This document shows positions 1-64,000 of a DNA stretch of 64,000 nt, in pieces. The stretch's first letter is position 1. The number at the start of each line of letters is the position of its first letter. The notes under the pieces were generated by a model. That model was not told where the DNA came from, did no database searches, and saw nothing but the letters and a program-made list of their open reading frames with translations. The stretch is taken from positions 1 through 64,000 of the forward strand of contig DAIDEE010000017.1 in assembly GCA_027308685.1 (NCBI GenBank), given 5' to 3'. The stretch is from Acidocella sp. (lineage in GTDB: Bacteria > Pseudomonadota > Alphaproteobacteria > Acetobacterales > Acetobacteraceae). Made by a program: the position numbers and the translations under genes.

Positions 1-315
1 GGTGTTGGCAGCTTCGGCGCGGTTTCGGGCCGGCGGCGGTAGCGGTGGCGGTGGTGGCGGCGCCACGATCGGCTGCGGCTTGGGCTGCTTTTCGGCCATA
101 TTGGCGGCACTTACCGTCGGTGTGTTGGCCGGTGCCGCCACCTTGCCGGGCGCCTTGGCTTGCTGCGGCTGGTTCGGGGCTTCAAAATCAACACTTACCG
201 TATCGTCAGCCGACGTCTCAAGCGGCCTGGTCGGCAGCGCAATCAGCAGACTACCGATCAGCAATACGTGAAGCGCTAATGAGATGGTTGCGCCGCGGCG
301 CATGCCCCTATTCAT
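1..315 (-). CDS. tolA: TolA, N-terminal part (cut by the window edge)
   Basis: This is the inner-membrane/periplasmic linker of the Tol-Pal envelope-constriction system. An open frame of 105 codons runs from an ATG at 315 to base 1 without a stop. The protein begins MNRGMRRGATISLALHVLLI, a short basic N-terminus followed by one membrane anchor at about residues 10-27. A periplasmic stretch rich in Pro, Ala, Gln and Lys follows, including a run of six prolines. It lies directly downstream of tolQ and tolR, where tolA is expected. A second ATG at 303 is an alternative start, and no strong Shine-Dalgarno is visible. The C-terminal TolA domain lies outside the window, so a TonB-like protein cannot be excluded from sequence alone, although context strongly favours TolA. 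Confidence 0.85.
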   Translation of the reverse strand, partial: MNRGMRRGATISLALHVLLIGSLLIALPTRPLETSADDTVSVDFEAPNQPQQAKAPGKVAAPANTPTVSAANMAEKQPKPQPIVAPPPPPPLPPPARNRAEAANT

Positions 316-336
316 GATATTCTAGCGTCCGTCAGA

Positions 337-783
337 CTATTTTCCGGGCGCGGCAGTGCCGGGCTGTTGCGCCAGCAAAGCCACTTTGGTGAAGCCACCT
401 TGGGTAATTGTGGCCATCACCTGCAGCATATCACCATAAGTGACTGACTGATCTCCGCGCACGAAAATCCGCCGGTCCTGATTATTCTGCGAAATTTGTT
501 GCAGCGTGGAGACCAGATTAGGCAACGCCACCTGCGTGTTTTGCAGGAAAATCTGGTTCTGCGCATTCACCGTGATGGTGATCGGCGTTGAGTCAGACTG
601 CACCGGCGTCGCCGAGGCCTGCGGCAAATTCACATTCACGCCCGAGGTGATCATTGGCGCGGTGATCATGAACACGATCAGCAGCACCAGCATCACGTCC
701 ACCAAAGGTGTCACGTTGATTTCCGCCATCGGCTTATAGCGGCCACGGCCTTTGCCGTTACCGCCGATCATGCCGCCGGCCAT
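337..783 (-). CDS. tolR: TolR, ExbD-family component of the Tol-Pal motor
   Basis: TolR forms, with TolQ, the proton-driven stator of the Tol-Pal complex in the inner membrane. The 148-residue protein has a glycine-rich cytoplasmic N-terminus, then the signature AEINVTPLVDVMLVLLIVFM with the single membrane segment at about residues 27-48. Asp29 is the conserved proton-coupling residue of ExbD/TolR proteins. The remaining periplasmic domain carries the usual IFVRGDQSVTYGDM-type ExbD fold motif. Length and layout are normal for the family. Its start codon abuts the tolQ stop codon with no gap, and tolA follows 21 bases after its stop, so the three are surely cotranscribed. Confidence 0.96.
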   Translation of the reverse strand: MAGGMIGGNGKGRGRYKPMAEINVTPLVDVMLVLLIVFMITAPMITSGVNVNLPQASATPVQSDSTPITITVNAQNQIFLQNTQVALPNLVSTLQQISQNNQDRRIFVRGDQSVTYGDMLQVMATITQGGFTKVALLAQQPGTAAPGK

Positions 784-1500
784 TTAGGCCTTCTCCTCGG
801 TCTGGCGCGACAAGATAGCGCTGAATTCCGAACCGAAGCCCTCCAGGCGTGAGGCGAAGCGGGCCAGGTCGTTGCTGATTTTATTGAACGCGAGCACGGC
901 GGGAATGGCGGCCACCAGGCCGATAGCGGTGGCAAACAGGGCTTCGGCGATGCCGGGTGCGACCACGGCGAGGTCGGTGTTGTGCATGGCGGCGATGGCG
1001 GAGAAGGAGTGCATGATGCCCCAAACCGTACCGAAAAGACCGATAAACGGCGCGGTTGAGCCCACGGATGCCAGGAAGATCATGTAGCGCTCCAACCGGT
1101 CCATCTCGCGCATTAACGTCACGTTCATCGCGCGGTCGATGCGCTCACGCACAGCTGTGCGGCCAATATCGACGCCCGAAATACGCACCGAACGGCGCCA
1201 TTCGCTCATCGCGGCGCCAAACATGGCGGCCATCGGGTTGCTGGGGTCGGCGCCCTCGCGCTCGAACAGATCATCGAGGCTGCCGCCGGACCAGAACTGG
1301 TCCTCGAACTGGTTAGCCTCCTTATTGACCCGCTTCAGGGTGATGGTTTTTTCGATGATGATCGCCCAGACCCAGACACTGGCCAGGAGCAAGATGAGCA
1401 TCACCAGCTTCACCACGATGTCAGCTTCCAGGAACAAGCCCCAGAGCGACAAATTGGTTGAAGGCGCAGCCAGCGCTGCCGTGTTAACCGCCTGATCCAC
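784..1500 (-). CDS. tolQ: TolQ, MotA/ExbB-family proton channel
   Basis: TolQ is the multispanning stator subunit of the Tol-Pal motor. The 238-residue protein has a first membrane segment at about residues 30-50 and two more near residues 145-200, in the region containing SVGSTAPFIGLFGTVWGIM and IAEALFATAIGLVAAIPAVLAF, the ExbB/TolQ signature. It starts with GTG at 1500, preceded by an AGGAAAGGG ribosome-binding sequence. The stop is contiguous with the tolR start. ybgC lies 15 bases upstream, in the canonical ybgC-tolQ-tolR-tolA order. Confidence 0.96.
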   Translation of the reverse strand: MDQAVNTAALAAPSTNLSLWGLFLEADIVVKLVMLILLLASVWVWAIIIEKTITLKRVNKEANQFEDQFWSGGSLDDLFEREGADPSNPMAAMFGAAMSEWRRSVRISGVDIGRTAVRERIDRAMNVTLMREMDRLERYMIFLASVGSTAPFIGLFGTVWGIMHSFSAIAAMHNTDLAVVAPGIAEALFATAIGLVAAIPAVLAFNKISNDLARFASRLEGFGSEFSAILSRQTEEKA

Positions 1501-1515
1501 TAAAAAACCCTTTCC

Positions 1516-1932
1516 TCAAACTTCACTCATGCCTGCCCGCAAGCCAGCCGCCCACGCCGCCGGTATTCGTGCAGCCCGGCCATTATCACGGCTGACGCAG
1601 CCAAGCGACACCTCAAGCACGCCCAGAGAGTCGCTGTCTCGGCAAAATTCCTGACGAAGTTGTAAGGAAGCGCCGCTTATTGTGAGGATATGTGTCTTCA
1701 CCGAGATTACGTCATCCAGCCGTGCGGGGCGGTGATAGACGAGATTGATGCGGTGCACCACAAACATCCGGCCATGCTGGGCGATCATCTCGGCATGGGG
1801 CACGCCCAGGTCGCGCATGGCTTCAGTGCGGGCGCGTTCGGCAAAGCGCAGGTAGTTGGCGTAATACACGATGCCGCCGGCGTCGGTGTCCTCGATGTAA
1901 ATGCGCAGATTAAAGACATGCGGGGCGCTCAA
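1516..1932 (-). CDS. ybgC: YbgC, tol-pal-associated acyl-CoA thioesterase
   Basis: This is a hotdog-fold thioesterase of the 4HBT family, hydrolysing short acyl-CoA or acting on acyl-ACP at the inner membrane. The 138-residue sequence has the family motif [19 protein letters not shown], with Asp17 equivalent to the catalytic Asp18 of E. coli YbgC. The start is TTG at 1932, overlapping the ruvB stop by four bases (TTGA), which implies translational coupling. It is followed after 15 bases by tolQ. Position and length match the ybgC found at the head of most proteobacterial tol-pal operons. Confidence 0.94.
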
Positions 1933-2972
1933 AAATCATCACCCAGTAAGTCTGCCTGAGGCGGGCTTTTTTGTGGCGGTTTCAGGCCGAGATGACGCCA
2001 ACCGGGGTCGCCGAGCATCCGGCCGCGGCTGGTGCGGACCAAAAATCCTTCCTGGATTAAATAGGGTTCAACCACGTCTTCCAGCGTGTCGCGGGCTTCG
2101 GCCAAGGCAGCAGCCAGGGTTTCCACCCCGACCGGGCCGCCACCGTGATGTTCGGCGAGACGCATGAGGTAGCGGCGGTCCATGGCGTCCAGGCCCAGAT
2201 GATCCACATCCAGCCGGGTGAGCGCGGCGTCGGCCTCCTTGGCGCCGATGACATCCGTTCCGGCGACAGCGGCGAAATCGCGAATGCGGCGGGTCAAGCG
2301 TCCGGCGATGCGGGGGGTACCTCGGGCGCGGCGGGCAATTTCGGTGGCACCGGCGTCGGTAAGGTTCATGGCAAGTTTGCCAGCCAGGCGACCAACAATT
2401 TTGGTGAGTTCGGCGGTGGTGTAAAACACCAGCCGGAGCGGAATACCGAAACGATCACGCAACGGGGTGGCGAGTAAGCCGGAACGCGTGGTGGCGCCGA
2501 CCAGGGTGAAGGGCGGCAGGTCGATTCGCACGGTGCGGGCACCTGGGCCTTCACCGATGATGAGATCGAGCTGGAAATCTTCCATCGCCGGGTACAGAAT
2601 TTCCTCGATAGCCGGTTGCAGACGATGAATTTCGTCGATGAACAGCACATCCTTGGGGTTCAGGTTGGTAAGGATGGCGGCGAGGTCTCCGGATTTTTGA
2701 ATCACCGGGCCGGAGGTGGCGCGAAACCCGACACCCATTTCACGCGCGACAATTTGCGCCAGGGTGGTTTTACCGAGGCCTGGCGGGCCGTGCAGCAGCA
2801 CATGGTCAAGCGCCTCATTACGGGATTTTGCGGCGGCCACAAAAATTTTAAGATTTTCGCGGCTGGCCTGCTGGCCGGTGAAATCATCGAGCGATTCCGG
2901 GCGTAACGAGGCTTCGGCGTTGTCGTCCCATGATTTTTCACCGGAGAGAATCCGGTCTTCTTCACCACTCAT
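1929..2972 (-). CDS. ruvB: RuvB, Holliday junction branch-migration ATPase
   Basis: RuvB is the hexameric AAA+ motor that drives branch migration with RuvA. The 347-residue protein shows Walker [10 protein letters not shown] at about residues 62-70, Walker [10 protein letters not shown], sensor-type [18 protein letters not shown] and the C-terminal winged-helix region ending in RTSRGRMLG. Length is usual. The N-terminus [20 protein letters not shown] is typical of alphaproteobacterial RuvB. It overlaps the ruvA stop by four bases, and its own stop overlaps ybgC by four bases, so ruvCAB and ybgC form one coupled unit. Confidence 0.98.
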
Positions 2973-3580
2973 TTGGCCAGCGCCTTCAAGCCGGCGCGGA
3001 TCAATACATCTAGCGGCGCATCGGCACCAAGCTCCGTGACGCTGCGGGCCAGGGCAGCTTCGGCTTCGGCACGGCGGTAGCCAAGATTTTGCAAGGCGGA
3101 GAGCGCGTCGGCAGCGTTGCTGCTGAGGGTTGACGTGCTGGAAAATACCACCCCGCCTGCCCCGCCGCCGCCTGGCATGGCGCCGGCTTTCTCGCGCAAT
3201 TCAGAGAGCAGCCGGATGGCAAGTTTCGGCCCTACGCCGGGTGATTTTGTGAGTGCGCCACGGTCGCCGGTGGCGATGGCGGCGATCAACTGGTCGGGGG
3301 ATAGTGATGAGAGCAATGCCAATGCGACTTTGGCACCGACGGCTTGCACGGTGGTGAGCAGGCGAAACCAGTCGCGCTCAGCGCTGCTGCCGAATCCGTA
3401 CAGCGAAATAGCATCCTCGCGCACCTGGGTCTCAATCAGCAGCGAGGCAATACCGGGCGGGTTGGGCAAGGCGGCCAGCGTGCGGCTGGAGCAGAACACC
3501 AGATAACCCACGCCGTTGACATCGACGATACATTTGCCGTCTTCAAAAGTGTCGATGAGGCCGCGCAACTTTGCAATCAT
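2969..3580 (-). CDS. ruvA: RuvA, Holliday junction-binding protein
   Basis: RuvA tetramerises on the Holliday junction and recruits RuvB. The 203-residue sequence begins [26 protein letters not shown] (OB-fold domain I). It contains helix-hairpin-helix motifs in the middle ([22 protein letters not shown]) and a C-terminal UBA-like domain III ([21 protein letters not shown]) that contacts RuvB. A short Gly/Ala-rich linker joins domains II and III. Its start overlaps the ruvC stop by four bases, and its stop overlaps the ruvB start likewise. Confidence 0.97.
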
Positions 3581-4074
3581 GCGGGCTTTTTCCAGATATT
3601 CAGGCTGGCGCGGTGATGGGCGTGGCAGATCGCCACGGCCAGTGCATCCGCTGCATCGGCGCGTTTCAGCGTGGCGCTGGGCAGCAAGCGGCGCACCATT
3701 AAACTCACTTGCGATTTATCGGCATTGCCGGTGCCGACCACCGAAAGTTTGACAGTTTTGGCACCATATTCAAACACCGGGATATTGCGCCGTGCCGGTG
3801 CCAGCAACGCCACGCCGCGGGCGTACCCAAGCTTCAGCGTGGCGGTGGCATCGCGGTTGACGTAGGTTTCCTCAACCGCAGCTTCAGCGGGTTGAAAATT
3901 TTCCAGTAATTCCGCCAGCGCATCATCGAGGGCTTTCAGACGCAGTGGCACATTCTCGGTAGAGTCGGTTGAGATAACACCGTCAGCGATATGGCGAAGC
4001 CGGCTGCCGTCGGACTCCACGATGCCCCAACCGGTGAAACGCAAACCCGGATCAATGCCGAGCAAACGGATCAT
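3577..4074 (-). CDS. ruvC: RuvC, Holliday junction resolvase
   Basis: RuvC is the dimeric endonuclease that resolves Holliday junctions in complex with RuvAB. The 165-residue protein starts [17 protein letters not shown], with catalytic Asp8. Further acidic residues lie in [11 protein letters not shown] (about residues 66-75) and in the C-terminal [12 protein letters not shown] segment. This matches the RNase H-like RuvC fold and usual length. The ATG at 4074 overlaps the yebC stop (ATGA). Confidence 0.97.
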
Positions 4075-4823
4075 CCGACAGATAATTTTTGCATGATGTC
4101 ATCGGAAATCTCGAAGTTGGCGTACACATGCTGTACGTCGTCGTCGTCTTCCAGAACATCCAAAAGCTTCAGCACTGACTTGGCTTTATCTTCATCGAGC
4201 GGCACGGTCAGATTAGGACGCCATTCGATTTTAGCTTCTGTCGGGGCACCAAATTTATGCTCCAGCGCATCACGCACCGCGAAAAAACCCTCAACACTGA
4301 CGGTGATTTCATGAGCTTCTGCATCGCTCACCACGTCATCGGCGCCGGCGTCGATGGCGGCATCGAGCATCGCATCGGCGCTGGCGGCCTTGGATTCATA
4401 GCGCACCACACCGAGGCGGTTGAACATGAAGGAGACCGAATTACTCTCGCCCATCGCGCCGCCGGATTTGCTGAAAGCGGCGCGGATGACCGGCGCGGTG
4501 CGGTTGCGGTTGTCGGTCAGGGCTTCCACGATCACCGCCACGCCGCCTGGGCCATAGCCTTCATAACGAACGTTCTCGTAATGGTCCCCTGCCCCGGCGC
4601 TACTGGCTTTTTTAATCGCCCGGTCGATGGTGTCGCGGGTCATGTTGGCCTTCAGCGCCGCCGAAATGGCCGATCGCAGGCGCGGGTTGGTGGCGGGGTC
4701 AGGTAAACCTTCCTTGGCGGAAACCGTGATTTCCCGAATGATCTTGGCGAAAATACGCGCACGCTTGGCATCCTGAGCGCCCTTGCGATGCATGATGTTC
4801 TTGAACTGCGAATGCCCGGCCAA
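4071..4823 (-). CDS. yebC: YebC/PmpR-family protein (translation or transcription factor)
   Basis: A 250-residue member of the YebC/TACO1 family. Members have been described as DNA-binding regulators and, more recently, as factors that relieve ribosome stalling; which applies here is not visible. The N-terminus [28 protein letters not shown] is the family hallmark. The central segment contains [24 protein letters not shown], and an acidic segment [18 protein letters not shown] lies near the C-terminus. It is the first gene of the yebC-ruvCAB-ybgC-tol series, a standard alphaproteobacterial arrangement. The preceding 120 bases contain the terminator of the upstream ompA-like gene. Confidence 0.95.
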
Positions 4824-4892
4824 CGCACAACCTCATAAAAGCTAAAGATTGACGCTTGTACCACCCCCGGCCGCGCCGCCGCTAGGTGTCAC

Positions 4893-4924
4893 AAAAAACC
4901 CCCGGCAGTGGCCCGCCGGGGGTT
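4893..4924 (-). terminator. Rho-independent terminator of the first ompA-like gene
   Basis: A perfect 10-bp GC-rich stem (4897-4906 with 4915-4924, reading AACCCCCGGC) with an 8-base loop is followed on the minus strand by six T residues (A-run 4893-4898 on the plus strand). It sits 20 bases beyond the stop of the ompA-like gene at 4944 and upstream of yebC. Confidence 0.88.
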
Positions 4925-4943
4925 GGCTTTGGGGTTTGGCAAA

Positions 4944-6080
4944 TTAGTTGAGGACGATTTCCACACGGCGGTTCTGTGGCTCACGCACGCCTGGGCCGGT
5001 TGGCACCAGAAGGTGAGTTTCACCGAAACCATGGATGGAAATTTCCGCTGCAGGAACGCCATCTGCCATCAGCTTGACTGCCACCGCTTTGGCGCGGCGG
5101 ATAGACAATCCTTGGTTGTAGGTAGGGGTGCCAGACGTATCGGTGTAGCCGGACACATTGATGGTGGTGACCTTGGTGGTTTTAGAGTCGGACGCGGCTT
5201 CGGCAATGATCTGTGTGGCGCGTGGTGTTAGGTCGTATTTGTTCCAGTCGAAGAATACCAGATAGGTTTTAGCTGGCGCTGGAGCCGGGGCCGCGAGCGG
5301 GGCTGGCGCCGGAGCCGGAGCCATAACAGGCGCGTTAAATAGCTGATAACGCAGGCCAATGAGGAAGGTATGCGACGATTCCTGACCGATTTTCACATGA
5401 GCGCCAAATTGCGAGGCGGGAATAAGCGTTACAGCCGGGCGATTGAGCGTATAGTTGCGGCTCTGTACCAGCTGCATAAAGCGGTATTCGCCGGTCAGCG
5501 ATAAACCCGGCACCATCGGAATTGGGTACGACAACCCAGCGATCACGTCATAAGCAAAACTACCTTGGGTGCCGCCATATGAGTAGGAGTTATTGTTAAT
5601 GCTGGTATAGGGGGTTTTGAAATCAGAGTTCAAAGACACCCATTGATAACCGACACCGGCGCCAATGTATGGATAAACCGGCAGCCCCACTGAGAAATCG
5701 TAATATCCATTCACCATCGGGCCATATTTGTTTTCCCCGCCGGTCGCAACGTTATGAAACGAGCCGGAGCTGGGCGACGTGGCATCAACCGAATGACGCG
5801 TGTTGCGCATAAAGTCACCACCAAGTTCAACCCGGAAGCCATTGCCAAACCCAAAGCCTACCGCGCCAACGCCGGCATATGACGGGCGAAATTGGTTTTT
5901 TCCGGTATAGGTGCCGCTCCTTGACTTAAAAAAACCCGGCTGCACTGAACTTGCGTTTGTGGGGTTTTCAATGCTCGTACCAAAACCAAGGCTCACATAA
6001 GGGCCAGTGACAGGTTGCGCGTGGGCGGCCATTGGGAGGGAAAGACAAGTGGCCGCAGCGAGAGCAAGGCGTAGTTTCAT
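4944..6080 (-). CDS. OmpA-like outer-membrane protein 1 (beta-barrel plus peptidoglycan-binding domain)
   Basis: A 378-residue outer-membrane protein. A Sec signal peptide covers residues 1-21 (MKLRLALAAATCLSLPMAAHA, predicted cut before QPVTG). An OmpA-type eight-strand barrel region with many Gly/Tyr/aromatic alternations follows to about residue 245. Next comes an Ala-Pro linker (APAPAPAPLAAPAPAPAKTY), then an OmpA_C peptidoglycan-binding domain with VSGYTDTSGTPTYNQGLSIRRAKAV and the terminal NRRVEIVLN. It is the third and last of three tandem paralogues; its C-terminal domain is almost identical to that of paralogue 3 (7563-8651) and less like paralogue 2. It has its own terminator and probably its own promoter, and a palindrome lies just upstream of its start. 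Likely role: envelope anchoring or slow porin. Confidence 0.9.
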   Translation of the reverse strand: MKLRLALAAATCLSLPMAAHAQPVTGPYVSLGFGTSIENPTNASSVQPGFFKSRSGTYTGKNQFRPSYAGVGAVGFGFGNGFRVELGGDFMRNTRHSVDATSPSSGSFHNVATGGENKYGPMVNGYYDFSVGLPVYPYIGAGVGYQWVSLNSDFKTPYTSINNNSYSYGGTQGSFAYDVIAGLSYPIPMVPGLSLTGEYRFMQLVQSRNYTLNRPAVTLIPASQFGAHVKIGQESSHTFLIGLRYQLFNAPVMAPAPAPAPLAAPAPAPAKTYLVFFDWNKYDLTPRATQIIAEAASDSKTTKVTTINVSGYTDTSGTPTYNQGLSIRRAKAVAVKLMADGVPAAEISIHGFGETHLLVPTGPGVREPQNRRVEIVLN

Positions 6081-6107
6081 GAAGTGTTATCCTGAAAAAA
6101 AGTTATA

Positions 6108-6126
6108 AAGTTAATTTGATTAACTT
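6108..6126. promoter_or_regulatory. 19-bp palindrome upstream of ompA-like gene 1
   Basis: AAGTTAATTTGATTAACTT is a perfect 8-3-8 inverted repeat centred 37 bases upstream of the ATG at 6080. It could be a repressor or activator operator, or fold as a hairpin in the 5' untranslated leader. No cognate regulator is adjacent. The repeat is seen directly; function is inference. Confidence 0.45.
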
Positions 6127-6209
6127 CGCGTCATTCTTCAAGCTGCTTTAGGTTGCGCTGCACAAACTTTAAATAATGTTGCTGAAAAAGCACATTAATC
6201 AGCGGCGGT

Positions 6210-6254
6210 CACATAAAAATCCCCGGCAGTTGCCTACCGGGGATTTTTTATGTG
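6210..6254 (-). terminator. Rho-independent terminator of ompA-like gene 2
   Basis: Long arms 6210-6226 and 6237-6254 (CACATAAAAATCCCCGG against its complement, with one bulged A) form a near-perfect hairpin. The GC-rich core is flanked by A and T runs on both sides. It lies 15 bases after the stop of the second ompA-like gene and could function in both directions. Confidence 0.88.
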
Positions 6255-6268
6255 AGATCATTTGAAAA

Positions 6269-7357
6269 TTAATCGAGGACGATTTCAACCCGGCGATTCT
6301 GCGGTTCACGCACACCGGGGCCAGTTGGCACCAGCAAATGCGTTTCACCAAACGCGTGGATGGAGATTTCCGAAGCCGGCACACCGTCGGAGACCAGTTT
6401 GGCAGCAACGGTTTTGGCCCGGCGCTGCGACAGGCCCATGTTGTAGGCCGAAGTGCCGGATGTGTCAGTATAGCCGGATACGTTGATGACAGTGGTTTTG
6501 ACAGCCTGGCTATCGATAGCTGCCTGAGCGATCACCTGCTCAGCACGCGGTGTCAGGTTCGACTTATCCCAGTCAAAGAACACCAGGTAAGTTTTGGCCG
6601 GGGCGGGTGCCGGGGCTGCTGCAGGCGCAGGCGCAGGCGCCGGCGCCATCGGGGCCGCAACACCAAAGGCATAACGTGCGCCCAGGGTAAAGGTGTGGGA
6701 AGATTCCTGACCAAATTTTACAGCGCCCGGTACGGGAGAACCAGGTGGGAAACCGCCATAAATGCTGAAATTGCTTTTCTCGGTGCCGGTGATCTGCATG
6801 AAGCGGTATTCAGCTGTCAGGGAAAGGCCCGGAATGCTGGATACAGGATAGGACATGCCCGCGATGGCGTCATAGGCGAAGCTGCCTCGGGTCACGCTGG
6901 AACGGGCATTACCGGCACCAGGAATGGTTATGGAGTAATCAGAGTTAAATATCTGATAGCCAACACCGGCACCGACATAAGGAATGATCGGCAGGCCGAC
7001 CGGAATATCGTAGAGCAGATTGATCATAGGGCCGAATTTATTGTCGTAGCGGCCGGCTTTCGCGCTGAAGCCCGCAGCCTCGCCCTTGCTGGGGGTATTA
7101 TGGATGTAGTCCATATCAAGTTGGACGCGCAAACCGTCGCCAAACCCGTAACCTACACTGGCGATGCCGGTATAGCCAGGGCGATATTGTGCTTTGCCCG
7201 AGCCAGAAACACCAGCGATCGAGCCGCTAACATTAACTGAGTTCTGCAGTGTGGTCCCGGCTTCACCCGCTATGTAAAGCCCTGTGACTGGTTGGGCGTG
7301 AGCGGCCAGCGGCAGAGACAGGCAGGTTGCGGCGGCAAGAATGAGGCGCAGTTTCAT
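6269..7357 (-). CDS. OmpA-like outer-membrane protein 2
   Basis: The most divergent of the three tandem paralogues. The signal peptide MKLRLILAAATCLSLPLAAHA identifies the ATG at 7357 as the likely start (362 residues); an in-frame ATG at 7372 would add only five unhelpful residues. The barrel region extends to about residue 240, then an Ala-Pro linker and an OmpA_C domain (FDWDKSNLTPRAEQVI, VSGYTDTSGTSAYNMGLSQRRAKTV, NRRVEIVLD). It differs from paralogues 1 and 3 at many C-terminal positions that those two share. The protein is expected in the outer membrane with its C-terminal domain bound to peptidoglycan. Its own hairpin terminator follows. Confidence 0.9.
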   Translation of the reverse strand: MKLRLILAAATCLSLPLAAHAQPVTGLYIAGEAGTTLQNSVNVSGSIAGVSGSGKAQYRPGYTGIASVGYGFGDGLRVQLDMDYIHNTPSKGEAAGFSAKAGRYDNKFGPMINLLYDIPVGLPIIPYVGAGVGYQIFNSDYSITIPGAGNARSSVTRGSFAYDAIAGMSYPVSSIPGLSLTAEYRFMQITGTEKSNFSIYGGFPPGSPVPGAVKFGQESSHTFTLGARYAFGVAAPMAPAPAPAPAAAPAPAPAKTYLVFFDWDKSNLTPRAEQVIAQAAIDSQAVKTTVINVSGYTDTSGTSAYNMGLSQRRAKTVAAKLVSDGVPASEISIHAFGETHLLVPTGPGVREPQNRRVEIVLD

Positions 7358-7506
7358 GAAAGCAGGCTCCAAGAATTACTTTAAAACATAAGTCGTTATA
7401 CCATCCCATGACGCTCACTTAACAACAAGCGTATGCTCCGATTGCTATTAAATTGAAAAACTGTGGCAAATACGCCACAGATTCAAGCAATTACGACAAT
7501 TATGAC

Positions 7507-7538
7507 AAAAAACCCCGGCAGATACCTGCCGGGGTTTT
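7507..7538 (-). terminator. Rho-independent terminator of ompA-like gene 3
   Basis: A perfect 13-bp stem, AAAACCCCGGCAG (7509-7521) with its complement at 7526-7538, and an ATAC loop. A six-T run follows on the minus strand (7507-7512). It is placed 24 bases after the stop of the third ompA-like gene. Confidence 0.92.
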
Positions 7539-7562
7539 GCGTTGCACAAGGCTTATTGCGCG

Positions 7563-8654
7563 TTAGTTCAGCACAATTTCAACCCGGCGGTTTTGCGGCT
7601 CCCGAACGTTTGGGCCGGTTGGCACGAGCAGATGGGTTTCACCGAAACCGTGGATGGAAATTTCCGCTGCCGGAACACCATCAGCCATCAGCTTCACAGC
7701 CACGGCCTTAGCCCGGCGGATTGAAAGCCCCTGATTATAAGTGGGAGTGCCGGATGTGTCAGTATAACCCGAAACATCGATGGTGGTGACCTTGGTGGTT
7801 TTTGAGTCGGACGCGGCTTGCGCAATGATCTGGGTGGCGCGCGGCGTCAGGTCGTATTTGTTCCAGTCAAAGAACACCAAGTAGGTTTTGGCCGGAGCCG
7901 GAGCCGGAGCCGCCATTGGGGCGGGTGCTGGCGCCGGGGCCATGGCGGGCGGCGGGAACAGCTGATACCTTAGGCCCAGCAGGAAGGTGTGCGACATTTG
8001 CGAGCCGAGCTTCACCGAAGCTCCAGCTTCGTCATCTCCGGAAATCTTAAAGTTATGACTGCCGACGAGATCCATAAAGCGATAGTCAGCCGTCAAGGAA
8101 AGACCAGGGACCATGGAGATGGGGTAAGACACACCAGCGATCGCCTGGAATACGAAACTACCCTGTGTGGAGTTCACATAGCCCTCTCCAGCATCAAAGT
8201 TATTATAAAGTCTCGAAACATTAGCAAACTGATAGCCGACGCCGGCTCCCAGATAAGGGAAAATCGAGGAGTTAATATCAAAGTCGTATAGCACATTGAA
8301 CATCGCGCCATAGGTCGTTTGGGCACCCGTTTGTTTGCCAGGATTGGGGGCGCCGTTAACTGATGGATTAGCCGTTATGTTATGGGCGGTGTTTTTGTAA
8401 TAGTTACCCTCTATTTCAGCACGGAAACCATTTCCAAGCCCATATCCAATGCTACCCTCGACGGCATAATCGGCGCTGAATTGCAGCTTGCCAGTTTGCT
8501 GTTCACCCGGAAAAGCATAGTTATAATTCGTATCACTGAGCAAGCTGGTGCCTAAACCCAGGCTAACATACGGGCCTGTGACTGCTTGGGCGTGTGCCGC
8601 GACGGGCAATGCAAGGCATGTGGCGGCGGCTAGTAGAGCTCGGAACTTCATCAT
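7563..8654 (-). CDS. OmpA-like outer-membrane protein 3
   Basis: First of the three tandem paralogues in transcription order. The start is one of two adjacent ATG codons (8652-8654, 8649-8651), because a GGGGAG ribosome-binding site lies just upstream and a signal peptide (KFRALLAAATCLALPVAAHA) follows at once. The longer open frame from 8726 is therefore not used. The roughly 363-residue product has a beta-barrel region, an Ala-Pro linker, and an OmpA_C domain almost identical to that of paralogue 1 (FDWNKYDLTPRATQII, GYTDTSGTPTYNQGLSIRR, NRRVEIVLN). The barrel parts of the three proteins differ far more than the C-terminal parts, as expected if surface loops diversify. Role: outer-membrane stability or permeability. 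Confidence 0.9.
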   Translation of the reverse strand: MMKFRALLAAATCLALPVAAHAQAVTGPYVSLGLGTSLLSDTNYNYAFPGEQQTGKLQFSADYAVEGSIGYGLGNGFRAEIEGNYYKNTAHNITANPSVNGAPNPGKQTGAQTTYGAMFNVLYDFDINSSIFPYLGAGVGYQFANVSRLYNNFDAGEGYVNSTQGSFVFQAIAGVSYPISMVPGLSLTADYRFMDLVGSHNFKISGDDEAGASVKLGSQMSHTFLLGLRYQLFPPPAMAPAPAPAPMAAPAPAPAKTYLVFFDWNKYDLTPRATQIIAQAASDSKTTKVTTIDVSGYTDTSGTPTYNQGLSIRRAKAVAVKLMADGVPAAEISIHGFGETHLLVPTGPNVREPQNRRVEIVLN

Positions 8655-8967
8655 GATCTCCCCAAGGTGAATGTGGAAAGATTTTAACATGTTAGCCTCG
8701 AGTTTGTGTAACAATCCTTGAAACAAAACAAAAAGCCTGCTATATGTGATAAAATTGCCACTATTTTAGCTCCGCCTGAAAAAAAGGCAAATTCATCGCG
8801 TGTTTGGGCGGTGATAGGGATTAAAATGCTGGCAATTACGTCCCTGACAGAAGGATATTTTCACCCGAATGGAACGGCGGCATTATTCGGCGGAGTGCAC
8901 CTGCCAAACACAAAAACGGCGCCGCATTGCTGCGACGCCGTTTGTGAAATGCCCTTAAAGCGCCGAA
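8655..8967. other. 313-bp intergenic region between ompA-like gene 3 and the cold-shock gene
   Basis: It holds the 5' leader and presumed promoter of ompA-like gene 3 on the minus strand, and the terminator of the cold-shock gene at 8909-8946. A plus-strand open frame that crosses the region and enters the cold-shock gene has no family features. I could not place a convincing -35/-10 pair. Confidence 0.5.
8909..8946 (-). terminator. Rho-independent terminator of the cold-shock gene
   Basis: Arms 8909-8926 and 8931-8946 (CACAAAAACGGCGCCGCA against a near-complement with two bulges) flank a 4-base TTGC loop, with a five-T run in the minus-strand direction. It begins 22 bases after the stop of the cold-shock gene. 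Confidence 0.82.
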
Positions 8968-9174
8968 TTAGGCAGCTTGCAGGTTTTCCGCTGAGAGCTT
9001 GCCTTGCTGGCCGCTCTGAATTTCATAACGGATCTTTTGGCCCTCATTGAGGGTGCCAAGGCTGGAGCGCTCGACAGCCGAAATATGCACGAATACATCT
9101 TTCGAACCATCGTCGGGCTGAATGAAGCCATAGCCCTTTTGAGCGTTAAACCACTTAACTGTACCTGATGCCAT
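8968..9174 (-). CDS. cspA: CspA-family cold-shock protein
   Basis: A 68-residue single cold-shock domain that binds single-stranded RNA and DNA and acts as an RNA chaperone. [20 protein letters not shown] contains RNP1 (KGYGFI), and DVFVHIS is RNP2. The ATG at 9174 is chosen because an AGGAGA site lies seven bases upstream and the family normally starts at this Met; an upstream in-frame start at 9192 would add MFRRCV. The gene stands alone, with about 160 bases of upstream noncoding sequence. Such long leaders are typical of cold-shock mRNAs, though none was folded here. Confidence 0.95.
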
Positions 9175-9334
9175 AACGCATCTCCTAAACAACAGCGACC
9201 CACAACGCGCGGGCCGAAATACTCTTCAATTGTCGGGAAGCGCCGAAGCCGTAAAGCCAGAAAGCACGTAACAACCAGAAACGAAAAGCGCCGTATGCAG
9301 TCTATACACAATTTTGAAGGGAAAGACCAGTGCA

Positions 9335-10735
9335 TTATCCTTTCGGTAAATCGCTGGTCTGCCAACCGCCCCCCAGAGCCTGAATTAGCAAAATACTGGC
9401 TAAAAGACGGCTTTGCTGAACGTTAAGGGCGGTTTGCTGGTCATTGAATAAGGTGGCTTGGGCTGAAACGACCGTGGTGTATGACTGCGTGCCTGCCTGG
9501 TATTCATTTAACGCAATTTGCACGGCCCGGCCGGCGTCATTGACCGCGGCTTGCTCCACCTGTGCCTGCTGCGCCAAAATCCGCAGATTTGATAGGTCGT
9601 CCTCAACTTGCTGAAACGCGGTGAGCACGCTCTGGCGGTAGGTGGCAACACTATCCTGATATCCGAATTTAGCGGCGGCCACGGTGGCGCTGCGGGTGCC
9701 GCCATTGAACAAGGTTTCGCTGGCGCTACTGCCGAGGGACCACAAAGCATTGCTGGCGGAAAACAGGCCGGAAATGGGGTTTGCCGAAAAGCCACCTAAA
9801 GCGGAAAGGCTGATGGTGGGGTAAAATGCGCCGATGGCAACGCCAATTTGCGCGTTGTTCTCGGCCATCACCCGCTCGGCGGCGGCGATATCGGGCCGGC
9901 GCTGTAATAATGTTGAGGGCACGCCGACTGGAATTTCCGGCATCTCGGCGATTTGCAGCCCGGCCGGGAGCGATAAATCAGCCGGGGCATGGCCAATGAG
10001 CACCGCAATGGCGTGCTCGTACTGGGCACGCGCCTCTCCGGCGCTGATAAGTTGCGCCTGTGCGCCTTCAAATTGGGTGCGCGCCGTGATGACGTCGAGC
10101 GGTGGTGCCACCCCGGCGTTAAACTGGTTTTGAGCAATTTGCAGGCTGCGCTGATAAGCAGCGACAGTCTGTTGTAGCAAAGAGATTTGAGCATCCGAGC
10201 CGCGCAGGTCAACGTAATCAGTTGCAAGCAACGCTTGTTCGGAGAGCGTTGCGTTGGCAAGGTCAGCCGCACTGGCCTGAGCAGCCGCGTTATTTACCTC
10301 GATCTGGCGGCGGATTTTACCCCATATGTCAGGTGACCAACTGACCGAGCCCTCAAACGTGCCGCTGGTATGCGGGCCACTGGCAGCCCCCGCGCCACCG
10401 GTGGCTGCACGGGTCGCGCTGCCATTGAGGCCGATGTTGGGGAATAATTGCCCGCGCACCTCATCGGTTATCGCTTCAGCTTGCTCAAAGGCGGCGTAAT
10501 CAGCCGCCAGGGTTTGATTGTTAATGGCAACCAGGGGCTCGAGTTGGTTAAGGTCGGGGTCATTGAAAACCACCCACCACTCACCCTTTGGCGCGGCATC
10601 AGAAGGTTGGGCCTGCACCCAGCCGGGCGCTTCCTTGTACGCAGCCGGGGCAGTCATGAGAGGTTGTTTGTAGTCTGGCCCCACCATGCAGCCACTCAGC
10701 GCGACACTCAGTGTCAAAACGAAAACTCGCTTCAT
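9335..10735 (-). CDS. NodT-family outer-membrane efflux lipoprotein (TolC-like channel)
   Basis: This is the outer-membrane channel of an RND tripartite pump. The 466-residue protein starts [20 protein letters not shown]; the SGC lipobox predicts a lipoprotein, supporting the ATG at 10735 rather than the longer frame. Two OEP repeats rich in Ala and Gln helices follow, with typical segments DYAAFEQAEAITDEVRGQLFPNIGLNGSATRA and RRPDIAAAERVMAENNAQIGVAIGAFYPTI. The start overlaps the preceding RND pump stop by four bases (ATGA). It is the last gene of the adaptor-pump-pump-channel operon. Confidence 0.93.
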   Translation of the reverse strand: MKRVFVLTLSVALSGCMVGPDYKQPLMTAPAAYKEAPGWVQAQPSDAAPKGEWWVVFNDPDLNQLEPLVAINNQTLAADYAAFEQAEAITDEVRGQLFPNIGLNGSATRAATGGAGAASGPHTSGTFEGSVSWSPDIWGKIRRQIEVNNAAAQASAADLANATLSEQALLATDYVDLRGSDAQISLLQQTVAAYQRSLQIAQNQFNAGVAPPLDVITARTQFEGAQAQLISAGEARAQYEHAIAVLIGHAPADLSLPAGLQIAEMPEIPVGVPSTLLQRRPDIAAAERVMAENNAQIGVAIGAFYPTISLSALGGFSANPISGLFSASNALWSLGSSASETLFNGGTRSATVAAAKFGYQDSVATYRQSVLTAFQQVEDDLSNLRILAQQAQVEQAAVNDAGRAVQIALNEYQAGTQSYTTVVSAQATLFNDQQTALNVQQSRLLASILLIQALGGGWQTSDLPKG

Positions 10736-13700
10736 TCGGCCTCCAACAGTCTTACCGCGCGCGGTGCCGCTTTGGTTGTCCGGCCCCAACGGTCCAGAAA
10801 GAGATACACCACGGGCGTGGTGTAGAGCGTTAGCGCCTGACTGACGATCAGGCCGCCGATGATGGTAATGCCTAGCGGTTGCCGGAGAGAGGCCCCCTGC
10901 CCCAACCCGATGGCCAGCGGCAAGGCACCCAGAATGGCCGCACAGGTGGTCATCATGATCGGACGAAACCGCAGAACAGCGGCTTTGAAAATGGCTTCAT
11001 GGGCGGGGAGATTATCGCTGCGCTCCAACTGTAGCGCGAAATCAATCATCAGGATCGCGTTTTTTTTCACGATACCGATCAGCAGAATAACACCGATCAA
11101 GGCTATAATGGTAAGTGGTATATTCAATATGAGCAGAAGCAGCAGAGCGCCAACGCCAGCCGAGGGAATGGTGGAGATAATGGTGATCGGGTGAATGGTG
11201 CTTTCATATAATATACCCAACACGGTATAAACGGCGGCTAGTGCTGCGAGAATTAACAGTGGTTCGGTGCTCATGGATGATTGAAAAGCGGCAGCAGTGC
11301 CGGCAAAACTGCCTTGAATGGAAATGGGAACATCCAAATCACTCATGGTTTTAGTGATTTGCGCCGCCGCGGTACCAAGCGCCACACCGGCGGGTAGGCT
11401 GAACGAGATGGTGCTGGCGAGTTCACCGTTTTGGTGATTGATCGCAACGGGCGTTGTGCCCGGCTTATACGATGCCACCGCTGCCAAGGGGATCATGGTT
11501 TCGGGGTTGGTACTCAGCGAGGTGCCGCTGGAGGCGCTTGATTTGCCGCTGCTGGCGATGCTGTTGGTGGCTTGGTTGGTTGCAGAATCTAACGCCACCG
11601 AAGCGACATTACTGGCTTTGCTGGCAGTACTGCCGGGCGCGATGATGGTGCCGGCGGGGAAATTGGTTTGCGAAGCGCCGCTGGCCGCCCCCCCCGCGGT
11701 GCTGATGTAAATTTGGCTTAGCATATCAGGGGTTTGCAGATATTGCGGTGCCAACTCCATGATAACTTTATATTGGTTCAGCGGATTATAGATGGTGGAC
11801 ACGGCGCGCTGCCCGTAAGCATCGTATAATGTGTTGTCGATTTCGGCGGGTGTAATATTATAGGCCGACGCGACAGTGCGGTTAATGACCACATCTGTTT
11901 CAAGCCCGCCCTGCTGTAAATCAGAATTCACGTCTAATAATGTTTTATCTAGCTTCAACGCGGCGACGATTTTAGGCATCCATGCGTATAAAGTCGCGGG
12001 GTCATCGCACAGCAAAGTATATTGATATTCGGCATTGCTCTGCCGTCCGCCAACCCGCAAGTCCTGTGCAGGGACCATGAAAGTTTGGGTGCCCGCAATG
12101 GCGGCCAGCGGTTTGCGCAGGCGGGCAACGATAGCCGTAGCCGAAACTTTACGCACCGATAATGGCTTCAACTGAATGAACAAAAAACCGCTGTTGGTGG
12201 CGCGCCCGCCGGTGAAACCGGAAACCGTAGCTACGCCGGGGTCATTCTGCACGATAGTTTGCAGCTCAGTAAGTTTTCGGCTCATCAAGGCAAACGAGAT
12301 GCTTTGATCGGCCCGGATATTACCAATAATCAGGCCGTTATCCTGCTCGGGGAAAAATCCCTTCGGCACCACAATGAATAAAAATATATTAAGACCTACT
12401 GTACAAAACAAAATAAAACCCACAAACCTGGCGTGGCGCAAGGCCCAGGCAAGAGAACGCTCGTAGCGGCGCTCCAGCCAGTTGAAGCCGGATTCCAAAG
12501 CCTGTTTGAACCGGCTTGGCTGCTTCGCGGCTTCAACATCATGCCGTAAAAACATTGCACACAGCATCGGCGTGGTGGTGAGCGAGATGGCGAGCGAGAT
12601 AAGAATGGTAATGGATAATGTTTCAGCAAACTCGCGGAACAGCCGGCCCATAATGCCGGGCATCAGCAATATGGGCAAAAATACAGCGATCAACGAGAGG
12701 CTCATGGATAGTACCGTGAAGCTGACTTCGGCGCTGCCACGCAGGGCGGCAGCCAATGGCTCCATACCATCTTCAAGATGACGTTGGGTGTTCTCAACAA
12801 CAACAACAGCATCATCCACCACGAAGCCGGTAGCGATGGTTAGGGCCATGAGAGATAAATTATCTAGGCTGAAGCCCAACAGATACATCGGCCCAAAGGT
12901 GCCGATGATGGAAACTGGTACGGCGATGCCTGGAATAATCGTTGAACGAACCGAACGAAGAAACAGAAATACCACGCCCACCACTAACAAAATAGCGATA
13001 AACAATGTGCGCTCGGTTTCGGATAACGCGCCGCGGATAGATTGCGAACGGTCCAGCGCCACCTGCATATGGATACTGGGGGGTAAGGCGGCAGCCAGAC
13101 GGGGCAGCATGGCATTTATTTCATCGACTGTTTGAATCACGTTTGCCGAAGGGCTCGGATGCAAAATAACAAGCACTGCGCGCTTACCGTTGAACAAACC
13201 CGCGTTATTGACGTTTTCAACCGAATTGGAGACTTTAGCGATATCTTGCAGATGCACAGCGGCACCATTGCGATAAGCGATGGTCAGATCACGGTATTGC
13301 TCGGCCACCGTCGCCTGGTCGTTGGTATAGATTTGAAACCGCTGGTTACCCTGATTTAAGTAGCCCTTTGGGCTATCAGCATTGGTAGCGGCGAGGGCGG
13401 CACGGACGTCTTCCAAGCCGATTCCATATTTATTTAACGGGCCGGGCTGGAGATCCACCCGCACAGCCGGCAATGCGGCGCCGCCCAACTCAACTTGGCC
13501 AATGCCATTAACCTGAGAGAATTGTTGCATCAGGATGGTATCGGCAGAATCGTATAATTGTCCTGGCGTCAGTGTGTCGGATGTCAAAGCCAGAATCATG
13601 ATCGGCGCGTCGGCAGGATTGACCTTCTCGTACGTGGGGTTGGCGCGTAGCGTGCTGGGTAGGTCTGCCCGGGCCGCCTGGATGGCAGCCTCAACATCGC

Positions 13701-14016
13701 GCGCGGCACCATCGATATTGCGGTCAAGCCCAAATTGTAAGGAAATGCGTGTGATGCCGACACCACTCTGCGAGGTCATTTCAGTGACATCAGAAATAAC
13801 GCCGAGATGCCGCTCCAGAGGCCCAGCCACCGAAGATGCCATGGTGCTCGGGCTGGCGCCGGCCTGAGAGGCAGTGACCTGAATGGTGGGAAACGAGATA
13901 TTAGGCAGCGGCGCCACCGGCAACTTGAAAAAAGCCAACGCACCGCTGAGCGCGATTCCCACTGTCAGCAGCGTTGTCGCAACGGGCCGCTTGATGAATA
14001 GGGCGCTCAGATTCAT
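10732..14016 (-). CDS. mdtC: RND efflux permease, MdtC-like, with an unusual low-complexity periplasmic insertion
   Basis: An inner-membrane proton-driven exporter of 1094 residues, second of two tandem RND pumps. The start [17 protein letters not shown] is typical. TM4 carries the paired aspartates ([13 protein letters not shown]) needed for proton transfer. Two sets of transmembrane helices and two periplasmic loops are present. The family usually has about 1020-1040 residues. The excess is explained by a segment at about residues 773-838 composed almost wholly of Ala, Ser, Thr, Asn and Gly, between YIST and the conserved [11 protein letters not shown] strand of the second periplasmic domain. 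MdtB/MdtC-type pairs often work as heterotrimers; that this pair does so is inferred from the arrangement. Substrate is unknown. Confidence 0.92.
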
Positions 14017-17000
14017 AAGGCACGCTGCTTCATACGCTGTGCCAGGGTGTCAAACGCCAGATAAATCACCGGTGTGGTAAACAAGGTGAGAACCTGGCTG
14101 ACCATCAGGCCACCGATGATGGCCAGACCCAAAGGAGCACGCAATTCAGCACCCTGCCCGCCACCCAGCCACAACGGTACGGCAGCCAGCATGGCAGCGA
14201 CAGTGGTCATGAGAATTGGGCGAAACCGCAGCATACTGGCTTCATAAATGGCATCGCGCGGAGATTTTCCTTCATGGCGTTCGGCGTGCAACGCAAAATC
14301 GATCATCATGATCGCATTCTTTTTTACGATACCGATGAGCAGGACGATGCCTATGATGCCGATAACATCAAGCCCATCCCCCGCAATCCACAAAAACAAC
14401 AACGCGCCAATGCCGGCTGAGGGCAAGGTTGAAAGAATGGTGACAGGATGAATGAAACTCTCATAAAGTACGCCAAGCACAATATAAACCGCAATAAGGG
14501 CAGCCAGTACCAGAAACACCTCGTTGCTGAGGGAGCTTTGAAAGGCCAGGGCTGCGCCTTCAAATGTCGTCGTGATTTGCGGTGGAAAGTTGAGGCTCTT
14601 CTCAGCGGTTGTGATATTATTGACCGCCGTTCCCAACGAGGCACCCGGCGCCAGGTTGAATGAAACCGTGGTTGCGGGAAACTGTCCCAGATGCTCGATT
14701 ACCAAAGGCTCAGGCTGCGTTGTGAATGTTGCGATCTCACGCAACGGCACTTGTCCGCCGCTGGCCGATGAAGATGGCAGATACATGTTTTCAAGCGCCG
14801 CTAGCCCATTAGCCATATCAGGATCGACGGTCATGATCACGCGGTACTGATTGGTCTGGGTGAAAATCGTCGAGATTATCCGCTGGCCAAACGCATCGTA
14901 TAAGGCGCTATCCACGGTAGCAGGCGTTATACCAAACTGCGCGGCATTCGCGCGGTTGATGTTGATGTAAACCGAGAGACCACGATTAGCCAGATCAGAG
15001 GCGAGATCCGTCAGTTGCGGGACTGTTGATAATTTTGCCATCAACAGTGGCACGTATTTGGTGAAATCGGCCTGGTTGATGTCCTCAAGTGAGAACTGAT
15101 ACTGTGTGGGGCTGACGACGGTGTTGAGCGTGAGACTTTGCACGGGCTGCATGTATAATTTAATGCCCGGCACATTTTCGACTTCCTGATTCAACCTGAT
15201 AATGATGGCACTGGCGGAATCACGGCGTTGATTGAGTGGCTTGAGATTTATCAGGAAGCGGCCCTGGTTGAGCGTATTATTGGTGCCGTCGATCCCGATA
15301 TACGATGACAGACTGACAACATCCTTATCCTTCAAAATGACGTTGGCAAGCTGTTGCTGATGCAGCGCCATAGCCGCGTAGGAAGTGGATTGTGACGCCT
15401 GGGTGATCCCTTCGATCACGCCATTGTCTTGCACCGGAAAAAAGCCCTTTGGAATATAAACATACATCGCCACTGTCAGAAAAAGTGCTGCCACGGCTAC
15501 CGTGAGTGTGAGGCGTGAATGCACCAGCACCCAGGTCAGGCCACGGCCGTAGGCGGCGATCAGGCGATTGAAAATCTCCTCGCTTTTTTGCTCAAACTTA
15601 TTAGGGTGCTGATCAGCTTTATCTTTGAGGATTCGAGCGCATAACATCGGCACCAGGGTTAATGCCGTGATCGCCGAAATGATGATGGTCACAGCGAGGG
15701 TGATGGCAAATTCGCTGAATAGCCGTCCCACCACGTCGCCCATGAACAACAAGGGGATCAATACGGCGATCAGAGACACCGTCAGAGAGATAATGGTGAA
15801 ACCGATCTGCCCGGCACCTTTGAGGGCCGCTTGCATCGGCGGCTCGCCCATGTCGATAAAGCGCGAGATGTTTTCAATCATCACGATGGAGTCATCCACC
15901 ACGAAGCCGGTGGCGACGATCAGCGCCATGAGTGAAAGGTTATCGATTGAAAAGCCAAACATATACATCGCAGCCAGCGTTCCGATTAACGAGACGGGCA
16001 CCGAGATGCTGGGGATAAGGGTGGCGCGGAAATTGCGCAAAAACAGGAAAATAACCAGCACCACCAATGACACACTCAACATCAATTCAAATTCGGCATC
16101 CGAGACAGAGGCGCGAATGGCGGTGGTGCCGTCGGAGAGTACCGTCACGGTCATGGAGGCGGGCAAGCCAGCCTGCAGCGTGGCGAGTTGCTTTTTGATT
16201 GCATCAACAGTTTGAATGACGTTGGCGTTGGGTTGACGGTCAACATTGAGGATGATCGCCGGCGTGCGATTCATCCAGGCCCCCAGCTCCTCATTTTGTG
16301 GTGCTGAGATAACGGTGGCGACGTCCTTCAAGCGCACTGGCGCACCATTTTTGTAGGCTATGACAAGGTTATTATACTGCGCCGGATCGGTAATCTGGTC
16401 GTTGGCATTGATGGTGTAGGTTTGTGCTGGGCCCGAAAAGCTGCCCTTGGGCGTATTGACGTTAAGGTTGTTCACGATGGTGCGAATATTGTCGATGCTC
16501 AGGCCATATGAAGCCAATGCAAGCGGGTTAACCTGTACCCGTACCGCGAGCTTATTGCCACCACTGATGGTGACCAGACCCACGCCCGAAATCTCGGATA
16601 TCTTCGACGCGAGTTGGGAGTCCGCCAACGCCTCGAGATCGGTGAGCGCCAATGTTTTTGATGTCACTGCCAGAGTCAAAATCGGCGCGTCGGCGGGATT
16701 CACTTTTGCATAAATCGGCGGCGCCGGCAGGTCGCTGGGCAGTAGGTTGCCGGCCGCATTGATGGCAGCCTGAACTTCCTGCTCGGCGACATCGAGGCTG
16801 AGAGCGAGGCTGAATTGCAGCGTGATCACCGAGGCTCCGGCGGAACTGGCCGAGGACATCTGCTGCAAGCCTTCCATCTCGCCAAGTTGGCGTTCCAGTG
16901 GCGCGGTGACTGAGGATGTCATCACTTGCGGACTGGCGCCGGGGTAAAATGTCTGCACCTGGATGGTGGGGTAATCGACATCGGGCAACGCCGAAACAGG

Positions 17001-17096
17001 TAAAAATTTATAGGCCAGTAAGCCCAACAGCACCACCGCAATCATCAACAGCGAAGTTGCAACCGGCCTGAGGATAAATAGTTTAGAGGGGTTCAT
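14013..17096 (-). CDS. mdtB: RND efflux permease, MdtB-like
   Basis: A 1027-residue RND transporter of normal length, first of the tandem pair. It starts [24 protein letters not shown]4 has [13 protein letters not shown] with the proton-relay aspartates, and the C-terminus has the usual [15 protein letters not shown] and [14 protein letters not shown] motifs. It overlaps the next pump gene by four bases and follows the adaptor gene after 13 bases, so the four genes form one operon. It works in the inner membrane with the adaptor and the NodT-type channel; the substrate cannot be read from sequence. Confidence 0.94.
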
Positions 17097-17109
17097 GGGT
17101 GCGCAGGAA

Positions 17110-18336
17110 TTACTGCGCTACCGCTGGCGGCAGATGTTTTTTATGCGGCGTGGCGCTGGAGCCGGGTGCGCCAGCGGCGGTAGCTATGGTTACCTTCATG
17201 CCGTTGGTCAGCCGGTCCACACCGTCGGTCACCACCACCTGTCCTGGTGTTAGCCCTTTACGAATAACGGTATTGATGCCGTCGGTTATTCCTGGAGTGA
17301 TGGTTTGAACGGACACCGTGTTATCAGCGCCTACCACATACACATAATTGCCTGGTGCGCCGCTTTGCACGGCTTGCGCGGGCACTAACGGAACATTCCG
17401 CAAAGTTTTGACTGTTAAATGAAGATTGACAAATTCGTTCGGAAATAAAACGGCGTTTGCATTAGCGAAAGTGGCTCGCAATTTTACCGTGCCGGTACTG
17501 GTGTTGACCTGGTTATCAACGGCGGTCAGCGTGCCATCGGCAATTTTCGTCGTGTCATCGCTGGTATAAGCGCTGGCGGTTAACGTGGCACCGGATTGAA
17601 TCTGCGCCAGTACCGGCGCCAGTTCGGTTTGCGGAATGCTGAAAATAACCGTGATGGGAGAGATGGTCGTGATGACTCCTATACCGGTACTACTGCCAGA
17701 GGTGACGTAATTACCAGGATCGACCAGACGCAACCCCACAGTGCCCGCGACCGGCGCAATGATATGGCAATAGGTGAGATCGAGCTTGGCAGTGTCAATC
17801 TGGGCTTGATCCACCTGAACTGTGGCGGTCTCCTGCGCGACCAGGAATTTCTGGTCGGCCACCTGCTGAGCCGAAATGGAGTCCTGTTTTTGAAGTATTT
17901 CATAGCGGGCGAGGTCGGACTTCGCTTGCGCCAGGGTAGCGCTGTCCTTGGCCTGCTGGGCGGTATATTGTTCCAGTTGTACCTGATAAGGCCGCGGGTC
18001 GATTTGGGCGAGGTATTGACCCTTCGTGACGGTTTCGCCTTCGCTGAACGCGACGTCAGTCAAGTAGCCACTTAGTTGCGGGAGCACCGTGACAGTGGCG
18101 GTGGGCGTTACGGTTCCCAGGGCGGTTAGCGTTTCGGGCATTGCGCCAGATACGACTTTTGCCACACCCACCGCCTGCGCAGACGCCACATGGGTAGTGG
18201 CTGACGACCCAGCATGACGCCAGTAGGTGAAAATCCCGATAAGAAAAATAATGATCAGCAGGAAAATCGGCCAGCGCCAACGCTGCTTCGGTTTTGCTAC
18301 GCCGTCGACTACCTGTTCAACCACGCCTAACTCCAT
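17110..18336 (-). CDS. mdtA: RND periplasmic adaptor (membrane fusion protein), MdtA-like
   Basis: A 408-residue HlyD/AcrA-type adaptor. A short cytoplasmic N-terminus with basic residues (KPKQRWRWP) precedes one membrane anchor at about residues 22-42. Next come lipoyl and hairpin regions ([30 protein letters not shown], then coiled-coil [27 protein letters not shown]), and a beta-barrel and membrane-proximal domain ending in [15 protein letters not shown]-like sequence. It is the first gene of the efflux operon. A 32-bp inverted repeat lies upstream, between this gene and serS, and may be its operator. Confidence 0.94.
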
Positions 18337-18392
18337 TCGTTTTAGACTACATGGCGATAACTAGCCGGTATTCCCACATCATTCATGTTTGT

Positions 18393-18424
18393 CGTGTTAC
18401 TGGGGTATGACAAAACGTAACACG
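18393..18424. promoter_or_regulatory. Inverted repeat upstream of the efflux operon, operator candidate
   Basis: CGTGTTAC (18393-18400) and its exact complement GTAACACG (18417-18424) are separated by 16 bases. The dyad starts 57 bases upstream of the adaptor ATG and lies just after the serS stop. No T-run follows it in the serS direction, so a terminator is unlikely. A TetR- or MarR-type operator is plausible, but no regulator gene lies nearby. Confidence 0.45.
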
Positions 18425-18430
18425 CAAAAT

Positions 18431-19705
18431 TCAGATGGGACGTATAACCGTCAGACCGCCCATGTAAGGGCGCAGAACCTCAGGCACGCTAACCGTTCCG
18501 TCCTCGTTCTGATAGGTCTCGAGCACTGCAATCAAGGCGCGGCCAACGGCCACACCCGAGCCATTCAGTGTGTGCACAAAGCTCAGGGTTTTGCCGTCTG
18601 CTTCTCGGTAGCGGGCATTCATCCGGCGGGCCTGGAAGGCGCGGGTGTTCGAGCAGGAGGAAATTTCCCGGTACATGCCCTGCCCCGGCAGCCACACCTC
18701 AAGGTCATATGTTTTTGCCGCTGAAAACCCGGTGTCGCCCGCGCATAGCAGCACCCGGCGGTAAGCCAGGCCGAGGCGCTCCAGAATGGTTTCAGCACAG
18801 TGCGTCATGCGTTCATGTTCGGCATCGCTATCATTGGGATGCGTGATGCTGACCATTTCCACTTTGGGAAACTGATGCTGCCGCAACATGCCGCGCACAT
18901 CTCGCCCGGCCGATCCGGCTTCTGAGCGAAAGCATGGGGTCAGCGCGGTGACACGTATGGGCAGTTGGGCTACCGGCAAAATCTCGTTGGCCGCCAGATT
19001 GGTCAACGAGACTTCGGCGGTGGGGATCAGCCAGCGGCCATCGGTGGTTTTGAACAAATCCTCGGCGAATTTTGGAAGCTGGCCAGTGCCGAACATGCTG
19101 GTGTCGTTCACCAGCAACGGGACTGTGGTTTCCGTATAACAATGTTCATTGGTGTGAACATCGAGCATGAATTGCCCGAGGGCGCGCTCCAACCGGGCGA
19201 GTCCGCCGCGCAACACGGTAAAGCGCGCGCCGGCCAGTTTGGCGGCCATCGCAAAATCCATCTGGCCGAGGGTCTCGCCGAGTTCGAAATGCTGCTTTGG
19301 CGCAAACGAAAATTCTTTGATTTCACCAACAAATTTTACAATCACGTTGTCAGCCTCATCGCGGCCATCGGGAACGTCATTGTCTAAAATATTAGGAAGA
19401 GAACTTAGCCAATCTCGAAGTGCCTTATCAGTTTCCGGCAAACTTTTTTTTGCCTCACTGATGGCAAAACTGGCATTCTTGGCTTCGCTCTCAAGAACTG
19501 TGGTGTCCTCCTTCGCCCGTTTGGCTATGCCAACGCGCTTGGAGATTTCATTCAACTGCGCCTGCGCAGTTTCTGCAGTTGTGACGATGTGCCGGCGATG
19601 TGTATCGATGTCGAGAATTCTACGTGCCACCGGTTCCATCCGACGACGGGCCATGGCAGCATCGAAGGCTGCGGCATCCTCACGAATGCTACGGATATCA
19701 TGCAT
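18431..19705 (-). CDS. serS: Seryl-tRNA synthetase
   Basis: A cytoplasmic class II synthetase charging tRNA-Ser (and tRNA-Sec precursors). The 424-residue protein starts [15 protein letters not shown], the usual N-terminus; the open frame begins eight codons earlier without homology. The N-terminal coiled-coil arm spans about residues 30-100. Motif 2 is [20 protein letters not shown], and motif 3 is [17 protein letters not shown]. The start overlaps the tatC stop by eight bases, placing serS last in a long operon running from argS. Confidence 0.97.
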
Positions 19706-20507
19706 CGGTTTCGTCCACACTGGCTTCATCGGTGGTCTTTGGCTCGACCATCTTTACCGAAAACACTGAAATTTCATAAAGTAATATAAGAGGTATCGCG
19801 AGACCGGACTGGGTCAGCACATCCGGCGGCGTTAAAATCGCTGCCACAATAAAGCACCCAACATACGCGTAACGCCGGTATTTTTTCAAACCAGCTGAGG
19901 TAACGATACCAACTTTGCCCAGCAGCGTGAGCAGCACCGGCAACTCAAACGAAAGCCCGAACGCAAAGATCAGCTTCATGACCAAATTGAGATAATCAGA
20001 AACCTTAGCCATCAGATCGATCTGAACATCAGCGCCGGGGGCGGTGTTCTGAAAGCTCAGGAAAAACTTCCAGGCGGTGGGAAAAATCACGTAATAGGCC
20101 AGCGCCCCACCGGCGAAAAACAAGATCGGGGTGACGACCAAAAACGGCAGCATTGCCCGCTTTTCCTTGCGGTACAAGCCAGGCGCGATGAACAGCCATA
20201 ATTGCGAGGCGATCACCGGGAACGACAAAAACAGGGCGCCGAACATCGCAACCTTGATGTAAGTGAAAAACGCCTCGTAGAGCGCCGTGTAAATCAGTTG
20301 CGGCTTCTGGCCTCGGGCTTCAAGCGCGTGCGCCAGCGGGGCTGCCAAAAAATCATAAATCTGCGGGGCAAAATGGTAGCAGATGCCAAACGCTGCGAGA
20401 AACGCGATGCCCGACCACATCAGCCGGCGCCGTAACTCGGCTAAATGGTCGAGCAATGGCATCTCTTTGTCATTGATCTCGTCGGTCGTCGGTTCAGCAT
20501 CCGCCAT
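19698..20507 (-). CDS. tatC: TatC, core of the twin-arginine translocase
   Basis: TatC is the inner-membrane receptor for folded twin-arginine substrates. The 269-residue protein has six membrane segments and family motifs [17 protein letters not shown] at the N-terminus and [40 protein letters not shown] near TM5. It follows tatB by three bases. tatA is not in the window, so it must be elsewhere or TatB may serve both roles. Confidence 0.97.
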
Positions 20508-20510
20508 CGT

Positions 20511-20966
20511 TTAATATCCCCAGCGCTTGGTGCCGGGCGGGATGAACGCCGGGACAGGCTGTTTGCGTACCGCTTCCGGCGGAATAAAGGCTGGAGCTTC
20601 CGGCATATCCTCAGTCACTTCCACGACCGGGGCACTGTAAATGCTATTGGGTACCGGTTGAATTGCGTTATCGCCAAATTCGGCTTCGGCCAGTGCCGAC
20701 TTGATGGAGCCATCGGGGTCGATGGTTTGTTCGGCGGCGGCCTTAAAATCGAACCGCCGCAATTTATTGATCTCGGTCTTCACTTCGGAGAGATTGGCGT
20801 CACGCATCATCTCATCGATGTGCCCCTGGAACTCAGCGGCCATGCCCCGCGCCTTCTTCATCAGGCCGGTGACGGTTTTAATAGCGACAGGCAAATCCTT
20901 CGGGCCAATGGCGATCAGCGCCACTGCCATAATCAGACCGATCTCTGCCCATGAAAAACCAAACAT
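20511..20966 (-). CDS. tatB: TatB, twin-arginine translocase subunit
   Basis: A 151-residue Tat subunit with one N-terminal membrane helix (MFGFSWAEIGLIMAVALIAIGPKDLP), an amphipathic helix (VAIKTVTGLMKKARGMAAEFQGHIDEMM) and a long, partly disordered cytoplasmic tail. The tail length and the EIGLIM...IGPKDLP motif favour TatB over TatA. It is followed by tatC in the same operon and preceded by a ChaC-like gene. Confidence 0.93.
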   Translation of the reverse strand: MFGFSWAEIGLIMAVALIAIGPKDLPVAIKTVTGLMKKARGMAAEFQGHIDEMMRDANLSEVKTEINKLRRFDFKAAAEQTIDPDGSIKSALAEAEFGDNAIQPVPNSIYSAPVVEVTEDMPEAPAFIPPEAVRKQPVPAFIPPGTKRWGY

Positions 20967-20984
20967 GCGCCGCTTGCTAGCAGC

Positions 20985-21626
20985 CTAAAGCCGCTTCGGC
21001 AAAGCCCTGGCAATTCGCTCCAGCCCAGAATCGCGCAAGCCAAGCTCGGCGAGGTGGGCGATGGTGTTTTCGAGGTACTCGCGGCAGGTGCCGAGGTCTC
21101 CACAGCCGGTCGCAATCAGGGCGGCGGTCTGCTCGACACTAATTTCCGGCAGGTAGCGGGGATGCTTGCGGTTGATGATGAAGGTCAAGGCCCTGACCTG
21201 CCCCTGCGGCGTGGTCAGACGCACCCAGCGGGCCAGATAGGCACCACCAAACATTTCACGCTGCCACAACAGGGCAAGCTCACTTTGAATTTTATCAGCC
21301 GCAATGCGGAACGCCACACCTTTGCAGGCGCCGCCGTGGTCAAGCGCCAGCATCAACCCGGGGGTTTCCAGGGTACCCCGACCCATCAGCATTTTGAGGC
21401 AAAACCGGCGATGATAGCCATGCAGCAGAGCCGCCCGCTTCTCCACATAGTCAAAGGCCGGGTTCCAGATGAGCGATCCATAGCCAAAAATATATAAATC
21501 CTGGCCGGGTTCATGCTGCGCCAGCGCAGCCTCCAGGAGTGCCGCCATCTCGGCCTCACTGCGGAACTTCATGTCGGGGTGGATTTGCGCGTATTCGCGC
21601 TGGCGGGCCTTTAGGGTCCCGTCCAT
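20985..21626 (-). CDS. ChaC-like gamma-glutamylcyclotransferase
   Basis: A cytosolic enzyme that releases 5-oxoproline from glutathione or gamma-glutamyl peptides. The substrate-binding motif YIFGYGSLIWNPAFDY and the downstream YHRRFCLKMLMGRGTLETPGLMLALD match the ChaC/GGCT-like family. The open frame extends up to 21719, but the ATG at 21626 (213 residues) is preferred because it lies just after the scpB stop and places the family domain at a normal distance; no strong ribosome-binding site settles this. It is inserted between scpB and tatB in the operon. Confidence 0.85.
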   Translation of the reverse strand: MDGTLKARQREYAQIHPDMKFRSEAEMAALLEAALAQHEPGQDLYIFGYGSLIWNPAFDYVEKRAALLHGYHRRFCLKMLMGRGTLETPGLMLALDHGGACKGVAFRIAADKIQSELALLWQREMFGGAYLARWVRLTTPQGQVRALTFIINRKHPRYLPEISVEQTAALIATGCGDLGTCREYLENTIAHLAELGLRDSGLERIARALPKRL

Positions 21627-21645
21627 CAGAGTTTCGCGAGTTATT

Positions 21646-22278
21646 TTAAGCGGTCTGGTCAATTTCAGGTTCTGCTTCCTGTTGCATGGTCGCAACTTCG
21701 TCCGGTGGCGGTTCTTCAACCGGGCTCGATAGGGTGACCTGCGGGTCGATCAATAATTCCTCACGCTTGGGCAGATCGCGCAGGTCATTCAGGCCAAATT
21801 GAGCGAGAAACGCCGGGGTGGTGCCCCAAAGCGTCGGGCGGCCCGGCGATTCGCGGCGGCCTTTGGTGGTGATCAGGCCATTTTCCAGTAGCAGGTCGAG
21901 GGTGTTTTGCGACAGGCTGGCACCACGAATTTCTTCGATTTCAGTGCGGGTGACGGGTTGGTGGTAAGCCACGATCGCGAGAGTTTCCATCGCAACACGG
22001 GGCAGCCGGCGCGGCAGTTCAACCACTTTACGCAACATTATTGCAAGGTCTGGGGCCGAGCGGAACTGCCAGCCGCCGGCAACCTCCATCAATGTAACAC
22101 CACGGGTTTCATATTGGCCAACCAGGGCGGCCATCACAGCATCCACATCCACCGTTTCCGGGAGCAAATTGGTAAGCACCCGCGCTGTCACCGGTTCCCG
22201 GCTGGCAAAAATCAGCGCCTCGGCCAGTCGCACGGCGCGGGCGAAAATTTCGTCGGTCGCTTCACTCGTCTCGCTCAT
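21646..22278 (-). CDS. scpB: ScpB, segregation and condensation protein B
   Basis: A kleisin-associated winged-helix dimer of the SMC-ScpAB condensin. The 210-residue sequence from MSETSEATDEIFARAVRL contains the family region RVAMETLAIVAYHQPVTRTEIEEIRG and LLENGLITTKGRRESPGRPTLWGTTPAFLAQFGL. The tail after about residue 180 is acidic and probably disordered. The start at 22278 overlaps the scpA stop by 17 bases; an upstream start at 22308 is possible but lacks homology. SMC itself is not in the window. Confidence 0.95.
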   Translation of the reverse strand: MSETSEATDEIFARAVRLAEALIFASREPVTARVLTNLLPETVDVDAVMAALVGQYETRGVTLMEVAGGWQFRSAPDLAIMLRKVVELPRRLPRVAMETLAIVAYHQPVTRTEIEEIRGASLSQNTLDLLLENGLITTKGRRESPGRPTLWGTTPAFLAQFGLNDLRDLPKREELLIDPQVTLSSPVEEPPPDEVATMQQEAEPEIDQTA

Positions 22279-23005
22279 TCTCACCCTTATGCACCAGAAT
22301 TGGGCCAAAATTTGTCTCTTGCCGCAAAATCAAATCACCGCTGCGAGCCATTTCCAGCCCGGCCACCAAAGTAGCCGACAAGGCGGCACGCTTTGGCAGC
22401 CCGCCCAACAGATTATCAGGTAAAAACGATTCCAGACTGGACCAACTCGGCATCGACCCCAGCAACCTTTGTAACCGTTCCAGCGCATTCTGCACCGAGA
22501 AATATGTCATTGGCTTGGGTTTATACTGCACTTTCGCGCCCGCCCGCCGCCGTGCCGCCAAATAGGCACTGAGCAGGCTGCTCATGTCCAAGCGCAGCTT
22601 CGAGCGGTCGGTCTCCACCATGTCCTCGGGCGTACCGCGGGCAAATTCGTCCCAGCCGAGTTGCGGGCGCTTGCTCATCCAGGCGGCGGCGGCGCGGACC
22701 GCTTGCAAATCAATCAGGCGGGCGGCGAGGATTTCCGCGGCGGTCTCGGCGTCCTCGGGCTCGCCGGTGGCGGGCAGCAGCAGGCGCGACTTCAACCAGG
22801 TGAGCCAGGCGGCCATCACCAGCCAGTCGGCGGCGAGTTCGAGCCGCACCCGGCGGGCCCCCTCAATGACGCCGAGGAATTGTTCCACCAAAGCCAAAAT
22901 TGAGATTTTATGGAGGTCAACTTTTTGCGCACGGGCGAGTTCAAGCAGCAAATCCAGCGGCCCCTCGAAGCCGTCGAGTTGCAGAACCAGCGCATCAGAC
23001 TCCAT
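22262..23005 (-). CDS. scpA: ScpA, kleisin subunit of SMC-ScpAB
   Basis: ScpA bridges SMC heads and is needed for chromosome segregation. The 247-residue protein begins MESDALVLQLDGFEGPLDLLLELARAQKVDLHKISI, the kleisin N-terminal signature. A central region LVMAAWLTWLKSRLLLP and a C-terminal winged helix complete the fold. It overlaps the preceding M50 protease stop by 11 bases and the following scpB start by 17, indicating coupled translation. Confidence 0.96.
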   Translation of the reverse strand: MESDALVLQLDGFEGPLDLLLELARAQKVDLHKISILALVEQFLGVIEGARRVRLELAADWLVMAAWLTWLKSRLLLPATGEPEDAETAAEILAARLIDLQAVRAAAAWMSKRPQLGWDEFARGTPEDMVETDRSKLRLDMSSLLSAYLAARRRAGAKVQYKPKPMTYFSVQNALERLQRLLGSMPSWSSLESFLPDNLLGGLPKRAALSATLVAGLEMARSGDLILRQETNFGPILVHKGENERDE

Positions 23006-23681
23006 TGGCGTGTCCTGTGATCCGCATCACCATATCCATTGCCCACGGCAAAACAGTGTTGAAGGTATCGGTCATGGGGTCAAAATGGACGTTGAATTGT
23101 TGCAGCACGGTCGGCAACACAAACAGCAGCAGCATCACCAGCATAATGCCGTATTTTTCAACGCCAGACACCCAGATGGCGGCACGCAGCGGCAGCACCC
23201 CCACCAACACCCGGCCACCGTCCATCGGCGGCATCGGGATAAGGTTGAAAAGACCCAGGACGAGGTTCACTGCGATGAAATAAGTAAAAAAATCAGTCGC
23301 AAAGCTCAGTGAGAGCAATTCCGCGCCCAGAATCGCCAAGGCAAAATTCATCGCTGGGCCCGCCAGCGCCACCAGCACCATCAGACGGCGCGGGTTATGA
23401 CTAGCACCGATATGCAGCGCCTGGGCGTTGACCGGCACCGGCTTGGCCCAGCCGAACATAAAAGCCACCCTGCCAATGGTGGCAAGCTGCGAGACAACCA
23501 GAAAAATCGGCAAAAACACCGTGCCGATTTTATCGACATGCTTGAGCGGGTTGAGTGACAGCCGTCCGGCGGCTTTGGCAGTGGTATCGCCCATCGCCCA
23601 GGCCGCCAGCCCATGCGCTAGTTCGTGTAGAATGATGGCGATGAGGGTCGCCAAAACGCCGTAGATGGCCTCGATGATCAT
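22995..23681 (-). CDS. Site-2-type M50 family membrane metalloprotease
   Basis: A 228-residue polytopic membrane protein with the zinc motif HELAHG (HExxH) in its first membrane helix and LIPMPPMDGGRVLVG near the C-terminus, which supplies the third ligand (variant of NPDG). This is the compact bacterial S2P-like/FtsH-neighbour type without a PDZ domain. The ATG at 23681 overlaps the nagZ stop by four bases; the longer frame to 23750 has a non-homologous N-terminus. Substrate unknown. It sits between nagZ and scpA, a common alphaproteobacterial order. Confidence 0.92.
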   Translation of the reverse strand: MIIEAIYGVLATLIAIILHELAHGLAAWAMGDTTAKAAGRLSLNPLKHVDKIGTVFLPIFLVVSQLATIGRVAFMFGWAKPVPVNAQALHIGASHNPRRLMVLVALAGPAMNFALAILGAELLSLSFATDFFTYFIAVNLVLGLFNLIPMPPMDGGRVLVGVLPLRAAIWVSGVEKYGIMLVMLLLFVLPTVLQQFNVHFDPMTDTFNTVLPWAMDMVMRITGHANGV

Positions 23682-24538
23682 GCGGCAATGGCCCGCAGGA
23701 TGCTGAGGTTCCCGGCCATGTCGCCGGGACAATAGAGTGCCACGTCGCAACCGGCTTTGAGGGCCGCCGTCGCTCGCTCAGAGGGTGTGCCGCTGAGAGC
23801 ACCCATCGCCAGATCGTCACTGACCAACGTACCGGAAAAGCCGATTTTGCCGCGGATGATTTCGCTGATCACCTTGGGCGACAGAGTGGCTGGGCGTTCA
23901 GCATCATAAGCCTCGTACACAATGTGAGCGGTCATGGCCCAGGGTAGCGCGTTGTTGGCGATGAAGGGAAAGAAATCAGGGGCAAGATCAACATTCCTGG
24001 CAATCTTCGGCAGGCCGAGGTGTGAGTCAATTTGCGCGCGGCCATGGCCCGGAATGTGTTTGATGACGGGGGTGACGCCGGTTGAGATGATCCCCTCGGC
24101 GATTTTGGCCCCGAGGAACGCCACGATTTTGGGGTCATTGGAGATGGCGCGGTCGCCGATGACGTCGCTGGCGCCAGGGTAGCGCAAATCCAGCACCGGG
24201 GCGGCGGTCATGGTGAAACCCGCCGTCTTCACCATGGCGCCTAAAGCCTGGCCGTGGGCATAGGCGGCTTCGGCGGTTTTTAAGGTGGCGGCGGGCGGCA
24301 ATTCCGGCCAATACGGGGCACGCAGACGGGCCACCCGGCCACCTTCCTGGTCGACCATAATGACGGCACCGGGCGGAAGGATGTTTGCTAGAGATTTATT
24401 TAATTCAGACAGTTGTTGAGGATTCATAATGTTGCGTGCGAACAAAATGATGCCGTGCGGCGGGTAATCGCGTAGTAATTTAGCTTCGTCGTCACCCAAT
24501 ATGGGTCCGGCAATGCCGAGAATGACCGGAAGGCTCAA
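23678..24538 (-). CDS. nagZ: NagZ, beta-N-acetylglucosaminidase (GH3)
   Basis: A cytosolic glycosidase that removes GlcNAc from muropeptides in cell-wall recycling. The 286-residue protein has the GH3 motifs MVDQEGGRVARLR, KHIPGHG (catalytic His loop) and TLVSDDLAMGAL with the nucleophile Asp. It is shorter than E. coli NagZ (about 340 residues), with the deficit mainly at the C-terminus. The start appears to be TTG at 24538, overlapping the stop of the upstream SPOR gene (TTGA). Confidence 0.93.
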   Translation of the reverse strand: MSLPVILGIAGPILGDDEAKLLRDYPPHGIILFARNIMNPQQLSELNKSLANILPPGAVIMVDQEGGRVARLRAPYWPELPPAATLKTAEAAYAHGQALGAMVKTAGFTMTAAPVLDLRYPGASDVIGDRAISNDPKIVAFLGAKIAEGIISTGVTPVIKHIPGHGRAQIDSHLGLPKIARNVDLAPDFFPFIANNALPWAMTAHIVYEAYDAERPATLSPKVISEIIRGKIGFSGTLVSDDLAMGALSGTPSERATAALKAGCDVALYCPGDMAGNLSILRAIAA

Positions 24539-25224
24539 AACCCGACCACCGTGCAGGCAGCACCCTTGGCCGCGAGGTCAGCGCAAAATGTCCGGGCCGC
24601 TTGCTGGTCGGCGAACCCGCCGACACGCAGACGCCAGACATTGTTGCCGTTAACGATAGCGGGGATGAAAATTGGGGTTTTATCCTTCAGAAGCGGTGGA
24701 TATTTGGCGAGCAGATGCGCCCATACCTGATGCGCGCCGGCGGAGTTAGCCGTGGCGGCCAATTGCACCTGCGCCGGCCCGGAGGGCGCAGCGGATAGTG
24801 GTGCGGCTGGTGCGGCATTTGGCAAAGCCGCGGACGGTGCGGTGGTCGCAACCGATGCCGGTGGCGGCGCTGCCGGGGCGATCGGCTGGAATTGCTGGAT
24901 ATCAGGCTGCGGTGCTTCTGGGGCCAATGTGGCAGGGCCAGAACTGACGTTGCCGGACATGATGGGTTCGTTGGCACCCGGAACGGTCAGCCCACCGGGA
25001 TCCAACGGCGCGACTCGTAACGGCACATCAGGCGCGGCGATTTCAGGTGGCGGGCCAAACCCTATGCGTGGCCTGACACCGCTCCACACCAGCGCCACCC
25101 CGATGATCACCACTGAAATGCCACCGGCTGCCAGCACAATGCGACGCATTGCAGGGTCCACAGACTGGCGTTTGCGCGCCTGATAGGAATATTCGGGAAT
25201 ATTCTGGTCGGGGTCGCGGCTCAA
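24535..25224 (-). CDS. SPOR-domain membrane protein
   Basis: A single-pass protein likely recruited to septal or remodelled peptidoglycan. A TTG at 25224 is chosen because a GAGGAG sequence lies 10 bases upstream and the argS stop is just ahead. This gives 229 residues starting LSRDPDQNIPEYSYQARKRQ. A membrane helix occupies about residues 33-53, followed by a long Pro/Ala-rich spacer, then a SPOR domain from about residue 150 (HQVWAHLLAKYPPLLKD, NNVWRLRVGGFADQQAARTFC). It lies between argS and nagZ, a conserved neighbourhood in alphaproteobacteria. Confidence 0.88.
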   Translation of the reverse strand: MSRDPDQNIPEYSYQARKRQSVDPAMRRIVLAAGGISVVIIGVALVWSGVRPRIGFGPPPEIAAPDVPLRVAPLDPGGLTVPGANEPIMSGNVSSGPATLAPEAPQPDIQQFQPIAPAAPPPASVATTAPSAALPNAAPAAPLSAAPSGPAQVQLAATANSAGAHQVWAHLLAKYPPLLKDKTPIFIPAIVNGNNVWRLRVGGFADQQAARTFCADLAAKGAACTVVGF

Positions 25225-25225
25225 A

Positions 25226-26974
25226 CTATCGCATCTCCTCAACCGGTTGCACGCCCAGAACGGCCAGGCCGGAGCGGATGACGATGGCGGTGGCGCTCAC
25301 CAAAGCAACCCGGGCTTTGGTCTCCGTTGGGCGGTCAGCCTGCAGGAACCGTAACGCCGCATCATCGCGGCCGGCATTCCAAAGCGCATGAAAATCACCG
25401 GCCAACTCATACAGGAAAAAAGCAATACGATGCGGTTCGCGCGCTTCGGCGGCAGACTCAACAATGCGCGGCCAGGCAATGAGTTTGCGGATCAGGGCAA
25501 GTTCCTCAGGGGCCGTTAGTGAGGTTAAATCGGCATCGGCAAGGCCGCTGATCTCACCGGCGGCACGCAGCACGCTGCGGGCGCGGGCATGAGCATATTG
25601 CACGTAAAACACCGGGTTATCGCGGGTCTGGGCGACGGCGGCGTTCAGGTCAAACTCCATCTGCGCGTCGGATTTACGCATCAGCATGATAAAGCGCACC
25701 GCATCGGGACCCACTTCATCAATCAGGTCACGTAATTCAACGAAAGTGCCTGCGCGTTTGCTCATCCGCACGGGCGCACCGTCTTTCATCACCCGTACAA
25801 TCTGGCAAAGCACCACATCGAGGCTGGCTTGGGTGTTACCCGCAAGGGCTTTCACGGCGGCCTGCATACGCTTGACATAGCCGCCATGGTCGGCACCCCA
25901 GACGTCGATCATCTGCGTGAAGCCCCGCGCCATTTTGTCGGCATGGTAGGCGATATCGTTCGCGAAATAGGTGTTGCTGCCGTCGGATTTTTGCACCGGG
26001 CGGTCGACGTCATCGCCGAATTCGGTGGAGCGGAATAATTTCTGCTCGCGTGGTTCCCAATCCTCCGGGATTTTACCTTTGGGCGGTTCCAGCGTGCCCT
26101 GATAAATCAAACCGGCGGATTCCAGAATGGCAAGACCACGTGTGACACCACCCGCCTGCACCAGCGCATCTTCCGAGGAAAACACATCAAAATAGACACG
26201 GAGCGCTGCGAGGTCTTCGCGGATCAAATCCAGCATTTTTGAAACGCCGAATTGCCGGGCGGTATCGAGCCAGTCAGACTCTGGCTTGTCAACAAAAGCT
26301 GTATCATGTTCAGCCGCAAACGCAGCACCCACAGGTTCCAGATACGCGCCGCCATATTGCATGCCACCTGCAACACTGGCGGCATAAGCATCAGCTTTTT
26401 CGGGCAATCCCAACGCCTGCAAGTAGCGGAAATACACTACCCGGCCCAGCGCGATGACCTGCGCCCCGGCATCGTTGATGTAATACTCCTTGGTCACGCC
26501 GTAACCGGCTTTGGCGATGAGATTTGCCAGCGCATCACCCACCACCGCCCCCCGGCAATGGCCCACATGCAGCGGGCCGGTGGGATTGGCGGAGACATAT
26601 TCGACGTTGATTTTCTGGCCCTTATCAGTGCCCTGCCCGTAGGCTTCACTGGCGGATAAAATCACCGGAATTTGCCGCAGCAAAAACGCTGCATCCAGCA
26701 TGATGTTAACAAAACCCGGCCCGGCTGGCTCAGCTTTGGCAATACCGGTGCGGCGTGCCAGCGCTTCAGACAATGCAGAGGCAATTTCACGCGGGTTTTT
26801 ACCCGCTGGCTTGGCCACCACCATTGCCGCATTGGTTGCCATGTCACCATGCGCAGCGTCGCGCGTCGGCGTGACTTCAATCTTCGCCAGCACTTCAACC
26901 GGCAATTCCGGCAACATCGCCGTAATATCCTCGAGCACCCAGTTTCGCATCGCCGCAAACAAATTCTCAGTCAT
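25226..26974 (-). CDS. argS: Arginyl-tRNA synthetase
   Basis: A class I synthetase of 582 residues charging tRNA-Arg in the cytoplasm. An N-terminal additional domain is followed by the HIGH-equivalent NPTGPLHVGHCRG, the Rossmann catalytic core, a KMSK-like loop VRMSKRAGTF, and the C-terminal DALR anticodon-binding domain ending in VLGVQPVEEMR. Start and length are normal. It follows dgt by 10 bases and precedes the SPOR gene. Confidence 0.97.
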   Translation of the reverse strand: MTENLFAAMRNWVLEDITAMLPELPVEVLAKIEVTPTRDAAHGDMATNAAMVVAKPAGKNPREIASALSEALARRTGIAKAEPAGPGFVNIMLDAAFLLRQIPVILSASEAYGQGTDKGQKINVEYVSANPTGPLHVGHCRGAVVGDALANLIAKAGYGVTKEYYINDAGAQVIALGRVVYFRYLQALGLPEKADAYAASVAGGMQYGGAYLEPVGAAFAAEHDTAFVDKPESDWLDTARQFGVSKMLDLIREDLAALRVYFDVFSSEDALVQAGGVTRGLAILESAGLIYQGTLEPPKGKIPEDWEPREQKLFRSTEFGDDVDRPVQKSDGSNTYFANDIAYHADKMARGFTQMIDVWGADHGGYVKRMQAAVKALAGNTQASLDVVLCQIVRVMKDGAPVRMSKRAGTFVELRDLIDEVGPDAVRFIMLMRKSDAQMEFDLNAAVAQTRDNPVFYVQYAHARARSVLRAAGEISGLADADLTSLTAPEELALIRKLIAWPRIVESAAEAREPHRIAFFLYELAGDFHALWNAGRDDAALRFLQADRPTETKARVALVSATAIVIRSGLAVLGVQPVEEMR

Positions 26975-26984
26975 ACAAAATCCA

Positions 26985-28127
26985 TTAAGCTGGCACGGCT
27001 GGGTCGGTCAGCCGTGCGTATTCTTCCATCGCGAAGCGGTCGGTCATGCCAGCCACGTAATCGCGCACAATTTCAGCGGCCCGCGCGGTGTTGCCTCTGC
27101 CGGCTTCGTCCCGCCATTCGTCGGGCAGTAAATCCGGGCGGTCCAGCAACAAACTACCGAGTGATCTGGTGACCATCTGGGCCTTGCGGCTCATCCGGTT
27201 GACGCGCCAATGGCGGTACATGCGGTCAAACAAAAACGCCTTCACGGTGCGGCTGGCCGCTGCCATGGCGGGGGAAAACCCGATGACCGGCGTTTCACAG
27301 CCGCGAATCGCTTCAACATCAGCGGGGGCCAGGGTTGCCAAACGGCGTTGGCTTTCAATGATGACATCCTGGATCATCAGATGGATCACCCGGCGCGACA
27401 TCTCATTGCGAACCCGCTTGTCATCACCGGTCAAAGCCCGTGCGGCGCGCAACGCGTCACCGATAACAGGCAATTCCGCCAGATCATCAAGGTTGAACAA
27501 CCCAGCACGCAGCCCATCGTCAAGGTCATGGGTATTATAGGCGATATCGTCGGCAAAGGCCGCCACCTGCGCCTCCGCCGAGGGCTGGCGCTCAAGGTCA
27601 AGGTCATACTGTTTATTAAACGCCGCAATATAGTCAGACGGTTTTGGCAGCGGGCCATTGTGTTTGGCCAGACCTTCCAGCATCTCCCAGGTTAGATTCA
27701 ACCCGTCGAACCCGGCGTATTTATGCTCCAGTCGCGTGACCACCCGCAGGCTTTGGGCGTTGTGGTCAAAGCCGCCAAAAGCTTCCAGCGCCTCGTTCAG
27801 CCCGGTTTCGCCGGCGTGGCCGAACGGCGGATGGCCGAGGTCGTGCGCCAGGGCCAAGGCTTCGGTGAGGTCTTCATCGAGGCTTAAACGCCGGGCGATG
27901 GAGCGGGCGACCTGCGCCACTTCCAGCGAATGGGTGAGCCGGGTGCGATAAAAATCGCCCTCACGGGTTACAAATACCTGGGTTTTATATTGCAGCTTGC
28001 GAAACGCCGAGGCGTGAACTACCCGGTCGCGGTCGCGCTGGAAGGGCGAGCGATCCGGCGCTTCGGGCTCGGCGTGCAGCCGGCCGCGCGAGGTTTGGGG
28101 CATTACAGCGTAAGGGGCCAAGGTCAT
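26985..28127 (-). CDS. dgt: Deoxyguanosinetriphosphate triphosphohydrolase-like protein
   Basis: An HD-domain dNTPase releasing inorganic tripolyphosphate from dNTPs. The 380-residue protein starts MTLAPYAVMPQTSRGRLH at 28127; the longer frame to 28211 runs into the divergent erpA promoter region. Metal-binding motifs are RLTHSLEVAQVARSIARR and ALAHDLGHPPFGHAGE, with ADDIAYNTHDLDDG further on. This is the short type-2 dGTPase-like form usual in alphaproteobacteria, placed next to argS and divergent from erpA as in many relatives. Confidence 0.94.
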   Translation of the reverse strand: MTLAPYAVMPQTSRGRLHAEPEAPDRSPFQRDRDRVVHASAFRKLQYKTQVFVTREGDFYRTRLTHSLEVAQVARSIARRLSLDEDLTEALALAHDLGHPPFGHAGETGLNEALEAFGGFDHNAQSLRVVTRLEHKYAGFDGLNLTWEMLEGLAKHNGPLPKPSDYIAAFNKQYDLDLERQPSAEAQVAAFADDIAYNTHDLDDGLRAGLFNLDDLAELPVIGDALRAARALTGDDKRVRNEMSRRVIHLMIQDVIIESQRRLATLAPADVEAIRGCETPVIGFSPAMAAASRTVKAFLFDRMYRHWRVNRMSRKAQMVTRSLGSLLLDRPDLLPDEWRDEAGRGNTARAAEIVRDYVAGMTDRFAMEEYARLTDPAVPA

Positions 28128-28180
28128 GGTACTCAGTCCTACACAGCGCAGCCCTTCAATCCAAGGGCATCCCGCGCTAT

Positions 28181-28531
28181 ATGAAGCATATGAGCCAATC
28201 TCTTGAGACATTCCGCCTCTCCGACAGTGCCGCCCGCCGGGTGGCCGAAATTCTGGCCAGTGACCCGCAGGCCCAGGCGTTGCGGGTTGAGGTGCTGGCC
28301 GGGGGCTGTTCGGGCTTTCAATATAAGTTTGACCTGACCGCCCTGAAAAACCCCGATGATCTGGTGATCGCTGCCGGTGGTGCTACCGTATTTGTGGACC
28401 CCGCCAGCCTGGATTTACTGGCTGGTGCCGAGCTAGACTATAAGGACTCCCTGATGGGGGCGCATTTTGCCGTGCAGAACCCCAATGCCACCTCATCCTG
28501 CGGCTGCGGCACCTCGTTCTCCATTGACTAA
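28181..28531 (+). CDS. erpA: ErpA/IscA-like iron-sulfur cluster carrier
   Basis: An A-type carrier that delivers Fe-S clusters to apoproteins. The 116-residue HesB-family domain has the three ligand cysteines in GGCSGFQYKF and near the C-terminus SSCGCGTSFS. The ATG at 28181 or the one at 28190 may be used; spacing to any Shine-Dalgarno is not decisive. It is divergent from dgt with about 55 bases between starts, and the next gene, xth, begins inside its end. Confidence 0.93.
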   Translation: MKHMSQSLETFRLSDSAARRVAEILASDPQAQALRVEVLAGGCSGFQYKFDLTALKNPDDLVIAAGGATVFVDPASLDLLAGAELDYKDSLMGAHFAVQNPNATSSCGCGTSFSID

Positions 28532-29300
28532 AATAACCACCTGGAACGTCAACTCGGTTCGTATTCGCGAATCGCATGTGGCGGAGTTTCTGGCACGCGA
28601 GCAGCCAGACTTGCTGCTGTTGCAGGAGATTAAATGCGAGGAGCATCAGTTCCCTGCCCTTGCCTTCAGCAAGCTTGGCTATAGTTCGGTGATTGTCGGA
28701 CAAAAATCGTATAATGGCGTGGCGATTCTGCATAAAGCGCCGGTGCGTGTGACCCACCGCAAGCTGCCGGGCATGACCGAGGCTGATAGCCATTCACGCT
28801 ATATTGAGGTGAGCAGCGGCGATTTGGTCGTTGGCAATTTGTACCTGCCGAACGGCAATTCAAATGGCGATGAAGGCTATGCCTATAAGCTGGAGTGGAT
28901 GGAAAATCTTCGCAGACACGCTCAGGCGATGCTAGAGGCGGATAAAAATTTTATCCTGGCGGGGGATTATAATGTTTGCCCTACCGACGCTGATTTTGCC
29001 CCTGGTGCGATTGGCAAAAACGATGCGCTGGTGCGGCCGCAAACCCGTGCGGCGTTCAACGCGCTGATCTGGCTGGGGCTGACCGAGGCGGTGCGGGCTT
29101 TGCACCCCACTGACAAACTTTACACATTCTGGGATTATCAGGCTGGGGCGTGGGATAGAAATTCTGGCCTGAGGATCGACCATGCTTTGCTCTCGCCACG
29201 CGTGGCCGAACAACTGAGCGCCGTGACGATTCACAAAGCCGAACGGGAAAAGACCCAGCCTTCAGACCATGTGCCGGTGAGCGTGGCGCTTGCGACCTAG
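28524..29300 (+). CDS. xth: Exodeoxyribonuclease III (AP endonuclease)
   Basis: A Mg-dependent AP endonuclease and 3'-5' exonuclease for base-excision repair. The catalytic motifs are ITTWNVNSVR at the N-terminus, LLLQEIKCEE (metal Glu), LAGDYNVCPTDAD, and the C-terminal LRIDHALLSP and PSDHVPV. The family N-terminus matches a TTG start at 28524 (258 residues), overlapping the erpA stop by eight bases. An ATG at 28467 would add a 19-residue Pro/Ala-rich leader embedded in erpA. The stop overlaps that of the convergent lpxL gene by four bases. Confidence 0.92.
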   Translation: MTKITTWNVNSVRIRESHVAEFLAREQPDLLLLQEIKCEEHQFPALAFSKLGYSSVIVGQKSYNGVAILHKAPVRVTHRKLPGMTEADSHSRYIEVSSGDLVVGNLYLPNGNSNGDEGYAYKLEWMENLRRHAQAMLEADKNFILAGDYNVCPTDADFAPGAIGKNDALVRPQTRAAFNALIWLGLTEAVRALHPTDKLYTFWDYQAGAWDRNSGLRIDHALLSPRVAEQLSAVTIHKAEREKTQPSDHVPVSVALAT

Positions 29301-30172
29301 CGCGGCCAACGTCTGTGAACCCAGAACCATTGTTCAGGATGCTCGCGCACCCAGCCTTCCAGAAGGGTATTAAATTGCTGGGTCGTGAGTGCAACGTCGG
29401 CCTGCCGGTTTTCGGTTTTAACAATTTTAAATTCGTGGACAAAAATTTTGAAATACGCACCCTGTTGACGCACCACGCGCGCGGCAACAACCGGGACATT
29501 TAAGCGGCGAGCCAATGCGGCGGGTGCCGTGGTTGTCATGGCTTTGTGACCAAAAAATAATGCAGGAATGCCCTCATCCTGCTTCTGATCTACCAGCATA
29601 CCGATATGCGCGTGCTTTTTGAGTAACACCACAGCCTGCCGGGCGCCATCTGAGCCCTTCGGTATAAATCCACCCTGTTGCAACGGGCTTCGTAACTCAT
29701 TCAACAATGCATCAACATAGGGGTTATTCGGCGCACGATACAAATGATACTGCGTAAAGCCAACACGATAACCCGGCACGGTGCCCAATTCCCAATTTCC
29801 GTAATGCATGCCGATCATCAGGGCGCCGATGCCATCATCACGGATTTGAATAGCAAGGTTAGCTGGGTCGATCACTTCGACGCGCTGTGGATCGTCGATC
29901 AGTTTGCTCAAATGGGGATATTCCGCCGTGGTGCGGCCTATATTATCCCACATACCTTTGATAATTTTTGCCCGTGCGGCATCACTCAGTTCGGGCATCG
30001 CCAAAGCAAGATTTTTGGTGGCGGTTTTGTGGGCAGATGTTAGCGGCCCAAAAGTCCTTGCCAATCTGCTGCCAGTCCAGGAAGCTGCATCCAGCGGCAG
30101 GATGCGGAAAAACTGCATGAGCAACCGTGCCGCACCCCCTTGCAGGCGATACGATAAATCCTCGATGGTCAT
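29297..30172 (-). CDS. lpxL: Lipid A biosynthesis lauroyl-type acyltransferase (LpxL/HtrB family)
   Basis: An inner-membrane acyltransferase adding a secondary acyl chain to Kdo2-lipid IVA. The 291-residue protein has the conserved catalytic H-x4-E motif in MIGMHYGNWE and downstream LYRAPNNPYVDALLNELR and GMLVDQKQDEGIPALFFG, typical of the LpxL/LpxM family. It overlaps trmJ by four bases. Acyl-chain specificity is not readable. Confidence 0.93.
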   Translation of the reverse strand: MTIEDLSYRLQGGAARLLMQFFRILPLDAASWTGSRLARTFGPLTSAHKTATKNLALAMPELSDAARAKIIKGMWDNIGRTTAEYPHLSKLIDDPQRVEVIDPANLAIQIRDDGIGALMIGMHYGNWELGTVPGYRVGFTQYHLYRAPNNPYVDALLNELRSPLQQGGFIPKGSDGARQAVVLLKKHAHIGMLVDQKQDEGIPALFFGHKAMTTTAPAALARRLNVPVVAARVVRQQGAYFKIFVHEFKIVKTENRQADVALTTQQFNTLLEGWVREHPEQWFWVHRRWPR

Positions 30173-30939
30173 TCGCGCGGACCACGCGCGAGGTCACTGA
30201 CCACACCATGCAATGTGTTCAATTCCTGGCTTGTTACTTCACCGCGTTGGAAGAGGTGCCGCAGGTTACGCACCATGCCAGGGCGCTTTTGCGGGTTCTT
30301 CAAAAACCCGGCTTCATCACACGCTCTAACCAAATGGCCCATGAAATTTTCGAGCTCACCCTTCGTGGCAACATGGGTTTCATTAGTTTGCAGATTTTTC
30401 ACCGCCGCGTCCTCGTCGCGGGCGATAAACCATTCATAGCCCATGATCATGACGGCCTGCGCAAGATTGAGCGACATGAAACCAGGGTTGAGATCATAGC
30501 GGATCAGGCTGTCAGCGCATGCGATATCGTCGTTATCAAGCCCCGCGCGTTCGGGGCCAAATAATATGCCGGCCTTCATATTGCGAGCGCCGATGGCATG
30601 AATTTCAGCCGCCGCGCCGCGGGCCGTGAGAACCGGCTTGATGATGTGGCGAGGCCGTGGGCAAGTCGCAAAAACCCGGTGCAGGTCTTTTACAGCATCG
30701 GCAACAGTTTCGTGGACTGTGAGTGACTCCAAAATCCGGTGTGCACCCGAGGCCATGCGCCAGGCACGTTCCTGAGGCCAGCCATCACGCGGCGCCACCA
30801 GACGTAGATGAAATAAGCCACCATTGCCCATAGCGCGTGCTACCGCACCGATATTCTCAGCAAGTTGGGGGCGCACCAGGATCACGATGGGGGAAGGTTC
30901 AATGGGCTGTAGATCGGCCCCACCGTCACGACCGGTCAT
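30169..30939 (-). CDS. trmJ: TrmJ-type tRNA 2'-O-methyltransferase (SPOUT)
   Basis: A 256-residue SpoU/TrmH-family enzyme that methylates the 2'-O of residue 32 in some tRNAs. The N-terminal SPOUT motif 1 PSPIVILVRPQLAENIGAVARAMGNGGL, the middle GILFGPERAGLDNDDIACAD, and NPGFMSLNLAQAVMIMGYEW (knot) are clear. A C-terminal helical extension carries FMGHLVRACDEAGFL, favouring TrmJ over TrmL. It is coupled to cysS upstream and lpxL downstream through four-base overlaps. Confidence 0.9.
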   Translation of the reverse strand: MTGRDGGADLQPIEPSPIVILVRPQLAENIGAVARAMGNGGLFHLRLVAPRDGWPQERAWRMASGAHRILESLTVHETVADAVKDLHRVFATCPRPRHIIKPVLTARGAAAEIHAIGARNMKAGILFGPERAGLDNDDIACADSLIRYDLNPGFMSLNLAQAVMIMGYEWFIARDEDAAVKNLQTNETHVATKGELENFMGHLVRACDEAGFLKNPQKRPGMVRNLRHLFQRGEVTSQELNTLHGVVSDLARGPRE

Positions 30940-32297
30940 TTAACATCCCGCCGCCACGTGGTGCCATTCGGGCCATCCTCTAATAAAATTCCATCTGATT
31001 CAAGGGATTTACGAATGGCATCGGCCTCGACGAAGCGCCTTTCGGCGCGCGCCAAACGCCGTGCTTCAATCAAGGCTTCAATTTTTGCAGCATCGGCACC
31101 AGCATGAAACCATTCATCTGGCATGTGATTGAACAGGCCCAACACAGTGCCAGCGGCCAATAAGCCCGCAGCGCCATTGGCATCACCCGCCAAAGCCGCA
31201 TCTGCCAAATTATGCAGTCCTGCAATCGCGCCCGGTGTGTTCAAATCATCGCATAGAGGTTCCAGCACAATGGCCGGAATGTCTGCAGCCGCCACCGCTC
31301 CAGGATGCGTGGCGATCGCCCGATAAAATCTGTCCAACTCGCGTTTGGCTTCCAACAACGCTGCATCGGAGTAATCCAGTGTCGAGCGGTATTGTGAGCG
31401 GATCAGCAAAAATCGCACCGCCTCACCGGGCGCCACCGCCAGTACGTCCCGCACGGTTTTGAAATTGCCGAGCGACTTACTCATCTTTTCACCGTTCACC
31501 AGCAGCATGCGGTTATGCACCCATACATTGGCGAAGGTTGAACCCGGAAAGGCGCAGCAGCTTTGCGCGATCTCGTTTTCATGGTGCGGGAAAATCAGAT
31601 CATCGCCGCCTCCATGGATATCAAAGGACTCGCCGAGATGCTTCCAACTCATCGCCGAACATTCAATATGCCAGCCAGGTCGGCCCCGGCCCCATGGGCT
31701 ACTCCAACCCGGCAATTCCGGTGTTGAAGGCTTCCACAGCACGAAATCGCCGGGGTCACGTTTATAGGGCGCCACATCCACCCGGGCGCCGGCAATTAAA
31801 TCCTCCGGCGAGCGGCCCGAAAATTTGCCATACTCGGTGTCGGAACTGACCGCGAACAGCACATGACCCTCGGCCTCATAGGCATGGCCACTGGCGATCA
31901 GACGCTCAATAATCATGATGATTTCGGCGATATGGCCGGTGGCGGTGGGCTCGATATCCGGCGGCAACGCGAACAAGGCGGCCATGTCGGTGTGATAATC
32001 TGCCGTCGTGCGGGCGGTGATTTCGGCGATCGGCTCACCACTGGTCGCGGCACGTGCGTTAATTTTGTCGTCGATATCCGTGATGTTCCGCGCGTAGGTT
32101 ACACGCGGGTACATCCGGCGCAGCAACCGTATGAGAATATCAAACACCACCACGTTACGGGCGTTGCCCAGATGCGCGAGGTCGTACACCGTGGGACCGC
32201 ACAGGTATGCGCGGACATTGCCGGGGTCGATGGGGGTAAACTGCGCTTTGAGGCGCGTTCGGGTGTTATGGAGGGTTAATTTTGGCCAGGTGCTCAT
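30936..32297 (-). CDS. cysS: Cysteinyl-tRNA synthetase
   Basis: A class I synthetase charging tRNA-Cys. Zinc ligands are present in [18 protein letters not shown], which also holds the HIGH-equivalent HLGN, along with [15 protein letters not shown] and [11 protein letters not shown]. The KMSKS motif appears as [10 protein letters not shown]. The ATG at 32297 (453 residues; [12 protein letters not shown]) is preferred over a GTG at 32324 that adds nine unrelated residues. It heads the cysS-trmJ-lpxL operon. Confidence 0.96.
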
Positions 32298-32403
32298 GCC
32301 TGTTTCTGGGTTAGGCTTTGACACAAATCAAGGCGGTGACTCTGCATCGCAGGGCACCCACCGTTGACGGCCGTGTGGAAGTCAGATAACTAGTTACTGC
32401 GAT

Positions 32404-32418
32404 TGCAAATCATTCTCA
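32404..32418. promoter_or_regulatory. Fur/Mur-like box upstream of the Nramp gene
   Basis: On the minus strand the site reads TGAGAATGATTTGCA, a 7-1-7 dyad-like pattern close to Fur/Mur boxes known in alphaproteobacteria (TGATAATNATTATCA-type). It is about 90 bases upstream of the Nramp ATG in a 180-bp intergenic region. Iron- or manganese-dependent repression is the natural inference; no footprint evidence is available from sequence. Confidence 0.5.
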
Positions 32419-32507
32419 ATTAGGTTGTTTCAATGTTCAATATTTGCCTCCGGTGAATTCTATGCCCCGACTCCCAATTGTTCTAAAAACTAAGTCCGGA
32501 GATTTTG

Positions 32508-33758
32508 ATGTTTGATACGGCGACTCATCCCGCTGGGCGCAGCAACCTTGCCAGATTTATGGCCGTCGCCGGTCCTGGCATCGTGGTGATGCTGGCAGAC
32601 ACAGATGTTGGCAGCATCATTACCGCGGGACAGTCTGGGGTGGCATGGGGCTACAAGCTACTGCTGCTGCAATTCCTGCTGATGCCAATTTTGTATGTAG
32701 TGCAGGAACTTACCGTCCGGCTGGGCATTCATAGCGGCAAGGGCCATGGCGAGTTGATCCGTGACCATTTCGGCAAAGCCTGGGCTTGGCTTTCCGCCAG
32801 CGGGCTGGCGGTTGCCACCACCGGCGCCATTCTGACCGAGTTTTCGGGGGTTGCCGGAGTTGGGGAGCTTTACGGGGTGCCGCGGGCTGTGAGCGTGGTG
32901 CTCTCTGCAGCTTTTTTACTTATCGTCGTCCTCACAGGTTCATACCGGCGGGTGGAGCGGGTGGCGATTGTGCTCGGGCTGTTTGAACTGGCGTTTTTTG
33001 TGGTCGCCTATCTGGCGCACCCCAACCCCAGCCAGATTTTAACCCAATCGGTGCAGCTGCAACTCGGCAATTCGCAATATGTTTACCTGGTTTCCGCCAA
33101 TATTGGCGCGGTCATTATGCCTTGGATGGTATTCTACCAGCAATCAGCGGTGGCTGATAAACGCTTGAGACCTGCCGACCTGCCAATGGCCAGGCTTGAT
33201 ACCGCAATTGGTTCTGTTCTGGCACAGTTGGTCATGGCGGCGGTGTTGGTCGCCACCGCCGCGACGATCGGCCTGCACAACCCAACGGCCAGCCTGAACA
33301 CGGTGGGCGACATGGCCAATGCGCTCATCCCATTTCTTGGCTCGAACGTTGGCAAGCTGGTGTTCAGCGCCGGCGTCATAGGGGCCGGCATGGTGGCCGC
33401 CATCGTCTGTTCGCTGGCACTGGCTTGGGGGCTGGGCGAGGTTTCCGGATACCGGCGGTCACTGGAGGATCATCCGCTAGAAGCTAAGTGGTTCTACGGC
33501 GTTTACGCCGGCTGCTTGCTGGTGGGGGCGGTTACAGTGGTAGCCGTGCCAAATCTGGTGTTCCTGAACATCGCCGTTGAGGTGATGAACGCGCTACTGC
33601 TGCCGATGGTGCTGGGTTTTCTCATCGCGCTGGCCATATTCGCGCTGCCACCAACGGTGCGCCTGCGCGGCTGGTACAAATGGGTGGTGATTTTCCTTGC
33701 AACCGTCACCGCCGGTCTAGGCGTGTATGGCGGGATTACGGGAGCTGGCATATTCTAG
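32508..33758 (+). CDS. Nramp-family divalent metal transporter, divergent metal-site residues
   Basis: A 416-residue inner-membrane transporter of the SLC11/Nramp family with about 11 helices. The ATG at 32508 has a GGAG site six bases upstream. TM1 aligns as AGPGIVVMLADTDVGSIITAG: the canonical metal-binding DPGN is replaced by D33-V-G-S36, so the Asn ligand is lost. TM6 reads IGAVIMPWMVFY, with the usual MPH replaced by M204-P-W206. Such changes occur in divergent Nramp clades, including Nramp-related magnesium transporters, so Mn or Fe specificity should not be assumed. The upstream Fur/Mur-like box nevertheless hints at iron or manganese control. Confidence 0.88.
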   Translation: MFDTATHPAGRSNLARFMAVAGPGIVVMLADTDVGSIITAGQSGVAWGYKLLLLQFLLMPILYVVQELTVRLGIHSGKGHGELIRDHFGKAWAWLSASGLAVATTGAILTEFSGVAGVGELYGVPRAVSVVLSAAFLLIVVLTGSYRRVERVAIVLGLFELAFFVVAYLAHPNPSQILTQSVQLQLGNSQYVYLVSANIGAVIMPWMVFYQQSAVADKRLRPADLPMARLDTAIGSVLAQLVMAAVLVATAATIGLHNPTASLNTVGDMANALIPFLGSNVGKLVFSAGVIGAGMVAAIVCSLALAWGLGEVSGYRRSLEDHPLEAKWFYGVYAGCLLVGAVTVVAVPNLVFLNIAVEVMNALLLPMVLGFLIALAIFALPPTVRLRGWYKWVVIFLATVTAGLGVYGGITGAGIF

Positions 33759-33762
33759 GGGC

Positions 33763-35139
33763 ATGAAAAATGTCCTGCAGTATATCGACGATCATCTCGA
33801 TGCATCATTAGCCCGGCTGTTTACGCTTCTGCGTATTCCCAGCATCAGCGCACAACCTGCCCATGCGGCGGATTGTAGGGCCGCAGCGTTGTGGGCGCGT
33901 GATACTCTTACTGAAATGGGGTTTTCGGCCAGATTATCCGAAACATCCGGCCTGCCGGGAGTCATTGCCCAAAATCACGCTGCCGGGCCAGATGCGCCGC
34001 ATGTGCTGTTTTACGGACATTATGATGTTCAGCCCGCCGACCCGCTAAACTTATGGCATTCCGACCCGTTTAACCCGCAGATTATCGAGGGGCCCCGCGG
34101 CAAACGAATCGTCGGGCGTGGCGCGGTTGACGACAAAGGCCAAGTGGTCAGTTTTTTTGAAGCCTGCCGGGCGCATCTCGCGGTTAACGGCACGCTGCCG
34201 GTTCGTCTCACTATTTTGCTCGAAGGCGAGGAAGAGTGCGGCAGCCCGTCATTGGCGGAGCTGCTGACCAACGAACGCGAGGTTTTGGCTGCCGATTTTG
34301 TGCTGGTTGCTGATACAAATATGTGGAATTTCGAGACCCCGGCGATAACCATGTCGTTGCGTGGGTTAGCCGCCTCTGAGGTCACAATTCACGGCCCGTC
34401 GCGCGATCTACATTCTGGCTTGTATGGCGGTATCGCTTTGAACCCCATTAACGCCCTTACGCGTATTTTGGGGGATCTGCATGATGATCAAGGCAGCGTA
34501 AGGATCCCAGGCTTTTACGATGGCGTCGTGCCGGTAGAAGCGGCCCTGGCTAACGCCTGGCAAAGTCTTGGCTTCGACCCCGACATATTCCTAGGTGAAG
34601 TGGGGCTTCATTATCCGGCTGGTGAGCATGGGCAATCACCACTGGCGCAATTATGGGCTCGTCCCACGGCCGAAATTAACGGCATTTTTGGCGGGTATCA
34701 GGGGGATGGAACAAAAACCGTGATTCCGGCGCAAGCCACTGCCAAGCTGACGTTCCGGTTGGTTCCCGGCCAAGACCCCACTGCAATTCAGAAAAATTTT
34801 GAACGCTTCGTCAATGAGCGGCTGCGTCCCGATGCCAAAGCAAGTTTTAAGCATCTTGGCGCAGCACCGGGGTTTGCGATTAGCTTGGATGCTCCCTTCA
34901 TGCACGCTGCTCAAAATGCGTTACGGGATGAATTTGGCAAACCAGCAGCCTTGGTTGGCTGCGGTGCCTCAATACCGATTGTCGAAGCGTTCAAAACGCA
35001 TCTGGGACTTGATACGCTTCTGGCGGGATTTGGTCTTGATGACGACGCGATACATTCCCCTAATGAGAAATTTGAAGTGTCCTGTTTTCATCGTGGCAGC
35101 CGTGCTCACGCAAGATTATTGCAAGCTTTTGCAGGCTGA
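33763..35139 (+). CDS. M20-family zinc dipeptidase/carboxypeptidase
   Basis: A cytosolic di-zinc peptidase of 458 residues (CNDP/DapE-like subgroup). Metal-ligand motifs are VLFYGHYDVQP, GAVDDKGQVVSF and EGEEECGSPSL; a lid/dimerisation domain follows (SGLYGGIALNPINALTRIL), and the terminal IHSPNEKFEVSCFHRG carries the last ligands. The ATG at 33763 follows the Nramp stop by four bases; the earlier in-frame start lies inside the Nramp gene. Co-transcription with the Nramp gene is likely, but a functional link is not evident. Confidence 0.91.
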   Translation: MKNVLQYIDDHLDASLARLFTLLRIPSISAQPAHAADCRAAALWARDTLTEMGFSARLSETSGLPGVIAQNHAAGPDAPHVLFYGHYDVQPADPLNLWHSDPFNPQIIEGPRGKRIVGRGAVDDKGQVVSFFEACRAHLAVNGTLPVRLTILLEGEEECGSPSLAELLTNEREVLAADFVLVADTNMWNFETPAITMSLRGLAASEVTIHGPSRDLHSGLYGGIALNPINALTRILGDLHDDQGSVRIPGFYDGVVPVEAALANAWQSLGFDPDIFLGEVGLHYPAGEHGQSPLAQLWARPTAEINGIFGGYQGDGTKTVIPAQATAKLTFRLVPGQDPTAIQKNFERFVNERLRPDAKASFKHLGAAPGFAISLDAPFMHAAQNALRDEFGKPAALVGCGASIPIVEAFKTHLGLDTLLAGFGLDDDAIHSPNEKFEVSCFHRGSRAHARLLQAFAG

Positions 35140-35172
35140 CTGTGGCAATTTAGTTATGAAAACATGGGGCGA

Positions 35173-35544
35173 TTAGTGATACCGGATAGCATCCTCGATG
35201 AGCTCGATTTTGCCGTTGCAGACCAAAGCCACGTCGAATCGCATTGAGGGACGGTGCCAATTCGAATGTTCCGCTAATACCAAATCAGCGGCATCCAACA
35301 GGCGGCGCTGCTGCCGGGGCACAACAGCGTAAGCAGCTTCGGCGAAAGAAGAACGCGATTTTACCTCGACAAAAATAAGTGTTCCGGGGTCAGCAATGAT
35401 CAGGTCGATTTCACCTGATTTGGTACGCAAACGTTGGGCCAAAATGTCGAAGCCACGCGCCAAACATTTGGCGGCCACTGCATCTTCAGCCTGACGGCCA
35501 CGAATTTCAGCATTACGACGCTTTGCGATTATCTGAGTATTCAT
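35173..35544 (-). CDS. yraN: YraN-family (UPF0102) nuclease-like protein
   Basis: A 123-residue protein of the UPF0102 family, resembling a PD-(D/E)XK endonuclease fold. The likely active-site region is SGEIDLIIADPGTLIFVEVKSRS, with D, E and K residues in the expected order, preceded by ARGFDILAQRLRTK. Function is uncertain; members have been linked to DNA processing. It lies convergent to the M20 peptidase with a 33-base gap, away from its common rsmI neighbour. Confidence 0.88.
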   Translation of the reverse strand: MNTQIIAKRRNAEIRGRQAEDAVAAKCLARGFDILAQRLRTKSGEIDLIIADPGTLIFVEVKSRSSFAEAAYAVVPRQQRRLLDAADLVLAEHSNWHRPSMRFDVALVCNGKIELIEDAIRYH

Positions 35545-35584
35545 GTTCCAATCATTAAGCGGAAAAAATTAACAAATGATGTTT

Positions 35585-36631
35585 TTATGGTTGCCGCCAA
35601 GCACCTCTTGGCTGTCCGGCAAATTCCTCTACCACGGCCAAGCCAAGGGTCAGCAATACCGGCCCCAAAAAGATCCCGAGTGCTCCAAAACCAATCGCAC
35701 CGCCAAGGACACCGGCCAAGGTCAGCATGTAGGGCAAGGAGGCCCCGCGGGCAATTAGCCATGGCCGAACGATCGAATCTGCTCCACCTACGACCACGAA
35801 GCAGTAAACTGCCAACAATATCGATGTCAGCAAATAACCTTTAGCAAACAAAAACAAGCAAAGCGGGACGTAAATAACCACCGCACCGGCAGGAACGATT
35901 GATATAATGCCAGCGAAACTTGCAAGCAGTATTGGTTGTGGCGCCCGCGCAACTTCAAACCCGATTGCGTACAGCACACCCTGCATGGCCGCCGTCCCCA
36001 CAATTCCGAAGACCACGCCCCTGACTGTTCCTGCAACCAGCCCCAGCAGATGCTCGACCCGGCTTTCAGTCATAATACGCACCAACAACAGGCGAATACG
36101 AACAACCACTTGTTGGCCGGACAGATAGAAAAAGAACGAGACAAACAGAGCGACGACGATACCAATCAGCCCGTGAGTCAGCAAAAATAAAAACCTTAGT
36201 CCCGAGTGCGCGACTGTTCCAATGAGCGGCTGCAACTCGCCGGCGGCTCCTCCCAGATCGTAAGCCGAGTTGTTCCAGAATTGCACAACCAACGACCCAA
36301 CAATTGGGATATGGTTGAGAAACTCCGGCGCCGGTGGAAGGCCGTTCTGGATCGCTGCGTGGATCCAATCCTGACTGATGTGAGCCTCTTTTGCCGCCAC
36401 CAAGCCAATGTTGATGAGCGGCAAAAGACATACCAAAGCCACCAGCAACGTTAGGATTAGAGCCGCCAATCCGGCTGGAAGATAGCGCTTCATCCAAGCG
36501 TAAAATGGCCACGTGCTGTAAACCAATATGGCGGCCCATAGCATAGCAGGTACAAACGGGAGAAGAATTAGTAGGCAACCGAACCCGAGAGCGGCCGCTA
36601 ACGCAAGCAATAAGATACGTTCCGATTTCAT
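35585..36631 (-). CDS. AI-2E family membrane protein
   Basis: A 348-residue polytopic protein of the AI-2E/PerM superfamily, members of which export or exchange small solutes or ions. The N-terminal hydrophobic pairs (LLLALAAALGFGCLLILLPFVPAMLWAAILV), a central soluble segment, and the C-terminal motif IGFGALGIFLGPVLLTLGLAVVEEF are family hallmarks. About seven to eight membrane helices are visible. Substrate is unknown; the AI-2 name is historical. It appears monocistronic. Confidence 0.87.
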   Translation of the reverse strand: MKSERILLLALAAALGFGCLLILLPFVPAMLWAAILVYSTWPFYAWMKRYLPAGLAALILTLLVALVCLLPLINIGLVAAKEAHISQDWIHAAIQNGLPPAPEFLNHIPIVGSLVVQFWNNSAYDLGGAAGELQPLIGTVAHSGLRFLFLLTHGLIGIVVALFVSFFFYLSGQQVVVRIRLLLVRIMTESRVEHLLGLVAGTVRGVVFGIVGTAAMQGVLYAIGFEVARAPQPILLASFAGIISIVPAGAVVIYVPLCLFLFAKGYLLTSILLAVYCFVVVGGADSIVRPWLIARGASLPYMLTLAGVLGGAIGFGALGIFLGPVLLTLGLAVVEEFAGQPRGAWRQP

Positions 36632-36730
36632 GGAGCCCTTGATGGACGAAGGATGGGGCTTGATGCAAGGTCTTCGGTTCGCAATATCAATCTAGTAATA
36701 TGGGATAATAACCGGCACGGGCGCCGAGTC

Positions 36731-36818
36731 TCATATTATATGACATTTGATTGTATTATTTGATTTTTTCGGTTATGTATTCAGGGTCAAGGGTTGGTAA
36801 AAGTTTCTGAGATTCTCA
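36731..36818. promoter_or_regulatory. AT-rich leader with small palindromes upstream of the xre gene
   Basis: The 244-bp gap between the AI-2E gene and the xre gene is AT-rich and contains TCATATTATATGA (36731-36743, perfect 6-1-6) and TGAGATTCTCA (36808-36818, perfect 5-1-5, itself flanked by GTTGG and CCAAC). These may be operators for autoregulation; no clear -35/-10 pair was assigned. Confidence 0.35.
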
Positions 36819-36875
36819 CCCAACTTATGGACATTTGAGACCTTAAAAAGGTTGAGTTTCAAGGAGTCGTCAAAT

Positions 36876-37754
36876 ATGCGCTTTAATGAGATCGGTCAGC
36901 AACTGCGGGCCTACCGTATGGAATCCGGCCTTAAAGCCGAAGAAATATCGGCTCGCCTTGGGGTCTCGCGCGCTGCACTTTACCGTTATGAAAAAGGCGA
37001 AGTCATCAAGCTGGATACGGTCAACCGGTTGGCAGAGCTATTGAAAATTTCTCCTCTGACACTTCTGGGCATCGGGGTAGAATATTACACAAAACCAATA
37101 GGTTATATGGAACGTCTGCGGCAAATCGAAGAGACGTCCGACCAGATTTTACAGGTGTTCGGCCCGCTTTGCTATCTGACCACTTCGGACCATTTTGATT
37201 CTCTTCTCTCGCAGATTTACGAAGAGCAAGCCGAGTCCGCCGGGGTTGAACGCGCTATGGCCCGTGCGGCGGCCGAACAACTTTTGGGTGTTATGAATGC
37301 CCGCAAACGCATGTATGCTGCTCGCAAACCCTCAATTATTGGCATTTTAACCGTAAGCTCGATCCAAAAATTCCTCATGGATGGCGTGGCCGGCCCCGTG
37401 CCGACTTCCGAGCGTCTGCGTAATGCTGCCCGTGATGTTGCAATTCGCGAAATGGAACTGGTTGCAAATTTGATGGAAAGCGAACCTATTGGCTTACAAC
37501 TGGGTTTAATGGCGTCGGGTGAACCGAACGGCCCCTTTACGTTACTTCGCTCACGCGAACGTGCTACGCTGGCCATCAATCCCTTTCCTGCAGACGCTTG
37601 CCCTTCCGTACAATCTGGCGTGGCAATGATTACGGGTGCGGAGGACGCCGTCACGGCTCACCAGCGCGTATCAGAAACCGCCTGGCGTGAAGCCATAAAA
37701 GGGGCAGCAGCGGCGGAACGGGTGCGCTCAATGATTCTGGCAACGCGTGGCTGA
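36876..37754 (+). CDS. Xre-family transcriptional regulator with long C-terminal domain
   Basis: A 292-residue DNA-binding protein. The N-terminal helix-turn-helix (IGQQLRAYRMESGLKAEEISARLGVSRAALYRYEKGEVIKLDTVNRLAELL) occupies residues 4-57. The remaining 230 residues form a helical domain of unrecognised function. The ATG at 36876 is fixed by an AAGGAG site nine bases upstream; a TTG at 36852 is in frame but less suitable. It is followed within five bases by a sulfurtransferase gene, then metC and a DUF4010 gene, so it probably controls that operon. Confidence 0.88.
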   Translation: MRFNEIGQQLRAYRMESGLKAEEISARLGVSRAALYRYEKGEVIKLDTVNRLAELLKISPLTLLGIGVEYYTKPIGYMERLRQIEETSDQILQVFGPLCYLTTSDHFDSLLSQIYEEQAESAGVERAMARAAAEQLLGVMNARKRMYAARKPSIIGILTVSSIQKFLMDGVAGPVPTSERLRNAARDVAIREMELVANLMESEPIGLQLGLMASGEPNGPFTLLRSRERATLAINPFPADACPSVQSGVAMITGAEDAVTAHQRVSETAWREAIKGAAAAERVRSMILATRG

Positions 37755-37759
37755 ATGAA

Positions 37760-38590
37760 ATGGCAACCTTAATCAGTACGGACGCCCTCGCTGCCAAACT
37801 AGGCAGCCCGAACTTGGTGATTTTTGATGCAACTTACTATTTACCCAATGAGAGCCAGGATGCCGTGGCCTTATTTAATGCGGCCCATATTCCGGGAGCT
37901 GTTTTTTTCGACATTGACCTGATCGCTGATCGCGCGAGTGAGTTACCCCATATGTTACCCGGCCCTGACGATTTTGGTTCGCTGGTCGGTGCTCTTGGGG
38001 TTGGAAATCACTCCGAGGTTATAGTGTATGATCAACGCGGCTTGTTTTCGGCAGCACGGGCGTGGTGGATGTTACGGGTATTCGGCCATAATAATGTTTC
38101 AGTGCTTGATGGGGGCTTACCAGCCTGGATAGCCGAGGGACGTGCAATAACCGCTGAAGTGTCGTCTGCCGCACCGCAAAAATTTCGCCCTGATTTTAGA
38201 CCCGCGATGGTAAAAAGTTGGCGCGATATACACGAAAATATCACATCGAAATCTGTGATCGTTCTCGATGCCCGAGCGGCAGGTCGCTTTAACGGTAGCG
38301 TGCCTGAACCCCGGCCCGGTATGCGGAGCGGTCATATTCCGGGTTCCAAGTCACTGCCGTTTAACGAATTGCTGGAGGCAGGGAAAATGCGACCAGCAGA
38401 CTCACTGCGCAAAATATTTGCGGCTGCGGGGGTTGATGGCGCAACCCCCGTTTTTGCAACTTGTGGCTCCGGTGTTACGGCGGCTGTCCTCATTTTAGGG
38501 ATGGCGGTTGCCAACCTGCCTGAAGGCGCGCTTTATGATGGGTCCTGGTCTGAGTGGGGCAGCCGCCTAGATTTGCCTGTTGAGGTATAA
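37760..38590 (+). CDS. sseA: 3-mercaptopyruvate sulfurtransferase (two-domain rhodanese)
   Basis: A 276-residue enzyme transferring sulfur from 3-mercaptopyruvate to thiols or cyanide. It has two rhodanese domains: an inactive N-terminal one (HIPGAVFFDIDLIADRASELPHMLPG) and a catalytic C-terminal one with ATCGSGVTAAV. Cys235 in the CGSGVT loop is the active-site residue and distinguishes this from thiosulfate sulfurtransferases. Its stop is contiguous with the metC start, suggesting a shared cysteine/sulfur role. Confidence 0.94.
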   Translation: MATLISTDALAAKLGSPNLVIFDATYYLPNESQDAVALFNAAHIPGAVFFDIDLIADRASELPHMLPGPDDFGSLVGALGVGNHSEVIVYDQRGLFSAARAWWMLRVFGHNNVSVLDGGLPAWIAEGRAITAEVSSAAPQKFRPDFRPAMVKSWRDIHENITSKSVIVLDARAAGRFNGSVPEPRPGMRSGHIPGSKSLPFNELLEAGKMRPADSLRKIFAAAGVDGATPVFATCGSGVTAAVLILGMAVANLPEGALYDGSWSEWGSRLDLPVEV

Positions 38591-39769
38591 ATGACTGAAA
38601 AATTCGAGACTGCTTTGGTTCATGCCGGCCGTGCCGGCACTAAATCCTATGGCTATGTGAATCCAAAACTTACGCGCGGATCGACGGTGCTTTACCCTGA
38701 CATGGCTACCAAGCTTACACTGGGCAAGCGTTATCTGGAACCAGTTGAGCTATATGGCATTTGTGGGACCGATACTCATTTCGCGCTGGAAGGCGCAATC
38801 GCTGAGATTGAAGGAGGTAGTCATTGCCAAGTTGTCGGCTCTGGCCTTGCAGCTATCACAATGCCACTGTTGGCTTACCTGAGTGCGGGCGATCACCTGC
38901 TGGTCCCTGATTCAGTCTATGGACCAACACGAACTTTTTGCGGCATCGTTTTGCGTAGGTTTGGCATCGAAACAAGCTATTACAACCCAATGCTTGACGA
39001 AGCTGGTTTAGCCGCATTGATCCGCGACAACACCAAAGTGTTGTTTACCGAGAGCCCTGGAAGTCACACGTTTGAAGTGCAGGATATTCCTGCCCTGGCG
39101 CGAGCTGCCCACGCCAGTGGTGTTAAGGTATTTATGGATAATACCTGGGGTATCCATCATTTTCAGCCATTTGCACATGGTGTAGATGTTTCTATTCAGG
39201 CTTTAACCAAATATGTGGGTGGCCATTCCGATATTATTCTGGGCGCGGTTACGGTAAATTCTGATTCAGATTGGGCTTGGCTGCGCAAGGGATCTCTGGA
39301 ACTTGGGCAATATGCTTCACCAGACGATTGCTGGTTGGCACTGCGAGGTTTGCGAACATTAAGTGTCCGGTTACGTGCTCAGGAACAGGCAGCATTAAGT
39401 GTGGCCAACTGGTTTTCGCAACAAAGTGAAGTTGCAAGAGTGCTCCACCCTGCCCTACCCTCATGCCCTGGACATAATTTTTTTAAGCGCGATTTTACAG
39501 GCGCCTGTGGCCTTTTTGGCGTTGTTTTCCAGGAGCGATTCAATGCTGCCGCCGTTGTGAAGATGATTGATGCATTGAAATTATTCGGCATCGGCGCCAG
39601 TTGGGGCGGCTATGAGAGTTTGGTGCTGCCCACCACCGGCACGATTTCGCGTAGTGCAGGAACTGGAGTCTTTGAAGGTGAAATCGCAAGATTTCAAATT
39701 GGGCTTGAGAATACCGAAGATCTCATCGCCGATCTCACACATGGATTAGCGGCTCTGCGAGCCGGATGA
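38591..39769 (+). CDS. metC: Cystathionine beta-lyase (PLP-dependent)
   Basis: A 392-residue Cys/Met metabolism PLP enzyme. The N-terminus ETALVHAGRAGTKSYGYVNPKLTRGSTVLYP, the SGLAAITMPLLAYLSAGDHLLVPDSVYGPTRTFC segment and the PLP lysine in ALTKYVGGHSD (Lys207) match MetC. The SSWGGYESL-type end (GASWGGYESLVLP) supports beta-lyase over gamma-synthase. It cleaves cystathionine to homocysteine, pyruvate and ammonia. It follows sseA directly and overlaps the DUF4010 gene by four bases. Confidence 0.94.
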   Translation: MTEKFETALVHAGRAGTKSYGYVNPKLTRGSTVLYPDMATKLTLGKRYLEPVELYGICGTDTHFALEGAIAEIEGGSHCQVVGSGLAAITMPLLAYLSAGDHLLVPDSVYGPTRTFCGIVLRRFGIETSYYNPMLDEAGLAALIRDNTKVLFTESPGSHTFEVQDIPALARAAHASGVKVFMDNTWGIHHFQPFAHGVDVSIQALTKYVGGHSDIILGAVTVNSDSDWAWLRKGSLELGQYASPDDCWLALRGLRTLSVRLRAQEQAALSVANWFSQQSEVARVLHPALPSCPGHNFFKRDFTGACGLFGVVFQERFNAAAVVKMIDALKLFGIGASWGGYESLVLPTTGTISRSAGTGVFEGEIARFQIGLENTEDLIADLTHGLAALRAG

Positions 39770-41031
39770 GCGCCTTTATTCCACCGATGCTCTCTGCGTT
39801 CCTGGGCACCATCGCCCTAGCCTTTATCATTGGGCTGGAACTGCACGCCTACCGTCGGCGTGATGCTGGCGCGACTGAACAAATCCCACTGGGCTATGGC
39901 ACCACTCGCACCATCACTCTGATCGCAGCGATTGGTTTTGTATTGTGGAACATCGCTCCGGTGGTTCCATTTTGCGTAGGCTTGATAGTTTTGGCGGTAT
40001 TTCTCGGTTTGGATTATCGAAAAAAACTTGAGCGAGGTGATTCAGCTTTTTTAGTCAGCCTCATCGCCATTTTGGCTTATTCACTCGGTGCGTTTGTCAT
40101 CACAGCACCGGTAGTGGTGGTAGCGCTGTTGGTCGTGGTGATATTGTTTGCTTTGGGAGAACAAGCTGGAATTAGACGTTTGTCCGACGCATTTCCGGCA
40201 CAGGAAGGCGTTACGCTCGCGAAATTTTTTATTCTGGCGGGCCTCATTTTACCGCTTTTGCCGAACAACGAAATTCTAGGACTCTCTGGCATTACCTATA
40301 CAAAAGTTTGGACGGCAGTTCTGGTTATTTCTGGAATATCCTATCTGGGGTATTTAGCGCATCGTTATCTATTTCCCAGTGCGGGCACATTGCTCACTGG
40401 TGTCCTCGGTGGCATGTATTCCAGCACGGCGGCTACCGTGGTGCTGGCCCGCGCCGCCCGCGCCGCACCGGATCAAACCGCACTTGCGCCGGCCGCAGTA
40501 GTGATTGCGACAGCGATGATGTATGTTCGCCTTTTGGCGGTCATTTTTCTACTTGGTCATACCGACGCCGCCTTGGCGTTGCTCATTCCATTTGGAGGAT
40601 TTTTTGTACTCTCTGTTGCCATAGCCGGAATGCTGGCATGGCGCGTACGCAATCAGCCACAAACAACCCACGAAGCTGTTTCCGCCAATCCACTTGATTT
40701 ACCGATTGCTTTTTTATTCGCTGGTTTATTCGTAGCGTTTGCTGCAGTTACTGACTTTGTAACCAGTCATTATGGCGCGAATGGCTTGCACCTGCTCAGT
40801 TTTGTGGTCGGGTTTTCTGATATAGATCCATTTATTCTCTCACTGCTGGATGGCAAATTCCAGGTGAGCCAGAGCGCGATCGTCTCAGCAGTATTGATCG
40901 CCAGCGGTAGTAATAATTTATTGAAGGCCGGCTATGCTATGGTGTTATCGCGTCAGAGATCTATGCGCCCGGCAGGAGTATGGTTGGCGCTGACGTTGTT
41001 AATTTCGGTAATTTATGCCACTTATGTTTAA
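39766..41031 (+). CDS. MgtC/SapB-DUF4010 family membrane protein
   Basis: A 421-residue polytopic inner-membrane protein with roughly 11-12 hydrophobic segments. The N-terminal part resembles MgtC/SapB (LGTIALAFIIGLELHAYRRRD, GYGTTRTITLIAAIGFVLW), and the C-terminal half is DUF4010 (KVWTAVLVISGISYLGYLAHRYL, GGMYSSTAATVVLARAARAAP, SDIDPFILSLLDG). Function is not established; proposed roles include metal or acid-stress homeostasis. It is the last gene of the xre-sseA-metC unit, and its stop overlaps that of the next convergent gene by four bases. Confidence 0.87.
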   Translation: MSAFIPPMLSAFLGTIALAFIIGLELHAYRRRDAGATEQIPLGYGTTRTITLIAAIGFVLWNIAPVVPFCVGLIVLAVFLGLDYRKKLERGDSAFLVSLIAILAYSLGAFVITAPVVVVALLVVVILFALGEQAGIRRLSDAFPAQEGVTLAKFFILAGLILPLLPNNEILGLSGITYTKVWTAVLVISGISYLGYLAHRYLFPSAGTLLTGVLGGMYSSTAATVVLARAARAAPDQTALAPAAVVIATAMMYVRLLAVIFLLGHTDAALALLIPFGGFFVLSVAIAGMLAWRVRNQPQTTHEAVSANPLDLPIAFLFAGLFVAFAAVTDFVTSHYGANGLHLLSFVVGFSDIDPFILSLLDGKFQVSQSAIVSAVLIASGSNNLLKAGYAMVLSRQRSMRPAGVWLALTLLISVIYATYV

Positions 41032-41363
41032 GCGCGCCAAAACGTAATCAGTAAGCCACCCGAAATAATTAATGCGCCACCGGCGTAAATGGGCAAGCCG
41101 GGCTTCATGCCAAAGGCCAGAAGATTGATTATTTGCGCGACGACAAAAAACAGCGCCACATACACTCCAAGCACCCTGCCAAAATCCCAGGACGGCAGGT
41201 TAACACTAACGCCGTAGATGAATAAAACAGCAGCCCCCGCTGCCATGAAGCTAAGTTTCGATGCCAATGACGGTGTATGCAGGCCCATACGCACTAAAGC
41301 ATCGCCACCAGCTTCCAGTGTTGCTGCTAAAACCAAAATGATAAGAATAATAAAATTATTCAT
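41028..41363 (-). CDS. Small four-helix membrane protein, YnfA/SMR-like
   Basis: A 111-residue protein with four hydrophobic segments. TM1 contains a Glu (LAATLEAGGDALVRMG), as in SMR drug exporters, and the third segment GRVLGVYVALFFVVAQIINLL resembles the GRVY-AYG region of YnfA (UPF0060). It could be a small transporter or scaffold; homology is by eye and distant. The ATG at 41363 is preferred (MNNFIILIILVL) over an earlier in-frame start at 41378. It is convergent with the DUF4010 gene and divergent from the MetX-like hydrolase. Confidence 0.75.
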   Translation of the reverse strand: MNNFIILIILVLAATLEAGGDALVRMGLHTPSLASKLSFMAAGAAVLFIYGVSVNLPSWDFGRVLGVYVALFFVVAQIINLLAFGMKPGLPIYAGGALIISGGLLITFWRA

Positions 41364-41479
41364 TGAAACTCTCACCAAAACACGAGACGATGGGGGCTCG
41401 ATATTGAGCTACATGCTTAAGGTAGCTGGTTACAACAGAAGATGATTTGATACACTTGCACACGGCTCAGGACTTCACA

Positions 41480-42364
41480 ATGACATTGAGAACATTTCAA
41501 AGCGGCGGATTGGAACTTGTTTATGAGACCCATGGCCGTTTGAACGATGCTGGTGACAATTGTGTAATGTTACCTACTTATTATACTGGCACTCACGCAT
41601 CGTACATGCGCGTAATAGGCTCGGGCCACGTGCTGGACCCGGCAAAATATTTTATCGTCAGCCCCAATATGCTGGGCAACGGTGTTTCGAGCTCTCCCAG
41701 CAAAACACCGATGTTTTTAAATGCGAGCGTCTCCGATAACATACATCTGCAGCACCAGCTACTAAACACTTTGGGTGTCAGGGAAATCCAGCTACTCTAT
41801 GGCTGGTCGATGGGTGCGATGCAGGGCTATAGTTGGGCGGCGTTGTATCCGGCAATGGTCAAAAATCTTTTAGCGGTATGCGGCTCCGCTCGATGCTGGC
41901 CCCTCAACCGGGTGTTCCTCGAAGGCATCGCCGCTGCGATGGGTCACGATGAAGACCGGCGTGCCTTTGGCCGGTGCTATGCCGGTTGGGCTTATTCAGC
42001 AGCATTTTACCGCGATGAATTATATAAGCCGATGGGTTTTGAAACGCTCGAAGTATTTTTGAAGTATTGGGAAGATGACCATCTAACTTTCGACGCCCGC
42101 GACTTGATGGCAATGCTTTGGACTTGGAAACATGCCGATATAAATGATTCAGCTCTTGCCAGTATAACCGCAAGGACGATCATTATGCCGGCTGATACCG
42201 ATATGTATTTTACGGTGGATGAAGCGCGTATTGAAGCTGCCGCCATCGGACACGCAGAGGTAAGGGTGATAAACTCGCCCTACGGCCATTGCGCTGGCGC
42301 GCCAGGACGGTTTCCGGCGGAAACCGCTCTGGTTGAAGCGGCGATGCGTGAATTGCTCGCCTAA
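41480..42364 (+). CDS. Alpha/beta hydrolase, homoserine O-acetyltransferase (MetX)-like
   Basis: A 294-residue alpha/beta hydrolase. The nucleophile elbow is YGWSMGAMQGY (Ser110), close to the GGSMGGMQ elbow of MetX; the acid and base are plausibly in MPADTDMYF and SPYGHCAGAPG. The middle segment FGRCYAGWAYSAAFYRDELYKPMGFETLEVFLKYWE resembles the MetX lid. The ATG at 41480 with AGGA seven bases upstream is preferred over a TTG at 41447. It may be a divergent acyltransferase or hydrolase. It faces gmaS, with stop codons overlapping by four bases; a link to methylamine use is possible but unproven. Confidence 0.8.
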   Translation: MTLRTFQSGGLELVYETHGRLNDAGDNCVMLPTYYTGTHASYMRVIGSGHVLDPAKYFIVSPNMLGNGVSSSPSKTPMFLNASVSDNIHLQHQLLNTLGVREIQLLYGWSMGAMQGYSWAALYPAMVKNLLAVCGSARCWPLNRVFLEGIAAAMGHDEDRRAFGRCYAGWAYSAAFYRDELYKPMGFETLEVFLKYWEDDHLTFDARDLMAMLWTWKHADINDSALASITARTIIMPADTDMYFTVDEARIEAAAIGHAEVRVINSPYGHCAGAPGRFPAETALVEAAMRELLA

Positions 42365-43662
42365 CAATCAAGAGTTGCGTGACGCTCCCATTCTGAAAGA
42401 TGGGCCGCGTAGTCATTCCATTCAGCGTGCTTCATCTTGGCGTATGATGCGACGAATGAGGCACCAAGCGCAGATTTCAAAACCGCTGAGCCTTCAAAGG
42501 CTCTGAGCGCATCGAGCATATTCAGCGGCAGGCGCTTGGCATCCTTCACCTGATGCCCGTCGGTGTACATGTTGATATCGAGCCGCTTGCCAGGATTTGT
42601 CTTGTGCGCGATGCCGTCCATGCCTGCCGCCAAAATTCCGGCCTGCAACAAATACGGGTTGGCCGCACCGTCCGCGAGACGCATTTCAAAGCGGCCTGGC
42701 TCGGGGATCCGAACCATATGGGTGCGGTTATTGCCTGAGTAGGTCACGGTATTTGGCGCCCATGTTGCGCCCGACGTGGTGCGCGGCGCATTGATGCGCT
42801 TGTAGGAATTTACCGTTGGGTTCAGCAACGCACATAATGCATCGGCATGCGAGATGACCCCGCCAATGAAATGATACCCCAACGTGGCAACACCAAGCTC
42901 ACCTTGTGGGTCCTCAAATAAATTGGTTTTACCCTTCCACAGCGAGACGTGCGAATGACAACCCGAACCTGTCAGACCCAAGAATGGTTTGGGCATGAAA
43001 GTGGCACGCAAGCCATGTTTTTCGGCGATCGATTTGGTCATAAATTTAAAAAACACGTGGCGGTCAGCGGTAACAAGGGCTTTATCGTAACTCCAATTCA
43101 TCTCGAACTGGCCGTTGGCGTCTTCGTGATCGTTCTGATAGGCTTCCCAGCCTAGCGCCAGCATCGCATCGCAAATTTCGGTAATCACATCATAGCGGCG
43201 CATCAAAGCTGCGGCGTCGTAGCAAGGTTTGGTGGCTGTGTCAGCAGAATCAGCAATCGCAGTGCCATCCGCATTGGTGAGGAAAAATTCGCATTCCACC
43301 CCGCTTTTCATCTCAAACCCGGCATCCGCCGCGGCGGCTACCACGCGCTTGAGAACATTGCGCGGCCCCTGCTCGACTGGTTTGCCATCCATCCAGATGT
43401 CGGAGGCGAGCCAACCAACTTCAGGCTTCCAGGGTAGCTGGATCAGTGTTTCCGGGTCCGGTAGTGCAAACATATCGGGGTCGGCCGGCGATAAATCCAG
43501 CCAGGTGGCAAAACCTGCAAAGCCCGCACCGTTTTTTTGCATCCCCGCGATGGCGGACGCGGGCACCAGTTTGGCGCGCTGACTGCCAAACAAGTCGGTG
43601 TAGGAGATCATGAAATATTTTATGCCGCGCTCCGCAGCTATTTTTGCAAGGTCTTTGGCCAT
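42361..43662 (-). CDS. gmaS: Gamma-glutamylmethylamide synthetase (GlnA type III-like)
   Basis: A glutamine synthetase-fold ligase of 433 residues that, in the N-methylglutamate pathway, joins methylamine to glutamate using ATP. Recognisable GS motifs are GVECEFFLTNADG, YQNDHEDANGQFEMNWSYD, KPFLGLTGSGCHSHVSLW, NPTVNSYKRINAP and RIPEPGRFEMRLAD. The divergence from GlnA I and position after mgsABC support GmaS rather than a housekeeping glutamine synthetase; sequence alone cannot fully exclude GlnT. The ATG at 43662 lies five bases after the mgsC stop. Confidence 0.88.
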   Translation of the reverse strand: MAKDLAKIAAERGIKYFMISYTDLFGSQRAKLVPASAIAGMQKNGAGFAGFATWLDLSPADPDMFALPDPETLIQLPWKPEVGWLASDIWMDGKPVEQGPRNVLKRVVAAAADAGFEMKSGVECEFFLTNADGTAIADSADTATKPCYDAAALMRRYDVITEICDAMLALGWEAYQNDHEDANGQFEMNWSYDKALVTADRHVFFKFMTKSIAEKHGLRATFMPKPFLGLTGSGCHSHVSLWKGKTNLFEDPQGELGVATLGYHFIGGVISHADALCALLNPTVNSYKRINAPRTTSGATWAPNTVTYSGNNRTHMVRIPEPGRFEMRLADGAANPYLLQAGILAAGMDGIAHKTNPGKRLDINMYTDGHQVKDAKRLPLNMLDALRAFEGSAVLKSALGASFVASYAKMKHAEWNDYAAHLSEWERHATLDC

Positions 43663-43667
43663 TCGTT

Positions 43668-45008
43668 TTAAATCCCCGTCTTTCCTGGATACCAATCCGT
43701 TCCCGCCAGCGGGATTTGCGCCATCGCAGCGGCTTCGATGGTTAACGCTACCAGGTCCTCTGGTTCCAAATTATGCAAATGACTTTTACCACAGGCGCGG
43801 GCAATGGCTTGCGCCTCCAATGTCAGCACCGAGAGATAATTCGCCAATCGCCGTCCGGCTTTTATGGGGTCGAGCCGCGCAGCCAGCACCGGGTCTTGCG
43901 TGGTGATGCCGGCGGGGTCGCGGCCTTCATGCCAATCATCGTAACTTCCAGCCGTAGTACCAAGCTTTTGATATTCGGTTTCCCATTCTGGGGCGTTATC
44001 GCCAATCGCAATCAATGCCGCCGTACCAATCGCCACAGCATCGGCACCAAGGGCTAGCGCTTTTGCCACGTCGGCACCGGAGCGAATTCCGCCTGAGACA
44101 ATTAATTGCACCTTACGATGTAAACCCAAATCCTGCAGCGCCTTCACAGCCGGGCGAATGGCTGCCAAAATTGGCAGACCGACATGCTCGATGAATACTT
44201 CCTGCGTGGCCGCGGTGCCACCTTGCATACCATCGAGCACCACCACGTCAGCACCGGCTTTTACCGCCAGCGCGGTATCGTAATAGGGCCTGCTGGCACC
44301 TACCTTAATGTAAATCGGCTTTTCCCAGTTGGTTAATTCCCGCAGTTCCAAAATCTTGATTTCCAGATCATCGGGGCCAGTCCAATCAGGGTGGCGGCAA
44401 GCCGAGCGCTGGTCGATGCCTTCGGGTAAATTTCGCATCTGCGCCACCCGAGGAGAAATTTTTTGTCCCAGTAACATGCCGCCGCCGCCTGGCTTGGCGC
44501 CCTGGCCGATTACCACCTCAATCGCATCAGCTTTACGTAGATCAGTCAGGTTCATGCCATAGCGCGACGGCAGGTATTGATAGATCAACGTCTGCGAATG
44601 ACCGCGCTCCTCGGGTGTCATACCGCCATCGCCGGTGGTAGTAGAGGTGCCCGCCAGTGTCGCGCCGCGGCCCAAGGCTTCCTTTGCCTGACCCGACAAG
44701 GCACCAAACGACATGCCAGCAATCGTCACGGGAATTTTTAAATGGATCGGCTTACTGGCAAAGCGAGTGCCCAGCACAACGTCTGTGCCACAGCGTTCCC
44801 GGTAACCCTCTAGTGGATAACGTGACACCGATGCGCCAAGAAATAACAAATCATCAAAATGCGGCAGCTTGCGCTTGGTGCCACCACCACGAATATCATA
44901 AATGCCAGTGGCGGCGGCGCGTTGAATTTCGGCTATAGCGTATTCGTCGAACGTTGCTGATTTGCGTGGCGGGGTGCGCGGAATATGCGGACCAGAGGAG
45001 TCGTTCAT
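43668..45008 (-). CDS. mgsC: N-methylglutamate synthase subunit C (FMN-binding glutamate synthase domain)
   Basis: A 446-residue TIM-barrel protein matching the FMN/synthase domain of GltB (GlxD-like). Characteristic segments are PVTIAGMSFGALSGQAKEALGRGA, GQGAKPGGGGMLLG, KVGASRPYYDTALAVKAGADVVVLDGMQGGT and VSGGIRSGADVAKALALGADAVAIGTAAL. Where canonical GltB has the CxxxxxCxxxxC cluster loop ending in GVATQDP, this protein reads GSYDDWHEGRDPAGITTQDP, with no cysteines, so a 3Fe-4S cluster is not expected. It forms N-methylglutamate with MgsA and MgsB. The ATG at 45008 overlaps the mgsB stop by one base (TGATG). Confidence 0.9.
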   Translation of the reverse strand: MNDSSGPHIPRTPPRKSATFDEYAIAEIQRAAATGIYDIRGGGTKRKLPHFDDLLFLGASVSRYPLEGYRERCGTDVVLGTRFASKPIHLKIPVTIAGMSFGALSGQAKEALGRGATLAGTSTTTGDGGMTPEERGHSQTLIYQYLPSRYGMNLTDLRKADAIEVVIGQGAKPGGGGMLLGQKISPRVAQMRNLPEGIDQRSACRHPDWTGPDDLEIKILELRELTNWEKPIYIKVGASRPYYDTALAVKAGADVVVLDGMQGGTAATQEVFIEHVGLPILAAIRPAVKALQDLGLHRKVQLIVSGGIRSGADVAKALALGADAVAIGTAALIAIGDNAPEWETEYQKLGTTAGSYDDWHEGRDPAGITTQDPVLAARLDPIKAGRRLANYLSVLTLEAQAIARACGKSHLHNLEPEDLVALTIEAAAMAQIPLAGTDWYPGKTGI

Positions 45009-45727
45009 CAATAAGCCCCTGCGTTATCAACGTGAAAATGATATAAAGTGCGCGCCGAACCATAGAGTTTGAAATCATCTGGGGCAGCTTGCACACCGGC
45101 ACGCTGCAACAGATCAACCAAAATCGTCTTGTCAGACGGCGTCATGGGCTTCTCTTCGCAATCCGCGCCGAGGCTTGCGGGCGTGCCGGCACAAAAAATG
45201 CGCGCTTCATACAGGCTGTCACCCAGCGCTTCGCCGGTATCACCCAAAATCACCAAATTACCCGATTGCGCCATGAACGCACTCATGTGACCCACCGAGC
45301 CCTTCACGACGATATCGATCCCCTTCATGGAAATGCCGCAGCGCGCTGAGGCATTGCCATCGATAATCAGTAACCCGCCATGCGCTGTAGCACCCGCCGC
45401 CTGGCTGGCATCACCCTTTACATGAACAACACCAGACATCATGTTTTCGGCCACTCCAGGGCCCGCATTGCCTGCAATAGTGATGGCCGCACCATCATTC
45501 ATGCCAGCACAATAATAGCCGACATGGCCATCAATCTGGATGGTGACCGGCACGGTGACGCCAACCGCCACTGCGTGTTGCCCTCGCGGGTTCAAGATTT
45601 GCCATGTTGTCTGGTTGGTCTGTGGTCCCAGCGCGTGCAGCGCGACGCTTAAATCCCGTAATGGTTCAACCGCCAAGTCGAACGTTACGGGCTCAACGCG
45701 GGTCATTTGTTTCAACGCGCGGCTCAT
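45008..45727 (-). CDS. mgsB: N-methylglutamate synthase subunit B (GXGXG domain)
   Basis: A 239-residue GXGXG beta-helix protein corresponding to the C-terminal structural domain of glutamate synthase (GlxC-like). Repeats with alternating glycines are visible: GHVGYYCAGMNDGAAITIAG, GVVHVKGDASQAAGATAHGG, GIDIVVKGSVGHMSAFMAQ, GNLVILGDTGEALGDSLYEARIFCAG. The ATG at 45727 overlaps the mgsA stop (ATGA), so the longer frame is not needed. It acts with MgsA and MgsC in gamma-glutamylmethylamide to N-methylglutamate conversion. Confidence 0.91.
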   Translation of the reverse strand: MSRALKQMTRVEPVTFDLAVEPLRDLSVALHALGPQTNQTTWQILNPRGQHAVAVGVTVPVTIQIDGHVGYYCAGMNDGAAITIAGNAGPGVAENMMSGVVHVKGDASQAAGATAHGGLLIIDGNASARCGISMKGIDIVVKGSVGHMSAFMAQSGNLVILGDTGEALGDSLYEARIFCAGTPASLGADCEEKPMTPSDKTILVDLLQRAGVQAAPDDFKLYGSARTLYHFHVDNAGAY

Positions 45728-46605
45728 GCCGCACGCTCCCAAAAATAAACTTTCGCAGGCTCAGGCTCAAATAATTTCGCCTTTGAAATGCCCGGCAAAT
45801 CCACCAGCGCCCGGTATTCCGAACCGAACGCCACGTAATCAGCAGTTTCGGCCATCACAGCGGGCTTGCAGGCCACCGGGTCGCGCAGCACGCCAAAACC
45901 TGACTCCGTGCCGACAACAAACGTATAAAACCCATCCAAAGTGTCAAGCGCGGCCGTCAGCGCCTCATCTAGCTTCGCGCCTTCGCGCAGCTTCCAGCTT
46001 AAAAAACCTGCCGCCACTTCGGTGTCGTTTTGAGTCTCAAATCTCATATTTTCACGAATTAGTGTCCGGCGAATGTCATTGTGGTTTGACAATGAGCCAT
46101 TGTGCACCAAACACTGGTCAGGTCCCGTGGAGAAAGGGTGCGCCCCCTGGGTTGTCACGGCTGATTCGGTGGCCATGCGGGTATGGGCAATGGCATGGCT
46201 GCCCGCCATTCCAGCCAGACCAAACCGGGTTGAAACCAACGCCGGTAAACCGACACCCTTAAACAACTCCATCCGTGCCCCGCTGGCAACGATATCAACC
46301 GTTGGGTAAGAGGCCAACAATATACGCCGCACTTCGGCTTCACGCACTACCGGGAGGCTTATCACTGCATGATCATCACGCACCGTTAGTGCTACCTGCA
46401 GCGCGTGGCCCATTGCTGCGAAATCAAAACCAACCGGCGCTCGCAACGTGAATTTCATGCAGTCGGCGGCACCATCACCATAGATGGCAAATCCGGCGCT
46501 ATCGGGGCCGCGGTCCGTTAAGACTTCCAACATTGCTGCTGTCATGGCGCCTAGTTCAGGCTCCAAGGCTCGATTTTTGAGAAATAACCCGGCTATGCCG
46601 CACAT
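45724..46605 (-). CDS. mgsA: N-methylglutamate synthase subunit A (class II glutamine amidotransferase)
   Basis: A 293-residue Ntn-type amidotransferase with catalytic Cys2 exposed after Met removal (MCGIAGLFLKN). Typical GATase II segments follow: ESAVTTQGAHPFSTGPDQCLVHNGSLSNHNDIRR, ETQNDTEVAAGFLSW and DGFYTFVVGTESGFGVLRDP. It corresponds to the N-terminal domain of GltB (GlxB-like) and would hydrolyse the gamma-glutamyl amide bond. It is the first gene of mgsABC-gmaS and has a readable promoter 30-60 bases upstream. Confidence 0.92.
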   Translation of the reverse strand: MCGIAGLFLKNRALEPELGAMTAAMLEVLTDRGPDSAGFAIYGDGAADCMKFTLRAPVGFDFAAMGHALQVALTVRDDHAVISLPVVREAEVRRILLASYPTVDIVASGARMELFKGVGLPALVSTRFGLAGMAGSHAIAHTRMATESAVTTQGAHPFSTGPDQCLVHNGSLSNHNDIRRTLIRENMRFETQNDTEVAAGFLSWKLREGAKLDEALTAALDTLDGFYTFVVGTESGFGVLRDPVACKPAVMAETADYVAFGSEYRALVDLPGISKAKLFEPEPAKVYFWERAA

Positions 46606-46635
46606 GCGTTAAACCTATCAAATATGACGGTTTGA

Positions 46636-46664
46636 ATGTTACCCAGCATATCGGGCCTCGTCAA
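46636..46664 (-). promoter_or_regulatory. Sigma70-like promoter of mgsABC-gmaS
   Basis: On the minus strand a -35 TTGACG (46659-46664) and -10 TAACAT (46636-46641) are separated by exactly 17 bases. Transcription would start near 46629, giving a leader of about 24 bases before the mgsA ATG. A short AGG lies eight bases before the start. The match is by eye. Confidence 0.55.
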
Positions 46665-46668
46665 CTGA

Positions 46669-46687
46669 TAAGAATAATCAATTCTTA
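46669..46687. promoter_or_regulatory. Palindrome adjoining the mgs promoter, operator candidate
   Basis: TAAGAATAATCAATTCTTA is a perfect 7-5-7 inverted repeat ending four bases upstream of the proposed -35 box. This placement suits an activator or an upstream-acting repressor. The Xre-cupin gene ends 14 bases away and is the obvious candidate to bind here. Seen directly; function inferred. Confidence 0.5.
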
Positions 46688-46700
46688 CCAGGAAATAAAT

Positions 46701-47414
46701 TCAGCTCGGCTCGCGAGCATAGGTGATGATGGAGAGGTAAGTCATCGGTTTTACGATCAATTTCTCCGGGCCATGCGGCGCACCAGAATCAAAAAGCAGC
46801 GCATCACCGGGAGTCAGATGATATGATTGGTCGCCATGACGATACATAACCTCGCCAGTAAGCATATAGATAAACTCGGTGCCCTCGTGCTGAAAGGCCG
46901 GGTAAGGTGCGGCATCTGCGTGCAGCGTGATTAGATAAGGCTCTACCACAACGGCCCCACCCAGCGCGTGACCAAGCAAGCTATACTGATGACCGGCTTT
47001 GGTGCCGCGCCGCTCGATGATGACGCCCGTACCAGCTTTCACGAACGAACAATCACGCTTTTCCTCGAAGGTTGAAAAAAACGTTGTGAGCGGCACATTT
47101 AAGGCGGTGGCCAACGCCTGCAAGCTACCCAGCGAGGGCGATATCTGCCCATTTTCAATTTTTGATAACATGCCACCTGACAAGCCGGCCGCCGTTGCCA
47201 GCTCAGAGACTGTAATCCCCACGCGACGGCGCAACTGGCGCACCTGTACGCCAATGGCCTGCTCCAACGTCAAGTCGGAAACCGCGGCAGCACTTGAACC
47301 GGTCATATAAACGTCAGCCACCACCTCAGGTAATCCGGCTTCGTTCAATGCGTCCGCCAAGGGTGTTTTAAAGATTTTCAATGGGTTAGACTTAGCCTGG
47401 GGCCGCGATGACAT
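46701..47414 (-). CDS. Xre-cupin transcriptional regulator of the methylamine cluster
   Basis: A 237-residue protein with an N-terminal extension of about 50 residues, an Xre helix-turn-helix (VRQLRRRVGITVSELATAAGLSGGMLSKIENGQISPSLGSLQALATAL, about residues 57-105) and a C-terminal cupin barrel (AFQHEGTEFIYMLTGEVMYRHGDQSYHLTPGDALLFDSGAPHGPE). This is the PuuR-type architecture; PuuR senses polyamine in the gamma-glutamyl-putrescine pathway, so a methylated amine or gamma-glutamyl ligand is a reasonable guess. It lies between folD and mgsA on the same strand. Confidence 0.9.
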   Translation of the reverse strand: MSSRPQAKSNPLKIFKTPLADALNEAGLPEVVADVYMTGSSAAAVSDLTLEQAIGVQVRQLRRRVGITVSELATAAGLSGGMLSKIENGQISPSLGSLQALATALNVPLTTFFSTFEEKRDCSFVKAGTGVIIERRGTKAGHQYSLLGHALGGAVVVEPYLITLHADAAPYPAFQHEGTEFIYMLTGEVMYRHGDQSYHLTPGDALLFDSGAPHGPEKLIVKPMTYLSIITYAREPS

Positions 47415-47504
47415 GCTGCAATCTCCTCAACCTCACGTATTATGACGAAAAAATACAAAAAGCACAGTGTCGATTGCAATTTAGAGACGGAATTAGACTA
47501 TTAT

Positions 47505-48386
47505 TTAACCAGCGCCCTCAATTCTTTTTGCGGCAGTTAGGGTGTTGCGCAGCAAACAGGCAATGGTCATAGGGCCAACGCCGCCGGGAACCGGGGTGAT
47601 CAGTCCAGCGACGCCCTGCGCTTCGGCGAAAGCGACATCGCCTACCAGCTTGGTTTTGCCATCACTGGCGGGAACCCGGTTGATCCCCACGTCGATTACA
47701 GTCGCACCTGGCTTAATCCAGGCGCCCTTGATGATGTCCGGACGCCCGACAGCGGCGACGAGTATATCGGCTCCCCGGCAAATTTCAGCCAAGTTGCGGC
47801 TGCGCGAATGTGCGATGGTGACGGTGCAATTTTGCGCCAGCAAAAGCTGCGCCACGGGCTTGCCGACGATGTTGGAACGCCCCACCACCACCGCGTTCAG
47901 CCCGGTCAAATCACCTAGCGCGTCGGTCAGAAGCATCACACACCCCAGCGGCGTGCAGGGCACCAGCCCTGGCAGCCCGATAGCCAGACGCCCGGCGTTG
48001 ATCACATGAAAACCATCGACATCCTTATCAGGGTTGATGGTATCCAAGACTTTGGTTGAATCGATGTGCCCCGGCAGAGGTAATTGCACCAAAATACCGT
48101 GTACTTTGGAGTCAGCATTCAGCCGTTCGACCAAAGCGATCAACTCAGGTTCCGGCGTTTCAACCGGCAACTTGAACTCCAGCGAATGCATCCCCGCCAG
48201 CACGGTTTGCTTGGCTTTATTGCGGACATAAACCTGACTGGCCGGGTCTTCTCCCACCAGCACCACGGCGAGGCCCGGTTGCAGGCCGCGTGAGGCTCTC
48301 AAACTGGCAACTTCGTTACGGATGCTCTCTACCAGCCCCGCCGCGAACGCCTTGCCGTCGATGATTTTGGTTTCGATTTGACTCAC
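47505..48386 (-). CDS. folD: FolD, methylenetetrahydrofolate dehydrogenase/cyclohydrolase
   Basis: A 293-residue bifunctional enzyme converting 5,10-methylene-THF to 10-formyl-THF with NADP. The substrate lysine region is [14 protein letters not shown]; other motifs are [45 protein letters not shown] and [18 protein letters not shown]. The start is GTG at 48386, overlapping the purU stop (GTGA). It processes the C1 unit released by N-methylglutamate dehydrogenase. Confidence 0.96.
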
Positions 48387-49249
48387 GGCGTGAACACCAC
48401 CGTTTTTTTGCCGTTCAGAATCACCCGGTCCTCCAGATGGTAGCGCACGGCGCGCGCCAGCACCCGCCGCTCAATATCACGGCCTTTGCGAACCAGATCA
48501 TCGGGTGTGTCGGCATGGGTAATCCGCTCAACATCCTGTTCAATGATTGGGCCTTCATCAAGGTCGGTGGTGACATAATGCGCGGTGGCGCCAATCAATT
48601 TTACACCACGCGAATGCGCCTGATGGTAAGGCTTGGCGCCCTTGAAACCGGGCAGAAACGAATGGTGGATGTTGATACATTTGCCACTCAGCTTGGCGGC
48701 CAGCGCATCGGAGAGCACCTGCATGTAACGAGCCAGCACCACCAGTTCGGACTTGGTCTCCTTCACCAGCGCCCAAATCTGGCCTTCCTGTTCCATCTTG
48801 GTGTCCTTGGTGATGGGCAGATGGTGAAATGGCAGGCCGGCCATGTCGATGCCGGCGAAATGCTCGATGCCGTGGTTCGAGACAATCGCGGTGGGTGTCA
48901 TCGCCAGTTCACCGATGCGCCAGCGGTACAGCAGATCAACCAGGCAATGGTCGAACTTTGATACCAATAGCAGCACGCGGCGCGGCGACGTGTGGACGTT
49001 GAGGTTCCAGTTGAAGCCGAATTGTGTGGCGATATCGGTAAAGCCAGCCCGGATATCCTCAATCGGCGTCTCACCGTTGATGTCAAACGCGATGCGGGCA
49101 AAAAACTTTCCGGTCTCGGCATCATCAAATTGCTGGGCTTCACGAATGTCACCGCCATGCTGAAACAAATAGGTGGCAACGCCGGCCACAATACCGGGGC
49201 GGTTCTGGCAGGAGAATGTCAGGACATATTGCGACTTCGACATGGGCAT
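48383..49249 (-). CDS. purU: PurU, formyltetrahydrofolate deformylase
   Basis: A 288-residue enzyme hydrolysing 10-formyl-THF to formate and THF. The N-terminal ACT domain ([25 protein letters not shown]) is followed by a formyltransferase fold with the catalytic Asn-His-Asp set in [10 protein letters not shown] and [16 protein letters not shown]. The first ATG (49249) follows the mgdD stop by three bases; a TTG at 49252 and an ATG at 49243 are alternatives. It regenerates THF for the pathway and exports C1 as formate. Confidence 0.95.
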
Positions 49250-49252
49250 CAA

Positions 49253-49759
49253 TCAACCTTCAAATTCACGGCAGGCTTCAATGAGGGATGCGTATAGGGA
49301 CTGCGCGAAGCTTCGGAAACAGGCCAGAGCGAATACCTCCCCTTCCCGCCAAAGCTGCACCGGAATATGGCCTGCCAGAGTCAGGGCCGTGCCATTGAGA
49401 GGGAATACACTCTCATGCAGGTCGATCGGCACCAGCTTGGCGAGGGCTTCGGTGGCGTGAGGACCGGCGATGTGAAATATCGACCGGCCATCGGTCTGGT
49501 CGGTGATGGCGGCATAAGGGCTAACGGCGGCCAGAATCGTAGGTGCTGCGCCGAGCGCAAGCCAGGAGTACGGCCCTGCCCAAAGATACAATACATCGTT
49601 GCACGTGATGCCAACCGCAGTTGTCGGCAATGCCACGCCTAAAGCGGCCTCCAAGTCCACGGCGGTGTTTTTAAAAGCGGCAATACTCGTCAGGGGGCGC
49701 AACGGCGCAGCGCTTACCATCGGCGTGGCGGAAAACGTGAAACTCTCAGCCTTAAGCAT
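49253..49759 (-). CDS. mgdD: N-methylglutamate dehydrogenase subunit D (SoxG-like)
   Basis: A 168-residue protein of the SoxG family, the gamma subunit of heterotetrameric sarcosine oxidase-type enzymes. Segments SWLALG, FHIAGPHATEALAKLVPIDLHESVFPLNGTALT and YASLIEACREFEG match the family's folate-binding-like fold. The ATG at 49759 (MLKAESF) overlaps the mgdC stop by eight bases; the longer frame to 49870 has no homology and lies inside mgdC. Sequence identity to SoxG is naturally low, so the call leans on context. Confidence 0.85.
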   Translation of the reverse strand: MLKAESFTFSATPMVSAAPLRPLTSIAAFKNTAVDLEAALGVALPTTAVGITCNDVLYLWAGPYSWLALGAAPTILAAVSPYAAITDQTDGRSIFHIAGPHATEALAKLVPIDLHESVFPLNGTALTLAGHIPVQLWREGEVFALACFRSFAQSLYASLIEACREFEG

Positions 49760-52538
49760 GCAGGCGGCTCCCTTGCACGTCGTAAAATACCGGGCTGACG
49801 ACTTCCGCCAGGAAATCGCTGTTGCGGATAGGGTCATACACCCGGATGATCTCGCCGTGGCGGGAGGCACCGTGCTTTAAAATTGCCAGCCCGATGGAAT
49901 GACCCAAGGTTGGTGAATACACCGCCGAGGTGACATGGCCTTGGTCGTTGGCGGCCACTGGCTCGGCGTCATGCGCCAGCAGATGCGCCCCGCCGCGCAA
50001 CCGATCAGACTCATTCACCGGCTTCAGCCCCACCAGGTTAGGGCGGGCTGAGTCCATCAGTGCCGGGCGTGCTGCGAGCGCCCGGCCGATAAAATCCTTC
50101 TTTTTAGATAATAATTTACCAAACCCGAGATCATGGGCGCTGGTCTGGCCGTTCAGCTCATTACCCGCCGGGTGGCCCTTCTCGACCCGCATCACCCCCA
50201 GCGCCTCGGTGCCATACGGGGTGATGCCGAATTCCGCACCGGCTGCCATCAAGGCTGCCGCGAGGGCACCACCAAAGCGGGCGGGGACAGCAATTTCGTA
50301 GGCCAGTTCGCCGGAAAATGACAGACGGAATAACCGGGCCGAGGTGCCGCCGCAGATGGTTACGTCACCGGCGGCCATATAGCCAAACACGGCGTTTGAA
50401 ACATCATAGGCTTCATCAACAATTTTTCGTAATACATCGCGTGCGTGCGGGCCCGCCAGGGCGATCTGCGCCCATTGGTCGGTGATGGAAATAAACCGCA
50501 CATCCAACTCCGGCCACAGCCATTGATGGCAAAATTCCAGATGTTGAAACACCTTACCCGCGTTGGCAGTGGTGGTGGTCATCACGTAGTGCTGCTCACC
50601 AATACGCGCGGTGGTGCCGTCATCCATCACGAAACCATCTTCGCGCAACATCAACCCATAGCGGGCGCGGCCAACGGCGAGGTTGGTCCAGCTATTGGTG
50701 TAAATACATTCAAGGAATTTGGCGGCATCAGGACCTTGAATATCAATTTTTCCGAGAGTGGTGACATCACAAATACCCACGCGCTGACGCACCGCCAGAA
50801 CTTCGCGGTTGGTTGCCGCCAGCCAATCCTCGCCGGGTTTGGGGAAATATTGCGCCCGCAGCCACAGGCCAGTTTCCACAAACACGGCGCCGAGGGATTT
50901 CGCCCATTCATGCGTGGGAGTGAGACGTGTGGGTTTGAATAATTTGCCGCGATGCGGCCCCGCCAAAGCGCCAAGTGCCACCGGCGTGTAGGGCGGGCGG
51001 AACCGGGTTGTGCCAGTCTCAGGCACGGTTTTTCCAGTCGCCATTGCCATCAGAGCCAGGCCATTCACATTGGCGGTTTTGCCTTGGTCGGTCGCCATGC
51101 CAAGCGTGGTATAGCGCTTCAAATGCTCGACCGCGATGAAGCCTTCCTGCTTGGCCAAACGAATATCAGCCGCCGTTACGTCGTTTTGGAAATCGACAAA
51201 GGCTTTTGCGTCAGCATCAGGCACCGACCATAGCGGGGTGATATTTTGATTGATTTCCTCGCCTGCCGCCGCACCCACGGCTGTCATTCCAGGCGGCAAC
51301 CCATCCGGCACAAACGCCGCGATGGCATCATCCCACACCGGCTTGTCATCGAGATGTGACGTGAGATGCAGCACCGGATTCCAACCGCCGGACATGGCCA
51401 CCACGTCACAACCAAATCGCACCACCCCACCATCACGCGTACAGATTTCAACGCCCTCAACGGCCAGTTTGCCGACAGCGCGACGAATCACCGCGCCTGA
51501 AAATACCGGCACCGAAAATGCTGCCGCCATATCTCGGATCACGGCCGACGACGCGGGACGGGCATCCACCACCGCCGCCACCGCCATCACACTGGCAGCC
51601 ATAGCGGCGAGGGCGCTGGCAGCACCATCATGATTGATGAACAGCACGGCCCGCGCGCCGGGGGCCACCGCATAACGAGTGATGTAGGTTTCCACCGCAC
51701 CAGCGAGCATCACACCGGGGAGGTCGTTATTGGTGAACACCATAGGTCGCTCAATAGCGCCAGTGGCTAATACGCTGCGCTTCGCCACAATCCGCCAGTA
51801 ACGCTGGCGTGGTTGATGCGGTGCAGGCACCACCAGATGGTCGGCCACACGTTCCACCGCACCATAGGTGCCGCCGTCGTAAACGCCAAATACCGTGGTA
51901 CGGGGCAGATATTTTACGTTCTGCATATCAACCGCATCACTGGGCGGCTGCTCATCGCATAAAATCACGCGGGCACCGCCGATGGCGGCTTCATGCGCGG
52001 CCTTCACCCCCACCGCACCCGCACCGATCACCAGCACGTCGCAAAATAAATGGCCGGATTCATAGGTGTCAGGGTCGGGTAGTGCAGCGTTGCGGCCCAA
52101 GCCAGCGGCTTTACGAATCAGCGGCTCGTATAATTTTTCCCAGAACGATGCCGGCCACATAAAGGTTTTATAGTAGAACCCCGCTGCAAAGAACGGCGAG
52201 AGCTTGCCGTTGATAGACAATAGATCGTGTTGCAGCGATGGAAACCGGTTCTGGCTATGCGCAACCAGCCCCTCATACAATTCCACCATCGTCGCCCGCG
52301 TATTTGGCTCGCGGCGGGCTCCCATTCGCAATTCCACCAACGCATTTGGCTCCTCGGAACCAGCCGACAGAATCCCGCGTGGACGGTGATATTTGAAGCT
52401 TCGGCCCACCAGTTTTATATCGTTGGCCAGCAGTGCCGAGGCCAGCGTATCACCTGCATAGCCCTGCAACGATCGGCCATCGAAGGTGAAGTTAATCGGC
52501 TTGCTGCGGTCGATGATCCCGCCGTGCGAGAGTCTCAT
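49752..52538 (-). CDS. mgdC: N-methylglutamate dehydrogenase subunit C (SoxA-like, large subunit)
   Basis: A 928-residue flavoprotein homologous to the alpha subunit of sarcosine oxidase. An N-terminal ferredoxin-like domain (INFTFDGRSLQGYAGDTLASALLAN), a Rossmann NAD/FAD domain (DVLVIGAGAVGVKAAHEAA, near residue 170; SVLATGAIERPMVF) and a C-terminal GcvT/aminomethyltransferase-like THF-binding region (from about residue 560: RVGICDVTTLGKIDIQGPDAAKFLE, GTEALGVMRVEKGHP) are all visible. It would oxidise N-methylglutamate with MgdA/B/D and transfer the methylene to THF. It overlaps mgdB by four bases. Confidence 0.92.
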   Translation of the reverse strand: MRLSHGGIIDRSKPINFTFDGRSLQGYAGDTLASALLANDIKLVGRSFKYHRPRGILSAGSEEPNALVELRMGARREPNTRATMVELYEGLVAHSQNRFPSLQHDLLSINGKLSPFFAAGFYYKTFMWPASFWEKLYEPLIRKAAGLGRNAALPDPDTYESGHLFCDVLVIGAGAVGVKAAHEAAIGGARVILCDEQPPSDAVDMQNVKYLPRTTVFGVYDGGTYGAVERVADHLVVPAPHQPRQRYWRIVAKRSVLATGAIERPMVFTNNDLPGVMLAGAVETYITRYAVAPGARAVLFINHDGAASALAAMAASVMAVAAVVDARPASSAVIRDMAAAFSVPVFSGAVIRRAVGKLAVEGVEICTRDGGVVRFGCDVVAMSGGWNPVLHLTSHLDDKPVWDDAIAAFVPDGLPPGMTAVGAAAGEEINQNITPLWSVPDADAKAFVDFQNDVTAADIRLAKQEGFIAVEHLKRYTTLGMATDQGKTANVNGLALMAMATGKTVPETGTTRFRPPYTPVALGALAGPHRGKLFKPTRLTPTHEWAKSLGAVFVETGLWLRAQYFPKPGEDWLAATNREVLAVRQRVGICDVTTLGKIDIQGPDAAKFLECIYTNSWTNLAVGRARYGLMLREDGFVMDDGTTARIGEQHYVMTTTTANAGKVFQHLEFCHQWLWPELDVRFISITDQWAQIALAGPHARDVLRKIVDEAYDVSNAVFGYMAAGDVTICGGTSARLFRLSFSGELAYEIAVPARFGGALAAALMAAGAEFGITPYGTEALGVMRVEKGHPAGNELNGQTSAHDLGFGKLLSKKKDFIGRALAARPALMDSARPNLVGLKPVNESDRLRGGAHLLAHDAEPVAANDQGHVTSAVYSPTLGHSIGLAILKHGASRHGEIIRVYDPIRNSDFLAEVVSPVFYDVQGSRLHA

Positions 52539-52813
52539 GATGACCGGCCCAGGGCGACGTCATACGCTGATTCCACCGCCATTATTTGATGGTTGCGTAA
52601 ATTGCGTGTCACCACCAACCAGGCATGGCAGCCGACGTTATGATACCACAACTCACGATGAACTCCATTCGGATTTTCTCTGAAATACACATAATCAGTC
52701 CATTCCGGCGTGGGTTCTGCTCCGCCATCACGCGGACGCGTCACCGTGGCATCGCCATGGTAGAGAAATTCCTGCAAACCACGCTCGCCGCAATGCGGAC
52801 AGTGAATACGCAT
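52535..52813 (-). CDS. mgdB: N-methylglutamate dehydrogenase subunit B (SoxD-like, zinc site)
   Basis: A 92-residue delta-type subunit. Cysteines in MRIHCPHCGERG (C5, C8) together with H58 and C62 in ELWYHNVGCHAW reproduce the Cys-Cys-His-Cys zinc-site spacing of sarcosine oxidase delta subunits. The ATG at 52813 overlaps the mgdA stop by one base (TGATG), and the stop overlaps the mgdC start. Confidence 0.93.
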   Translation of the reverse strand: MRIHCPHCGERGLQEFLYHGDATVTRPRDGGAEPTPEWTDYVYFRENPNGVHRELWYHNVGCHAWLVVTRNLRNHQIMAVESAYDVALGRSS

Positions 52814-54069
52814 CAGTGCAAATTCGGCGTGGCACCGACTCCCTTTTCATCGATCACATAGCCTTTGGCAAAGCGGTCCAGCCGGTAGGCGCTGGCCACC
52901 TCATGCGGCTCATCGCGTGCGATCAGATGCGCAAAACACCAGCCAGACGCCGGCGTTGCCTTGAAGCCGCCGTAGCACCAGCCGGCATTCAGATAGAGAT
53001 TTTCGACCGGCGATTTATCGATGATCGGCGAGCCATCCATCGTCATATCCATAATACCGCCCCAGTGCCGCACCAGCCGTGCGCGACCCAGCATCGGCAT
53101 CAACGCCATGCCGCCTTCACACACATCCTCAATGGTCGGCAGATTGCCGCGGCTGGCATACGAATTATACCCATCGATATCCCCGCCGAAAACCAAACCG
53201 CCTTTATCCGACTGCGAAATATAAAAATGCCCGGCGCCGAAGGTGATCACGTTGTCGATCAGCGGCTTGATCGATTCCGAAACAAACGCCTGCAACGCAT
53301 GGCTCTCGATCGGCAGACGGATACCCGCCATCGCCGCCACGCGTGATGAATTGCCCGCACAGGCCAGGCCGATTTTTTTGCCCGCAATATAGCCACGGGT
53401 GGTTTCCACACCTACAGCCTTGCCATTTTCGGTTTTAATCCCGGTGACTTCGCAATTCTGGATGATATCCACACCCAAATGGTCCGCTGCCCGTGCATAA
53501 CCCCACGCCACGGCGTCATGCCGCACCGTGCCGCCGCGCCGTTGTAATAGCGCCCCTTGAATTGGGAAGCGGGCATTTTCATAGTCCAGATACGGTACTT
53601 TTGCGCGCAACGCAGCGAGATCAAGCAACTCGGCATCAATCCCATTCAGGCGCATGGAATTACCCCGCCGCGCATAGGCGTCGCGTTGCGCATCGGAGTG
53701 GATGATATTCAGCACCCCGCGTTGGCTCACCATGGCGTTATAATTGATATCCTGCTCCAGCCCTTCCCATAGTTTCATTGAAAACTCGTAGAACGGTGCA
53801 TTGCCCGGTAGCAGATAATTCGAGCGGATGATGGTGGTGTTGCGGCCAATGCTGCCATTGCCGAGCCAACCTTTTTCCAGCACCGCGATACGCATCCGCT
53901 GATGATTTTTGGCAAGATAATAGGCCGTCGCTAACCCGTGCCCTCCACCACCAACGATGATCACGTCATACACGCCAACCGGCGACGCATCCCGCCAAGC
54001 CGGACGCCAGCCGGTATGGCCGCGCAACGCCTCCCTCATGACTGAAAAAACTGAATATTTATCGACCAT
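52813..54069 (-). CDS. mgdA: N-methylglutamate dehydrogenase subunit A (SoxB-like, flavoprotein)
   Basis: A 418-residue subunit of the DAO superfamily carrying the substrate-oxidising flavin site. The ATG at 54069 gives MVDKYSVFSVMREALRGHTG, typical of the family; the much longer open frame to 54366 reads into the metallophosphoesterase gene and is spurious. The FAD motif is YDVIIVGGGGHGLATAYYLA. LLQRRGGTVRHDAVAWGYAR contains the His that, in sarcosine oxidase beta subunits, carries the covalent FMN. It heads mgdABCD-purU-folD and has a good promoter upstream. Confidence 0.92.
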   Translation of the reverse strand: MVDKYSVFSVMREALRGHTGWRPAWRDASPVGVYDVIIVGGGGHGLATAYYLAKNHQRMRIAVLEKGWLGNGSIGRNTTIIRSNYLLPGNAPFYEFSMKLWEGLEQDINYNAMVSQRGVLNIIHSDAQRDAYARRGNSMRLNGIDAELLDLAALRAKVPYLDYENARFPIQGALLQRRGGTVRHDAVAWGYARAADHLGVDIIQNCEVTGIKTENGKAVGVETTRGYIAGKKIGLACAGNSSRVAAMAGIRLPIESHALQAFVSESIKPLIDNVITFGAGHFYISQSDKGGLVFGGDIDGYNSYASRGNLPTIEDVCEGGMALMPMLGRARLVRHWGGIMDMTMDGSPIIDKSPVENLYLNAGWCYGGFKATPASGWCFAHLIARDEPHEVASAYRLDRFAKGYVIDEKGVGATPNLH

Positions 54070-54104
54070 AGCGTTGCGCACCAAACTCACAAATAATTCT
54101 TTAA

Positions 54105-54133
54105 AAGAAACTACATTTATATATAAGAAACTA
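54105..54133. promoter_or_regulatory. Direct repeats in the mgd promoter, operator candidate
   Basis: AAGAAACTA occurs at 54105-54113 and again at 54125-54133, exactly 20 bases (two helical turns) apart. The left copy overlaps a 6-1-6 palindrome TTCTTTAAAAGAA (54097-54109). One copy covers the expected transcription start and the other lies in the promoter spacer. This could be a repressor or activator site. Confidence 0.45.
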
Positions 54134-54143
54134 ATTTCGTCAA
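54116..54143 (-). promoter_or_regulatory. Sigma70-like promoter of mgdABCD-purU-folD
   Basis: The -35 TTGACG (54138-54143, minus strand) and -10 TATAAA (54116-54121) are 16 bases apart, in a strongly AT-rich context. The start would be near 54109, about 40 bases before the mgdA ATG. The -35 box is identical to that proposed for mgsABC-gmaS and overlaps the end of the metallophosphoesterase gene. Confidence 0.6.
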
Positions 54144-54979
54144 ATCTCGACCAGCCCTGGATTAAACATCCCCCCCTTTTCACTATGATAACCGCGCGGG
54201 GCGGACACCAGATGGATGCCCTCCACCACCCCGTCATGCGTGACATGGGTATGACCAAAGACCCACAAGGACGGCCGCAATGGGGTAAATTTTGCAATAA
54301 TTTCAGAGCCATAGGCTGGCCCCATCGCGCCATGACGGCGCCCAAGCACTTGCCCGCTCGGGGCATGATGCGTCACAACGATGGTCTTGTCCGTCCCGCC
54401 CTGGCGCGCCAAGCCGGCCAGTGTCTCGTGCAGCCAGGCCAGCGATTCTTCATGCAGCCCTTTCGCATCCTGCGGCGTGAACATGGCATCCTTCATGCGA
54501 ATAAAATTATAGTCGTTCATCAACCGCTGTGCCTGCTTCATGCCCAGCTCTGCATCACCGTTCAACCGGTAGTCGGTCCAAAGCGAACAGCCCAGCACAT
54601 TCACCCGTTCCGTCCCGATATCGAAAGTTACCATATCATTTTGCAGAAAGTTTACCCGGCCCCTGGTTTTCAACACGGCTTTGCGTAGCGCCGGCAATAA
54701 AGTTGTCATATCGTGATGGTAATACTCATGATTGCCGGCCACCATCACCACCGGCGCCTCGAGATATTTCGCCACCTGGTCAGCGTACACAACGCCGCGC
54801 AGACCATTGTGGATATCACCCGCCAGAATTACCAAATCCACCCCGCCGACACGATCCAACATCGGACCACGTGAAGGATGCGGGGTGCCCCGTTGCAAAA
54901 AGCGGCTCCAGTTAGGCCGGGAGGGCCGCCACTCCTCCAACTCCAGATGCAGATCACTCATATACAACACCCGGGTCAT
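54140..54979 (-). CDS. Calcineurin-like metallophosphoesterase
   Basis: A 279-residue dimetal phosphoesterase. Signature motifs are MTRVLYMSDLHLE, LVILAGDIHNG, VMVAGNHEYYH, VVTHHAPSG and WVFGHTHVTHDG. The ATG at 54979 overlaps the stop of the upstream kinase gene by four bases (ATGA), so it may act with the kinase, but the substrate is unknown. No signal peptide is present. Confidence 0.9.
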   Translation of the reverse strand: MTRVLYMSDLHLELEEWRPSRPNWSRFLQRGTPHPSRGPMLDRVGGVDLVILAGDIHNGLRGVVYADQVAKYLEAPVVMVAGNHEYYHHDMTTLLPALRKAVLKTRGRVNFLQNDMVTFDIGTERVNVLGCSLWTDYRLNGDAELGMKQAQRLMNDYNFIRMKDAMFTPQDAKGLHEESLAWLHETLAGLARQGGTDKTIVVTHHAPSGQVLGRRHGAMGPAYGSEIIAKFTPLRPSLWVFGHTHVTHDGVVEGIHLVSAPRGYHSEKGGMFNPGLVEI

Positions 54980-56628
54980 CGTAGCATCCGGGCCAGCAAA
55001 GCAAAAAAGCAAATTCCAAAAATGATTGTCGCCGCCTGCCATATTTGCAATTCATTCAATTCATACCAGCGCGCCATACGTCCAGGGTCGGGGGTGCCGT
55101 TCACCAACCCTTCATTCAGCGCCACTGCCAATGCACCGGCGTCCTCGAAGCGGTCATTCGGGTCGCTCGCAAGAGCTTTTTTCAATACCAGCCCCAGCCA
55201 GCCTGGCAAATCAGGGCGCATCCTCGCCAACGGCACCGCCTCGCGCTGCCCGAACGGATATGGGCCGCCAGAGAACATCCGGTAGATCGTCACCGCTAGT
55301 GAAAACACTTCAGAACGTGCATTCGCCTGCACGCCCTTCAGCAATTCCGGTGCCATATAGCGCAATGTGCCGCCGGGACGGGCAGCTTCGGCCATGTCGA
55401 TGCCTGGCAAATACGCCAAGCCTAAATCCAGCAGCCTTACCTCATTGCCCGGCAGCAGCATGATGTTCTCAGGCTTCAAATCACGATGAATAATTTCGAT
55501 CGCCGCTAAATCCTGCACCGCCTCGCACAACTTCAAGGCAATCCCTACGCCATCCGGCAACGTCATCAAAGGCGCACGGTTGAGGCGTTTTTCCAGCGTT
55601 TCGCCTTTGTACAATGGCATCACCAGATAAAGGCTGCTACGGCGGTCAGGTGGTAAATCAAGATAGCGGGCCACGTTGCTGCCGCGCACGGTACTACCGA
55701 TCCAGGCTTCGCGCATAAATCCGGCTGCAAAAATCTCATCCTGCAACATGCTGGGCAACGGAATTTTCAAAACCACGTCGCGATTCTCAACTGTGTCGCG
55801 GGCCACCACGAGAATCGTGTAACGGCCGCGATACAAAGTCCGGCCAATTTGGAACCCATCCCACACATCACCCTCACGCGGGGCAGGCTTCAGTGGCAAG
55901 TCGGCCATAGCGGCATGGGCTTGCGCGATGTCAGGGGCCGGTGCGGCGATGATATCCACCACCATCGCGGTTACGCCAGGGCCATTGCCACCCGCCCCGG
56001 CCAGGGCAAACCCGGCCTGCACGGCCTCTGAACTTGCAGACTCCCCTGTGCTGAGCAACAAATAACGGTCTCCGGCTTCAGCCTGCTCCTCAGCAAAATC
56101 TACCGCCAGTTCGCCATCCAGCCCCACCGCCCGCGTTGGCTCACCGGGCCCCTGCGGGGTAATCCGCACATGAGGGCGGATCAAAGGCGTCACCACCCCA
56201 TTGCGGCTTCGATATAGCCGGCAGGCACCAATATGCACGACACCCATAAGCGGCCCGCTGAACAGCAAGGCAGTCAGCGAAACCGGCGCCAAGCCACGGC
56301 TGCTATCGGCACGAATTTGGCCAAACAACCACCCATTGAGGCTATGTAGCGCCTGATTGGCGGCCCGTTTCACCCCCAGCGTGCGGCGGGCGCCAAAATA
56401 CCCTTCTGCGAAGCTAAATACCGATATCTGTGCGGCATCACGCGACCCATCAGCCGGTATTGCGCCCACAGGATGCGCCCGCGCGATGGCTGCTAGAATA
56501 CCACGCTCCGGATGGCCAAAGTCGCTGCCCTGATAAACACTGAAATGGCTGGCTGCGTCTGTACCGGTAAAGCCGGTACGAATTTGCCAGCCGCCGCTGA
56601 CCAATGGCTCCAAGGCGATATCAGCCAT
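54976..56628 (-). CDS. Ser/Thr protein kinase with degenerate N-terminal PP2C-like domain and C-terminal membrane anchor
   Basis: A 550-residue predicted membrane-tethered kinase. The N-terminal 230 residues resemble a PP2C phosphatase (TALLFSGPLMGVVHIGACRLYRSRNGVVTPL), but the metal aspartates are lost: HVGDSR appears as HIGACR, and the SDG motif as TGE, so it is probably catalytically dead. The kinase domain (about 256-510) has the Lys in DVVLKIP, IIHRDLKPENIML (Asp382) and DLG in place of DFG, then RYMAPELL. A membrane helix lies at the extreme C-terminus (IWQAATIIFGICFFALLARML). The ATG at 56628 overlaps the cobalamin adenosyltransferase stop by eight bases. Confidence 0.88.
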   Translation of the reverse strand: MADIALEPLVSGGWQIRTGFTGTDAASHFSVYQGSDFGHPERGILAAIARAHPVGAIPADGSRDAAQISVFSFAEGYFGARRTLGVKRAANQALHSLNGWLFGQIRADSSRGLAPVSLTALLFSGPLMGVVHIGACRLYRSRNGVVTPLIRPHVRITPQGPGEPTRAVGLDGELAVDFAEEQAEAGDRYLLLSTGESASSEAVQAGFALAGAGGNGPGVTAMVVDIIAAPAPDIAQAHAAMADLPLKPAPREGDVWDGFQIGRTLYRGRYTILVVARDTVENRDVVLKIPLPSMLQDEIFAAGFMREAWIGSTVRGSNVARYLDLPPDRRSSLYLVMPLYKGETLEKRLNRAPLMTLPDGVGIALKLCEAVQDLAAIEIIHRDLKPENIMLLPGNEVRLLDLGLAYLPGIDMAEAARPGGTLRYMAPELLKGVQANARSEVFSLAVTIYRMFSGGPYPFGQREAVPLARMRPDLPGWLGLVLKKALASDPNDRFEDAGALAVALNEGLVNGTPDPGRMARWYELNELQIWQAATIIFGICFFALLARMLR

Positions 56629-57196
56629 CGCGGTTGGCCGCCGGAACCCATAAAACGTCGCGGGCGCCAAGCTCATTCACAAACCGCGACATCACGAATA
56701 GTAAATCCGAGAGCCGGTTGAGATACACCAGCACCAACCGGTTCACCGGCTCATCCGGGTTCGCCAGCAAACCCACCAGCACCCGTTCGGCCCGGCGCAC
56801 CACTGTGCGGGCCTGGTGCAAAAACGCCGCGGCCGGGGTGCCGCCCGGCAGAATAAACGAATTCAAAGTCGGCAGTTCCGCGTTCATCCGGTCGATTTGC
56901 GCCTCCAGCCAATCGACCTGCGGTTGAGTTACGCGCAGTTGCGGGTATTGTGGGGCTTCCTCGATGGGGACGCATAAATCAGCGCCCACATCGAACAGGT
57001 CATTTTGAATTCGCGCCAGTACAGCGTCATCAGCACCGCTGACATGCAACCGCACAATGCCTAAAATGGCGTTGGCCTCATCCACCTCACCGTAGGCCGC
57101 CACCCGCAAAGAGGATTTTGGCACCCGCTCACCGTTACCCAGCGAAGTATCGCCGGTATCACCGCCGCGCGTGTAGATTTTATCAAGTCTAACCAC
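56621..57196 (-). CDS. Cob(I)alamin adenosyltransferase, PduO type
   Basis: A 191-residue enzyme that makes adenosylcobalamin. The ATP-binding N-terminus MVRLDKIYTRGGDTGDTSLGNGERV and the C-terminal RRAERVLVGLLANPDEPVNRLVLVYLNRLSDLLFVMSR match PduO-type ATRs. GTG at 57196 is preferred (gives MVRLDKIYTRGGDTG) over a TTG one codon earlier. It leads an operon with the kinase and the metallophosphoesterase. Confidence 0.93.
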   Translation of the reverse strand: MVRLDKIYTRGGDTGDTSLGNGERVPKSSLRVAAYGEVDEANAILGIVRLHVSGADDAVLARIQNDLFDVGADLCVPIEEAPQYPQLRVTQPQVDWLEAQIDRMNAELPTLNSFILPGGTPAAAFLHQARTVVRRAERVLVGLLANPDEPVNRLVLVYLNRLSDLLFVMSRFVNELGARDVLWVPAANRDG

Positions 57197-57271
57197 CAAA
57201 GCACCCTGTTCAAATTACGCAGCTATTCAGCCACGCCACCTGAAATGCAGCAAGACCCCCTGCCCTCGCGG

Positions 57272-58708
57272 CTAGCTAAAGAACTTCAGCGTCATGCCCA
57301 TCAACCACTTCACCCGCGGCGTATAAGGCGGGTACAGCATCGGGGTGGAGTTGTACTGGTCACGCATCACCGCGCGTTCATGCGAAAAGGCTTTAAACCC
57401 GTACGCGCCGTGCGAGGAGCCGATACCGCTGTTATTCACCCCGCCGAACGGCAAATTGGCGTGCGAGAAATGCAGCACCGAAACATTGATCCCCACCCCG
57501 CCTGAGGAGGTCGCGTCAATGATCTTATCAATACTGGCCTGATCTTTTGAATACACATACAGCGCCAGCGGTTTCGGGTTGGCGTTGATATGCGCGATCG
57601 GCTCGCTGATGTCGCTGTACGTGATAATCGGCAGCACCGGCCCAAAAATTTCCTCCTGCATCACTGCGCTGTCGAGCTTCACATTTGTCAAAAGTGTGGG
57701 GGCGATGAATTTATCGCTCGCCAAAGTCGCCCCGCCTGTAACAACAGTGGCACCATTGGCAGTGGCATCATCGAGAATATTTTTTACCCTGGAGAAATGC
57801 CGGTCATTCACAATCCGGCAATAATCCGGGCTGGTTTGTGCATTGTCACCATACATTTTGGCTATCGCGGCTTTGGCTTTTTCGAGGAACGCCGAAAGTA
57901 TTTTCTCATGCACATATAAATAGTCGGGCGCCACGCAAGTCTGGCCATTATTGAGGAATTTACCCCACATGACGCTTTTGGCAGCTTTGGCCAGATCAGC
58001 ACTCTCATCAACAATGACCGGGCTTTTGCCACCTAGCTCCAAAGTAATAGACGATAGATGCTTGGCGGCCGCCGCCATCACGATTTTACCCACGGCGGGT
58101 GAGCCGGTGAAGAACATATGGTCGAACGGCAAAGCCAGCAGCGCCGTGGAGACCGCTGCATCGCCTTCAAACACAGCAATCTCGGCTGGATCGAAGGTCT
58201 GGCGGATGATCTCAGCCATCAATGCAGAGCAGGATGGCGTTAATTCCGAGGGCTTGATGATCACTGTGTTGCCGGCGGCAATGGCGCTGGCAAGCGGCCC
58301 GAAAGTGAGATTGATCGGAAAATTCCAGGGCGAAATGATCAGACAGACGCCGCGCGGTTGATAGCGGATGCGCGCCTGCGTGCCCAGCATCGTCATGGTG
58401 GTGCCTACCCGCTTGGTGCGCATCCAGGATTTCAGATGCTTCACCGCATGATGAATTTCACCGATCACCGGCATGATCTCATCAAGATCAGCTTCGGTGG
58501 CGGGCTTGTGTAAATCCGCCGCCAGAGCACGGTAAATGGCGTCCTTGTTAGCCATGACCGCTGCTTCCAGGCGGCGCAGCTTGGTGATCCGCTCATCAGC
58601 GGTGGAGGTGCGCAGCTTAACCGCCAGTTGCTGCTGCTTTGTGAACACCTCAAAGATTACCGAAGCGGCGGCGGTCTGTACGGGTGAAATGCTCGTGGTT
58701 ACATTCAT
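57272..58708 (-). CDS. Class 3 (coniferyl-type) aldehyde dehydrogenase
   Basis: A 478-residue NAD(P)-dependent aldehyde dehydrogenase. PWNFPINLTFGPLASAIAAGNTVIIKPSE, ITLELGGKSPVIVDE (Glu224) and NNGQTCVAPDYLYV (catalytic Cys258) are typical of ALDH3/coniferyl aldehyde dehydrogenases, with spacing matching ALDH3. A ribosome-binding AAGGA lies upstream of the ATG. The real substrate is unknown; aliphatic or aromatic aldehydes are possible. A MerR-type promoter dyad sits just upstream. Confidence 0.93.
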   Translation of the reverse strand: MNVTTSISPVQTAAASVIFEVFTKQQQLAVKLRTSTADERITKLRRLEAAVMANKDAIYRALAADLHKPATEADLDEIMPVIGEIHHAVKHLKSWMRTKRVGTTMTMLGTQARIRYQPRGVCLIISPWNFPINLTFGPLASAIAAGNTVIIKPSELTPSCSALMAEIIRQTFDPAEIAVFEGDAAVSTALLALPFDHMFFTGSPAVGKIVMAAAAKHLSSITLELGGKSPVIVDESADLAKAAKSVMWGKFLNNGQTCVAPDYLYVHEKILSAFLEKAKAAIAKMYGDNAQTSPDYCRIVNDRHFSRVKNILDDATANGATVVTGGATLASDKFIAPTLLTNVKLDSAVMQEEIFGPVLPIITYSDISEPIAHINANPKPLALYVYSKDQASIDKIIDATSSGGVGINVSVLHFSHANLPFGGVNNSGIGSSHGAYGFKAFSHERAVMRDQYNSTPMLYPPYTPRVKWLMGMTLKFFS

Positions 58709-58738
58709 GGCTCGTCCTTTTCCTGGTTTGCAGGCCTT

Positions 58739-58768
58739 ATTATGGTTACCTTTAAGGTAAGCAGGTAA
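58739..58768 (-). promoter_or_regulatory. MerR-like promoter of the aldehyde dehydrogenase gene
   Basis: On the minus strand, a -35 TTACCT (58763-58768) and a -10 CATAAT (58739-58744) are separated by 18 bases. A perfect 7-1-7 palindrome (58746-58760, TTACCTTTAAGGTAA on the plus strand) is centred within that spacer. A dyad placed inside an overlong spacer is the classic MerR-family layout. No merR-like gene is in the window. Confidence 0.5.
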
Positions 58769-58982
58769 CGTTTAGCGGAAACTGTCAAGCGGAAACGGCT
58801 GTGGCGTTAGGGGGAGACGGTGATTTTTTCGTGAGGGCCAGCAATCGGCCTAAAACCCACCCGGGCGATAAGTAGCCCTGCAGTTCTCATTTGTGTGCAG
58901 CGCAGTGCGGCCTGGTTTATCTTTACGGCCAATCAGGCTAATCACCCTTGGAAATATGCCCTTACCGGCACAGGAGCTATCA

Positions 58983-59756
58983 TTGTCTAATTTTAATACC
59001 GAGACGGTCACCTCCGTCCGGCACTGGACCGACACGCTGTTCAGCTTCACCGCCACCCGCGACCCCGGTTTCCGCTTTGTCAGCGGTCAGTTCACCATGA
59101 TCGGCCTCGAAATCGAGGGTCGCCCGCTGCTGCGCGCCTATTCGATGTGCAATGCCAACCATGAGGACCAGTTGGAGTTTTTCTCCATTAAGGTGCCCTC
59201 CGGCGCTCTCACCTCCCGGCTACAGCATTTGCAGGTCGGCGATACGGTACTGGTGGGCCGTAAACCAACCGGCACGCTCATTCAGGATAATCTGTTGCCG
59301 GGTAAAAACCTGTATTTGCTGGGCACCGGCACTGGCCTTGCACCGTTCGTCAGCATCATCAAAGACCCTGATACCTATGAGCGCTATGAGCGCGTCATTC
59401 TGGTGCACGGTACCCGTACCATTGCCGAACTTGGGTACGGGGAACTGATTGTGAACACGCTGCTTGAGCACGAGTTTTTTGGCGAACTGGCGCGTGAAAA
59501 GCTACTGTATTACCCATCTGTGACCCGCGAGCCTTTCCGTAACATCGGGCGCATTACGACCCTGCTTGAAACCGGTAAATTACAGGCTGATTTGCAGCTC
59601 CCCGCCTTTAATGTGGAAACCGACAGGGTAATGCTGTGCGGCAGCCCGGAAATGCTGTCGGACTTAAACAACCTCCTCAAAGGACGCGGCTTTCAGGAAG
59701 GCAATCATCATGAACCGGGGCATTATGTGATCGAGAAAGCCTTCGTCGAAAAGTAA
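58983..59756 (+). CDS. fpr: Ferredoxin/flavodoxin-NADP+ reductase
   Basis: A 257-residue FAD enzyme of the bacterial Fpr subclass that moves electrons between NADPH and ferredoxin or flavodoxin. FAD site: RAYSMCNANHEDQLEFFSIKV; NADP site: YLLGTGTGLAPFVSIIKD; near the C-terminus GSPEMLSDL and the terminal VEK. The start is very likely TTG at 58983, because an AGGAG lies six bases upstream and the protein then begins with the family's SNFNTETV; an ATG at 58956 is in frame but poorly placed. It is convergent with the glycosyltransferase gene, 10 bases away. Confidence 0.93.
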   Translation: MSNFNTETVTSVRHWTDTLFSFTATRDPGFRFVSGQFTMIGLEIEGRPLLRAYSMCNANHEDQLEFFSIKVPSGALTSRLQHLQVGDTVLVGRKPTGTLIQDNLLPGKNLYLLGTGTGLAPFVSIIKDPDTYERYERVILVHGTRTIAELGYGELIVNTLLEHEFFGELAREKLLYYPSVTREPFRNIGRITTLLETGKLQADLQLPAFNVETDRVMLCGSPEMLSDLNNLLKGRGFQEGNHHEPGHYVIEKAFVEK

Positions 59757-59766
59757 AACCGCGAGG

Positions 59767-61407
59767 TTAGCTGCACGGCACCGCCGGAAGCACCAAAGCG
59801 GTCGCGTCGCCTTCGCTGAAATCCTGCTCTGGTAAGCAATTCGACGCATAACCGTGGCTGGTTGGGTCGAAGAGATTGATGTAGATCCGGCGACCCGCCA
59901 TCTCAATTTTGGCAGGCTCACCGAGAGGCGCAATTTTCGCAAAATTATCGGGTAGCTGGTGCTTCGTGGTGCTGGTCTGGCCAGCATGGCCGATAATAAC
60001 CCACACGCGCTTGCCTTGCATCTGCGCCAACTGCGCATGGGTAACATCGCCTTTGGAATCACTCAGCACGATGTTTTGTGCCTCAGAGGGGAGATAGGCA
60101 CGTAAAATTGTCTCATCCCACGGGTCACTCAACAGCACCACATCACCAGGCGCCACCTCACTGGCCAGAATTTTTGCGGCTATGTCCCAGCGCGGCTTCG
60201 TCTCCACGTTATAATATGGCAGCAGGTTAAACAGCAGTAGTGCTGCCACCGCGCCAAACGCAGCCACCTGCCAATGCTTCGGTAGGCGCTGTAATAGAGA
60301 ACTAAGACCAATGCCGGCCAATATCGCAAAAGGCGCGGCGCTCCACAAAATATAACGTGGCACCATCATCGAGCGCCACAGCGAGATCACCAGTAACGCC
60401 GCTGGCAACAGAATGAATGACAAACCAATCACCGCCAATAATCCCGGCCGCTTACGCAAACGCCACAAACCAAGCGCCGCCGCCAGCAGCAGGCCACCTT
60501 CAATGAGCAGAATCATCGGCATCGGCGTTGAAACATCCATCAGCCGGAACGAAACCGTATCGGCAATCCGCATTAAGTAAACCGATGCAAAATTATACCA
60601 CAAGCGCGACAGATCAACCGGCGGTATCCAAGTTACGCTGTCGATGAATTTTTTATCCTGATAAACCTCCATCAACGCATAAAATGGCGCTGAAAGCACA
60701 AGCATAAGCGCATCAGCCAACAGCAAATTCTTCAAAAATCCTTTGCCGTTCGATGATTGATGCATAATGATCAACCCAATCACATTCACGGTCAGCAGCC
60801 AGGGTACGCCATCGCCCAGTACGTCGAGCGCACCGGAGGTTCCCAAAATAACGGCTGCCCAATCTGCGCGCCGCGCATACCGGTCGGACCATGGCCTAGA
60901 CGCCGCGCGCGCATTCAGCGCCAGCTGAACCAGACCATAGAGCGCGATCAGAATAAGGCACATTTCCATCGTGTAGGACCGCGCCTCCTGGCTGAACGCC
61001 AGAGCCGAAGGCGAGAGTCCTAAAATGAGCGCGGCCACCAGGCCAGCGCGACGCCCGGCAATTTGGGCCGCGATAAGATACACCAACATAACGCAAGCCG
61101 CGCCAAACACCGCTGATGGTACCCGCAGCCAGAATTGCGGATCACCCAACCCCGCGAGAGGTGACAACAACAGGAAAAAGCTTGGCATGTGGTGGTTCGA
61201 GAAGGAATCCCGCACCAAAGCGCCAAACGGCATATTCACCCGTTGCAAGGTAAAAATCTCATCCAACCAAAAAGGCTGGCGGCCGATATCGACCAGGCGT
61301 AAAATTAAAGCGACGCCAAATATGAATAACGGCACAGCGAGCGCATGGCTAACCTTTACGGATCCATCGGGTTCCGCCGGTTTCATGGCGCGCTTCGCAT
61401 TGATCAT
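59767..61407 (-). CDS. GT39-like polytopic membrane glycosyltransferase
   Basis: A 546-residue membrane protein with about 10-12 helices followed by a C-terminal soluble domain of roughly 130 residues. The N-terminal part has RQPFWLDEIFTLQRV, with the Asp-Glu pair used by PMT/ArnT-like enzymes, and SFSNHHMPSFFLLLSPLAGLGDPQFWLRVPS, typical of the GT39/PMT_2 group. It probably transfers a sugar from a polyprenyl-phosphate donor to an envelope acceptor. It overlaps the alpha-E gene stop by four bases, which is unusual company for that gene. Confidence 0.85.
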   Translation of the reverse strand: MINAKRAMKPAEPDGSVKVSHALAVPLFIFGVALILRLVDIGRQPFWLDEIFTLQRVNMPFGALVRDSFSNHHMPSFFLLLSPLAGLGDPQFWLRVPSAVFGAACVMLVYLIAAQIAGRRAGLVAALILGLSPSALAFSQEARSYTMEMCLILIALYGLVQLALNARAASRPWSDRYARRADWAAVILGTSGALDVLGDGVPWLLTVNVIGLIIMHQSSNGKGFLKNLLLADALMLVLSAPFYALMEVYQDKKFIDSVTWIPPVDLSRLWYNFASVYLMRIADTVSFRLMDVSTPMPMILLIEGGLLLAAALGLWRLRKRPGLLAVIGLSFILLPAALLVISLWRSMMVPRYILWSAAPFAILAGIGLSSLLQRLPKHWQVAAFGAVAALLLFNLLPYYNVETKPRWDIAAKILASEVAPGDVVLLSDPWDETILRAYLPSEAQNIVLSDSKGDVTHAQLAQMQGKRVWVIIGHAGQTSTTKHQLPDNFAKIAPLGEPAKIEMAGRRIYINLFDPTSHGYASNCLPEQDFSEGDATALVLPAVPCS

Positions 61408-62498
61408 GCCAAAGCCTCTGCCTTGCCTCCGGCGCGATGCTCCGGATTGATCGTTGATACAGGTCCTGAGCTTTGACTCTGACTTTGCGATAAGGCGGCG
61501 TCGGCTACAATATCAGCAGACAGCACGTCATCACTTGGCCGCCAATCCCGAAAGAAAGCACGGCCGATCGCCCCGGCCAAGCGTTGCAGATGAATTTGGA
61601 CCACATCTAAGTATTCGTGCAGACCCGTGGCGAGAATATGGCCTGTAGATCGTTCGGTGAGAATTTCTCGTAAATATTCGGCAACCTCCATCGGCTCATT
61701 GGCACGCGACAGACCATATATCCGGCGAAGATCTTCGAGATACGCCTCGGCACGCCGCACACTAAGCAAAACTGAGCGCGGCGACGACGGGTCGCGTAGC
61801 AGGAAATCCACCACATCTTCCACCGAAAATACCGCGCGAGCGTGACGTTTGAAGGCATGGTATCCCGCCCCTGCCCGCAACACAGCATTCCATTGCGTCA
61901 GTTCGGCCACGCGTTTGGCTTCGCCATCTCTTGGCAGAATGATGGTATATTTAATGTCTAGCATACGGGTAGTTTGGTCGGCTCGCTCGATCACCCGGCC
62001 CAGATGATAAAAATACCACCCCTGATCACGGTATAATGTACCTTCCGTAATACCTGTGTGAGCCTGCACGCCATCCTTCAAAGCCGTGCAAACCCGCGAG
62101 AGGGAATCGCCTTCCAAATCTTCCGCCGTAATGCGGCTGACAAAGCGATGGAAAACATTGATCTGCCGCCACATCTCGGTGCTCATCAAGGGGCGCAAGG
62201 TGCGGGCATTGGTGCGGGCGTCTTCAATGTTGGCGGGGATGGAGGTTGGGTTGCCTTTGTCGAGCAGATAAAAGCGCTTCACATGCAAGGCATCTGGTGA
62301 GAACCCACGTGCCTCAAAATTTTTCTCGTCGGCATTGATCTGGATCAGGCCAAACCAGGCTTGGGTTTCATGGCCTGGCGACTCAAAGCTCTGGGTAACA
62401 TCGATCAACCGGGCGAGGTTTTCAACGCGCTCCAGATACCGCGCCATCCAGAACAGGCCTTCAGCATCGCGTGAGAGCAATACCGTGTCGAACCTCAT
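61404..62498 (-). CDS. Alpha-E domain protein
   Basis: A 364-residue helical protein of the alpha-E (DUF403) family, commonly encoded next to a circularly permuted ATP-grasp protein. The N-terminus LLSRDAEGLFWMARYLERVENLARLIDVT and DQGWYFYHLGRVIERADQTTRMLDIKY are recognisable. It has no known enzymatic activity and is predicted to work with the ATP-grasp partner in peptide or amino-acid ligation. It overlaps both neighbours by four bases. Confidence 0.9.
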   Translation of the reverse strand: MRFDTVLLSRDAEGLFWMARYLERVENLARLIDVTQSFESPGHETQAWFGLIQINADEKNFEARGFSPDALHVKRFYLLDKGNPTSIPANIEDARTNARTLRPLMSTEMWRQINVFHRFVSRITAEDLEGDSLSRVCTALKDGVQAHTGITEGTLYRDQGWYFYHLGRVIERADQTTRMLDIKYTIILPRDGEAKRVAELTQWNAVLRAGAGYHAFKRHARAVFSVEDVVDFLLRDPSSPRSVLLSVRRAEAYLEDLRRIYGLSRANEPMEVAEYLREILTERSTGHILATGLHEYLDVVQIHLQRLAGAIGRAFFRDWRPSDDVLSADIVADAALSQSQSQSSGPVSTINPEHRAGGKAEALA

Positions 62499-63985
62499 GG
62501 TGCGCCCCCATCGGTAAAATCATCCGCCAGCACCCAGGTGTCCTTCGAGCCACCACCCTGGCTTGAATTGACGATCAGGCTGCCGCGTTTCAAGGCCACC
62601 CGGGTTAAACCACCCGGCAGAACCCAACTTTCCTTGCCGGTGATAATGAACGGCCGCAAATCGAGATGCCGCGGCCCGACGCCTTCCTCGGTGAGAGTCG
62701 GCGCCACCGAAAGACCGATCATCGGCTGGCTGATCCATTGCGCCGGGTCAGCCAGAATGGCGGCGCGGGAGGCTTCAAGTTCCTCCTTGCTGGCGCGCGG
62801 GCCGATGGTAATGCCATAGCCACCGGATTCGCCCACCGGCTTGGTCACCAGCTTGTCGAGATTGGCGAGCGTGTAAGCCAAACCCTCCGTCTCGCGGCAT
62901 ATATTGGTCTGCACATTCTGGATCAGCGGTTCTTCGCCCAGGTAGTATTTGATGATGCGCGGCATGTATGCATAAACCGCCTTGTCATCGGCAACGCCGG
63001 TACCTACCGCATTGGCGATCGCCACATTCCCGGCCTTCCAGGCGCCGATCAGGCCGCGCACGCCGAGCATCGATTCCGGGCGGAACACATCGGGATCGAG
63101 GAAATCATCATTCAGACGGCGGTAGATGGTGTGGACCGGTCGCAAGCCGGTGATGGTACGCATGTAAACGCGCTCGTTTTCCACCACGAGGTCAGAACCG
63201 ACCACCAGCGGCACGCCCATCTCGCGGGCCAGGAACACATGCTCAAAATACGCCGAGTTATAAATGCCGGGCGAGAGCAGCACCACCTGCGGGTCCTCAA
63301 GGTCGCCCGGCGCAATTTCCGACATCGCGGCGCGCAGCCGGCGGCCATAATCATCCACCGGACGCAGGCGGATACCGGCCATTAAATCCGGGAAGGTGCG
63401 CAGCATCAAATGGCGATTTTCAATAACGTAGGAAACACCAGACGGCGTGCGGGCGTTATCCTCCAGCACCCGGAAGTCACCATGTTCATCGCGGATGATA
63501 TCAATTCCGCAAACATGCACATAAGTCCCATGAGGCACGGGGAAATCCTGCATTTCCGGGCGATAGTTGGAATTGCCATACACCAGTTCAGCGGGAATGA
63601 CGCCGTCCTTGATGATTTTACCTTTGCCGTAAATGTCGCCCAGGAACAGGTTAAGCGCGGTCACACGCTGAATACAGGCGCGCTCAAGCAAATTCCATTC
63701 ATCATGGGTGATGATCCGGGGAATACAGTCGAACGGCAAAATCCGGTCGATGGCGGTGGCATCGGAATACACCGTGAAGGTAATCCCCAGGTCAATCAGT
63801 TCGGTTTCCGCCGCCGCGGCGCGACCACGCAGTGCGGTAAGGCCAATCTTCGATAATCGTTCCGCCAGCCAGCGAGGGACCGGGCCAGCGTCACTACGCG
63901 GCTTGGTCAGCTCACAAAAATAGCGGCCTGGATCATAATCGGGCCAGGCGTTTGAAAAAATATCGCTCAACGCGCTGTTCCCCAT
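62495..63985 (-). CDS. Circularly permuted ATP-grasp type 2 protein
   Basis: A 496-residue ATP-grasp ligase-like protein (DUF404/407 architecture). ATP-grasp features include GDFRVLEDNARTPSGVSYVIENR, the catalytic-lysine region KPVGESGGYGITIGPRAS, and DLRPFIITGKESWVLPGGLTRVAL. The start ATG lies 15 bases from the window end, so the upstream gene and promoter are not visible. In other bacteria this protein and the alpha-E partner are often accompanied by a transglutaminase-like protein; none is seen on this side. Confidence 0.91.
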   Translation of the reverse strand: MGNSALSDIFSNAWPDYDPGRYFCELTKPRSDAGPVPRWLAERLSKIGLTALRGRAAAAETELIDLGITFTVYSDATAIDRILPFDCIPRIITHDEWNLLERACIQRVTALNLFLGDIYGKGKIIKDGVIPAELVYGNSNYRPEMQDFPVPHGTYVHVCGIDIIRDEHGDFRVLEDNARTPSGVSYVIENRHLMLRTFPDLMAGIRLRPVDDYGRRLRAAMSEIAPGDLEDPQVVLLSPGIYNSAYFEHVFLAREMGVPLVVGSDLVVENERVYMRTITGLRPVHTIYRRLNDDFLDPDVFRPESMLGVRGLIGAWKAGNVAIANAVGTGVADDKAVYAYMPRIIKYYLGEEPLIQNVQTNICRETEGLAYTLANLDKLVTKPVGESGGYGITIGPRASKEELEASRAAILADPAQWISQPMIGLSVAPTLTEEGVGPRHLDLRPFIITGKESWVLPGGLTRVALKRGSLIVNSSQGGGSKDTWVLADDFTDGGAP

Positions 63986-64000
63986 AAAAAAATATCGGTC

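Follow-up and report, generated by a model that had tools for sequence, protein, structure and literature searches.

An eleven-gene block in an Acidocella genome, mgdABCD-purU-folD-XRE-mgsABC-gmaS, very probably encodes the N-methylglutamate (NMG) pathway, which is the best joint explanation of its gene content, including a core FolD in the mgd unit and a reduced MgdC. The pathway and this gene order were already known, and the new part is the variant of the MgdC alpha subunit. Methylamine or N-methylglutamate use by Acidocella is apparently undescribed in the open-access literature, with subscription journals mostly outside that scope. The block comprises 11 uninterrupted open reading frames on the minus strand at 42361-54069 of the window, i.e., the whole analysed stretch of 64,000 nucleotides, and its features are as follows:

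54116..54143, minus strand: promoter-like TTGACG-16-TATAAA upstream of mgdA (found by eye; absent from the consensus-scan list)
52813..54069, minus strand: mgdA, NMG dehydrogenase beta-type flavin subunit (best solved match 2gag_B; NMG-linked MgdA clade)
52535..52813, minus strand: mgdB, delta-type subunit (PF04267, 106.8 bits)
49752..52538, minus strand: mgdC, alpha-type subunit (Fer2_4, dinucleotide domain, A3, GcvT folate domain)
51219..52049, minus strand: reduced dinucleotide-binding domain of MgdC, residues 164-440 (comparison with relatives)
49253..49759, minus strand: mgdD, gamma-type subunit (TIGR01375, 85.3 bits, under the cut-off; position)
48383..49252, minus strand: purU, 10-formyl-THF deformylase (sole full-length copy found in the genome)
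47505..48386, minus strand: folD, methylene-THF dehydrogenase/cyclohydrolase (sole copy found in the genome)
46701..47414, minus strand: XRE-cupin transcriptional regulator (family profiles)
46670..46686, minus strand: palindrome AAGAATTGATTATTCTT adjoining a -35-like TTGACG before mgsA
45724..46605, minus strand: mgsA, N-methylglutamate synthase amidotransferase subunit (GATase_6/7; N-terminus MCGIAG)
45008..45742, minus strand: mgsB, GXGXG subunit (GXGXG profile)
43668..45011, minus strand: mgsC, glutamate-synthase-domain subunit (Glu_synthase profile)
42361..43662, minus strand: gmaS, gamma-glutamylmethylamide synthetase (profile, solved match, residues, tree)

An earlier note, made from the sequence alone, held that the family of each gene could be read and that the NMG gene set was complete, and both statements were borne out. 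The eleven genes in their order are no product of chance, since equivalents of the block are found again in other genera. GmaS exceeded the type III glutamate-ammonia ligase model (676.6 bits, cut-off 469.6), MgdC the soxA family model (1297.5 bits, cut-off 1164) and MgdB the Pfam model of SoxD (106.8 bits, cut-off 27); PurU and FolD also lay above their family cut-offs, and the NCBIfam models of SoxD (98.2 bits, curated cut-off 116.5) and SoxG (85.3 bits, cut-off 143.95) both stayed under theirs. MgdA was placed by its solved-structure match, outside the profile searches used for the other genes. The three-gene N-methylglutamate synthase mgsABC adjoins gmaS; for mgsB an ATG at about 45727 is a likelier start. 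The annotation name glnT covers GmaS as well.

The best solved match of GmaS was RhGmaS of Rhodovulum sp. 12E13 (7cql, 653.6 bits; next 355), with which it shares the catalytic residues and those distinguishing it from glutamine synthetase: A49, D178, E187, W301 and R313, invariant in all 14 GmaS aligned, are the counterparts of Ala48, Asp177, Glu186, Trp300 and Arg312 as given in the available text on that enzyme (PMC7948447). The rows of the trees were translated stretches spanning 75% or more of the query; in the GmaS tree, one group (support 0.83) took in 98 of 103 rows, among them those of P. aminophilus and R. etli, and excluded a 42% paralog from the genome itself as well as three glutamine synthetases. 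MgsC is 80% identical to that of P. aminophilus and 86% to that of R. etli. MgdA reaches 73-74% identity to P. aminophilus, R. etli and Pseudosulfitobacter and 49-51% to two soxBDAG-glyA operons, and its NMG-linked clade (54 rows, support only 0.82), whose members are encoded beside mgsABC-gmaS, is separate from the clade of these sarcosine oxidase operons. Sarcosine oxidase 2gag is the best solved match of MgdA, in which His184 aligns with His173 of 2gag_B, the residue carrying the covalent FMN. Among named genomes, mgsABC was present at 68 of 80 gmaS loci and mgdA and mgdC too at 39, counts which concern the closest GmaS only, as they were taken from the best 80 of 588 confirmed relatives. 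The genes mgsABC-gmaS are also present in the record of Acidocella aminolytica DSM 11237 (L055).

The MgdC of the window, with 928 residues (975 in P. aminophilus), shares the alpha-subunit fold of heterotetrameric sarcosine oxidase (2gag/1vrq; Z about 50 over about 795 residues, rmsd 10.3, 41% identity). Compared with relatives, it has two gaps, one of about 25 residues behind residue 196 and one of about 34 behind residue 426, and so lacks two helices of the dinucleotide-binding domain, where NAD+ would be expected to sit; 2gag_A and the MgdC of Novosphingobium sp. AP12 have both segments. The domain of the window MgdC is thus incomplete, the complete form comprising a GG-LL turn and a C-terminal helix. 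Counting frames of at least 850 residues and at least 300 bits, with cut or broken MgdC (e.g., those of the genomes G001, G004 and G005) left out, all 12 full-length Acidocella sequences lack both helices wholly or partly, and both are present in 46 of 47 other sequences. It is conceivable, though we hold it for somewhat less than probable, that through this loss the Acidocella NMG dehydrogenase dispensed with the bound NAD+ of its superfamily. That the missing helices are instead trimming without functional effect, the remainder still binding NAD+, has close to an even chance: the window MgdC retains GxGxxG and, behind the second strand, the acidic residue; four pairs, some with saturated dS, give a dN/dS of 0.07-0.14 for the domain; and none of the 12 Acidocella sequences deviates at 41 of the 66 conserved columns. 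In the GcvT domain, however, 83 of 100 such columns are kept; moreover, the second segment is absent in 12/12 and the GG-LL turn in 10/12 Acidocella MgdC, and the placement of the two GG-keeping sequences in the MgdA and MgdC trees, some nodes of which are weakly supported, points to two or more losses of the turn. Relaxed selection on the domain was considered and not used as support, since the ratio of its distance to that of the GcvT domain (1.73 in Acidocella, 1.65 in Sphingomonadales, 1.33 in other rows) gave no clear extra relaxation. We know of no established role for the bound NAD+ in the sarcosine-oxidase superfamily. The reduced MgdC represents a natural test of its function, and if NAD+ was indeed lost, this role would be open to direct testing in a functional enzyme from nature.

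The earlier note had further regarded purU and folD as inserted genes for C1 disposal, and this had to be corrected, although disposal and core roles may coexist. Recruitment of the two as dedicated disposal genes along with the pathway would agree with their position, adjoining mgdD and overlapping each other, with the presence of purU and folD in the clusters of Paracoccus, Bosea, Novosphingobium and Rhizobium, and with the NMG-linked FolD of Bosea being among the nearest extra-family neighbours in the FolD tree. It is nonetheless improbable, because the FolD of the block, the only one found in the genome, clusters with homologues from its own family, apart from the NMG-linked FolD of Novosphingobium, Paracoccus and Rhizobium, because 34 of the 38 Acidocella genomes encode PurU, and because folD-XRE or purU-folD-XRE stands without mgd at that site in four genomes (G002, G011, G014, G017). 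Some gmaS-less genomes retain these genes alone, and such loci could reflect a late gain of the NMG genes instead of their loss. By comparison, a second FolD above the cut-off lies elsewhere in the AP12 genome, and three folD-purU loci are given for P. aminophilus in the accessible text of PMC4543880. As the core folate genes are ringed by NMG genes, FolD expression would depend on a catabolic operon, so that methylamine genes and a core reaction of folate metabolism would be coupled; the mgd unit, or an internal promoter, would have to be active without methylamine, and basal expression is predicted.

It is very improbable that mgd is a sarcosine oxidase and mgs-gmaS a GlnT/Glx-type nitrogen-scavenging set, neighbours by chance: the NCBI models do name soxA, soxD, soxG and type III glutamate-ammonia ligase, but against this stand the position of MgdA in its tree, the Ala and Trp of GmaS that replace the ammonia-site Asp and catalytic Glu of glutamine synthetase, and separate sarcosine-oxidase-type paralogs in other Acidocella genomes (L173, L175, L176, L179).

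Nor could the gene order be upheld as unusual, as had been supposed. It is identical in Novosphingobium sp. AP12 (L083), and on pAMI6 of the methylotroph P. aminophilus (L133), which has mgsABC-gmaS and mgdABCD, the genes folD, purU and XRE directly follow mgdD. There, however, the two operons lie apart, folD precedes purU and dmm genes are found nearby, whereas the window has a single block with purU before folD. Clusters for TMA, DMA and MMA in marine Rhodobacteraceae also combine gmaS, mgsCBA, mgdDCBA, folD, purU and XRE, but are linked to tmm, tdm and dmm in the part of the source available (PMC7574528); in the Acidocella genome, GcvT-domain matches were limited to MgdC, MgdD and one 283-aa ORF, and no Tdm or DmmD candidate was among them.

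Following the NMG reading, GmaS would join methylamine and glutamate at the expense of ATP, MgsABC would transfer the methylamino group to 2-oxoglutarate, forming N-methylglutamate, and MgdABCD would oxidise the latter to glutamate, the methyl group being taken up by THF to give methylene-THF. This would be converted by FolD and PurU to formate, to be oxidised by formate dehydrogenase or reloaded by FTHFS; the genome holds matches to the formate dehydrogenase alpha subunit (951 bits) and FTHFS (860 bits). The benefit would be nitrogen and possibly electrons, and with both enzymes present, the gene content makes methylamine a possible carbon or energy source. According to the available text of PMC5934484, a gmaS-bearing strain showed no growth when methylamine was the source of carbon and energy, and Mgd is reported in homarine catabolism in the accessible part of PMC13390433, so that it need not serve methylamine only. 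The MauA light chain search gave no match in the genome, and none in 14 controls either. Full-length GcvP was not found in the genome (best match 23.9 bits, under the cut-off), nor in G004, G006 and G010 (G004 and G010 being just 83% complete); a tie between absent glycine cleavage and the NMG block was dropped, as the gmaS-less G011 is also without full-length GcvP.

The block likely forms two transcription units, mgdABCD-purU-folD and mgsABC-gmaS, with the XRE gene in between; the second would be transcribed from the promoter that adjoins the palindrome. The palindrome before mgsA is conserved in all Acidocella examined bar one and partially elsewhere. As its presence was not associated with the position of XRE, it was not attributed to this regulator: the 10-base palindrome with at most two mismatches occurred at 23/34 loci with XRE adjacent, 17/23 with none detected and 5/8 with XRE elsewhere (Acidocella loci included). 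The 12-base palindrome, within three mismatches, was found in 0/64 stretches upstream of mgdA. A promoter consensus scan gave 10 sites against a mean of 8.8 in shuffles, so single promoter matches mean little; the TTGAC upstream of mgdA recurs, judged by eye, in Acidocella relatives.

The eleven genes under study are all intact and lie in this order:

54069 down to 42361, minus strand: mgdA-mgdB-mgdC-mgdD-purU-folD-XRE-mgsA-mgsB-mgsC-gmaS, comprising genes for N-methylglutamate (NMG) dehydrogenase (MgdABCD), NMG synthase (MgsABC) and gamma-glutamylmethylamide synthetase (GmaS)

Genes overlap or touch at mgdA/B, mgdB/C, mgdC/D and mgsA/B/C, purU directly follows mgdD and is overlapped by folD, and gmaS starts 5 bases past mgsC; gaps of 90 and 95 bases lie ahead of the XRE gene and mgsA, respectively. 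The window genome has 2.86 Mb and is 99.8% complete, and among the matches listed the nearest named relatives of its GmaS were those of Acidocella MAGs (96–97% identity). Elsewhere in the window (4944–8726, minus strand) three adjacent genes for OmpA-like outer membrane proteins are alike in sequence by eye.

GmaS passed the type III ligase cut-off (469.6) with 676.6 bits, and its top solved relative was RhGmaS (7cql, 653.6 bits; runner-up chain 355), for which an excerpt of PMC7948447 names Asp177, Glu186 and Arg312 as catalytic and Ala48 and Trp300 as replacing the ammonia-binding Asp and the Glu-flap Glu of glutamine synthetase. By alignment these residues correspond to D178, E187, R313, A49 and W301, invariant in 14/14 aligned GmaS. 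In a FastTree phylogeny of 103 translated stretches, 98 rows including P. aminophilus and R. etli formed one group (support 0.83); apart from it stood a 42% paralog encoded in the same genome as the block, and three further proteins of that genome that resemble glutamine synthetase. The paralog, a second GmaS-like ligase (G000:C9:22234-23532; L131:10184-11551), adjoins, by eye, apparent urea carboxylase, amidase/allophanate hydrolase and permease genes, which may form a further route to nitrogen from amines or amides. MgdA, the beta-type flavin subunit, shared 73–74% identity with its P. aminophilus, R. etli and Pseudosulfitobacter counterparts, 57% with a sarcosine-oxidase-like protein of Azospirillum and 49–51% with the beta subunits encoded in two soxBDAG-glyA operons (comparison loci L134, L137 and L135). 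In the MgdA tree (73 rows) an NMG-linked clade of 54 rows (support 0.82) contained a single group of 17 Acidocella rows (12 genes, five of them fetched twice; support 0.999). Four other paralogs from Acidocella were placed with the soxBDAG-glyA rows in a different clade. mgdB is the sole SoxD match in the window genome; separate sarcosine-oxidase-type genes were seen in Acidocella G009, G011 and G012 (L173, L175, L176, L179). The GmaS residues and tree and the position of MgdA bear out in substance the earlier note's reading of the block, which is predicted to encode a complete NMG pathway of known kind and in known order.

The foremost new point concerns MgdC, the alpha-type subunit, whose dinucleotide-binding domain is reduced in Acidocella. 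The window protein has 928 residues, compared with 969–1009 in NMG-linked relatives uncut by a contig end (P. aminophilus 975, R. etli 984). In a set of 59 MgdC/SoxA proteins, from which cut or broken rows below 850 residues were excluded, the window protein lacks two segments of this domain: it has 7 residues left after residue 196 and 4 after residue 426, versus 24–33 and 36–44, respectively, in the 47 rows other than Acidocella MgdC, among them two sarcosine-oxidase-type paralogs of Acidocella G009. The second segment is absent and the first shortened (7–21 residues) in 12/12 Acidocella MgdC, of which two (L174, L050) keep the GG of a conserved GG-LL turn; both segments are present in 46 of the 47 other rows. 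The exception, a distant mgdC homologue (38%) of an uncultured alphaproteobacterium (L103:2695-5475), lacks the second segment, apparently by an independent loss. AlphaFold2 models agree with the segment loss: full-length Hyphomicrobium MgdC (mean pLDDT 83.2, pTM 0.60) has helices at 223–236 and 462–479, and neither is present in the window MgdC (75.2, 0.49), in which residues 161–380 mostly reach pLDDT 77–91 (one block 65) and values fall below 50 where the second lost helix would be (about 427). Two alpha subunits of sarcosine oxidase were the best structural matches of this model, 1vrq_A (Z 50.9 over 796 residues) and 2gag_A (Z 50.5 over 794), at rmsd 10.3 and 41% identity; 2gag_A possesses both missing segments. 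According to an excerpt of PMC9045290, the ligand of this Rossmann domain is presumably NADH, not a flavin. That 41/66 conserved columns of the dinucleotide domain stay unchanged throughout the 12 Acidocella MgdC, versus 83/100 of the GcvT domain, would speak for loss of the dinucleotide site. However, the retained GxGxxG motif, dN/dS of 0.07–0.14 in four pairs (dS saturated in some) and a relative distance of the domain that is similar within Acidocella (1.73) and within Sphingomonadales (1.65) would speak against it. All in all, the domain is still under selection, but a normal dinucleotide site is probably lacking.

Gene order was compared in 80 named loci, the best of 588 confirmed relatives from one GmaS scan, many of these loci being cut by contig ends. 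Within the fetched stretches of these best 80, mgsABC occurred in 68 and mgdA and mgdC as well in 39; purU was found in 12, folD in five, both in four and an XRE relative in 44. The order had been regarded as unusual, which does not hold: it is identical in Novosphingobium AP12 (L083), P. aminophilus pAMI6 carries mgdABCD-folD-purU-XRE, R. etli p42e carries folD-purU beside gmaS-mgsCBA-XRE (mgd divergent), and marine Rhodobacteraceae clusters of this type include folD, purU and XRE, according to part of PMC7574528. In genome G021 (L041:8280-18475) the block is split by a stretch between mgsA and the XRE gene; by eye this holds two short-chain dehydrogenases along with apparent genes of isoprenoid/hopanoid synthesis (dxs, ispH, radical SAM, glycosyltransferase).

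Nor are purU and folD an insertion, as had been proposed; they are core genes. The block FolD is the only one detected in the window genome (one match above cut-off), and a single copy is usual in its family, Acetobacteraceae: FolD was matched in 142 of 150 genomes drawn, in 137 of them just once. In the FolD tree (68 rows) 21 Acidocella rows, mgd-linked or unlinked, form a cluster (support 0.76) that is joined by 18 rows from other genera of the family (0.88), next to Bosea (NMG-linked) and Xanthobacter. The NMG-linked FolDs from Novosphingobium, Paracoccus and Rhizobium have other places in the tree, and a second, divergent FolD of G008 is outside the Acidocella cluster. PurU at at least 71% identity was present in 34/38 Acidocella genomes, the remaining four being 77–92% complete. 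A sole FolD embedded in an NMG block is a second new point, with Bosea sp. 117 (its only above-cut-off FolD lies in the NMG locus) as the second such case; folD is thus predicted either to share the mgdABCD transcript or to use a promoter located within mgdABCD.

gmaS was detected in 16/25 Acidocella genomes, 13 times in full length, twice truncated where a contig ends (G009, G016) and once, in G023, as a match to the first 134 residues alone, about 1.1 kb before a contig end. Genomes with no gmaS match displayed stripped loci (cobO, kinase, phosphatase, mgtC, metB and sseA labelled by eye): cobO-kinase-phosphatase-purU-folD-XRE in G017, purU-folD-XRE in G014 and cobO-one ORF-folD-XRE-mgtC in G002 and G011. 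The window block is likewise flanked by cobO at one end and by mgtC-metB-sseA at the other. These loci could represent the state before a late gain of NMG genes. It is simpler to suppose that NMG genes were lost around a folD that was needed, since XRE is an NMG neighbour elsewhere and the first branches of the FolD tree, weakly supported, are lineages with NMG genes.

FolD and PurU would convert methylene-THF to formate. The window genome encodes FTHFS (860 bits) and the alpha subunit of a formate dehydrogenase (951 bits against a cut-off of 666); full-length GcvP was not found in it (best 23.9 bits, below cut-off). GcvT-domain matches in the genome are limited to MgdC, MgdD and an ORF of 283 aa, its length being the sole ground for calling it YgfZ-like; this speaks against TMAO demethylase and DmmD, both GcvT-domain proteins. 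Predicted use of methylamine as nitrogen source is the safest reading, energy gain from formate is possible, and growth on methylamine carbon is conjectural.

A third new point is a conserved palindrome, AAGAAT-N5-ATTCTT, just upstream of TTGAC ahead of mgsA, present with 0 or 1 mismatch in 14/15 Acidocella stretches (two genomes counted twice), a count matched by no shuffle. At up to two mismatches it occurred in 12/66 other upstream stretches versus 0.5 expected, the 12 including two further Acidocella copies and a few duplicated rows; the window genome has a single exact copy of the palindrome, that of the mgsA promoter. It is equally common without a detected XRE gene as with an adjacent one, and so lends no support to XRE as its binder. 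In R. pomeroyi, mgd is regulated by the AraC-type activator TmaR (as stated in an excerpt of PMC13390433). Upstream of mgdA, L165, L166, L168, L169, L171, L177 and L178 show by eye a spaced inverted repeat resembling AATTCYTGTG...CACAGGAATT, which appears diverged within the window's own clade.
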